Positions 1 through 24,479 of a DNA stretch of 24,479 nucleotides are shown here, in pieces. Source of the DNA: a virus. A model generated the notes under the pieces. The model made no database searches. It was not told the origin of the DNA and saw only the letters and a list, made by a program, of their open reading frames with translations. Where the stretch lies: IMG/VR virus record IMGVR_UViG_3300042470_001405, positions 1-24,479 of that record, one strand, 5' to 3'. The translations under genes were made by a program, and so were the position numbers. Within the stretch, counting starts at the first letter, position 1; each line of letters opens with the position of its first letter.

Positions 1-1451
1 TAAATACAGGAAGAAATCCTGTAATCGAATTGAACTTTGGTGCTTCTGATTTTGTAATACCCAACTACGGATTTACAAGATTTTTATTTGATTTAGATTT
101 ATCTCTTTTAATTTCAAATATACAAAGTGGAGTAATATCTACGGGTTGTACGCCTGGTATAAGTGGTTTGACTCACACTTTGAAAATGACAAATACCTCA
201 TCATTTGATAATGAATTATTGAATACATTCATGTCAAACGAAAGAAGAAGAGCAACTTCATTTGATTTATTTTTGTTTAGAATCCCACTTTTCAGTGGAA
301 ACACAGGTTCAACACAACCTTGGGACGAGGGTGTAGGATATGATTATAATGATTTCAATATCAACCAAAATAGTGCTCAAGGTGGTGCGAATCCTTTGAC
401 ATACGTTGACCCAAGAGCTTTCTCTACAAGACCTTCAAATTGGTACCAAACTTCGACTGTGGACAATTGGTCTGAGCCAGGAGTTTATAACAACAAAAAT
501 TTGGGTGTTGTAAATTTTTCAGCCCTAACAATCATAGACCAACAACATTTCGAGTTCGGTAATGAGGATATAAACATGGACATGACATCTGAAATAAATG
601 GAATTTTAGATGGAACAATTACAGGTGTTACAGGATGGGGTATTGCATATTTTCCACAAGTTGAAAATATAACAGGTTTGACAGACAGTTATTCGGTTGC
701 CTTTTTCTCAAGACATACTCAAACGTTCTACCAACCTTATCTTCTTACCAACTACGACGATTACATCAAGGACGATAGAAATATCTTCCTAAAAAACCAA
801 CAAAATAAATTGTATCTCTATGTATACCAAAACGGAGATTTGTCGAATTTAGACACGCTTCCGTTCGTTAGGATTGAAGATAGACTTGGAGTTGCTGTAA
901 GTGGTATGGGTTCTCTAACAACTTGTTTGAGAACAAAAGGGGTATATGAGGTAATTATTCCTGATGGATTCACAGGAGCAACTCCATGTGAATACTTTGA
1001 CGTTTGGTCCGGTCTAACTATAAACGGACAACCTTTACCAAATGTTACAAATCAGTTTATACTTCAACAATACAGTGCTGGTATACAAATAGGTTCACAA
1101 TCAAAAGAACCTTCAATATATGGATTTGATTTTTATGGTATCCTCCAAAATGAACAAATTTTAAATACTGATATCAGAAAGGTAGGGGTGACAATTAAAA
1201 AGGCATACACAGGGCAAGTGCTGTTAGAAAATATCTCAGCATTTTATAGGGTTTACGTAAAAGAGGGCACCACAGAAGTCCAAGTTCAAGATTGGACTCC
1301 GATAAATAGAACCCCCAACGAGTATTATTTCATATTTGATATGAGAGACAAAATACCAAATCAATATTATGTTGATATCCAAGTGAACACTTCAGGTGAG
1401 AAGGATACTTATAAGAAACAATTAACTTTTAATATAGTAAATGTAAAATGA
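1..1451 (+). CDS. Putative virion structural protein, 5'-truncated
   Basis: The reading frame is open to the left edge (first full codon at 3, no upstream stop), so the gene begins outside the window and about 483 codons are visible. An in-frame TTG at 30 is a poor start candidate because the coding pattern continues upstream of it. I do not recognise the family. The protein is large, rich in Asn, Thr, Gly and aromatic residues, has few Lys-rich or helical stretches, and looks beta-rich, which is typical of tail, baseplate or fibre proteins. The segment near visible residues 80-115 (RRRATSFDLFLFRIP, then WDEGVGYDY) is compact and probably conserved. No signal peptide or membrane segment is seen. 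Its stop overlaps the next start as ATGA, so the two are translationally coupled. The structural role is inferred from composition and context only. Confidence 0.6.
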   Translation, partial: NTGRNPVIELNFGASDFVIPNYGFTRFLFDLDLSLLISNIQSGVISTGCTPGISGLTHTLKMTNTSSFDNELLNTFMSNERRRATSFDLFLFRIPLFSGNTGSTQPWDEGVGYDYNDFNINQNSAQGGANPLTYVDPRAFSTRPSNWYQTSTVDNWSEPGVYNNKNLGVVNFSALTIIDQQHFEFGNEDINMDMTSEINGILDGTITGVTGWGIAYFPQVENITGLTDSYSVAFFSRHTQTFYQPYLLTNYDDYIKDDRNIFLKNQQNKLYLYVYQNGDLSNLDTLPFVRIEDRLGVAVSGMGSLTTCLRTKGVYEVIIPDGFTGATPCEYFDVWSGLTINGQPLPNVTNQFILQQYSAGIQIGSQSKEPSIYGFDFYGILQNEQILNTDIRKVGVTIKKAYTGQVLLENISAFYRVYVKEGTTEVQVQDWTPINRTPNEYYFIFDMRDKIPNQYYVDIQVNTSGEKDTYKKQLTFNIVNVK

Positions 1452-1906
1452 AACGTATAATTAAAATAACAGAAAAAGATATCACCAAGTTGGTGAAAAA
1501 AGTGATGAAAGAACAACAGTCACCTAATTATATGTTTTTTAGTAATTTAGAACAAATTAGAAGGCAAGCCGACTTATTATTACAATTAGACCCCAATACT
1601 GTTGACGAAATTTTGATGGCAGGACACGATTGGGCCGATGACCACATTACTGTTGCGAAGGAAAACATGGACCAGGTTTTTGATTTTATGATGAATGAAA
1701 CTAAAACATCTAATTACCCTGAGGACAATTTGAGTGAGGGGGAGAAGAAAACAGGAACAAAACTTTGTGCAAGAGGTAAAGCAGCGGCAAAGGCCAAATT
1801 CAAAGTCTATCCAAGTGCATACGCAAATGGATATGCGGTTCAGGTTTGTAAAGGTTCAATGCCAGGATTGGATGGTAAAAAACATTGTTCAGGTTCTTAT
1901 TGTTAA
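1448..1906 (+). CDS. Small phage protein with N-terminal helix motif and Cys/Lys-rich C-terminus
   Basis: The 152-residue protein starts at an ATG overlapping the previous stop by four bases (ATGA), implying coupling to the virion gene. Residues 6-23 (KITEKDITKLVKKVMKEQ) form an amphipathic helix motif that recurs in two other proteins of this window. The C-terminal part, residues 104-152, is basic and has four cysteines (107, 134, 147, 152) around KFKVYPSAYAN, a signature I associate from memory with small proteins of marine T4-like phages. The cysteines could form a disulfide or metal site. The middle (30-100) is helical and acidic. The function is unknown, and association with the virion is inferred from the neighbour. 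A frame overlapping its end was judged a shadow. Confidence 0.75.
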   Translation: MKRIIKITEKDITKLVKKVMKEQQSPNYMFFSNLEQIRRQADLLLQLDPNTVDEILMAGHDWADDHITVAKENMDQVFDFMMNETKTSNYPEDNLSEGEKKTGTKLCARGKAAAKAKFKVYPSAYANGYAVQVCKGSMPGLDGKKHCSGSYC

Positions 1907-1933
1907 TTTAAAATTTTCCCATATTTTTGTTTC

Positions 1934-2356
1934 ATGGAAAAGAAAATTGTCGGTTACGTACCAAAATTACTCTACAAGGTTTATCTCTATCTTCAAGAAA
2001 AATTTGACCCACATCCCGAAGTGACTTACGAGGAACAAACCTCCGTTGAGATTTGTAAGAATTTAATAAAAGAATCTGAATCTCGATTGACATTTGCTCC
2101 ACGTTCATTGAAAAGGTTTATCAAAAATGATAATTTTGGAATGTTCATTGTGATACATCAAAGAACTTTATTTCTTATCAATCACGTATATAGTTACAGC
2201 GTATACATTGAAAATTCAGATTTATATTCTGAACTCATAGAACTATTCGACTCGGAATTAGAAAACAGAAGAGAAGTTCTCGAAAAAGAAATGAGAAGTA
2301 ATATTCAACATTCCTTAGAGGATATTCTTAAAAGGGTGACTAATAATTCTCTTTAA
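1934..2356 (+). CDS. Hypothetical protein, 140 aa
   Basis: I do not recognise this protein. It begins at ATG 27 bases after the previous stop. Mixed alpha/beta pattern: a basic, aromatic N-terminus (PKLLYKVYLYLQEKF), a central hydrophobic strand pair (GMFIVIHQRTLFLINHVYSY, about residues 77-96) and a charged helical C-terminus. The hydrophobic stretch is interrupted by His, Gln, Arg and Asn and is more like core strands than a membrane span. There is no Shine-Dalgarno sequence. Its 3' end overlaps the 3' end of the convergent minus-strand gene by 17 bases, and no terminator hairpin lies between them. Confidence 0.65.
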   Translation: MEKKIVGYVPKLLYKVYLYLQEKFDPHPEVTYEEQTSVEICKNLIKESESRLTFAPRSLKRFIKNDNFGMFIVIHQRTLFLINHVYSYSVYIENSDLYSELIELFDSELENRREVLEKEMRSNIQHSLEDILKRVTNNSL

Positions 2357-3038
2357 TTATTCTCCTAATCAATCTTTCCAAAGATTCCTTTCTTGGCATA
2401 TATGAAGACATCGTCGGTTTATTACCTTTACCAACTTTAGGCTCCTTTTTTTCAGCATTCCTCTTTTTCTGACAGGCAGCTCTTTTTTGGGAATCACTCA
2501 TTTTTGAAGCAACATGAACGGCTCTACATTTCGGATATGCCTTAGATGATGCATTTTTTCTACCACAAGGGGGATGTTTACCATTTTCCTTTCTACATAT
2601 ATTCACCCATGGACCTTTAGGTTGTTTACTTCCTTTGGGTTTTTTTTTCGTTCCGAACCACACGGCTAAATCTTCTTTGATTAGTTGTTCCTCCAAAGTT
2701 TGATTCACCAAATCAGCCACCTCAGGAGGTAAACCAGACATTGTGGGGTTCAAAGCAGACCCCTCTTCATCATTTTGTCCTGTGTAAAATTGTTTGAGAT
2801 ACATGTCCACCTGAGAAATTTTATCAGTTTTATTTTCGATTTCTTCTCTTTCTTCAGGTGACTCTAAATAATCACCATCCGCTTCTTCATAAGCCAATTC
2901 TGCATTATCATAATGATAAACTTTATCCGTGAAGGGGCCCAATTGATTGTCTTTCCAAATTTGAGGTGCTAACACTACAGGTACTTTGAATTTACCCGAG
3001 CTAGCTGATGTTGTAGCCTCTTTTATTGTTTTTCTCAT
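2340..3038 (-). CDS. DUF5872-like protein with Cys/Lys-rich domain
   Basis: 232 residues with ATG start. The N-terminal half is acidic and low-complexity (many Asp/Glu at about 55-75). Residues about 140-195 carry a basic cysteine domain: GPWVNICRKENGKHPPCGRK, then AYPKCRA and SDSQKRAACQKKR. From memory this pattern fits the DUF5872 family found in phages and some bacteria, whose function is not known. The last 16 residues (KESLERLIRRIIKENY) repeat the amphipathic helix motif seen at the start of the 1448 gene. It is read convergently with the 1934 gene and divergently from the 3079 gene, with a palindromic TATTTATAAATA element between the last two. Association with the virion or packaged DNA is plausible but only inferred. 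Confidence 0.75.
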   Translation of the reverse strand: MRKTIKEATTSASSGKFKVPVVLAPQIWKDNQLGPFTDKVYHYDNAELAYEEADGDYLESPEEREEIENKTDKISQVDMYLKQFYTGQNDEEGSALNPTMSGLPPEVADLVNQTLEEQLIKEDLAVWFGTKKKPKGSKQPKGPWVNICRKENGKHPPCGRKNASSKAYPKCRAVHVASKMSDSQKRAACQKKRNAEKKEPKVGKGNKPTMSSYMPRKESLERLIRRIIKENY

Positions 3039-3051
3039 TCCAATCGATTAT

Positions 3052-3063
3052 TATTTATAAATA
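3052..3063. promoter_or_regulatory. Palindromic TATTTATAAATA, candidate bidirectional promoter
   Basis: The 12-base palindrome lies midway between the divergent genes starting at 3038 (minus) and 3079 (plus). It contains TATTTAT in the sense orientation of both genes, 18 and 20 bases before their ATGs, and also the T4 late promoter octamer TATAAATA on both strands. The spacing would give 5' leaders of roughly 10-15 bases. Assignment as a late promoter is inference. Confidence 0.45.
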
Positions 3064-3078
3064 TCTCAAAATTTAAAT

Positions 3079-3312
3079 ATGGAAACTAATAATCAACCAA
3101 TTGGATACTTGTTTCAATCTATCGGATACAATTCTCCTATAGATTTAAGAAATTTAATAGACGATTTAACATTGGAACAATCAATTATTTTTATCACTAA
3201 ATCCTTGGAATACGCATATGAAAAAGGTGCTTTCACAATGATTGAAACTGAACTAATATCTAAATCTTTAGCGGTTTTAAACTCTGAAATTTCAAAAAAA
3301 ATAATAGAATAA
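3079..3312 (+). CDS. Small helical phage protein, 77 aa
   Basis: Short acidic protein, almost entirely helical: an N-terminal GYLFQSIG segment, then LTLEQSIIFITKSLEYAYEK and a final ETELISKSLAVLNSEI helix. It resembles small helical proteins of phages with a TLEQA...G.FTLEE pattern, recalled from memory without a known function. It stands alone on the plus strand between a bidirectional promoter-like site and a strong bidirectional terminator, so it forms a single-gene unit convergent with the capsid gene. No membrane segment or signal peptide is visible. Confidence 0.65.
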   Translation: METNNQPIGYLFQSIGYNSPIDLRNLIDDLTLEQSIIFITKSLEYAYEKGAFTMIETELISKSLAVLNSEISKKIIE

Positions 3313-3313
3313 A

Positions 3314-3337
3314 AAAAGGGTCCCGAGGGACCCTTTT
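3314..3337. terminator. Bidirectional intrinsic terminator
   Basis: Perfect 10-bp inverted repeat AAAAGGGTCC / GGACCCTTTT with loop CGAG. A-tracts on the left and T-tracts on the right make it work in both directions. It sits between the convergent 3079 gene and the major capsid gene and would end both transcripts, including the large prohead-module mRNA. Confidence 0.9.
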
Positions 3338-3357
3338 ATATTTTTGGTTAGACCATA

Positions 3358-5199
3358 TTATCTCAACTCTTTCAAATCGAATGTTCTAACACCATCAACT
3401 GTGATTCTACCATAGAATCTGTTGTTCACCATTTTCTTAGCATATCTAGTCATGATACCTTTGATTGGTGTGAAGTTGAATGGATTATACATTGTTGGAG
3501 TAAGTTGTAATGGTACATATGGTGCGTAGATGTAACCTGTGTCAAGAAGCGATGTTCCTTTGTGTCCAATCAACACTTGGTTTGGTGGGAAGTAAGGGTC
3601 TCTGTAAACTTGATATCTACCAGCGAGAGTACCTACTCTTTCAATACCCATGTTATATTGGTCCTGCTCAGGAGCCGCGTTTGATACGTGGAAATATTCC
3701 AAATCATCAAAAATTGCAGAAACCTCAGATGACACAACAATCCAGTTAGCACCACCTCTCAAAGTAGATTTGTGAATTTGTGCCGACAATTGGTTGATTG
3801 CAGTAATCAAAGTTTGATTCCAGTCTTTTTGAGTATAAGAAACAGCACCAGTACCGTTACCTAATCTCTTCCATCCGTTGTAATCCCATCTCAAGTTCCA
3901 AGCCGCACCTTTTCTGAGGTCTCTCAAGATTTCTCTGTCGATTTCAGCAGCAACTTGCTCTGACAATAAAGCTGTCAATTCAGCTTCAGCGTCAATGTTG
4001 TGGAATGCCGCGACGTCTTGTGCCATTTCAGGTGACCATTGAGCTCTCAATTTTCTTTCAGTTACAGAAACTGTCACTGACATAAGGTCGAATGAAACCT
4101 CACCAATCTTATCTTCGAATTCTAAGTTCTTATAGAGTCTATAAGTTGCTGTAAATGCGTTGTTCGAATCAGTGTTAGATGAGAATGTTGAACCTGTATA
4201 ACCGTCCATAGATGGTCCACAAGTAATACATGTTGGAACTTGAAGGTCGATTTCCAAGTAAATGTTGCCATTCACATCACAAATGTTATCATACTGACCA
4301 CCATCAGTTAAAGAATTCGGGAAGTCTAACCGAGCATTGTTGTCACCGTATTCTACGATACCCTTACCATATCTTTGAGTTACTACTCTGAAAAGATAAG
4401 GACCACCACCCGCAGTAGTTGTGTTGCTAGAAACACCATAAATTGTCAAATCAGACAAGAATGCTTCTGTGTCAATTGGGTTACCATCAGGACCAATCAA
4501 TTTACCAGCAGCTGCTTGTGCGAATCCACTCATGATTACAAGAACTTTTCTGAAGTTACTTGCTGAGTTACCTACAATCGGAGTAGTTGTGTTGTAATTG
4601 CTTGGTACTAAATTCAACGTAGTATTATCCCAAGCTGCTGTAACAACTGATGTAACTGCCGATGTAATTGTTGAGAATGAACCTTTTGAGTAGTCAAATA
4701 AACCTGGTGGGTCTAATGCTGGTTCGTTACCTTCATAAAATCTATCATAAAGGTCTCTTCCATCGTTATAGTTATAACCTTTATTTGGTGAATCAGGACC
4801 ATCTGGTGCTCCATAAGGTGCGTAGTGCTCTGAAAGACCTGGAAGTGATGGAGTATCACTATAGCTCTGAATGTTAGGTACAAAATAGAACAATTTACCG
4901 ATTGGTAAGTTCATAGCCTGTACAGATACGATATCGTTAGCTAACAATTTAGAGAATACTCTTCTAACGATAGGGAAAACCACAGTTTCAAACGCACCTG
5001 TGTCAGATGTCGTTGAAGCTTCGTTTATCAAATAGCTAGCTTGGTTTTCATAAAGCTGCGCGATATTTTCTCTCATGTGACCTTTAAGACCCTCTAAGAA
5101 TCCTAATTTGTCCCATTTTCCGATTGTGTCTTCTTTGATAACTTTAAGGTGTTTTAACCCGATGTTACCAACAAGACCTGATTCTAATAATGCTCCCAT
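3358..5199 (-). CDS. gp23: Major capsid protein (T4 gp23-like)
   Basis: 613 residues (T4 gp23 has 521). The N-terminal 110 residues carry T4-type signatures: GLVGNIGLKHLKVIKEDT, then LYENQASYLINE, then VVFPIVRRVFSKLLANDIVS and VQAMNLPIGKLFYF. The protein forms the hexamers of the prohead shell. A prohead-protease site of the (L/I)-x-E / (A/G) kind is present at I58-N-E60 / A61, so about 60 residues would be removed at maturation, as in T4. Residues about 115-345 are more variable, Gly/Asn/Thr-rich, and probably hold the outer insertion domain. The C-terminus again has conserved-looking capsid segments (KLRAQWSPEMAQDVAAFHNI; GVRTFDLKELR). It lies 31 bases downstream of the scaffold gene in T4 order, without its own obvious promoter, and ends at the strong terminator at 3314. 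Confidence 0.96.
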   Translation of the reverse strand: MGALLESGLVGNIGLKHLKVIKEDTIGKWDKLGFLEGLKGHMRENIAQLYENQASYLINEASTTSDTGAFETVVFPIVRRVFSKLLANDIVSVQAMNLPIGKLFYFVPNIQSYSDTPSLPGLSEHYAPYGAPDGPDSPNKGYNYNDGRDLYDRFYEGNEPALDPPGLFDYSKGSFSTITSAVTSVVTAAWDNTTLNLVPSNYNTTTPIVGNSASNFRKVLVIMSGFAQAAAGKLIGPDGNPIDTEAFLSDLTIYGVSSNTTTAGGGPYLFRVVTQRYGKGIVEYGDNNARLDFPNSLTDGGQYDNICDVNGNIYLEIDLQVPTCITCGPSMDGYTGSTFSSNTDSNNAFTATYRLYKNLEFEDKIGEVSFDLMSVTVSVTERKLRAQWSPEMAQDVAAFHNIDAEAELTALLSEQVAAEIDREILRDLRKGAAWNLRWDYNGWKRLGNGTGAVSYTQKDWNQTLITAINQLSAQIHKSTLRGGANWIVVSSEVSAIFDDLEYFHVSNAAPEQDQYNMGIERVGTLAGRYQVYRDPYFPPNQVLIGHKGTSLLDTGYIYAPYVPLQLTPTMYNPFNFTPIKGIMTRYAKKMVNNRFYGRITVDGVRTFDLKELR

Positions 5200-5230
5200 T
5201 GTAGTATTATTTTATTTTTTTGATTTATTT

Positions 5231-6973
5231 TTAGTTTATCTTACTCATCAAATCTTTCATTCTCAAGAATTGAGGATTTTCGTAGGTTTTTGACTCTATA
5301 AGATTCACTGCTGAACCTGAAGAAACATTCTTATTTAATTTTGTTTCAACAGCTTCAGTTATTGGTTTAGTTTCTTCAGTTGATAATTCGTCTTTGATTG
5401 CTTTATAAAGATTTTTAGATTCTTTCAAAGTTTCAACTCCGTCAAATCTTCTGAGGATGTTTATTTTTTCTTTTTTAGTTGTTGAGTGTTCAGTGAAAAG
5501 TCTAGTTGCGTATGCAAGATTTGAATTGAAGATTGCAACTTCGTTCAATTTTTCTCTAAACACATTTAATGCTTTTCTATACTCATCATTTTTTTCTCTC
5601 AACATACTAACTTCTGCTTCAAGAGATTCTACTTTCACACCATTAGAACCATACACAAAGTTTCTATTGTTGGTGATGCCTTTTCTTAGACCTCTACCTT
5701 CTTTAGAACCCATACCGTAAGTTCTTGCCGCTTCTTTAGTTTCTCTTTTTTCGAAACCCGCGTCATCTCTACGAGACTTTTCTTTTTTAGAATGTGAACC
5801 TTTGAGATGCTTCATAGCTGTTTTACCATGCTTCATTCCCAATTTTTCATCTTCTTTATCTTTGTATCCCTGACGACCTTCTTTGGTTTCAACTTTCTTG
5901 GATTTACCTTCCATATTAGCACCTTTCTTGTATTCGAATTTAGCCTTACCAGTTCCCATAGTTTTAGGACCTTCTTTTTTGTCCTCTTTGAAACCACCTT
6001 TTGCAGTTGTCTTGTATGAGAACTTTGGACCTTTACCAATTCCAACACCTTTAGGTTTTATCGCTTTCTTGTGATTGTAAGACTCCTCAATAGACTCTTC
6101 CCAATTACCCTCTTCTAAATCATCAGATTCTTCTAAATCGTCTGATTCTTCTAAATCATCAGCTTCTTCTAAATCGTCTGATTCTTCTAAATCATCAGCT
6201 TCTTCCAAATCGTCTGATTCTTCTAGGTCATCTGACTCTTCTAAATCATCAGCTTCTTCTAAATCATCCGACTCAGCCATTTCATCGGCCTCATCATCAG
6301 CTTCATCATCAGCTTCATCATCAGCTTCATCGTCATCTTCTCCTAGTTCGATTTCATACATGACTTCATCTTCCATTTCCATTTCGTCAGAATCGACGTC
6401 AACGTCCATTTCAGTTTCAGTATCATCTTCCATAGAATCTACGTCAACTTCCATTTCAGTTCCTGGTTCATCGAATAAAGTCGCCATAATGTCATCGATT
6501 GTTGCTTCTTCCATTTCTTCTTTCATAGTTTGTCTTTTGTTTTTAGACTCACCCATGTTGACTAAATACTCAACATCAGAATCATCATCAGTGATGTGTA
6601 AATTATTACCATCTTTTACTACGGTGATTGAATCCTCAGGATTCATACGTTTGAAGATTTTGAAAAGTTCGTCGTTGGGTAAACCGGTTAAATCTTGAGT
6701 TTCGGGTTCATTTTCAAAGTCGATTTCAATTTCGTCTGAAAAATCATCCATTTTATCAGTATCCATGTCCATTTCTGTGTCATCCACGTCTGTAGACATT
6801 TCAACTTCGTCGTCTTCAATCTCATCTTGTTCAGAAAGAGATTCTTTTACTAATTGGTTGATTTCTTCCTTCATAGTTGAAGCAAGTATTCCTTTTGCAT
6901 TCTCGGCGATAGCCTCTTCAACATTTTTCATTTGAATGAGCGCCTCTTCTACTAAATTTTTATTTTCTTGCAT
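5231..6973 (-). CDS. Prohead scaffold/core protein (gp22 position) with acidic repeats
   Basis: 580 residues, ATG start, directly upstream of the capsid gene, as gp22 is in T4 (269 aa there). Residues 47-298 are strongly acidic and include four DDEA units (214-229) and nine (S/A)DDLEE units (235-288). Residues 302-436 switch to a basic Lys/Gly-rich region with KFSYK and KFEYKK segments. Residues 445-510 form a probable coiled coil (VESLEAEVSMLREKNDEYRK). T4 gp22 is an acidic, helical core protein that gp21 degrades to peptides. Position and composition support the same role here; I see no direct sequence signature of gp22. Three repeat junctions read LEE/A and the last reads LEE/G, matching the gp21 cleavage consensus. 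An unusually long scaffold of this kind might also carry DNA-like charge mimicry followed by a basic segment. Confidence 0.75.
   Translation of the reverse strand: MQENKNLVEEALIQMKNVEEAIAENAKGILASTMKEEINQLVKESLSEQDEIEDDEVEMSTDVDDTEMDMDTDKMDDFSDEIEIDFENEPETQDLTGLPNDELFKIFKRMNPEDSITVVKDGNNLHITDDDSDVEYLVNMGESKNKRQTMKEEMEEATIDDIMATLFDEPGTEMEVDVDSMEDDTETEMDVDVDSDEMEMEDEVMYEIELGEDDDEADDEADDEADDEADEMAESDDLEEADDLEESDDLEESDDLEEADDLEESDDLEEADDLEESDDLEESDDLEEGNWEESIEESYNHKKAIKPKGVGIGKGPKFSYKTTAKGGFKEDKKEGPKTMGTGKAKFEYKKGANMEGKSKKVETKEGRQGYKDKEDEKLGMKHGKTAMKHLKGSHSKKEKSRRDDAGFEKRETKEAARTYGMGSKEGRGLRKGITNNRNFVYGSNGVKVESLEAEVSMLREKNDEYRKALNVFREKLNEVAIFNSNLAYATRLFTEHSTTKKEKINILRRFDGVETLKESKNLYKAIKDELSTEETKPITEAVETKLNKNVSSGSAVNLIESKTYENPQFLRMKDLMSKIN
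6110..6271 (-). repeat. Nine 18-bp tandem repeats encoding (S/A)DDLEE
   Basis: In-frame tandem repeat inside the scaffold gene, residues 235-288. Unit order by first residue is S A S S A S A S S, followed by Gly. Units differ by a few bases (TCATCA/TCGTCT alternation), so the array is not freshly amplified. It has no spacers and is not a CRISPR array. Confidence 0.95.
6287..6334 (-). repeat. Four 12-bp tandem repeats encoding DDEA
   Basis: In-frame repeat of residues 214-229 of the scaffold gene, seen on the plus strand as repeated TCATCAGCT-like units. It lies just upstream in the protein from the 18-bp array and adds to the same acidic tract. Confidence 0.9.
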
Positions 6974-6997
6974 GAGAAATTATCTAATTTTTATCTT

Positions 6998-7004
6998 ATA
7001 AATA
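6998..7004 (-). promoter_or_regulatory. TATTTAT element before scaffold gene
   Basis: Sense-strand TATTTAT, in context GGTAATATTTATAAG, ends 24 bases before the scaffold ATG and lies just after a terminator-like hairpin (7017-7036). This is the expected place for a promoter of the scaffold-capsid unit. The motif recurs before nine other genes. Confidence 0.4.
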
Positions 7005-7016
7005 TTACCAAATACC

Positions 7017-7036
7017 AAAAAAGTTGATTTTCAACT
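7017..7036 (-). terminator. Weak intrinsic terminator after the 104-aa gene
   Basis: On the minus strand AGTTGA-AAA-TCAACT is followed by six T. The stem is only 6 bp and AT-rich, so termination may be partial. It lies between the end of the small-gene cluster and the promoter-like element of the scaffold gene. Confidence 0.45.
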
Positions 7037-7047
7037 AATAAAAAAAT

Positions 7048-7362
7048 TTAAGATATGTATTGCATACCCATATACGTGATGGTATCGACGTTAGAACCCA
7101 AAGCACTGTAGACCCAATTTTTCGTTTCGAGCCAACTTGATGATGTCACAAAAAATTCACTTCCGTCACCCATACCAATATAATACACATTAGAACCCAT
7201 ATTTTTGTCAATAGATAAAGTTGTATTATATATGGACAATATAAAACCCTCTTCCGACTTTTTTGACATGACAATGTCGGCACATGAACCAAAAGAATCT
7301 GCAACTACAAGAAAATTTTCTTGTGAAATTCCATTACTCCAATTTACTATATAGTTATTCAT
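7048..7362 (-). CDS. Small prohead-module protein, two internal repeats (104 aa)
   Basis: Last of four adjacent small genes between the protease-linked 70-aa gene and the scaffold. It seems to contain two copies of one module, each a beta hairpin, a short helix and a strand: residues about 3-50 (FLVVADSFGSCADIV core) and about 58-103 (FFVTSSSWLETKNWV core). The pattern of three hydrophobic residues, then A/S, x, S/D, aromatic, followed by a helix, recurs in the three upstream genes and in the 70-aa protein. It starts four bases after the previous stop, so it is co-translated. I know no function. The place in the head operon suggests a minor head, internal or decoration protein, which is inference. 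Confidence 0.7.
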   Translation of the reverse strand: MNNYIVNWSNGISQENFLVVADSFGSCADIVMSKKSEEGFILSIYNTTLSIDKNMGSNVYYIGMGDGSEFFVTSSSWLETKNWVYSALGSNVDTITYMGMQYIS

Positions 7363-7366
7363 AATT

Positions 7367-7687
7367 TTATCTCAGTTCGTACCAAACATAATCTGTTTTG
7401 TTTATGGACAAAAAATCTGTAATATCATAATTCCTTCTGAAAAATTCGAACACAGAGTCGAATGAACTTTCTGCTATATAAACGTTTTGTTTTGTTCCAC
7501 CACCATCAAAATAAATGGCATTATAAATTGACAGACCTGAGTTCATATTGAATACATTGTCAGTATTTGCGTAACTTATTTGTATATATTCTCCTGGAAT
7601 CGATAGGGTGGATGATGGACTTGCGGCATTGCATAGATAAGTGTTTTTTTTCCCGTTATTTAATTTTGTTACTAAGTAAATTGCCAT
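7367..7687 (-). CDS. Small prohead-module protein (106 aa)
   Basis: Unrecognised protein, ATG start five bases after the previous gene. The C-terminal half has the shared module, with QNVYIAESSFDSVFEFF as its core (about residues 68-82). The N-terminal half has a weaker, more diverged version beginning with IYLVTKLNNGKKNTYLCNAA. It is acidic to neutral, rich in Tyr, Asn and Ser, with no signal or membrane segment. It is cotranscribed with the flanking small genes. Relationship to its neighbours is judged by pattern, not by high identity. Confidence 0.7.
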   Translation of the reverse strand: MAIYLVTKLNNGKKNTYLCNAASPSSTLSIPGEYIQISYANTDNVFNMNSGLSIYNAIYFDGGGTKQNVYIAESSFDSVFEFFRRNYDITDFLSINKTDYVWYELR

Positions 7688-7692
7688 AAAAT

Positions 7693-8103
7693 TTATTTTA
7701 TTGAGCCCATAAAAATCATTGGACTATCCGATACGGTTTTCGTAACTCCAAATGCGGAAGATGCGGTTAAAGCTGCGTCATAATTTTCTGCAGCAATTAT
7801 CAAATTATTTTTGAATTTATTGGGGTCCTTTGAAGATATTCTTACACGATAGAATTTTGCTTCTCTTGGGGTTTCCCAAATTGTATATCCCCCATCAACA
7901 AATTTCATTTGTCTTATAGAGGTCCCTTTGGCACTATAATACGCCTCAATATTTCGAATTTGTTTTGCACTATTGTAATCAGAGTTAGTATTTGTCCATA
8001 CATGAGTCGTTCCATCATCAACTACAACATTCCAATAACCCAAGGCTTGTTTACCTCCTCCTCCGTCTATTCCTGCTATAGGTCCTTCGTATATTGGTAA
8101 CAT
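7693..8103 (-). CDS. Small prohead-module protein, Gly-rich N-terminus (136 aa)
   Basis: Unrecognised protein, ATG start, three bases after the 109-aa-type gene stop. The first 20 residues are Gly/Pro-rich (IYEGPIAGIDGGGGKQALGY) and may be a flexible arm. Two copies of the shared module follow: about residues 22-75 (THVWTNTNSDYNSAKQI core) and about 82-135 (NNLIIAAENYDAALTAS core). The second core resembles DUF4494-type sequence, in which a strand is followed by an A.s...A..R helix. It belongs to the same co-directional cluster between protease and scaffold. Confidence 0.7.
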   Translation of the reverse strand: MLPIYEGPIAGIDGGGGKQALGYWNVVVDDGTTHVWTNTNSDYNSAKQIRNIEAYYSAKGTSIRQMKFVDGGYTIWETPREAKFYRVRISSKDPNKFKNNLIIAAENYDAALTASSAFGVTKTVSDSPMIFMGSIK

Positions 8104-8106
8104 GGC

Positions 8107-8430
8107 TTATATATTTGTTATTTGTAAACTTGATTTACTTATTTTTATTACCTTACCAAAATTCTGTGACATATAATTATAAACGTCTTTATAATCCACA
8201 CCTAAAACAACACAACTTTTGGTGATATTATCCAAACCCACAAAGGTCACATCAAAAACCACCTGTGTTTCTAAACCTGTATCTTGAAATTCAGACAAAC
8301 TAGCAAAACTCAATTCGTAAGGCCTATATATATCAAGATAATTGAAGTAGTCGTTGAAACTATTGGTATTATATAGATAATCATAATCCACACCTTCAAT
8401 GTTTCCTGATGCAACTATTCTTTTTACCAT
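8107..8430 (-). CDS. Small prohead-module protein (107 aa), ATG start chosen
   Basis: An in-frame TTG lies six bases upstream, but the ATG at 8430 is the better start, giving MVKRIVASGN. The shared module appears twice, with cores YDYLYNTNSFNDYFNYLD (N-terminal half) and KSCVVLGVDYKDVYNYM (C-terminal half). It is the first gene of the small-gene unit: a strong terminator (8454-8477) lies just upstream and a TATTTAT element lies five bases before the ATG. The function is unknown. No cysteine motif, signal peptide or membrane segment is seen. Confidence 0.7.
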   Translation of the reverse strand: MVKRIVASGNIEGVDYDYLYNTNSFNDYFNYLDIYRPYELSFASLSEFQDTGLETQVVFDVTFVGLDNITKSCVVLGVDYKDVYNYMSQNFGKVIKISKSSLQITNI

Positions 8431-8435
8431 AACCA

Positions 8436-8442
8436 ATAAATA
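8436..8442 (-). promoter_or_regulatory. TATTTAT element before the small-gene cluster
   Basis: Sense-strand context GGTGATATTTATTGG, only five bases before the ATG and directly after an intrinsic terminator. The placement after a terminator supports promoter function, although a start here would leave almost no leader. Confidence 0.4.
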
Positions 8443-8450
8443 TCACCAAA

Positions 8451-8477
8451 AAAAAAAGTGGTCGTTTGACCACTTTT
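8451..8477 (-). terminator. Intrinsic terminator after the protease/70-aa genes
   Basis: Perfect 10-bp stem AAAAGTGGTC / GACCACTTTT with loop GTTT. On the minus strand it is followed by a run of ten or more T. It overlaps the stop codon of the 70-aa gene and separates the protease unit from the small-gene unit. Confidence 0.9.
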
Positions 8478-8688
8478 ATTTTTCTATTACTTCATCAATT
8501 TTACTCTCTGAAACTGAGGTTATTCGCCAATCATAAGAAAAAGATTGATACCTTGTTGTAACCTTGGCCTCAACATCAGTCACTGAAAAACCTTTCACCA
8601 ATTTTTCTTCTCTAATTTTTTTAATTTTCCCTGTTGTTTCGTCGGGTAATTCATATTGAATTTTTGCTACAAAATACTTTTCGTCCAT
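8476..8688 (-). CDS. DUF4494-like small protein (70 aa)
   Basis: The pattern YFVAKIQYE, a charged hairpin, EEKLVKGFSVTDVEAKV and a final strand (WRITSVSES) matches what I recall of DUF4494, a small alpha/beta family common in Bacteroidetes and their phages, with no known function. It starts seven bases after the protease stop and is therefore cotranscribed with it, ending within an intrinsic terminator. It appears to be a single-module relative of the four two-module proteins encoded downstream, and so may be the simplest member of the cluster. The family call is from memory and should be treated as moderate. Confidence 0.7.
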   Translation of the reverse strand: MDEKYFVAKIQYELPDETTGKIKKIREEKLVKGFSVTDVEAKVTTRYQSFSYDWRITSVSESKIDEVIEK

Positions 8689-8695
8689 AGTTAAA

Positions 8696-9409
8696 TTATT
8701 TTCCTAAATAATCGGATAATTTTTTCATCAAATCAAGTGATTTGTTTGTGGTTGGGTCTGATTTAACCTTTTTTTCTTCTTCCAAATTTTCTTCGTACTT
8801 GTGTCTGTCATTTACATCAGAAAACAAATAAGCACCTGGTGTTGAAGGTGAAGATACCAAATCAAAACAAATCAATTCGAAATCATCTTGAACTTCATTT
8901 CTTTCCCCGACCTTTTTCAAAGACCCTACCCCTCTTGATGAAACCCCCATAGTGACACCTTGTCTCATAAGGTTAGCTGCAACATCCCCTTTAGAGGATA
9001 CTATCCCCCTCTCGTGAAACCCTGGAGTTGTCAATAATTTTAATTTTCCCATTAGAATATTTTTATCCCACCATATATCAGTGATAAGATGTGATACTCT
9101 ATCTAAATCTATAAGTGAAGACTCAGGGTGATTTAATTCAGAAGTAGATAATCCTTTTTCAATTATTTTTTTATATCTATCGGATTCTCTCTTCAAAATT
9201 TTTTCTGGGTAAAACCTACCATTTCTGTTTGGGGTGTCATACTTCTGAAGTACAGCATAAAATTCAAAAGGATTTCTATAATCCAAATTTTTAGCTTCTT
9301 TTAACATATTTGCATTATGTTCATCTCTTGGGGAAACATAACCAGCGTCCATCTCTATTAAAATACCATGTCCTGTTTCATGTGCCTCTAAAATTCTGAG
9401 TTGTTTCAT
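8696..9409 (-). CDS. gp21: Prohead maturation protease (T4 gp21-like, peptidase S77)
   Basis: 237 residues (T4 gp21 is 212). Hallmarks in order: YDTPNRNGRFYP (58-68), ELNHPESSLIDLDRVSH (91-107) with candidate catalytic His94, GVTMGVSSRGVGSL (151-164) with candidate Ser157 or Ser158, and LICFDLVSSPSTPGA (179-193) with candidate Asp183. The enzyme sits inside the prohead, cleaves capsid and core proteins after Glu at (L/I)-x-E / (A/G), and then degrades itself. The charged C-terminal tail (200-237) may be an autocleaved part. The start is an ATG with an unusual AAAAGGAAGA just before it, the most Shine-Dalgarno-like sequence in the window. It lies in T4 order between portal and capsid, with extra genes on both sides. 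Confidence 0.95.
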   Translation of the reverse strand: MKQLRILEAHETGHGILIEMDAGYVSPRDEHNANMLKEAKNLDYRNPFEFYAVLQKYDTPNRNGRFYPEKILKRESDRYKKIIEKGLSTSELNHPESSLIDLDRVSHLITDIWWDKNILMGKLKLLTTPGFHERGIVSSKGDVAANLMRQGVTMGVSSRGVGSLKKVGERNEVQDDFELICFDLVSSPSTPGAYLFSDVNDRHKYEENLEEEKKVKSDPTTNKSLDLMKKLSDYLGK

Positions 9410-9424
9410 TCTTCCTTTTAAAAG

Positions 9425-9431
9425 ATAAATA
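9425..9431 (-). promoter_or_regulatory. TATTTAT element before protease gene
   Basis: Sense-strand context GCAATATATTTATC, 15 bases before the protease ATG in the 37-base gap after the 142-aa gene. Same motif and orientation as at nine other gene starts. Confidence 0.4.
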
Positions 9432-9446
9432 TATTGCTAGTATTGT

Positions 9447-9875
9447 TTAATTTTTTGATTTCGAAAAATCAAAATATTTGTTATTGGAAATATTATTAGT
9501 ATAGATATTTTTTACAATTTTTTTGATACCCTCTTTAAGAATTGGTGACTTGAATTCATAGTCCTGAGAAACGAATAAATTTACTTCCAAATTAAAAAAA
9601 GATTTTTTTCCTTTGTTTATACCACTCGTTCTTAAATCTAAATCAACGATATTTTTCTCTAAAAAAATTTCCTCAGTTATCGAATTATATACAGAGTGTT
9701 TTATTTCACGATTCAAATTACAAACAACTCTATTCCAATTATCATACTCCATTTTCGGACAAACCCAAGATTGAATGTTTATGTAGATTGACTTTAAATT
9801 TTTAGAATCCACAGTTCCGTATACTGATTTAATTGGTGTAAATAAATTTAGTTTTACACTTTTTCCTTTTTTCAT
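9447..9875 (-). CDS. Hypothetical protein, 142 aa
   Basis: I do not recognise this protein. It is basic, rich in Lys, Asn and Ile, with an alpha/beta pattern: an N-terminal strand segment (SVKLNLFTPIKSVYGTV), a WVCPKMEYDNWNRVVCNLNR region with two cysteines (about residues 38-55), a central beta stretch (FFNLEVNLFVSQDYEF) and a C-terminal helix ending in an Asn/Lys tail. It is divergent from the bS21 gene, with an 82-base shared upstream region. It sits between portal-side and protease genes, where T4 has gp67 and gp68, but no similarity to those is visible. Confidence 0.65.
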   Translation of the reverse strand: MKKGKSVKLNLFTPIKSVYGTVDSKNLKSIYINIQSWVCPKMEYDNWNRVVCNLNREIKHSVYNSITEEIFLEKNIVDLDLRTSGINKGKKSFFNLEVNLFVSQDYEFKSPILKEGIKKIVKNIYTNNISNNKYFDFSKSKN

Positions 9876-9924
9876 TCATTTTCATATTTCATAGTTTATT
9901 TTGATACAAAAGTAACCATAAAGT

Positions 9925-9931
9925 TATTTAT
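9925..9931 (+). promoter_or_regulatory. TATTTAT element before bS21 gene
   Basis: Plus-strand GTTATTTATTGTC, 26 bases before the bS21 ATG. It is in the sense orientation for a plus-strand gene, so the motif follows gene direction and not one fixed strand. The A-rich leader between it and the ATG has no Shine-Dalgarno sequence. Confidence 0.4.
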
Positions 9932-9957
9932 TGTCAAAAACACAATATATATAAAAT

Positions 9958-10146
9958 ATGTTGATTATCGAAATAACCAAATCGGAAAATTTAGAGAAGG
10001 CTTTGAAAGTTTTGAAATCTAAGGTAATAAAGACAAAACAAAATCAAAAGTTATTGGAAAAGAAAGAATTTGAAAAGAAGTCTGTTACTAAAAGAAAAGC
10101 ATTACTAAAAGCAAAATATACTCAAAGAAAGAAAACGAACCTATAG
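9958..10146 (+). CDS. rpsU: Ribosomal protein bS21
   Basis: 62 basic residues with the full-length bS21 pattern of Bacteroidetes: MLIIEITKSENLEKALK, then KSKVIKTKQ, FEKKSV at 38-43 where bacterial copies have F.KPSV, and KAKYTQ at 51-56. Host proteins are about 64 residues, so it is complete. bS21 is a small-subunit protein near the mRNA exit and the 3' end of 16S rRNA. In Flavobacterium, bS21 with bS18 and bS6 hides the anti-Shine-Dalgarno sequence. Tyr54 here falls in the KAxYxQ segment implicated there (from memory). Phage bS21 genes are known in several marine and lake phages and are thought to replace the host copy on ribosomes. The gene is the only plus-strand gene within the head block, and its stop codon is shared, as palindrome CTATAG, with the convergent gene. 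Confidence 0.88.
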   Translation: MLIIEITKSENLEKALKVLKSKVIKTKQNQKLLEKKEFEKKSVTKRKALLKAKYTQRKKTNL

Positions 10147-10839
10147 GTTTTTTTCCAAACTCACTAATTTTACATAGTTCATCTGATTAAAATCCTGAGT
10201 TTGAATTTTCTCTATAGTCTCTTGTATTTTAGATTTTAATTCCTGTTCTGATTCGTTTGTGAGGATTGTTTTTAATTTATCTATTGTAGATTCTTTCAAG
10301 TTTTGATAATCTTCCTTCAAGTTTTTACTATCTGTTTTTACCACATTCATGAAAACTTTTTTAGAATCTTCATCCATATTTGTGATGTAATTCTCTAATG
10401 TCTGATTGGCAATTTTAACCATACTAGAAACAGGTAACTTTATAGATTCCTTCAGACTTTCTTTCTCAGATTTCAAAATTTGAATGATTTCCTTTTTAGC
10501 GTTTACGCGTTCAGATAAATTTAAATTATTTGTGTAAACTAGTGTGTCAATATTTTTGTAATTATTATTAGTAGTCTCTTTAGCAAGTTTGGGTAATTTT
10601 ACTGTTGGTAAAATTCTATTGATTACAGATAATCCTTCTTCTAAAAAATCTTTAGCATCACCTTCGTTCAAACCTTGATTTGTAGATAACTGGTCATAGA
10701 CAGAATAAAGTTTGGATATTGATTTATTATTCAATATATTAGACTTAAATTCATTGATACTTTTCTTGAATTCTTTTTCACTTTTGTAAGATTCAATCAA
10801 GTGGTTTTCTATGGCGGTTTTTATCTGTCCGAATGTCAT
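10141..10839 (-). CDS. Helical protein in the prohead-core position (232 aa)
   Basis: Nearly all-helical, Lys/Glu/Ser/Asn-rich protein with no Cys and only scattered aromatics. The N-terminus (MTFGQIKTAIENHLIESYKS) and residues 50-75 (ILNNKSISKLYSVYDQLSTN) look like the conserved part. The C-terminal 100 residues read as long amphipathic helices, a probable coiled coil. It lies immediately downstream of the portal, where T4 encodes the core proteins gp67 and gp68, and before the protease. A role as prohead core or assembly protein is inferred from position and helicity alone. Its last six bases overlap the bS21 gene end to end. Confidence 0.7.
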   Translation of the reverse strand: MTFGQIKTAIENHLIESYKSEKEFKKSINEFKSNILNNKSISKLYSVYDQLSTNQGLNEGDAKDFLEEGLSVINRILPTVKLPKLAKETTNNNYKNIDTLVYTNNLNLSERVNAKKEIIQILKSEKESLKESIKLPVSSMVKIANQTLENYITNMDEDSKKVFMNVVKTDSKNLKEDYQNLKESTIDKLKTILTNESEQELKSKIQETIEKIQTQDFNQMNYVKLVSLEKNL

Positions 10840-10855
10840 TACTGTAGGTTTACAA

Positions 10856-10862
10856 ATAAATA
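10856..10862 (-). promoter_or_regulatory. TATTTAT element before the 232-aa gene
   Basis: Sense-strand context CCTAATATTTATTTG, directly after the portal stop codon and 16 bases before the next ATG. It occupies most of the 23-base gap. Confidence 0.35.
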
Positions 10863-12692
10863 TTAGGAATTTAGTAACTTGTCTAACTGCTTGGTAATTT
10901 CACCCAAAGAATTTTGCCCATGTGACAAATCTATGTTGGTTGAACCTTCAATAAAGTTATTTTCAACTAAAATGTTCAGTTCTTTAGATTTAGATTCCGG
11001 TGTAACTTCGCCTCCTTCGGGTGGTGCTTCCCCACCAGCAGGTTCTTCAGGTGTGGGTGGTGATGGCGGTGACATTGGTTCTATTCCTGAAGGTTCAAAT
11101 CCACCTCCAGTTTCGGTTGCAGTTTGAGTTGGTGTTCCTCCCGTTGTTGACCCGTATAATTTATCTAGATTATCAAATATTCCCGTTTTGGTAATAACTG
11201 TTGGAGTGGCTTTCAATTCTTCACCGACCGCTCTCTCCAATCTCTGTTGTTGTAAATCTAATTTGACTTCATCGTCTGACCAACCAAAAATATGTTTTTT
11301 AGCCCATGTTGTAGAGGTTGCTGAAATTCCACCTCCAGGGTCAGATACCATGTCTTTATAAAGTGTAACTTTTTCTTTCCAGACATCAATTTTGAGTAAA
11401 TCAGCTTGAGTGGATGGATTAGTAAGACCCAAAGTAAAATTATCAAGTTCATCTTCAAAACCTAAAAGAAACAGATGAACAATTGCAATTTTATTCAGTT
11501 CCTGTAACATACTTTTTTGAATCCTGTTTATTGTTCTGGCGAACCTAATATCCTGCAAAGAAAGATTCTTACCGTCACCCACAACTTCTTCAAACCCTAA
11601 AAACGCTTTGGGTACTCTTAAAGCTGTCAACAGTTTTTTCTGAATATATTCAATATCCGCAATTTCTGATAGATTTTGTGCACCAGGCAAGGTATCTATT
11701 GGACTAGGTGCTGCTGGGTCACGTACAGGTACAAAATAGTCTTGGTCAACGGCCATCTGATTGAATCTCATATCCACTTGACCTGTCTTACTGTCAACAA
11801 TTTGTTCTCTCTTGAATTTGTTTGCCACACGTTGTACATACGCTTCAACATCGTCATCATTCATGTTTCCGACAAATACCTTGAATATCCTTCTTTCTGG
11901 AGCTCTCGAAGTACGATAAATCAACATCGCATCTTCGGATAACAATAATTGTTTCCAAATTCTTCTGGCTTTTTCAAGCATTGAAGTTCCGTATGGTAGC
12001 CTTCTATCATCACCCAACAGTCTAAAGTGAGCAATTTCCCAAGACTGAAAAGTCATGTTTTTATTTTTCCAATCGAAGTGAAGTGCTTTTCTATCTTCAG
12101 GTCTATCGGGTTCTACTGTAATTTTTTGTGAAGTACCAACTTCTCTTCTCTCAATTTCGATTGTAGGTAGTTGTTGACAACCAACAATTCCCTTTTCTGG
12201 GTCGAGTTTGAGGTAAACAAAGTTATCACCATACTTACATGTATTTCTTGTCCACATTGGTAAATTGGTGTTGATATCCAATGTATTGTTGAAAAGGTCG
12301 GCTAAAACTGATTTGATTCTTTTTGATTCTGAATAAATCTGTAATATGAAACCATCCTCATTGGTAGTTGTTGATTCCTCAGCATAAATGTCCAACGCCG
12401 CAGAAATTTCAGGTGTATACTCCATAGACTCATAATCATATTGTGCGGAGAGTCTTGATGGTTCATAATAAATGGCTTGAGAATATAAATTGTTTTCAAC
12501 TTTAGCCCATTGATTTGCTAAATAAAAACTTTGTTGTGCTTGTAATTTTTCCCTTTCGTATTCAGCTCGGTCGGTGGTACGTAGTAATACTTTTTTATCA
12601 AACTTATATGTAGGATAATCCTGACCTAATAAAGAATTGGGTCCAAAGGTTTTGGATAACCTCTGCCAAATAGTTAAATTCTGTTCACTCAT
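10863..12692 (-). CDS. gp20: Portal protein (T4 gp20-like)
   Basis: 609 residues (T4 gp20 is 524). Characteristic blocks: YTPEISAALDIYAEESTT, WTRNTCKYGDNFVYLKLD, RRLPYGTSMLEKARRIWKQ, then YRTSRAPERRIFKVFVGN, DYFVPVRDPAAPSPIDTLPG with QNLSEIADIEYIQKKLL, and RVPKAFLGFEE. Twelve copies form the ring at one capsid vertex through which DNA is packaged, and the ring nucleates prohead assembly with the core. The extra length is mostly a Pro/Gly/Glu/Thr-rich C-terminal tail (about residues 510-575) ending in a short helix, absent from T4 and probably flexible. The start is an ATG 30 bases after a TATTTAT element. It directly follows the terminase gene; T4 has sheath and tube genes at that place. Confidence 0.96.
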   Translation of the reverse strand: MSEQNLTIWQRLSKTFGPNSLLGQDYPTYKFDKKVLLRTTDRAEYEREKLQAQQSFYLANQWAKVENNLYSQAIYYEPSRLSAQYDYESMEYTPEISAALDIYAEESTTTNEDGFILQIYSESKRIKSVLADLFNNTLDINTNLPMWTRNTCKYGDNFVYLKLDPEKGIVGCQQLPTIEIERREVGTSQKITVEPDRPEDRKALHFDWKNKNMTFQSWEIAHFRLLGDDRRLPYGTSMLEKARRIWKQLLLSEDAMLIYRTSRAPERRIFKVFVGNMNDDDVEAYVQRVANKFKREQIVDSKTGQVDMRFNQMAVDQDYFVPVRDPAAPSPIDTLPGAQNLSEIADIEYIQKKLLTALRVPKAFLGFEEVVGDGKNLSLQDIRFARTINRIQKSMLQELNKIAIVHLFLLGFEDELDNFTLGLTNPSTQADLLKIDVWKEKVTLYKDMVSDPGGGISATSTTWAKKHIFGWSDDEVKLDLQQQRLERAVGEELKATPTVITKTGIFDNLDKLYGSTTGGTPTQTATETGGGFEPSGIEPMSPPSPPTPEEPAGGEAPPEGGEVTPESKSKELNILVENNFIEGSTNIDLSHGQNSLGEITKQLDKLLNS

Positions 12693-12721
12693 CTTTTAAT
12701 TTTACTTGTCTAATCAATAAT

Positions 12722-12728
12722 ATAAATA
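12722..12728 (-). promoter_or_regulatory. TATTTAT element before portal gene
   Basis: Sense-strand context AACTATTTATATTATTG, in the 37-base gap after the terminase stop and 29 bases before the portal ATG. Confidence 0.35.
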
Positions 12729-12729
12729 G

Positions 12730-14493
12730 TTATTTAGCTCCAAATAACCATCCATATTTTTGATAATCGGCCTTAGTTGGACCATTTGTAGGATACATAC
12801 CTGAGTTGCGATTAGACTGTGGAACCATTGGGTTGAAATAATCTGATGTATTTTTATTTTCATTCACGGTCGATGTCCAAGAATTCAACATTGCCTTGGT
12901 ATGATTGACAACTTTTTGTAGCGATTGGAATGATTTTTCTGCAACATAAATTGCCATGGATATAGCCATAATACAATCATCGTGGTGTCCCTTTTGATGG
13001 TCAGGTCTACCATTTATGAAGATGAAAGTATTCATTTCATTATATAATCGATTAGAATAAATTTTGAAATCATGTCGCACCGCTTCCTCAAGCGATGCAA
13101 TAATTTGAACCCTTTTAGAATTAAAATTTATACCAGGTATTTTTTCATTTGCTTTAGGGTCCCACTTCCATTTCTTGTTCGGGTCTATGTTGTCAACATA
13201 CAATCCACCTTCATAATTCAATTCTTGCATTTTACGGGCAGTTGAAATTCCCATCCCACCAGTTATATCAATCACACAAAAGGCTCTATACATAGTACCC
13301 CACTTATAAGCAATTTCAGCAAGTACATCTGGTGGGATTTTACCGACGTATTCCAAAACCTGTTCTTTTGTGTCAAAATCAATAATCTCAATACATGAGA
13401 AATCTTCTGAATCTCCTCTTGAAACATCCACCCCCATAACGTACTTATGATTATTTTCAGGCTCTTTGAATATCCACAATGAGCTTCCCATCAATTTAGC
13501 TTGAGGTTCTCTAAGGCTATTCTTAGCAATATTTTGCATCAACTCAGATTCAAAAACATTGTCCCCTGACCCCAAGAAATTACACTCCAATTCTTGTGCA
13601 ACTTTTCTTCTGTCAAATTTCAATTTTTTGACCATTCCCTCAAACCAAGCAGAACATGGTTTATAACCCTTATTGATGTAATCTGTGGTTATTGAATGGT
13701 CTCTCTCATATGGATTATCTATTGAGAGGTCAACTACAACGTCTTTGGGATAATCTTCTCTATTCAATAAAAAATGAACGAGGTCATTAGTTTTGACCAT
13801 GAACAAATCCTTGGTATATCTTGGGTCTCTATACCAATACATCTCCGAGATTTTAAACTCATTCATTCCTCTCAATGCTTGGTCATAAATTTCATAATAG
13901 ATTGGGTCATATCCGTTAGGGGTTGAAACAACTATCACTTTACCACCTGTTGATAGAGATGCCATACAAGCAGACCAGAAATCATTATCTGCTTCAATGA
14001 ACGCAGCTTCGTCAAAAATCAATATTGTTGGCGTGTAACCACGTAAGGCGTCCTTGGATGTTGCAACCGCTTTAACCTCACAATCATTCGAAAGTTTGAA
14101 ATGTCTTTGGGAGTTTTTTTCTGCAGAAAAACCGATACCAACCCATTCTGGCCATTGTTCAGTGAATGACCTTATTTTGTTAGCCATCTCGACAGAAGTG
14201 TCAAGTTTGTTGGCAATAATTAGAATTTTTTCAGGTTTTTGTTTTTTTGCAAAAACTAATTTTTTTGATGCCCAAGCGGCAGTTACAGTAGAAACACCCG
14301 CCTGTCTATATTTCAGAGCAATGTTTTCGTTGTACGAATCATAATCTTCAATCAATCTTACTTGGTCAGGAAATAAATCTAAAGGGACATATTTTGATAC
14401 GGTGTTATCGTAAGTTTGTAAATATGCTTTGAGTGCATAGGGAGTATTCCTCATACACTTTGTATATTCAATAATTAGTTGTTCTTTTGTCAT
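12730..14493 (-). CDS. gp17: Terminase large subunit (T4 gp17-like)
   Basis: 587 residues, close to T4 gp17 (610). ATPase half: a Walker A-like loop KYRQAGVSTVTAA (61-73), Walker B TILIFDEAAFIE (156-167) and coupling motif VVSTPNG (188-194). The loop lacks the usual GK(S/T) lysine. Nuclease half of RNase H fold: VMGVDVSRGD (Asp356), CVIDITGG (Asp409) and GHHDDCIMA (Asp505/Asp506), so all metal-binding acids appear intact. The enzyme pumps DNA through the portal and cuts the concatemer. It starts six bases after the previous gene, in an overlapping gene series, and is followed directly by the portal. No small terminase subunit is recognised in the window. Confidence 0.97.
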   Translation of the reverse strand: MTKEQLIIEYTKCMRNTPYALKAYLQTYDNTVSKYVPLDLFPDQVRLIEDYDSYNENIALKYRQAGVSTVTAAWASKKLVFAKKQKPEKILIIANKLDTSVEMANKIRSFTEQWPEWVGIGFSAEKNSQRHFKLSNDCEVKAVATSKDALRGYTPTILIFDEAAFIEADNDFWSACMASLSTGGKVIVVSTPNGYDPIYYEIYDQALRGMNEFKISEMYWYRDPRYTKDLFMVKTNDLVHFLLNREDYPKDVVVDLSIDNPYERDHSITTDYINKGYKPCSAWFEGMVKKLKFDRRKVAQELECNFLGSGDNVFESELMQNIAKNSLREPQAKLMGSSLWIFKEPENNHKYVMGVDVSRGDSEDFSCIEIIDFDTKEQVLEYVGKIPPDVLAEIAYKWGTMYRAFCVIDITGGMGISTARKMQELNYEGGLYVDNIDPNKKWKWDPKANEKIPGINFNSKRVQIIASLEEAVRHDFKIYSNRLYNEMNTFIFINGRPDHQKGHHDDCIMAISMAIYVAEKSFQSLQKVVNHTKAMLNSWTSTVNENKNTSDYFNPMVPQSNRNSGMYPTNGPTKADYQKYGWLFGAK

Positions 14494-14499
14494 TCAGAA

Positions 14500-15813
14500 T
14501 CATTTGGGTCGACTTATACCCAAATTACTCAAGAAATCATCCAAATCATCATCGTCATCATCGGAATCACCATCTTTGTTCTGGTCTTCCAAATAGTCAT
14601 CATATTCTTTTTTCAACTCCATAGCCTTTTTCATAATCTCTTGAAAACGTTCTTTAGCTTTGGAAACTTTGGCATTGTCATTTGAAATGGTGTTACCAAT
14701 AATTTGAAGAAATTCGCGAGCTGGAATTTGGTATAATTCAATTTCGAACCAGTTTATTAAACCTTTATTGTCTGAATCGAACATTTCGTCAGGTAAGGCA
14801 AATCTAATTTTTTCAACAATTTCAGGTCCTAATCTCAACTGCATGGGTTCGTTAGATAAAACATCAACGGCACCTTTTACCTTTTCACGCATTTGAGGGT
14901 CTTTCGGAAGACCAAATCTAGCATTAGCTTTTTTAATTCCTTTAATAATCTCATGACATAAAATCGGAAAGAATAAACCTTCAGCTACTATTTTTGTATC
15001 GGGTTTCTCTTGAGATTCTTCTTCTCCTTCTCCGCCTCCCTCGTCGTCTGCATCTTCTAATGATACTTTACCGGCAACACCATTTCCTGTGGCAGACATT
15101 TGTTCAATCATCTGTTCCATAGTGAAATACAATAAATCATTTACTGCCATAACACCCAAGTAAGCAGGAAACAATCTTGAGTCTATTGCATCCAACTTTC
15201 TTTTAACTTCAGGCTTTTGGAATAAATAATGTCCTTTTTTTGCAGCACCTTGTACAACAGCGTTTATAATATTTCTTTTATGTTTTTCTAATTCGAGTTC
15301 TTCTTGTGGAGTTAAATTTTCAATATCGAAGTCGTCGAAACTTAAAGTTTGTTTTTTTTCCTCGTCATCCTCTTCTTCCTCATCTTCAGGTTCTTCTGGT
15401 TCATATCTGAAATTATTTACGTCAATAGGTTCTCTATTTAACATTGCTTCAATTTGATACCAACCTTCAGGAGTCTCAGTTTCTTCAAGTGATACATCTG
15501 TAGCTAACTTTTCAAGTTCCTCTTTGTGTTGGGACTCAATTCTCAAAATCATAGGAACCTTACTCATCTCCTCCATGTAAATCCTTTGGATTACATTAGG
15601 AGTTAGTCTTTCCATACCTTTGACTTGACGTAATTTGTCAACAACTTTCTTAAATCTTTCTGTTGCGAGTCTTTCCACATCTTCAGCACCTTTTTGGAAT
15701 GCCGGAGAACTTGCATATAAACCCTCAGGACTTGAAAGTTTTCTTTCTAAGTTTGGGTCCATCCTTTCAGGATAGTTACCATAATCAATTGCTTCTGATG
15801 TTCTTTTTCTCAT
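14500..15813 (-). CDS. Phage protein upstream of terminase, acidic segments (437 aa)
   Basis: Unrecognised, strongly charged protein. The N-terminal part (1-130) is helical with RLTPNVIQRIYMEEMSKVPM. An acidic linker of Glu/Asp runs at about 138-153, a helical domain with RLFPAYLGVMAVNDLLYFTM follows at about 213-232, a Gly/Glu linker at about 257-271, and a domain containing LFFPILCHEIIKGIKKA and FEIELYQIPAREFLQIIGN. The C-terminus is nearly pure Asp (about 420-428) before the last ten residues. It overlaps the upstream gene by ATGA and ends six bases before terminase, so coupling with packaging or neck genes is likely. A neck, completion or terminase-partner role is possible, but I have no signature for one. 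Confidence 0.7.
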   Translation of the reverse strand: MRKRTSEAIDYGNYPERMDPNLERKLSSPEGLYASSPAFQKGAEDVERLATERFKKVVDKLRQVKGMERLTPNVIQRIYMEEMSKVPMILRIESQHKEELEKLATDVSLEETETPEGWYQIEAMLNREPIDVNNFRYEPEEPEDEEEEDDEEKKQTLSFDDFDIENLTPQEELELEKHKRNIINAVVQGAAKKGHYLFQKPEVKRKLDAIDSRLFPAYLGVMAVNDLLYFTMEQMIEQMSATGNGVAGKVSLEDADDEGGGEGEEESQEKPDTKIVAEGLFFPILCHEIIKGIKKANARFGLPKDPQMREKVKGAVDVLSNEPMQLRLGPEIVEKIRFALPDEMFDSDNKGLINWFEIELYQIPAREFLQIIGNTISNDNAKVSKAKERFQEIMKKAMELKKEYDDYLEDQNKDGDSDDDDDDLDDFLSNLGISRPK

Positions 15814-16646
15814 TTTTTTCTCAACATTTTCATTATTGTAGAAATCACTTTCTTTTTAGCCTTTTCAGGTTCCACGGCCATTGGTGCCTCTTTTTCGCCC
15901 GGATTTGGATTTTGTCCAGGTCTCATTGGTCTAGGTTTTGGTTTCGTAGGTGTAGCCGGTTTCGTAGGTGTAGCCGGTTTCGTAGGTGCTACAGCAGGTT
16001 CTGACTCTCCCAAATATTTCATGAGTTCTCTTTTTGTTATTTTTGGAGAAAGATGTCTTTCTACAATTTTTTGAATTTCAGTTTCCAAAAACAAAGATAC
16101 ATTTTTTTTACTCTCTTCCAAAGATTTTTTTACTCCCATGACACAACTTTCATATTTAGCTTTTTGTTTCTTAGTCCATTCACTTCTTTCTGAAGTTCCG
16201 AATTCTTCACCCATTTTTGCAGTGCATATCGCCCACGGGTTTTTTTCTTTTTTCTTTTTAGATTCTTCAATAGATTCGAAATTATACATACCATCATCAT
16301 TCATAGAAGGGTCTTCTGTTTTGTCAGGACCAAAACCATCATTAGAACTAGGTCCTTCTTGCTCAGGGTCTTGAGTTTGTTTCTTTTGGTTAGGGTCCAT
16401 CGTAACTTCTTCCTCCTCCTCTAACTCCTTCTCTATCATCTGAACAGGAACACCTTGTGTTGTCAAATTTTTCACGGTTTGTATTGCGTTCGGAGTGGTA
16501 CTTTTAATTTGCACCATAGCGGCTTTGGTTTGTTCTCCCAACAACTTTGAGTGTAACAAATTTATTTCCGATTCGCTCAACTTTAGAACGGTTTTGGAAG
16601 GAATTCCTTTCTCGATTAGTTCTAATGCTTTAATTTTAATTTTCAT
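15810..16646 (-). CDS. Phage protein with helix motif, Cys pair and Pro repeats (278 aa)
   Basis: The ATG at 16646 is preferred over an in-frame TTG at 16664. It overlaps the end of the upstream gene by 11 bases and follows AGAAAG. Residues 22-39 (KLSESEINLLHSKLLGEQ) align without gaps with the N-terminal helix motif of the 1448 gene. An acidic low-complexity linker follows. Residues 136-174 form a small basic domain, NPWAICTAKMG and later KYESCVMGVKK, with two cysteines; this pair of motifs is familiar from other phage virion-type proteins, function unknown. Near the C-terminus a TKPATP repeat forms a proline linker before a final basic helix. It ends in an ATGA overlap with the next gene. 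Confidence 0.72.
   Translation of the reverse strand: MKIKIKALELIEKGIPSKTVLKLSESEINLLHSKLLGEQTKAAMVQIKSTTPNAIQTVKNLTTQGVPVQMIEKELEEEEEVTMDPNQKKQTQDPEQEGPSSNDGFGPDKTEDPSMNDDGMYNFESIEESKKKKEKNPWAICTAKMGEEFGTSERSEWTKKQKAKYESCVMGVKKSLEESKKNVSLFLETEIQKIVERHLSPKITKRELMKYLGESEPAVAPTKPATPTKPATPTKPKPRPMRPGQNPNPGEKEAPMAVEPEKAKKKVISTIMKMLRKK
15940..15988 (-). repeat. Short 18-bp tandem repeat (about 2.7 copies)
   Basis: Unit GGTTTCGTAGGTGTAGCC on the plus strand, two full identical copies and a partial third, encoding the TKPATP linker of the 15810 gene. Near-identity of copies suggests recent slippage. Confidence 0.9.
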
Positions 16647-17037
16647 ATACAACTTTCTTTTCAAATTCGAGAATCAAATCTCTTTCGTATAATTTATCTT
16701 TTATAACTTGCTCTGACTCTCCAAACCTGAACACCATTCTCTTCTGACCTCTTACTTCCTCAGGTTCCCATGCCATCGCAACTACATCATCCAAGGCATC
16801 TATCATACAAAAAAAATCGGAGTTCTGAATCAATTCCAATTTAACATCAGTATTTCTCAAAACTCCTACCTTTTTTATATATTTCAACTCGGGAGGTAAT
16901 GGATAACCATTACTTGGTTTTGATTCCCAATTTTCTCCCCAAACGTCTTCCAAATTTTCGTCCGAAAATATGAATTCGTAAATGTTATCCCCTTTATAAT
17001 TGGGTCCTAAACCATTTACGAAAACCAATTTACTCAT
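16636..17037 (-). CDS. Conserved-looking T4-like phage hypothetical (133 aa)
   Basis: Compact alpha/beta protein with ATG start overlapping the previous stop (ATGA). Segments that look family-like: YEFIFSDENLEDVWGENW (21-38), SNGYPLPPELKYIKKVGVLR and SDFFCMIDALDDVVAMAWE (73-91). I recall similar small proteins in T4-like marine phages, near head and neck genes, with no assigned function. The C-terminus is charged and helical. Very even codon spacing and tight overlap with both neighbours show it belongs to one polycistronic unit from 18317 down to the terminase. Confidence 0.7.
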   Translation of the reverse strand: MSKLVFVNGLGPNYKGDNIYEFIFSDENLEDVWGENWESKPSNGYPLPPELKYIKKVGVLRNTDVKLELIQNSDFFCMIDALDDVVAMAWEPEEVRGQKRMVFRFGESEQVIKDKLYERDLILEFEKKVVYEN

Positions 17038-18317
17038 AAAATTTCTCCCTCTGGGGATATTTTAATTTGTTTTTGGTTATTCTCGAAAACTATATTTTTT
17101 TTATTAGTTTTACCTACAACGTTAAAAGAAGGGTTTGCTCTCAAAAATTTTTCTGAAACTAATTCTTGTTTGACAGACTCAGAAAGTTTCACTACTTCAG
17201 TCATTTTTTTTCTTAAAGTAACTTCTTGTATTTTACTTTTTCTTTCTTTTTTTTCTCTTGATTCCAAGATTTCCTTCTTTGTAATTTCAAAATATTTCGA
17301 TAAAACTTTATCTACTTTTGATTCTTTGAAGATACTGTCAAGTATTGAACCATTTCCAACATTCATTTCTCCCATTTCAGATTTTGGTTCATCCATATCA
17401 GCTTGAATGTCCTCAACCTCTGAATCAGAACTAATATCTTCATCATCCATTGACAATTCATTGTCAGACATATCCATATCTCCTTCAGGTCTCTCCTCAG
17501 CTTCTTCAAATTTTGACATGATATCTTCTTTATCTTCTTCAGATAGATTTTTCAAATCCAAAGCAGAAAGAACCATATTTATCACATATTTGATATCTTC
17601 TGAAGTCATTCCGTCTTGAGCATCAAACTCTCTAATTTTTTGTGTAAGTTTACCTGTCAACTTTTGAATGGTCTTAAATGTCACCATCTCTTCTGACGCA
17701 GCCGATTCATCACCCATAGCGTCATCCATTTCAGGTTCTCCCTCAGGAGCAGATTCACCACCATCCAATTCTAAATCATCCATACTAGCACCTAAATCAA
17801 TTTCACCATCAGGCATTTCCTCAGCACTCATGTCAACCTCCTCTTCACCTCCGACAGGTGAATCAGGTAATTCTGGTTGCGGAACTGCTGGTGGTTCTGC
17901 AGGTGGTGCCGGAGGTTCTACTGCCTCAGGCTCAGGTTTAGGAGTTTTCAAAACAAATTTCTTTTGTTCTCCATATAATTCAACCCCATTCTCATTCTCA
18001 TTTAATCTATTCAGTTCACCTGCCAATAGATTTAATCTTTTGAATGCTTGGGAATATGAGGAAAAATATTTTCTGTTTTTCATAGGCTCAATGTAATCTA
18101 ACTGAGATTCAGAAACTACTTTCTTGATAATGTATCCTTGTTTTTCTTTTACAATCTGATAGTCATTACCGTCAGCTAAATTTATTGAATATACTGATTT
18201 TGCATTTTCATTCACGGAACTTGGAATTGTTTCGTTGTACTTTGCAATTTCAAGAATTCTTTTGATTTTGTCTTGACCTGTGAGTTTTTCACTCCCTATT
18301 GGTTTTAAGTCTCCCAT
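17034..18317 (-). CDS. Acidic/Pro-rich phage protein (427 aa)
   Basis: Not recognised. The N-terminal 125 residues are a folded-looking domain (GYIIKKVVSESQLDYIEPMK; KYFSSYSQAFKRLNLLAGEL). A Pro/Glu/Ala linker (about 127-155) and a long Asp/Glu/Met/Ser-rich acidic stretch (about 155-210) follow. Next come a helical domain (TIQKLTGKLTQKIREF; TSEDIKYVINMVLSALDLK), another acidic stretch (about 275-320), and a basic helical C-terminal 100 residues. The acidic-then-basic layout resembles the scaffold protein at 5231, so a core or assembly role is possible, but position upstream of terminase does not match T4. It begins 23 bases after the Thr/Pro-repeat gene and overlaps the next gene by ATGA. Confidence 0.7.
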   Translation of the reverse strand: MGDLKPIGSEKLTGQDKIKRILEIAKYNETIPSSVNENAKSVYSINLADGNDYQIVKEKQGYIIKKVVSESQLDYIEPMKNRKYFSSYSQAFKRLNLLAGELNRLNENENGVELYGEQKKFVLKTPKPEPEAVEPPAPPAEPPAVPQPELPDSPVGGEEEVDMSAEEMPDGEIDLGASMDDLELDGGESAPEGEPEMDDAMGDESAASEEMVTFKTIQKLTGKLTQKIREFDAQDGMTSEDIKYVINMVLSALDLKNLSEEDKEDIMSKFEEAEERPEGDMDMSDNELSMDDEDISSDSEVEDIQADMDEPKSEMGEMNVGNGSILDSIFKESKVDKVLSKYFEITKKEILESREKKERKSKIQEVTLRKKMTEVVKLSESVKQELVSEKFLRANPSFNVVGKTNKKNIVFENNQKQIKISPEGEIL

Positions 18318-18340
18318 TTTTATATTGTTTTTTAAAAGTT

Positions 18341-19180
18341 TTAATTGTTGAGTCCGTCAAATCCTCCTAATGTTATGGCATTTAGCTGTATTACCTGAAT
18401 TGTGTTACCATTAGGTAAATCCGCAGCATATCCTGGATGTGGTACTAGTGTACCAGGTGGTAATGTTCCCCCACTAAATGAACCAAGCATTTCCGCAGTA
18501 TATTCATAGTTTTGGTTTACTGATATACCACTATAAAATGGAGTTTGGGTGGGTGTTGGTGTTTGGGTTGGTGTCGCTGGAGGGGTACCTGTTTGTGTAG
18601 GCGTTGGAGTATTAGTTTTGGTTACAGTTGGTGTTGGTGTTGGAGTAACCGCTGAAGTTCCAGTTTGTGTTGGAGTAGCAGCAGGTGTACCTGTTTGTGT
18701 GGGTGTGGGTGTGTTGCTAGCAGTAATTGAAGGTGTGGGTGTATTACTGGCTGTAATTGAAGGTGTAGGTGTATTAGTTTTTGTTGGAGTATTCGTTGTT
18801 GTCACCGATGGTGTTGGAGTTTTTGTTGTTGTCGGTGTGACACTTGGAGTCCCTGTAGGTGTTGAGGTCACATTTGGGGTGTCGGTTTGAGTAGGTGTTG
18901 GTGTTGGGGTTTTAGTCTGTGTCACTGATGGGGTCGGGGTAGGTGTAACAATGGCTAAACAAGTCCCACAATCAACATGATTGATAGACATGAAGTTTAC
19001 AGTATCAGTTCCTGTGGCTGGTTCTGCATAATCAATTATCTCATAACATCCCTCTTGAGTTGCACCCGTGAACCTCAAAAAATAACAACCATTTACAGCA
19101 GGTAAATTACTACTATCAAAATCAACTAATATTGTTGTTCCGCCAAAACAAGGTGCTATTTGGTATGTTAATAAAGCCAT
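18341..19180 (-). CDS. Thr/Pro-repeat protein, probable virion stalk or fibre (279 aa)
   Basis: Three parts. Residues 1-79 form a small Cys-containing domain (Cys11, 32, 45, 71, 74, with a CGTC pair) rich in Gly and aromatics. Residues 80-214 are a Thr/Pro repeat of [10 protein letters not shown]- and [10 protein letters not shown]-type units with almost no charged residues. Residues 215-279 form a C-terminal Gly/Leu/Asn domain. No signal peptide is seen, as expected for a virion protein. Such repeats make extended, protease-resistant stalks and are good O-glycosylation substrates in other systems; both ideas are inference here. The place next to a wall-degrading protein fits a tail or surface appendage. 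Confidence 0.75.
18539..18943 (-). repeat. Thr/Pro-coding degenerate tandem repeat
   Basis: 405 bases encode residues 80-214, in units of about 5-10 codons. One 30-base unit encoding [10 protein letters not shown] is present twice in a row with few differences. On the plus strand the tract reads as GGTGTNGGTGT-like Gly/Val sequence. This is a likely hotspot for length variation by slippage. Confidence 0.93.
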
Positions 19181-19193
19181 CTAATTTTTCTTT

Positions 19194-19200
19194 ATAAATA
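19194..19200 (-). promoter_or_regulatory. TATTTAT element before the Thr/Pro-repeat gene
   Basis: Sense-strand context CTACTATATTTATAAAG, 13 bases before the ATG. It would head the unit that runs from 19180 toward the terminase. Confidence 0.4.
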
Positions 19201-19224
19201 TAGTAGTTTTGAGAAATAATCTAA

Positions 19225-21198
19225 TTATCTGAGACTTGGGCTTTTAATTGATGCTCCATTCTCATAACCACTGATTACTTTACCAACTAAGTCTCCCGTT
19301 CCCCAAGTTTCTAGAGAAGCACATTTAGCTATTTCAGCAGCACCTATATCATTTATTAAACCGTTTACGATACAATTATATCTCCCATTGGTTAGGGTTC
19401 TTAGTGTTGCGTACATACCATCATCTAATGTCTGATAATTTTGGACCCCCGCAGAGTTAAAATCGGTTGAGTTTTCGAGTTTGTGAGTTGTATTGAATGG
19501 ATTAAAATTACCTGCCTTACCCTCAGCTTGTCTCCAAGCCAATAAAAACTTCATATTTTCATTTGTTACAGGTGCACCTAGTTTGGTAAGTAAAGTTTGA
19601 TAAAAATCTTGGTCATTTTTTGACTCTAATCCGAAATCCCTATCATATTGAAGACCTCTCAAATCAGAATCAGTAAAACCTTTCTGTATCAACATAGCCA
19701 AAAGGTATTTGGAATCTTCTACTCCAAAAATTCCTGTTTGTGGTAACCCAACACTTGATTGAAAATCTTTAACAGCTCCTTGGGTTTCAGGTCCGAATTT
19801 ACCATCAACACCATATCTTGGTAAAGAAAACCCCAAAAATTGTAAACCTGATTGTATCACTTCTACGGGTTGTTCATATGGTATCTTTTGTCCTGGAGTA
19901 TATTCAAAATACAAACCGTCCTTCACGTAGGACATAATCTTTTTCAAGAAAACAGAATCTGATAAAGTATTCCAAACCATCTGTTGGTCTTTATTAGATT
20001 GTTTTTTTTGTTTTGATTTAGGGGTAACTTCAATTTCCCCTTTGGCACATTTTAGAGTACCATCGTCATTCAAAAATTCTCTTATATTGTGTCCATACTC
20101 AACTCCAATGTGCAGGTGGTCATAGGAACTTCCAGGAAAATCCATCACATATCCTAACAATTGTCCACATTTTACTTTGGAACCCTTTTGTACTTGAGCA
20201 TTCTGTAGATGAGTATAATATACATCGGGTAATGAATTATCACTCTTCACAGTGAATCCTATACCAAAAAGTTTTTTCCCTTGAGTTTTCCTTACCTTAG
20301 GTCCGTAGTCTTTGAAGGTTTTAACAGTTCCATCCGCAATTGCATAAACCGGTTCTCCGATAGGTGCTTTAATATCCCAAGCGTTACCACTAGCCCATCC
20401 ACTTTGACCCGCATGAGCACCATCTGCGGGTATTTTAACACTTGCGGAACCAAATAATCTATCACTTTGTTCAGTGATTTTTGATTCGATTGAAAGTTTT
20501 TTATCTTTAGCCTTTGTTATTGCCTCAAAAAGTTTTCCAATCATTTCCGACCTTCTCAAAAATTTGAAAACTAAATTTTCATAGGAAAACTCTCCTTCTT
20601 TTTCTAATCCCGATTTACGATATTTTTTTATTTTTTCTTTGAGAGATTTCATCTTATCGATATCCTCGGTTTCTATTGTATCATCAATTTTTGAAATCCA
20701 AGATTTCACTTTCTTTTTTAAAAAATCAAAATCTATTTCCGCATTTTCCTTGACTGGTTTTTGAATCCATTCATCATTCATTATGGAATAAACAGCACTG
20801 CTGGAATGTTCATCATCCGCACCTTGTGCATAAACCTCAACATCGTAACCATAAATGGTGATATCATATTTATTATTAAACTCTTTCTTTTTTAACTCGA
20901 AAATTTCTCTATACAATTCCTCATCTTCACCATATTTTCCGAAATCAACAAGCAAGTGTAAATCGAAGTCCGAAAATTCTGACCAGTTGTAATTTGCTAA
21001 AGAACCCATCAAGACAATATCTTCGATAAAGACATCGTCCCCTAAATCATCAGAAAATTCCTCAGCAATCTCAAGTAATTTTTTTCTTACTTCAGATTTT
21101 AGAGTTGCCTTATCAATATCCTCGTAGTTATCCCAAACCTTGGGATTCAAATTTTCTTGCAAAGAAAAACTATCTAAAATTTTTTGAAACTTCTTCAT
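19225..21198 (-). CDS. Four-domain protein: nucleotidyltransferase + M23 peptidase + PG-binding + muramidase-like
   Basis: 657 residues. Residues 60-125 hold a Pol-beta-type nucleotidyltransferase signature: MGSLANYNWSEFSDFD (Gly65-Ser66, Asp77, Asp79) and a third acid in YDVEVY (Glu121). Residues 250-372 form an M23 (LytM-like) metallopeptidase: AHAGQSGWASGNAWDI (His262, Asp275), APIGEPVYAIADGTV, YYTH (His330) and SYDHLHIGVEY (His361, His363). Residues 443-497 fit a PG_binding_1 domain (GVDGKFGPETQGAVKDFQ). Residues 548-645 resemble a phage muramidase fold, with WRQAEGKAGNFNPFNTT (candidate Glu559) and VQNYQTLDDGMYATLRTL. The last three parts degrade peptidoglycan at entry or exit; the start domain is unexpected. 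There is no signal peptide or transmembrane segment, so it is either virion-associated or needs a holin. The ATG follows a TATTTAT element by five bases. Confidence 0.88.
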   Translation of the reverse strand: MKKFQKILDSFSLQENLNPKVWDNYEDIDKATLKSEVRKKLLEIAEEFSDDLGDDVFIEDIVLMGSLANYNWSEFSDFDLHLLVDFGKYGEDEELYREIFELKKKEFNNKYDITIYGYDVEVYAQGADDEHSSSAVYSIMNDEWIQKPVKENAEIDFDFLKKKVKSWISKIDDTIETEDIDKMKSLKEKIKKYRKSGLEKEGEFSYENLVFKFLRRSEMIGKLFEAITKAKDKKLSIESKITEQSDRLFGSASVKIPADGAHAGQSGWASGNAWDIKAPIGEPVYAIADGTVKTFKDYGPKVRKTQGKKLFGIGFTVKSDNSLPDVYYTHLQNAQVQKGSKVKCGQLLGYVMDFPGSSYDHLHIGVEYGHNIREFLNDDGTLKCAKGEIEVTPKSKQKKQSNKDQQMVWNTLSDSVFLKKIMSYVKDGLYFEYTPGQKIPYEQPVEVIQSGLQFLGFSLPRYGVDGKFGPETQGAVKDFQSSVGLPQTGIFGVEDSKYLLAMLIQKGFTDSDLRGLQYDRDFGLESKNDQDFYQTLLTKLGAPVTNENMKFLLAWRQAEGKAGNFNPFNTTHKLENSTDFNSAGVQNYQTLDDGMYATLRTLTNGRYNCIVNGLINDIGAAEIAKCASLETWGTGDLVGKVISGYENGASIKSPSLR

Positions 21199-21203
21199 TC
21201 ACA

Positions 21204-21210
21204 ATAAATA
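21204..21210 (-). promoter_or_regulatory. TATTTAT element before the four-domain lysin gene
   Basis: Sense-strand context GTGGTATTTATTGTGA, only five bases before the ATG, very similar in layout to the element at 8436. Confidence 0.35.
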
Positions 21211-21219
21211 CCACGAAAA

Positions 21220-21462
21220 TTATAGTTTTTTGAATTTGTATTTTTTTGAAATATCAGTTGAAAAAAATTTTCCTTGTGACTCCGACATTCTGAATCTTGT
21301 ATAAATTTGATGGGGTACGTCCTCATATTGGTATTTAGAACCATTGTTGAATTCAACAATCATCATTTTTGTTTCAACATCATATTCTGTCCTCTTGAGA
21401 TTCGATGATTTAATTTCATTTATAATTTTTGAACCTTCTATAGTTTCTCTAATCACTGACAT
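21220..21462 (-). CDS. KTSC-domain protein (80 aa)
   Basis: The last 60 residues fit the KTSC domain (named for its presence at the C-terminus of some lysyl-tRNA synthetases): SSNLKRTEYDVETKMMIVEF, then NGSKYQYEDVPHQIYTRF and SQGKFFSTDISKKYKFKKL. Free-standing KTSC proteins are common in phages and bacteria; the molecular function is not settled, with RNA binding suggested. It is the most upstream gene of the minus-strand block, 21 bases before the lysin gene, and divergent from the 2OG oxygenase gene with a 38-base AT-rich gap. Full length for the family. Confidence 0.85.
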   Translation of the reverse strand: MSVIRETIEGSKIINEIKSSNLKRTEYDVETKMMIVEFNNGSKYQYEDVPHQIYTRFRMSESQGKFFSTDISKKYKFKKL

Positions 21463-21500
21463 AATAAATTTATTTTAACTAAAGAATTATAATTATAAGT

Positions 21501-22052
21501 ATGAATGTAAATGAATCTTTCAAATATTATGGACATTATGACATATCGAATATTCTGACGATATTAAATAGTGAAAAAGTAGATTGGAACGAATTTACCT
21601 TGAGACAAAAAGCGTGTACTGATATGGTCAATACACAAACAATTAAAATAGTTTATGACAATGATTTTTTTTCTACCAACTTTAATCCAGTGTTTACTAA
21701 AAACTATACCTTCTTCGAAGAGGATTTAAATAATATTTGTGAAATTATAAAAAAACAAACCGGCGGTTCAGGTTATTTACTCAGAGCTATTTTAGTCAAA
21801 CTATACAAAAAAAGTATTATACCAACCCACGTTGACAGTGCAAACAATACTTTTAAATTTTCTAAAAGGATACACATACCAATAATTACAAATGAAAAAT
21901 GTATTTTCAATGTAGGTGAAGAATCCATCAATATGAAAGTCGGTGAAATTTGGGAAATGAATAATGATAAATTATCACATTCTGTGGTGAATGATGGTGA
22001 TGAAGATAGAGTTCATCTTATAATAGATTGGTGTGAAAAAACCCCCAACTAA
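21501..22052 (+). CDS. 2-oxoglutarate/Fe(II) oxygenase, Asp/Asn beta-hydroxylase-like
   Basis: 183 residues. The C-terminal half carries the double-stranded beta-helix signature: PTHVDSANN with His110-x-Asp112, SKRIHIPIITNEKCIFNVG, GEIWEMNNDKLSHSVVN with His160, and DEDRVHLIIDW with Arg170 for 2-oxoglutarate. This fits the aspartyl/asparaginyl hydroxylase family (PF05118), which includes many phage members. The substrate is unknown; a protein side chain or a modified metabolite is possible. The N-terminal 90 residues are unassigned. The stop codon lies in the loop of a terminator hairpin shared with convergent hsp20, so the gene forms its own unit. Confidence 0.85.
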   Translation: MNVNESFKYYGHYDISNILTILNSEKVDWNEFTLRQKACTDMVNTQTIKIVYDNDFFSTNFNPVFTKNYTFFEEDLNNICEIIKKQTGGSGYLLRAILVKLYKKSIIPTHVDSANNTFKFSKRIHIPIITNEKCIFNVGEESINMKVGEIWEMNNDKLSHSVVNDGDEDRVHLIIDWCEKTPN

Positions 22053-22064
22053 GTTGAGGGTTTT
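22038..22064. terminator. Bidirectional intrinsic terminator
   Basis: 12-bp stem AAAACCCCCAAC / GTTGAGGGTTTT with one C-A mismatch and loop TAA, followed by T on the right and by a T-run on the opposite strand. The loop is the stop codon of the oxygenase gene. It serves both the oxygenase (plus) and hsp20 (minus). Confidence 0.88.
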
Positions 22065-22068
22065 TTTA

Positions 22069-22464
22069 TCACAGGAGATTGATTCTCTTTTTTTCTTGTT
22101 TTTTGTAATTAGGTACGAATACCGTTAGTAGACCATCTTCTATTGTTGCCTCAATCTCAGATGAATTATATTCCTTTCCAATTTTGAATTCTTTTGATAC
22201 AGATTTTGTTTTTTCTTCACCATTCAATTTATAAATTCTTTTTCCTTGAATGATTAGAATTCCGTCTTCCATTTCTACTTTGAGATTTGATTTATTAAAA
22301 CCAGGAACCTCAAAGAAAAGATATGCACCATCTTTTGTTTGATTTATTTCATAATTCTCCTCATCAGGATTTTTTGAAATTACTGAGGTTTTGAAATAAG
22401 GTTTGGACGTCCCATTGAAAATGTCGTCGAAAATTCTGTTCAATTCGTTGTTAGATAAAATCAT
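22069..22464 (-). CDS. hsp20: Small heat-shock protein Hsp20
   Basis: 131 residues, the usual small-Hsp length. The alpha-crystallin domain spans about 40-119: AYLFFEVPGFNKSNLKVEME (47-66), GILIIQGKR, and the diagnostic ATIEDGLLTVFVP (106-118). The C-terminal tail ends KKRINLL, which supplies an I-x-L anchor for oligomer assembly. Small Hsps hold unfolding proteins without ATP until chaperone machines act on them. Hsp20 is a common gene of T4-like cyanophages; here it is encoded divergently from a ClpC-type ATPase, 165 bases away, suggesting a joint protein-quality function. Its upstream region has a T4-like TATAAATA on the coding strand. Confidence 0.93.
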   Translation of the reverse strand: MILSNNELNRIFDDIFNGTSKPYFKTSVISKNPDEENYEINQTKDGAYLFFEVPGFNKSNLKVEMEDGILIIQGKRIYKLNGEEKTKSVSKEFKIGKEYNSSEIEATIEDGLLTVFVPNYKKQEKKRINLL

Positions 22465-22489
22465 AGTTTTTTTTGTTTTTGAGGTTTAT

Positions 22490-22497
22490 TATTTATA
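22490..22497 (-). promoter_or_regulatory. TATAAATA, T4 late-type promoter for hsp20
   Basis: The exact T4 late octamer on the coding strand (plus strand TATTTATA), 25 bases before the hsp20 ATG. This unit differs from the head genes, which carry TATTTAT in the sense direction. Confidence 0.4.
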
Positions 22498-22532
22498 TAA
22501 TTAGAGTCAAGTTGTGTGCCGAAACTAAATAA

Positions 22533-22570
22533 ATGACAGATTGTCATGAAAAAAAAATTTATTATGACAA
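22533..22570. promoter_or_regulatory. Overlapping inverted repeats, operator candidate
   Basis: ATGACA-GAT-TGTCAT (22533-22547) is a perfect 6-bp-arm palindrome. Its right arm also pairs with a third copy at 22564-22570: TTGTCAT and ATGACAA, 16 bases between. Three half-sites of the same sequence lie between divergent hsp20 and the Clp gene, a typical place for a dimeric repressor or activator to control both. Confidence 0.5.
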
Positions 22571-22582
22571 TATTACAAATTA

Positions 22583-22614
22583 TTTGTTTGTGTACATTTT
22601 TTGATACATCTTTG
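22583..22614 (+). promoter_or_regulatory. Host-type (Bacteroidetes) promoter candidate for the Clp gene
   Basis: TTTG at 22583-22586, then 20 bases, then CATCTTTG at 22607-22614. The Bacteroidetes primary-sigma consensus is TTTG and TAnnTTTG with about that spacing, so there is one mismatch. Predicted start near 22620, ten bases before the ATG. A match of this size in AT-rich DNA can arise by chance. Confidence 0.4.
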
Positions 22615-22629
22615 TAAAAATTATATACC

Positions 22630-24479
22630 ATGAATGAACTAATGGATGATGACGACATGAAAACAAGTAGGAAGCAAAAGACTTCCGACAGTTCTACTCC
22701 TGTTTTGGACAACTTCAGTAGAGATTTAAATAAACTTGCGTCCGAAGGTAAATTAGACCCTGTAATTGGTAGAGACCGAGAAATTTTGAGGATTGCACAA
22801 ATCCTATCAAGACGCAAGAAAAACAATCCAATTATCTTAGGAGAACCGGGATGTGGTAAAACCGCAATTGTAGAGGGTTTAGCAATGAAAATTGTAAGCG
22901 GTGAATGTCCCAAAAATCTTATTGATAAAAGAATTGTAAACTTAGACCTGACCTCTGTTGTGGCGGGAACAAAATATAGAGGACAATTTGAAGAGAGGAT
23001 GAAAGTTATTATTGAAGAATTACAGACAAACCCAAACATTATAGTTTTTATTGACGAGGTGCACACTTTGGTTGGTTCGGGTAATTCTGCCGGTTCTATG
23101 GATGGTTCCAATATTTTCAAACCCGCTTTATCACGTGGTGAGATTCAAATTATTGGGGCCACAACTTTAGATGAGTTCAGAAAAAACATTGAAAAGGATG
23201 GTGCTCTTGAAAGACGATTCCAAAAAATTATTGTTGAGGCTTCATCTGTTGCTGAAACTATAGAAATTCTGAAGAACATTCGTCCCAAATATGAATCTTA
23301 TCACAAGGTCAGGTACTCTGATGAGGTCATTGAGGTTTGTGTCAAACTTGCTGAACGTTATATTACAGACCGAGAATTTCCTGACAAAGCATTTGACATT
23401 TTAGATGAGGTTGGTGCACGTATGCAAACAGAAGTGAAAATTCCCGAGGTTATTGAGGAACTCAAAAAAAAGGCTGCGGAAATCAAACAACAAAAAATCG
23501 ATGTTGTAAAAAAACAGAATTACGAACAAGCGGCGCAATTACGAGATAGAGAAAAAAAGTTGTTGGATAAATTAGATTCGGAGAAAAAGAAATTTGATGA
23601 GGAAATGGAGAAACAAAAACAAGAAATCACGTTGAACATGGTTTATGATGTTGTTTCAAATATGACCAAAATTCCTGTAAACAAAATGAGTGTTGATGAT
23701 ACAAAATCTCTGATAAACTTGGATAAGGAGCTAACAGGTAAGGTTATTGGACAAGATTCGGCCGTAATCAAAGTGGTTAAATCAATTAAAAGAAACCGCT
23801 TGGGTATCAAAGACCCCAACAGGCCAATCGGTTCATTTATTTTTCTCGGTTCTACTGGCGTCGGTAAAACACACTTGGCAAAACAACTTGCGAAAGAGAT
23901 GTTTGGTTCAGAAGAAGCTCTTATCAGAGTTGACATGAGTGAATACCAAGAAAAACACACTGTATCCAAATTAGTAGGTGCCCCTCCTGGTTATGTCGGA
24001 TACGATGAAGGGGGACAACTAACTGAAAAGGTTAAAAACAAACCTTACTCAGTTATCCTTTTCGACGAGGTAGAAAAAGCACATAAAGACGTTTTCACAA
24101 TCTTGTTACAAATTCTTGATGAAGGACACGTGACAGATTCTCTCGGTAGAAAAATCAATTTTAAAAATACTTTGATTATTTTGACAACAAACTTAGGAGT
24201 CAAAAAATTACAAGATTTCGGTACAGGGATTGGTTTCTCTAATTCCTATTCAAATGAGGAAGCCAGAAAACAGGTTCTCATGAAAGAAATGAAAAATTTC
24301 TTTTCTCCTGAGTTCTTGAATAGGATTGATGATACGATTGTTTTCAATTCTTTATCAAAAGACGATATTAAAAAAATCACGGAGATTGAATTGAAAAAAC
24401 TTTCTAACAGGCTTTCTGAATTAAAATATACTGTCACATACGATGATAGTCTTATTGAATACCTTTCAAAAATAGGATA
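22630..24479 (+). CDS. clpC: ClpC-type AAA+ unfoldase without N-domain, 3'-truncated
   Basis: 616 complete codons are visible and the frame is open at the right edge. After about 25 charged residues the first AAA+ module starts directly, without the double Clp-N repeat. D1: Walker A GEPGCGKT (71-78), pore loop GTKYRGQFEER (113-123), Walker B VFIDE (139-143), arginine finger region ALERRF (192-197). The middle region includes NYEQAAQLRDREKKLL (297-312), a UVR-like motif as in ClpC; the long ClpB coiled coil is absent. D2: GSTGVGKT (407-414), pore loop GYVGYDEGG (454-462), ILFDE (476-480), FLNRID (563-568). GTGIGFS (531-537) sits where ClpC has its ClpP-docking (V/L/I)GF loop. It would unfold substrates for host ClpP. 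The start is the first ATG in frame after a host-type promoter candidate. Confidence 0.95.
   Translation, partial: MNELMDDDDMKTSRKQKTSDSSTPVLDNFSRDLNKLASEGKLDPVIGRDREILRIAQILSRRKKNNPIILGEPGCGKTAIVEGLAMKIVSGECPKNLIDKRIVNLDLTSVVAGTKYRGQFEERMKVIIEELQTNPNIIVFIDEVHTLVGSGNSAGSMDGSNIFKPALSRGEIQIIGATTLDEFRKNIEKDGALERRFQKIIVEASSVAETIEILKNIRPKYESYHKVRYSDEVIEVCVKLAERYITDREFPDKAFDILDEVGARMQTEVKIPEVIEELKKKAAEIKQQKIDVVKKQNYEQAAQLRDREKKLLDKLDSEKKKFDEEMEKQKQEITLNMVYDVVSNMTKIPVNKMSVDDTKSLINLDKELTGKVIGQDSAVIKVVKSIKRNRLGIKDPNRPIGSFIFLGSTGVGKTHLAKQLAKEMFGSEEALIRVDMSEYQEKHTVSKLVGAPPGYVGYDEGGQLTEKVKNKPYSVILFDEVEKAHKDVFTILLQILDEGHVTDSLGRKINFKNTLIILTTNLGVKKLQDFGTGIGFSNSYSNEEARKQVLMKEMKNFFSPEFLNRIDDTIVFNSLSKDDIKKITEIELKKLSNRLSELKYTVTYDDSLIEYLSKIG

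Follow-up and report, generated by a model that had tools for sequence, protein, structure and literature searches.

Tandem (S/A)DDLEE repeats as candidate prohead protease sites in the acidic linker of a putative phage head core protein

Before DNA enters the head, phages must destroy the internal scaffold and empty the head of it. The DNA analysed here, the window of 24,479 nucleotides, is a 24.5-kb virus record by itself. The genes of Table 1 lie on its minus strand and follow one another, in the direction of transcription, in the order terminase, portal, a 232-residue protein, protease, small open reading frames, array protein and capsid protein (Table 1).

Table 1. Genes, segments and candidate cleavage sites of the window. 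A slash marks the predicted cut; fractions are numbers of relatives that have the site.
Feature	Position	Strand	Remarks
Terminase large subunit	12730..14493	-	PF03237; phrog_2
T4-type portal protein	10863..12692	-	Pfam PF07230, 262 bits
232-aa protein, portal-protease interval (place of gp67/gp68 in T4)	10141..10839	-	
gp21-type prohead protease (Peptidase S77)	8696..9409	-	Pfam PF03420
Putative site of protease self-cleavage, ILE8/A9	9383..9394	-	cf. LIE-9 of T4 gp21
580-aa acidic/basic protein, between protease and capsid genes	5231..6973	-	T4-type scaffold position
Candidate cut site VKE44/S45, N-terminal helix	6839..6850	-	78/80; invariant in alignment
Candidate cut site MGE142/S143, start of acidic segment	6545..6556	-	69/80; mostly LGE/S
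Second, shorter tandem array (DDEA)n, upstream in the protein	6282..6340	-	adjoins the DDLEE array
Nine (S/A)DDLEE units in tandem (the array), residues 235-288, junctions LEE/(S,A,G)	6110..6271	-	
Acid-to-basic boundary IEE297/S298	6080..6091	-	LDE/S or LEE/S in many relatives
Basic segment rich in Lys and Gly, residues 299-430	5684..6079	-	
Conserved family core: C-terminal helical domain, residues 450-531	5381..5626	-	pLDDT mostly 84-91
Candidate cut site LKE518/S519	5417..5428	-	70/80
Candidate cut site LIE560/S561	5291..5302	-	66/80
Gp23-type major capsid protein	3358..5199	-	Pfam PF07068, 241 bits
Candidate capsid maturation site (L)INE60/A61	5017..5028	-	T4 gp23 LTE65/A66 at the same place

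The array protein is comprised of an N-terminal helix, an acidic stretch, a Lys/Gly-rich basic stretch and a conserved C-terminal helical domain. The array is spanned exactly by nine 18-bp units, which begin with S A S S A S A S S in this order and are followed by GNWEES. An earlier note on this DNA had given the place and number of the (S/A)DDLEE units and had counted five LEE/S, three LEE/A and one LEE/G junctions, all of which is exact. The TRF score of the array is 246 at period 36 and 218 at period 18. From codon 2 to codon 6 all differences between units are synonymous (GAT/GAC, TTA/TTG/CTA, GAA/GAG); all Ala units read GCT GAT GAT TTA, and units 4, 6 and 8 have TCA GAC GAT in common. 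The 36-bp period and the shared codons show that the alternation of Ala and Ser is due to duplication of a 36-bp dimer. Two independent contigs (L001 and L007) also have the nine-unit length, so the array is no assembly accident of one contig. It carries a charge of about -36, the 84 residues preceding it carry -44, and residues 289-430 have a net charge of +18. The (DDEA)n array has Glu/Ala junctions but, with Asp in place of a hydrophobic residue at P3, does not conform to L/I-x-E. In the AlphaFold model, built from a shallow alignment of 26 sequences, residues 168-436, including the array, are unstructured with pLDDT <50, which fits disorder.

Searches of Pfam and PHROG with the 580-residue protein gave no match, and neither did tblastn against the phage collection. 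A fold search of BFVD with the model (pLDDT 51) was uninformative, its only hits below E=0.001 being two uncultured-phage proteins of unknown function. Alignment of profiles with hhalign showed that the C-terminal domain is homologous to the pre-capsid protein of Mel-JY01 and immuto (97.3%, E=2e-11, 106 columns). Membership in the T4 gp22 family (PF25623, T4_CASP) was rejected on sequence, with no Pfam match and a profile-profile E of 0.24 (probability 0.3%); the T4_CASP model strongly detects gp22 of T4 and of cyanophage S-RIM2, but not the 580-residue protein. The position of the gene is gp22-like, with the protease gene before it and the capsid gene directly after it, and this order is kept in relatives. 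L/I-x-E occurs 19 times in the protein against 10.7 in shuffled sequences (P=0.003) and, with the array removed, 10 times against 8.2, which is not significant. From position, composition and motif content we infer that this is the head core (scaffold) protein. No relevant publication on acidic repeats of prohead core proteins came up in a literature search.

The protease, which the earlier note had called gp21-like and had placed upstream of the array, is a real S77 homologue transcribed in the same direction. It scores 79.2 bits against PF03420 (cut-off 27) and matches the structure of T4 gp21, 5jbl, with E=2.1e-12. The catalytic His and Ser are kept: H94 and S157 align with H85 and S140 of T4 (the 5jbl sequence has Ala, the T4 genome His/Ser), and H94, S157 and D183 are invariant in 24 aligned proteases. 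The ILE of its putative self-cleavage site is kept in 15 of 16 aligned members of the clade, the remaining one, L075, having ILG. The T4-like LINE/A of the capsid protein is found in every relative shown. Both sites fit an L/I-x-E specificity, and cleavage is predicted at each. The 232-residue protein contains five [LIVM]xE[AGS] motifs against 0.8 in shuffles (P=0.001) and is possibly a second core substrate.

L/I-x-E is at expectation in the portal, the terminase and the protein encoded at 17034-18317. A 437-residue protein that is as acidic as the array protein and is encoded upstream of the terminase gene (14500..15813, minus strand) has two such motifs against 8.7 in shuffles (P=0.004), as if it were avoiding the motif of the protease. 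Short basic amphipathic tags containing hydrophobic-x-E are present in only two ORFs of the window, MKRIIKITEKDITKLVKKVMKEQ at the N terminus (residues 1-25) of 1448..1906 (plus strand) and LERLIRRIIKENY at the C terminus (last 15 residues) of 2340..3038 (minus strand); these could be head-targeting tags like the CTS of T4. A 279-residue protein at 18341..19180 (minus strand) has many TPTPTQT-type repeats, and its DNA contains 30-bp tandem repeats. Next to it, at 19225..21198 (minus strand), lies a 657-residue protein which, by eye, looks like a fusion of nucleotidyltransferase-like, M23-like peptidoglycan peptidase and peptidoglycan-binding parts.

T4 gp21 cleaves C-terminal to the Glu of L/I-x-E, no rule being stated for the residue that follows; its own site is LIE-9, and gp22 is cut to many fragments (PMC9026906). 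The gp22 sequence contains 16 L/I-x-E motifs against 5.7 in shuffles. T4 gp24 sheds ten residues (PMC9958956), which puts its site in the T4 genome at MAKINELLRE/S; the gp23 site is LTE65/A. The earlier note had ascribed to gp21 the rule (L/I)-x-E/(A/G) and had counted the five LEE/S junctions as near-matches. Both statements required correction: the published rule is L/I-x-E, and gp24 is naturally cut at LRE/S, so that Ser is acceptable at P1', LEE/S is a full match and all nine junctions, not four, match. The strict form was also rejected as a conserved rule, as it is present in the linkers of only 5 of 43 relatives. Related proteases favour S-x-E or A-x-E (PMC5694885, PMC7411985), and the specificity therefore needs checking group by group.

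The acidic region of the array protein (residues 151-298) contains 11 L-x-E or I-x-E motifs against 4.5 in shuffles, and 4 of the form (L/I)xE(A/G) against 0.4. A single array alone is weak evidence, because nine tandem copies count as one event. The residues S, D, D, L, E and E have 30 cyclic arrangements, of which 12 contain LxE and 3 contain LxE/S. That LxE is so frequent among arrangements of this composition speaks for a different and rather unlikely reading, in which the array is a plain polyanion, a disordered acidic filler for the charge or volume of the core; its repeats would come from slippage, and the motif would be incidental, Glu, Leu and small residues being common.

Searches anchored on the protease yielded some 80 different scaffolds that belong to the same group, and also scaffolds of other groups. 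The acidic segment is at the same place in nearly all same-group scaffolds, and 35 of the first 53 segments are significantly periodic. The units differ (MDEQEE, MMEDDS, DEADEM, NPEMEEEYY, EYMED, LEEGED, MDESDEME, MNMDEAEDDEA and others); judged by their sequences they mostly look unrelated to one another, and the unit families may have a distant common ancestry. Turnover of the units is fast. The linkers have a median of 63% Asp and Glu and charges from -7 to -75, and keep neither the sequence nor the length of the unit; acidic composition as the feature common to all relatives is what the filler reading would lead one to expect. The residue at P1' is often Glu, Gln or Asp, which again suits a filler, and P3 is mostly Met. 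By the criterion [LI]xE/[AGS], the acidic segment would be left uncut in 54 of 75 relatives. In three relatives (L063, L300 and L307) the tandem unit is LEEGED, an exact (L/I)-x-E/G that is unrelated to DDLEE.

DDLEE units number 7, 8 or 9 in the closest relatives. Leu and the P1 Glu are unsubstituted in their arrays, and the sole two substitutions (LDE) are at the free middle position; one Glu is lost, giving LED in L003, and this is accompanied by a 15-bp deletion. The earlier note had suggested comparing the phase of Ala and Ser in related phages. The closest relatives, among them a near-identical one with Ser only, do not support a meaningful phase: L003-L006 have Ser in all units and no LEE/A, and the alternation comes from the 36-bp duplication.

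Whether composition accounts for the motif can be judged from arrays whose units differ. In pooled linker contexts, the share of Glu over Asp at position +2 from Leu or Met is 0.76 (0.91 for Leu), and it is 0.39-0.58 at other offsets. The conserved flanks were then removed and the arrays clustered by common 8-mers (also by 7- and 10-mers; 6-mers yield one cluster). Over 25 clusters obtained with 8-mers, the residue at +2 from a hydrophobic one is Glu, not Asp, in 84% on average; 21 of the 24 informative clusters are up and 3 down (P=0.0003), and the figures are 14 of 15 up with 7-mers and 24 of 27 up with 10-mers. None of the other offsets from -4 to +5 is significant in the array clusters. 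Position +2 was again the highest, at 0.86, in 12 clusters of fresh arrays that have no 8-mer in common with those analysed first; the sign test on the fresh arrays alone is not significant (7 up, 4 down, P=0.55), and the two sets combined give 25 up and 6 down (P=0.0009). The bias is absent or flat in scaffolds of the immuto type (immuto clade) and cyanophage type. In acidic stretches of other ORFs the +2 value is 0.50, without bias, which argues against the filler reading, as does the scarcity of L/I-x-E in the acidic protein 14500..15813.

A second test reduced each tandem unit to one cyclic sequence, merged similar units into 23 families and compared these with shuffles of the same residues; one count per family means that nine copies cannot inflate the result. 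Of the 23 families, 20 contain hydrophobic-x-E, where 13.9 would be expected (P=0.0024), and 9 contain hydrophobic-x-E/(A,G,S), where 1.9 would be (P<5e-5). Mirrored and shifted control motifs are at expectation, and hydrophobic-x-D is depleted. When families were merged further, the longer motif stayed in excess (17 families, P<0.0001; 9 families, 3.4 against 0.7, P=0.0027), while the plain one had P=0.003 with 17 families and P=0.10 with 9 (6.9 against 4.6). There is thus an excess of hydrophobic-x-Glu in unrelated units. Since this test controls for composition and only Glu at +2 in the correct orientation is enriched, a filler would hardly account for it. The idea of a multi-cut strip, proposed in the earlier note, survives in a broader form, with the motif above chance in unrelated units and without the strict (A/G) rule and the phase of Ala and Ser.

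Docking motifs typically have acidic residues round a lone hydrophobic one, and DDLEE-like units have this appearance. Through them the core protein might bind a basic partner, which could be the capsid protein, cargo or the core protein's own lysine-rich segment; this segment comes directly after the array and has a charge of +18. Hydrophobic-x-Glu would then reflect docking. We consider this improbable, because the units of close relatives differ widely whereas the capsid N terminus is nearly identical, and because docking does not predict Ala, Gly or Ser right after the Glu, the strongest enrichment of all.

Besides the array, the scaffold has about six conserved hydrophobic-x-E sites, and in 43 relatives [LIVM]xE[AGS] occurs 334 times vs 107 in scaffold regions outside the linker. 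That the array is required for fragmenting the protein is unsupported: with its conserved VKE/S, LGE/S, LKE/S and LIE/S sites, the scaffold has other routes to fragmentation.

Taken together, the array is probably a set of candidate prohead protease sites (L/I-x-E, T4 gp21 type) placed in tandem in a disordered acidic linker of the core protein. Once the shell is complete, cleavage by the S77 protease would take place at a small number of conserved sites of the core protein and, in the acidic linker, every six residues, releasing hexapeptides, acidic and small enough for clearance. The units would expand, contract and be replaced through slippage and duplication, and selection would retain those with hydrophobic-x-Glu. 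Read most simply, the sequence of the units turns over but their role as substrates of the prohead protease is retained. A bolder proposal, which we put forward tentatively and rate somewhat below an even chance, is that the linker is a fast-evolving 'protease strip' whose units are lost and re-created from unrelated sequence, the hydrophobic-x-Glu site being selected each time so that the cutting pattern persists through a complete change of sequence. The weakest link of the claim in its broader form is Met at P3 together with an acidic P1', which are common in relatives; T4 sites document no Met at P3. We infer that the protease accepts the array sites, also those with Met at P3, and that cutting occurs. 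Peptide exit as the purpose of cutting, and unit number as a means of tuning timing or charge, are speculative. The fragments might instead be retained as internal peptides of the mature head, as T4 gp67, with an acidic tail after LIE/G, is annotated as an internal-peptide precursor; this outcome is very improbable, most core fragments leaving the head according to reviews (PMC9026906).

Multi-site cutting is already known; in this case the sites come as tandem repeats, which vary in number and sequence among close relatives while the motif is kept. The number of cuts and the fragment size that clearance needs could be studied in this natural series of variants, and substrate repeats offer a way of reading the specificity of a protease.

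Comparison with known systems suggests a T4-like process with an unusual layout, in which reduction of a long acidic disordered stretch to hexapeptides would be the added effect of the array. As in T4, the genes for protease, core protein and capsid protein follow in this order, the core protein is enriched in L/I-x-E, the protease is of the S77 family with the same catalytic residues, and the N-terminal site of the capsid protein is at the same place. T4 gp22, however, has 269 residues against 580, shows no detectable sequence similarity (T4_CASP) and has its sites spread through the protein, whereas those of the array protein are in tandem in the acidic linker. The array protein also resembles, with no homology implied, T4 gp67 (acidic) and gp68 (basic tail) in having a very acidic stretch beside L/I-x-E (LIE/G in gp67) and a basic stretch rich in Lys and Arg; the T4 proteins are small and separate, whereas the array protein joins the two stretches. 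The propeptides of the giant phages phiKZ and SPN3US (proteases gp175 and gp245) likewise carry several protease motifs, which according to the authors would make the fragments easier to clear from the head (PMC5694885, PMC9026906), but there the motif is S/A-x-E, the sites are not tandem repeats and the protease family is MEROPS S80 (PMC5694885). A homologous C-terminal domain, the same gene position and an acidic linker are shared with the pre-capsid protein of Mel-JY01 (a Microcystis phage) and immuto (a Flavobacterium phage), which differs in its length of 366-413 residues and in having no DDLEE array; the immuto clade has no +2 Glu bias. In the cultivated Mel-JY01 this protein (L083:4827-5927) has repeated PVEE/G, PMEE/G, PVEE/S and PVEE/N, and the phage is a practical test system.

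What the first reader, a model, noticed from the sequence alone, without database searches (positions are those of the whole stretch)
19225..21198. Nucleotidyltransferase fused to a three-part wall-degrading enzyme
Seen: one 657-residue frame with an apparently intact GS...DxD...E nucleotidyltransferase core, an M23 metallopeptidase with HLH, a peptidoglycan-binding repeat and a muramidase-like end with a candidate catalytic Glu. Endopeptidase plus muramidase combinations are known in phage lysins. A Pol-beta-type nucleotidyltransferase at the front of one is, to my knowledge, unusual. Inference: the enzyme might be injected with the DNA and modify a host RNA, protein or small molecule, be an antitoxin/toxin-like defence module, or regulate the lysin before release.
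Basis: partly seen in the sequence, partly recalled or inferred. Interest (0 to 1): 0.75.

Follow-up and report, generated by a model that had tools for sequence, protein, structure and literature searches.

The report
Phage nucleotidyltransferase fused to wall-cutting enzyme
An uncultured phage, probably of Bacteroidota, joins a widespread but unstudied phage nucleotide-transferring enzyme to a cell-wall-cutting enzyme in one protein; related phages do this repeatedly with different wall-cutters, so the two jobs may be linked during infection, though how is unknown.

Summary
Residues 1-240 are a confidently modelled Pol-beta nucleotidyltransferase (pLDDT 95; G65, S66, D77, D79, E121 invariant in 77 homologues). 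An M23 peptidase domain (HLH 361-363), a PG_binding_1 domain and a C-terminal helical domain follow. That last domain resembles glucosaminidase only in motif order and matches no family or solved fold. The fusion is not an assembly error: it occurs at 86-100% identity in nine independent contigs, with dN/dS about 0.02-0.05 in every domain. The NTase is a phage family (phrog_36119), usually stand-alone; 10 of 80 IMG/VR loci carry it fused. I count 21 distinct fusions. All carry wall-hydrolase domains (M23, VanY, tail lysozyme, glucosaminidase-like, PGB), at one conserved locus in the ones checked. Relatives of the C-terminal domain sit in apparent lysis cassettes beside holin, VanY or GH19 genes, and a genome has the domain either on the NTase or as a separate gene, never both. 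Best reading: a late bifunctional protein whose lysin half comes from the phage's own lysis repertoire and whose NTase half has its own, unknown, substrate. Delivery in the virion is not excluded. No described precedent was found.

The parts
19225..21198 (-). NTase-lysin fusion ORF, 657 aa plus stop
   Evidence: ATG start, no internal stop; orthologues in nine independent IMG/VR contigs plus one 3'-end fragment
20479..21198 (-). Residues 1-240: Pol-beta nucleotidyltransferase with C-terminal helical bundle; G65 S66 ... S76 D77-x-D79 ... E121
   Evidence: phrog_36119 1e-41; 77-row alignment A3 with invariant catalytic residues; AlphaFold pLDDT 95; Foldseek top PDB hits AAD(9), CCA-adding enzyme, LinB, ANT, MNT
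20428..20478 (-). Residues 241-257: linker beginning where stand-alone NTases end (DKxLS[LI]xE tail)
   Evidence: tails of stand-alone proteins versus fused linkers; no ATG between residues 219 and 352
20059..20427 (-). Residues 258-380: M23 metallopeptidase domain; D275, H330, H361, H363; canonical first Zn-ligand His absent, upstream H262 conserved in this subtype
   Evidence: PF01551 1.2e-12, residues 273-368; subfamily alignment; positions
19723..19872 (-). Residues 443-492: PG_binding_1
   Evidence: PF01471 6.4e-12
19228..19686 (-). Residues 505-657: unassigned C-terminal domain with WRQAE(559)G ... NPFNTT motif, putative glycan-cleaving domain
   Evidence: alignments A2/A4; AlphaFold pLDDT 93 without PDB match; relatives in lysis cassettes
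21220..21462 (-). KTSC-domain gene, conserved upstream neighbour of the NTase
   Evidence: PF13619 5e-18; at position -1 in 81 loci
17034..18317 (-). 427-aa protein, conserved downstream neighbour; start of the head/packaging run
   Evidence: present at +1 to +3 in 89 loci; terminase, portal, protease and major capsid protein further along

Best explanation
This is a genuine bifunctional phage protein. Its front half is a conserved, probably active Pol-beta nucleotidyltransferase that many phages encode alone. Its back half is a multidomain lysin (M23 peptidase, wall-binding domain, putative glycan-cleaving domain) of the kind these phages otherwise encode in their lysis cassettes, moved onto the 3' end of the NTase gene. 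Proposed working: late in infection it is made in the cytoplasm from the head-gene region; the NTase half transfers NMP to a host or phage target (protein or RNA most likely); the lysin half digests peptidoglycan once the membrane is opened at lysis. Shown: anatomy, conservation of the NTase catalytic residues, selection on every domain, recurrent fusion at a fixed locus, lysis-cassette origin of the lysin parts. Inferred: catalytic activity, substrate, timing, and that lysis rather than entry is when the lysin acts.
For: Intact catalytic set in 77 homologues and confident Pol-beta fold. Fusion at 86-100% identity in nine independent contigs; dN/dS NTase 0.049, M23 0.046, PGB 0.018, C-term 0.038. 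21 distinct fusions, every one with wall domains of several kinds, needing up to 11 and at least 4 label changes on the NTase tree. The C-terminal domain as a separate gene lies next to a Phage_holin_10 holin and PGB-GH19 endolysin (L206), a GH19-type ORF (L208), or VanY and a conserved 72-aa membrane protein (L192 and relatives). In 34 long contigs the domain occurs at most once: on the NTase ORF in five, as a separate gene in the others that have it. In Caulobacter phage Cr30 the stand-alone NTase gene overlaps the GH19-type endolysin gene.
Against: The window's relative G003 also encodes a separate PGB-GH19 endolysin, so the fusion is not its only candidate lysin. The gene lies in the head/packaging module, which fits virion delivery too, and some sister fusions carry Phage_lysozyme2, named 'Phage tail lysozyme'. 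No expression, virion or enzymatic data. The C-terminal domain has no recognised fold match, and the M23 lacks the canonical first His.
Confidence: 0.5

Rival explanations
1. Virion-delivered polyvalent-type protein: it is packaged in the particle, its lysin half opens the wall during genome entry, and its NTase half is an effector that modifies a host target on arrival.
For: Gene in the head/packaging module; sister fusions carry Phage_lysozyme2, the 'Phage tail lysozyme' family; a separate GH19 endolysin exists in G003. Polyvalent proteins joining effector and lysozyme domains are described (PMC5512222).
Against: Lysin relatives sit in lysis cassettes. Stand-alone NTases lie in replication-gene regions in cyanophages and Cr30. 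The polyvalent-protein paper found Pol-beta NTases only in conjugative elements. No packaging signal could be shown.
Confidence: 0.27
2. The NTase half regulates the lysin, for example by nucleotidylating it in cis and keeping it silent until ATP falls at lysis.
For: Every fusion in this clade is to wall-hydrolase domains although the hydrolase types differ; MNT-type NTases, which modify a partner protein, are among the structural neighbours.
Against: Most family members are stand-alone with no similar lysin within about 6 kb; structurally unrelated hydrolase types would have to share a target site; L034 keeps the NTase after losing the lysin.
Confidence: 0.08
3. Fusion of convenience: the 3' end of a well-expressed late gene is a landing site for lysin modules, and the two halves have no functional connection.
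For: Varied lysin modules appended at the same point, right after the DKxLS[LI]xE tail; deletion scar L034; several gains or losses on the tree.
Against: Only wall domains are found in this clade; Cr30 independently pairs the NTase with an endolysin gene.
Confidence: 0.12
4. Assembly or annotation artefact joining two genes.
For: None found.
Against: Independent contigs, an 86%-identical orthologue, low dN/dS across the junction, no ATG between residues 219 and 352.
Confidence: 0.01

Closest known systems
phrog_36119 phage proteins (stand-alone NTases of Kyanoviridae cyanophages, Cr30, Maribacter phage Molly, Lak and other huge phages)
   Same: Same NTase domain over its whole length, same invariant residues
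   Different: Those are 235-265 aa and stand-alone; unknown function; no lysin attached
Small-molecule and antitoxin NTases: AAD(9), LinB, ANT(4'), MNT antitoxin
   Same: Pol-beta core; the small-molecule enzymes also have a following helical domain
   Different: Weak overall structural match (E 6e-3 at best, TM about 0.25); no sequence family membership; phage-restricted; no HEPN partner seen
Polyvalent proteins of phages and conjugative elements (PMC5512222)
   Same: Multidomain; effector-type and peptidoglycan-attacking domains on one chain
   Different: That paper finds Pol-beta NTases (a minimal type related to NTox45) only in conjugative elements and lysozyme domains only in phages; virion delivery unproven here
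Modular endolysins and virion-associated hydrolases with M23, PG_binding_1 and a glycosidase
   Same: Composition of residues 258-657
   Different: The N-terminal NTase, a non-canonical M23 first ligand and an unassigned last domain
PGB-GH19 endolysins of flavophages (PMC8776804)
   Same: GH19 with PG-binding domain near holins, proposed as endolysin; G003 carries a PGB-GH19 protein
   Different: A separate gene in the same phage species, not the fused lysin

Membership tests
Pol-beta nucleotidyltransferase superfamily | GS ... DxD plus third carboxylate | tested here: met
   G65, S66, D77, D79, E121 invariant in 77 rows
Pol-beta nucleotidyltransferase superfamily | Pol-beta palm fold | tested here: met
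   AlphaFold pLDDT 95; leading PDB hits all Pol-beta NTases, though none reaches E 0.001
Pol-beta nucleotidyltransferase superfamily | Nucleotide transfer activity | not testable with these tools
   needs biochemistry
M23 peptidase | Pfam score above curated cut-off | tested here: met
   48.2 bits versus cut-off 28.7
M23 peptidase | HxxxD ... H ... HxH zinc and catalytic set | tested here: inconclusive
   D275, H330, H361, H363 present; His of HxxxD missing; an upstream His (H262) is conserved in this subtype and may substitute; not modelled
PG_binding_1 | Pfam score above curated cut-off | tested here: met
   45.9 bits versus 23
Lysozyme/glucosaminidase superfamily (C-terminal domain) | Family or fold match | tested here: not met
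   No Pfam or PHROG hit for the window's copy; 7 of 48 relatives reach glucosaminidase only weakly (best 0.0036); no fold match; profile comparison with glucosaminidase-like ends weak
Lysozyme/glucosaminidase superfamily (C-terminal domain) | Invariant catalytic-type Glu at a helix end | tested here: met
   E559 invariant in 48 rows, at the end of the helix at model residues 23-36
Polyvalent proteins | Several effector/enzymatic domains on one chain | tested here: met
Polyvalent proteins | Delivered with the DNA in the virion | not testable with these tools
   needs virion proteomics
MNT-HEPN toxin-antitoxin | Adjacent HEPN partner gene | tested here: not met
   conserved neighbours are KTSC and unassigned or head/packaging proteins
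RlaP RNA-repair NTase | Association with phage RNA ligase | not tested
   described in PMC7824862; RNA-ligase co-occurrence was not scored

The most novel reading that the evidence does not exclude
A phage-type polyvalent protein delivered with the particle that carries its own wall-opening tools and a Pol-beta NTase effector, which modifies a host protein or RNA on entry; this would be a class of injected nucleotidylating effector in uncultured phages.
Probability: 0.25. Interest if true: 0.8.

Novelty: new variant of a known kind. Interest (0 to 1): 0.57.

Why it matters
Gene fusions are among the best clues to linked function. Here an NTase family carried by many phages, from cyanophages to 735-kb huge phages, has no known role, and in one clade it is fused again and again, always to wall-cutting domains. 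That gives a concrete, testable lead to what the NTase does: lysis control, entry effector, or late modification of host components. It also shows that a wall-cutting domain family of these phages is absent from public libraries and cultured phages.

Tried and rejected
Assembly artefact: rejected. Toxin-antitoxin module: no partner gene. Stand-alone NTase beside a similar lysin gene as a general rule: no phmmer hits within about 6 kb; only Cr30 shows overlap with a GH19-type endolysin, and an apparent second case (L053) proved to be only a PG-binding domain. Prohead-protease-like [IL]xE site at the NTase/lysin junction: enriched in fused linkers (23 of 26 versus about 10 expected), but the same DKxLS[LI]xE tail ends stand-alone NTases, so it does not mark the fusion. 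T4-like capsid-targeting tags: a loose regular expression found only 8 tagged genes of 118 in G026, not informative. DrrA/AMPylase kinship: profile hit at E 0.01 only, and the GX11DXD spacing is, from general knowledge, common to many NTases. PADLOC defence match weak (PDC-M70A 9e-6) and not pursued. Literature searches found no description of NTase-lysin fusions.

Full report
Observation. The frame is real but on the minus strand: 21198→19225, ATG start, 657 codons; the plus strand of the same stretch is full of stops. The window is a fragment of a T4-like phage (terminase, portal, prohead protease, major capsid protein). G003, an 80-kb contig with a 100%-identical copy, encodes proteins with Bacteroidota-type signal peptides, so a Bacteroidota host is likely (inference).

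Anatomy. Residues 1-240 match phrog_36119, a family of unknown function, at 1e-41. Pfam NTP_transf_2 and Polbeta are below their cut-offs, but AlphaFold gives pLDDT 95 and the best PDB neighbours are Pol-beta NTases: AAD(9), CCA-adding enzyme, LinB, ANT, MNT (best E 6e-3, so the nearest function is not identified). G65, S66, D77, D79 and E121 are invariant in 77 homologues. M23 and PG_binding_1 score above their Pfam cut-offs. The M23 is a subtype without the His of HxxxD; D275, H330, H361 and H363 remain, and an upstream His (H262) is conserved and could be the replacement ligand (inference). The last ~150 residues form a confidently predicted helical domain (pLDDT 93) with invariant E559 and an NPFNTT motif. 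It has no Pfam or PHROG family, no PDB fold match and no relative in 50,697 phage records. Its motif order resembles glucosaminidase, with weak Pfam hits in 7 of 48 relatives; 'muramidase' is a reasonable but unproven label.

Not an artefact. Full-length orthologues occur in nine independent IMG/VR contigs at 86-100% identity, plus one contig with the 3' end only. Between the window and the 86% orthologue dN/dS is 0.049 (NTase), 0.046 (M23), 0.018 (PGB) and 0.038 (C-term); dS is near saturation, so these are approximate. There is no ATG between residues 219 and 352, so an AUG-initiated lysin with its M23 domain is not made separately.

A family pattern. The NTase is widespread in phages, usually alone: cyanophages, Cr30, Maribacter phage Molly, Lak phages (with TAG read as sense), 630-735-kb phages. 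It is almost absent from 85k bacterial genomes (9 MAG contigs). In one clade the gene sits at a fixed locus: KTSC, NTase, (TPT-repeat protein), 427-aa, 133-aa, 284-aa and 437-aa proteins, terminase. Of 80 loci from the NTase scan, 10 carry a long C-terminal extension with wall domains. With a second scan there are 21 distinct fusions; all carry wall domains in varied sets: M23, PGB and C-term; PGB and glucosaminidase-like; VanY; PGB and Phage_lysozyme2; PGB, M23, lysozyme2 and VanY; a 951-aa version with M23 and PGB twice. The count of 21 is enriched because the second scan used the lysin domain. On the NTase tree the label needs up to 11 changes, at least 4 forced (the earlier tree gave 7 and 5 but counted two non-lysin extensions). 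L034 shows the reverse step: an NTase followed by a scar of a deleted M23-PGB lysin. Predicted viral structures show the same NTase in other long proteins, one named amidoligase.

Where the lysin half comes from. As separate genes, relatives of the C-terminal domain lie beside a Phage_holin_10 holin and PGB-GH19 endolysin (L206), a GH19-type ORF (L208), or VanY and a conserved 72-aa membrane protein (L192 and six relatives). Across 34 long contigs the domain never occurs twice: five have it on the NTase ORF only, 16 as a separate gene, 13 not at all. In G028 the separate gene is directly upstream of an NTase-PGB-M23-glucosaminidase fusion. So the fused lysin appears to replace a lysis-cassette lysin. 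G003 still has a separate PGB-GH19 protein, the type proposed as endolysin in flavophages (PMC8776804).

Mechanism. Shown: an NTase with intact catalytic residues and selected wall-hydrolase domains on one chain, repeatedly and selectively joined. Inferred: late cytoplasmic synthesis; NMP transfer to a host or phage protein or RNA; wall digestion at lysis. The main rival is virion delivery as a polyvalent-type protein. The polyvalent-protein survey placed Pol-beta NTases only in conjugative elements and lysozyme domains only in phages (PMC5512222), so the combination would be new there as well. Regulation of the lysin by the NTase, and mere convenience of position, remain possible.

Limits. 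The contigs are fragments, so absence is weak evidence. No expression, proteomic or biochemical data exist here. Literature coverage is limited to the open library.

Noticed in passing
L034:6001-6819: Stand-alone NTase ending in a scar of a deleted M23-PGB lysin (IKESTTNIGGSFKTDL joined to TPDGKLSEKDLIQLAKSF): loss of the fusion caught in the act.
   Followed up: partly
L144:3628-6480: 951-aa version with the M23 and PGB modules twice and two matches to the C-terminal domain (one partial): apparent internal duplication.
   Followed up: partly
window 19228-19629 and A4 relatives: C-terminal WRQAEG...NPFNTT domain family: confident model, no Pfam, PHROG or PDB match, absent from cultured phage records; an apparently undescribed phage lysin domain.
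   Followed up: yes
L192:6486-6704 and L171, L174, L180, L182, L184, L195: Conserved 71-72-aa single-TM protein starting within a few bases of the end of the lysozyme-like gene; no Pfam family; possible holin or spanin.
   Followed up: partly
window 22069-22464: Hsp20 gene near the NTase; cyanophages DSL-LC02 and DSL-LC03 also have a heat-shock gene just upstream of their NTase, perhaps ancient synteny.
   Followed up: partly
window 21501-22052: Aspartyl/asparaginyl beta-hydroxylase-like gene (PF05118) on the opposite strand between Hsp20 and KTSC.
   Followed up: no
window 18341-19180: Protein with long TPT/NTP-rich repeats right after the NTase gene, also at position +1 in 49 loci.
   Followed up: no
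L157, L161, L163, L165, L179, L185, L189, L191 protein N-termini: Separate lysins begin with about 20-residue charged tags ending in [IL]xE (e.g. MSKRIIISEEEKNEIKSLYNINE), reminiscent of T4 capsid-targeting sequences; meaning untested.
   Followed up: partly
L009:5944-6711: Lak phage NTase reads through TAG, consistent with stop-codon reassignment.
   Followed up: no

Follow-up and report, generated by a model that had tools for sequence, protein, structure and literature searches.

Bacterial ClpC proteins, such as those of Staphylococcus aureus (6em8), Bacillus subtilis (3j3t) and the Bacteroidota, carry an N-domain followed by a first AAA+ module (D1), a UVR-containing middle domain and a second AAA+ module (D2), with pore loops and a (V/I)GF loop that docks ClpP. 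ClpL has no canonical Clp N-domain and a coiled-coil middle domain with a conserved aromatic residue, and head-to-head rings have been reported for it; it is not known to have the ClpP-docking loop. The key residues of the S. aureus ClpC middle domain are F436 and R443 (PMC5699869). In an engineered S. aureus delta-N-ClpC, the resting state is destabilised and ClpP is bound unaided, yet the rings stack head to head via F436 and do not degrade; breaking the F436 contact in addition yields an active and toxic protease (PMC12583610). Among viruses, ClpP, ClpS and ClpA are already known from jumbo phages, although the part of that account available to us describes no ClpC devoid of an N-domain, no UVR/Hsp20 gene slot and no pairing of ClpC with ClpP (PMC7824862). 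A literature phrase search for phage-encoded ClpC or ClpP returned no match. Sequence records of huge phages (LR756502, LR745206, LR756508 and LR756504) do contain a ClpC lacking the N-domain, with the (I/V)GF loop present and a ClpP in the same record. Staphylococcus phage SpP (PP468606.1, our locus L192), which is cultured, encodes a full-length ClpC with its N-domain, annotated as hypothetical, and its record has two ClpP-family matches.

Here we describe a clpC-like gene without an N-domain at the end of a DNA stretch of 24,479 nucleotides from a virus of aquatic bacteria (IMG/VR record IMGVR_UViG_3300042470_001405), hereafter called the window. The surrounding genes are T4-like (Gp23 capsid protein, T4 portal, S77 prohead protease and T4-type terminase), and the source is probably a large T4-like phage infecting Bacteroidota. 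ORF analysis and Pfam place the gene at positions 22630 to 24477 (+ strand), with an in-frame stop four codons ahead of its ATG; the 616-residue frame is open at its 3′ end, where the contig cuts it. A 6.1-kb viral contig, L001, encodes a 100% identical ClpC and supplies the 3′ end missing from the window, which completes the protein to 669 amino acids, of which 616 codons lie inside the window. Set against S. aureus ClpC, the protein matches residues 144 to 800 with no large gap (E = 9e-221), a likeness in sequence far beyond chance; since the alignment starts at residue 144, what is missing is precisely the N-domain. Its best PDB matches are ClpC, and its nearest matches in cellular genomes are Bacteroidota ClpC rather than ClpB, ClpA or ClpE. 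In the phylogeny against host ClpC that the preliminary description had called for, the phage proteins group in a single clade (SH-aLRT 100), which sits next to Bacteroidota ClpC on a long branch. The huge-phage proteins, 42–57% identical over the aligned region, fall outside this family, the divergent ones being unsurely placed.

Pfam recognised two AAA modules with their lid domains and no Clp_N. The D1 module (residues 26–270; 22705..23439, + strand; AAA plus AAA_lid_9) carries Walker A GEPGCGKT (71–78), pore loop KYRG (115–118), Walker B FIDE (140–143) and arginine finger ERR (194–196), and its key positions are kept in 79 of 79 relatives. The middle domain has its UVR motif at residues 279–311 (23464..23562, +), with a score of 20.7 bits, just below the Pfam cut-off of 21.5. 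The D2 large domain (residues 398–568; 23821..24333, +; AAA_2) contains a Walker A motif (407–414) and pore loop GYVG (454–457), and is followed by the D2 small domain (24352..24477, +), which the contig end interrupts at position 41 of the 81-position ClpB_D2-small profile. L001 holds the small domain in full, together with sensor-2 motif YGARP (residues 621–625), which lies past the end of the window. The earlier claim of two complete AAA+ modules thus holds for D1 but is not quite right for D2 as found in the window; the UVR-like middle region, the missing Clp-N domain and an IGF tripeptide at residues 534–536 in the docking-loop position were all correctly recognised. Walker, pore-loop and arginine-finger residues are invariant or nearly so over the 79 relatives. 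In the register of the S. aureus alignment, Y298 occupies the position of F436 and R305 that of R443; R305 is conserved in 79/79 relatives and Y298 in 76/79, the remaining three having F. We gave no special meaning to the change from F to Y, as Y is also found in host Bacteroidota ClpC (67/80). The IGF tripeptide (24229..24237, +) was assigned as a predicted ClpP-docking loop from the alignment of the relatives, in which (I/V/L)GF is present in 78 of the 78 proteins with data at the loop, and, judged by sequence, the loop is genuine.

The whole N-domain, which in S. aureus spans about 140 residues and in Bacteroidota about 180, has given way in the phage protein to a short charged tail of ~25 residues. 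All relatives with 5′ sequence start at the same place and have no N-domain, and their reading frame closes shortly before the start codon, within 1 to 33 codons in nearly all of them. The domain was likewise absent in 77/77 scored members of a second set of relatives, whereas 80 of the 80 nearest cellular ClpCs, all from Bacteroidota, possess it. The absence is a genuine and old trait of the family. A separately encoded N-domain in relatives, which the preliminary description had named as evidence against its reading, was not detected: no match to PF02861 occurred in 36 records, in a search that recovered the domain in 9 of 14 control genomes and may therefore miss some cases. No gene for the ClpS adaptor was found in 21 records. 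Apart from this one, the sequence features by which we judged ClpC are present, and we regard the protein as an N-less variant that would work in a ClpC-ClpP-like manner but fails one defining feature of ClpC. Its domain content equals that of the engineered delta-N-ClpC, and it keeps the middle-domain aromatic; it differs from the engineered protein in being natural, in having a ClpP of its own within the clade and in its possible UVR or Hsp20 partner. From ClpL it differs in having kept the ClpP loop and in a sequence that resembles ClpC.

A clpP gene is present in 17 of 36 records of relatives, on the same strand as clpC and 14–32 kb downstream, so that the two genes are not adjacent. The Ser, His and Asp positions are all conserved in these proteins, which over the aligned part share 37–40% identity with E. 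coli ClpP, taken as a yardstick. In the clade of the window and the sister group nearest to it, clpP occurs in 17 of the 17 records eligible for the count, those with about 30 kb or more downstream of clpC. The window itself, which ends inside clpC before any clpP could appear, has none, and the best 80 contigs of a ClpP scan of viral contigs include none from the sample of L001. In the remaining sister clade, ClpP is present in 0 of 26 records, 18 of them with at least 30 kb downstream and one 322 kb long; these 26 comprise five records whose downstream sequence is 34.8 kb or longer and a further 21, of which 13 have at least 30.9 kb. The docking loop reads IGF in all 44 rows from groups that carry ClpP and is mostly VGF (26/33 rows) in the ClpP-less clade, and a second sample of relatives around the latter contained 56 VGF, 18 IGF and 1 LGF. 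This I/V difference is conservative and, being at the level of clades, counts as few evolutionary events. Bacteroidota host ClpC itself uses GVGF (66) or GIGF (14; n = 80), and the IGF loop would therefore probably also fit host ClpP, so that mixed complexes are possible.

Upstream of clpC, the divergent slot is occupied by an Hsp20 gene in the window (22069..22464, − strand; Pfam). Across loci this slot holds Hsp20 in 21 (including the window, its own copy L081, and L001) and a double-UVR protein in 41; the two never occur together in 80 loci. The same exclusivity holds in 36 whole records (double-UVR in 21, Hsp20 in 8, both in none), and the ClpC tree requires no fewer than six switches between the neighbour states. 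A DnaK-like gene fills the slot beside clpC in a single relative from the ClpP-less clade (L074, 2970–4829, −). The UVR region of the double-UVR protein is best matched by the model of McsA, the UVR-containing partner of McsB (E = 2.8e-12). Unlike McsA, the phage protein has two UVR motifs and nothing matching the rest; scoring 46.8 bits against a cut-off of 210 for the full model, it was rejected as an McsA member. A host origin was also rejected because 12 Bacteroidota genomes contained no full-length relative; their matches were UVR-sized and lay in ORFs of about 200 amino acids or in ClpC-sized ORFs.

The divergent promoter contains a 13-bp palindrome, TGACA-N3-TGTCA (22534..22546, unstranded), recognised from motif counts across loci. 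Allowing one mismatch, 59 of the 61 loci whose neighbour is UVR or Hsp20 have it, as do 2 of the 18 that lack such a neighbour; shuffled sequences lead one to expect it in 1.5 loci, and the spacer is exactly three nucleotides in 108 of 113 sites. At the same tolerance, it also precedes 6 of 17 host hsp20 genes (none in shuffles) and 8 of 16 host groES genes (0.12 expected), with no enrichment before host clpC. A palindrome common to host hsp20 and groES promoters suggests that the phage genes may be controlled like a host stress regulon. The exchange of Hsp20 and double-UVR genes in one slot and the promoter palindrome are new.

Several other genes accompany clpC. In 75 of 80 loci, clpC is closely followed downstream by a gene for an M20-like peptidase (L001, 3530–4360, −), usually on the opposite strand; it is assigned to a PHROG 'peptidase', mostly keeps its HTDT, GGDDK and SEE motifs and matches Pfam M20 weakly, below cut-off. 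Restricted to part of clade A, the window's clade, a zincin-like gene with HExxH in 24 of 30 members sits between clpC and this peptidase gene, directly downstream of clpC (L001, 2879–3535, +). Near clpC in the window is an aspartyl/asparaginyl beta-hydroxylase-like gene (21501–22052, +), whose cluster is shared by a handful of related loci. Another window gene (19225–21198, −) fuses an M23 peptidase and peptidoglycan-binding domains behind an N-terminal part that weakly resembles a nucleotidyltransferase and that also occurs alone in relatives. A defence-system library compared with the locus gave only partial matches of AAA regions to PADLOC models.

We consider it reasonably probable that the product of this clpC is the unfoldase in a ClpC-ClpP protease carried by the phage and gated by the middle domain, with the phage's own ClpP as partner. 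The peptidase would be the one encoded about 14–32 kb downstream in the same clade, as judged from the relatives. Together with the biochemistry of delta-N-ClpC, the retention of Y298 and R305, at the positions that hold ClpC rings head to head, leads us to predict an enzyme that is ready for ClpP and gated by its middle domain: with no N-domain, there would be no N-domain-locked resting state and ClpP could dock unaided, while middle-domain gating would remain. The pore loops would thread substrates with no need of host adaptors that act on the N-domain. As loader of substrates or activator of the middle domain, the Hsp20 found here or the double-UVR protein of relatives is the best candidate; in the window phage, whose slot holds Hsp20, loading would fall to Hsp20. 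Because chloroplast ClpC1 traps UVR-domain proteins (PMC8889267) and the UVR region resembles that of McsA, the UVR neighbour is a natural candidate to act on the UVR middle domain. A bolder form of this proposal, which we hold as tentative and rather doubtful, is that control of ClpC has been rebuilt around the middle domain, with the N-domain route deleted, the phage double-UVR protein breaking head-to-head rings and delivering substrates, and Hsp20 swapping in as loader at the same operator-bearing slot.

The preliminary description had instead proposed that the phage enzyme could seize host ClpP, turning it away from the substrates that adaptors choose. As a reading of this gene, we hold it unlikely. 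The loop is kept in every relative with data, and the sister clade, in which only host ClpP would be available, retains it mostly as VGF, the commonest host form; on the other side stand the ClpP genes found in all eligible records of the window's clade and nearest sister group, where the loop is IGF in every row. The proposal is therefore not the preferred one for the window's phage, and the search for clpP elsewhere in the phage that accompanied it, fruitless in the window, succeeded in those relatives. Only in the ClpP-less sister clade is use of host ClpP the likeliest case, and it fits there because the loop is kept although ClpP is lacking. We found no sign that defence proteins or regulators are the specific targets.

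Two further readings concern the task of the phage enzyme. The protein could be a ClpL-like chaperone or disaggregase for which proteolysis is secondary, Hsp20 holding and the N-less Hsp100 refolding proteins during the burst of capsid synthesis. The adjacent, divergent Hsp20 gene and the heat-shock-like palindrome common to host hsp20 and groES promoters point that way, as does ClpL, whose middle domain is likewise a coiled coil and whose rings pair head to head (PMC12583610); we nevertheless find this improbable, given a ClpP-docking tripeptide of invariant type, a clade that encodes ClpP and a neighbour that is mostly double-UVR rather than Hsp20. Bulk recycling, in which ClpC-ClpP and the neighbouring M20-type peptidase degrade host proteins to amino acids for virions, seems very improbable: the frequent proximity of that peptidase with its largely kept HTDT and GGDDK motifs, and of the zincin-like gene between it and clpC, is consistent with such a role, but amounts to co-localisation of a gene that matches M20 below cut-off and usually lies on the opposite strand.

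Since close relatives also carry ClpP, the virus most likely comes with a protein shredder of its own instead of borrowing the host's. The family represents a natural and widespread ClpC without the N-domain, which is now seen as the main site of ClpC control and drug targeting, and the phage ClpC has dropped this domain while keeping the predicted ClpP-docking loop and the putative middle-domain lock. Phages with their own ClpP or none, and with an Hsp20 or a double-UVR partner, offer ready comparisons, by which one can directly test if an adaptor can be received by the middle domain alone, and whether phages bring a degradation machine or borrow one.
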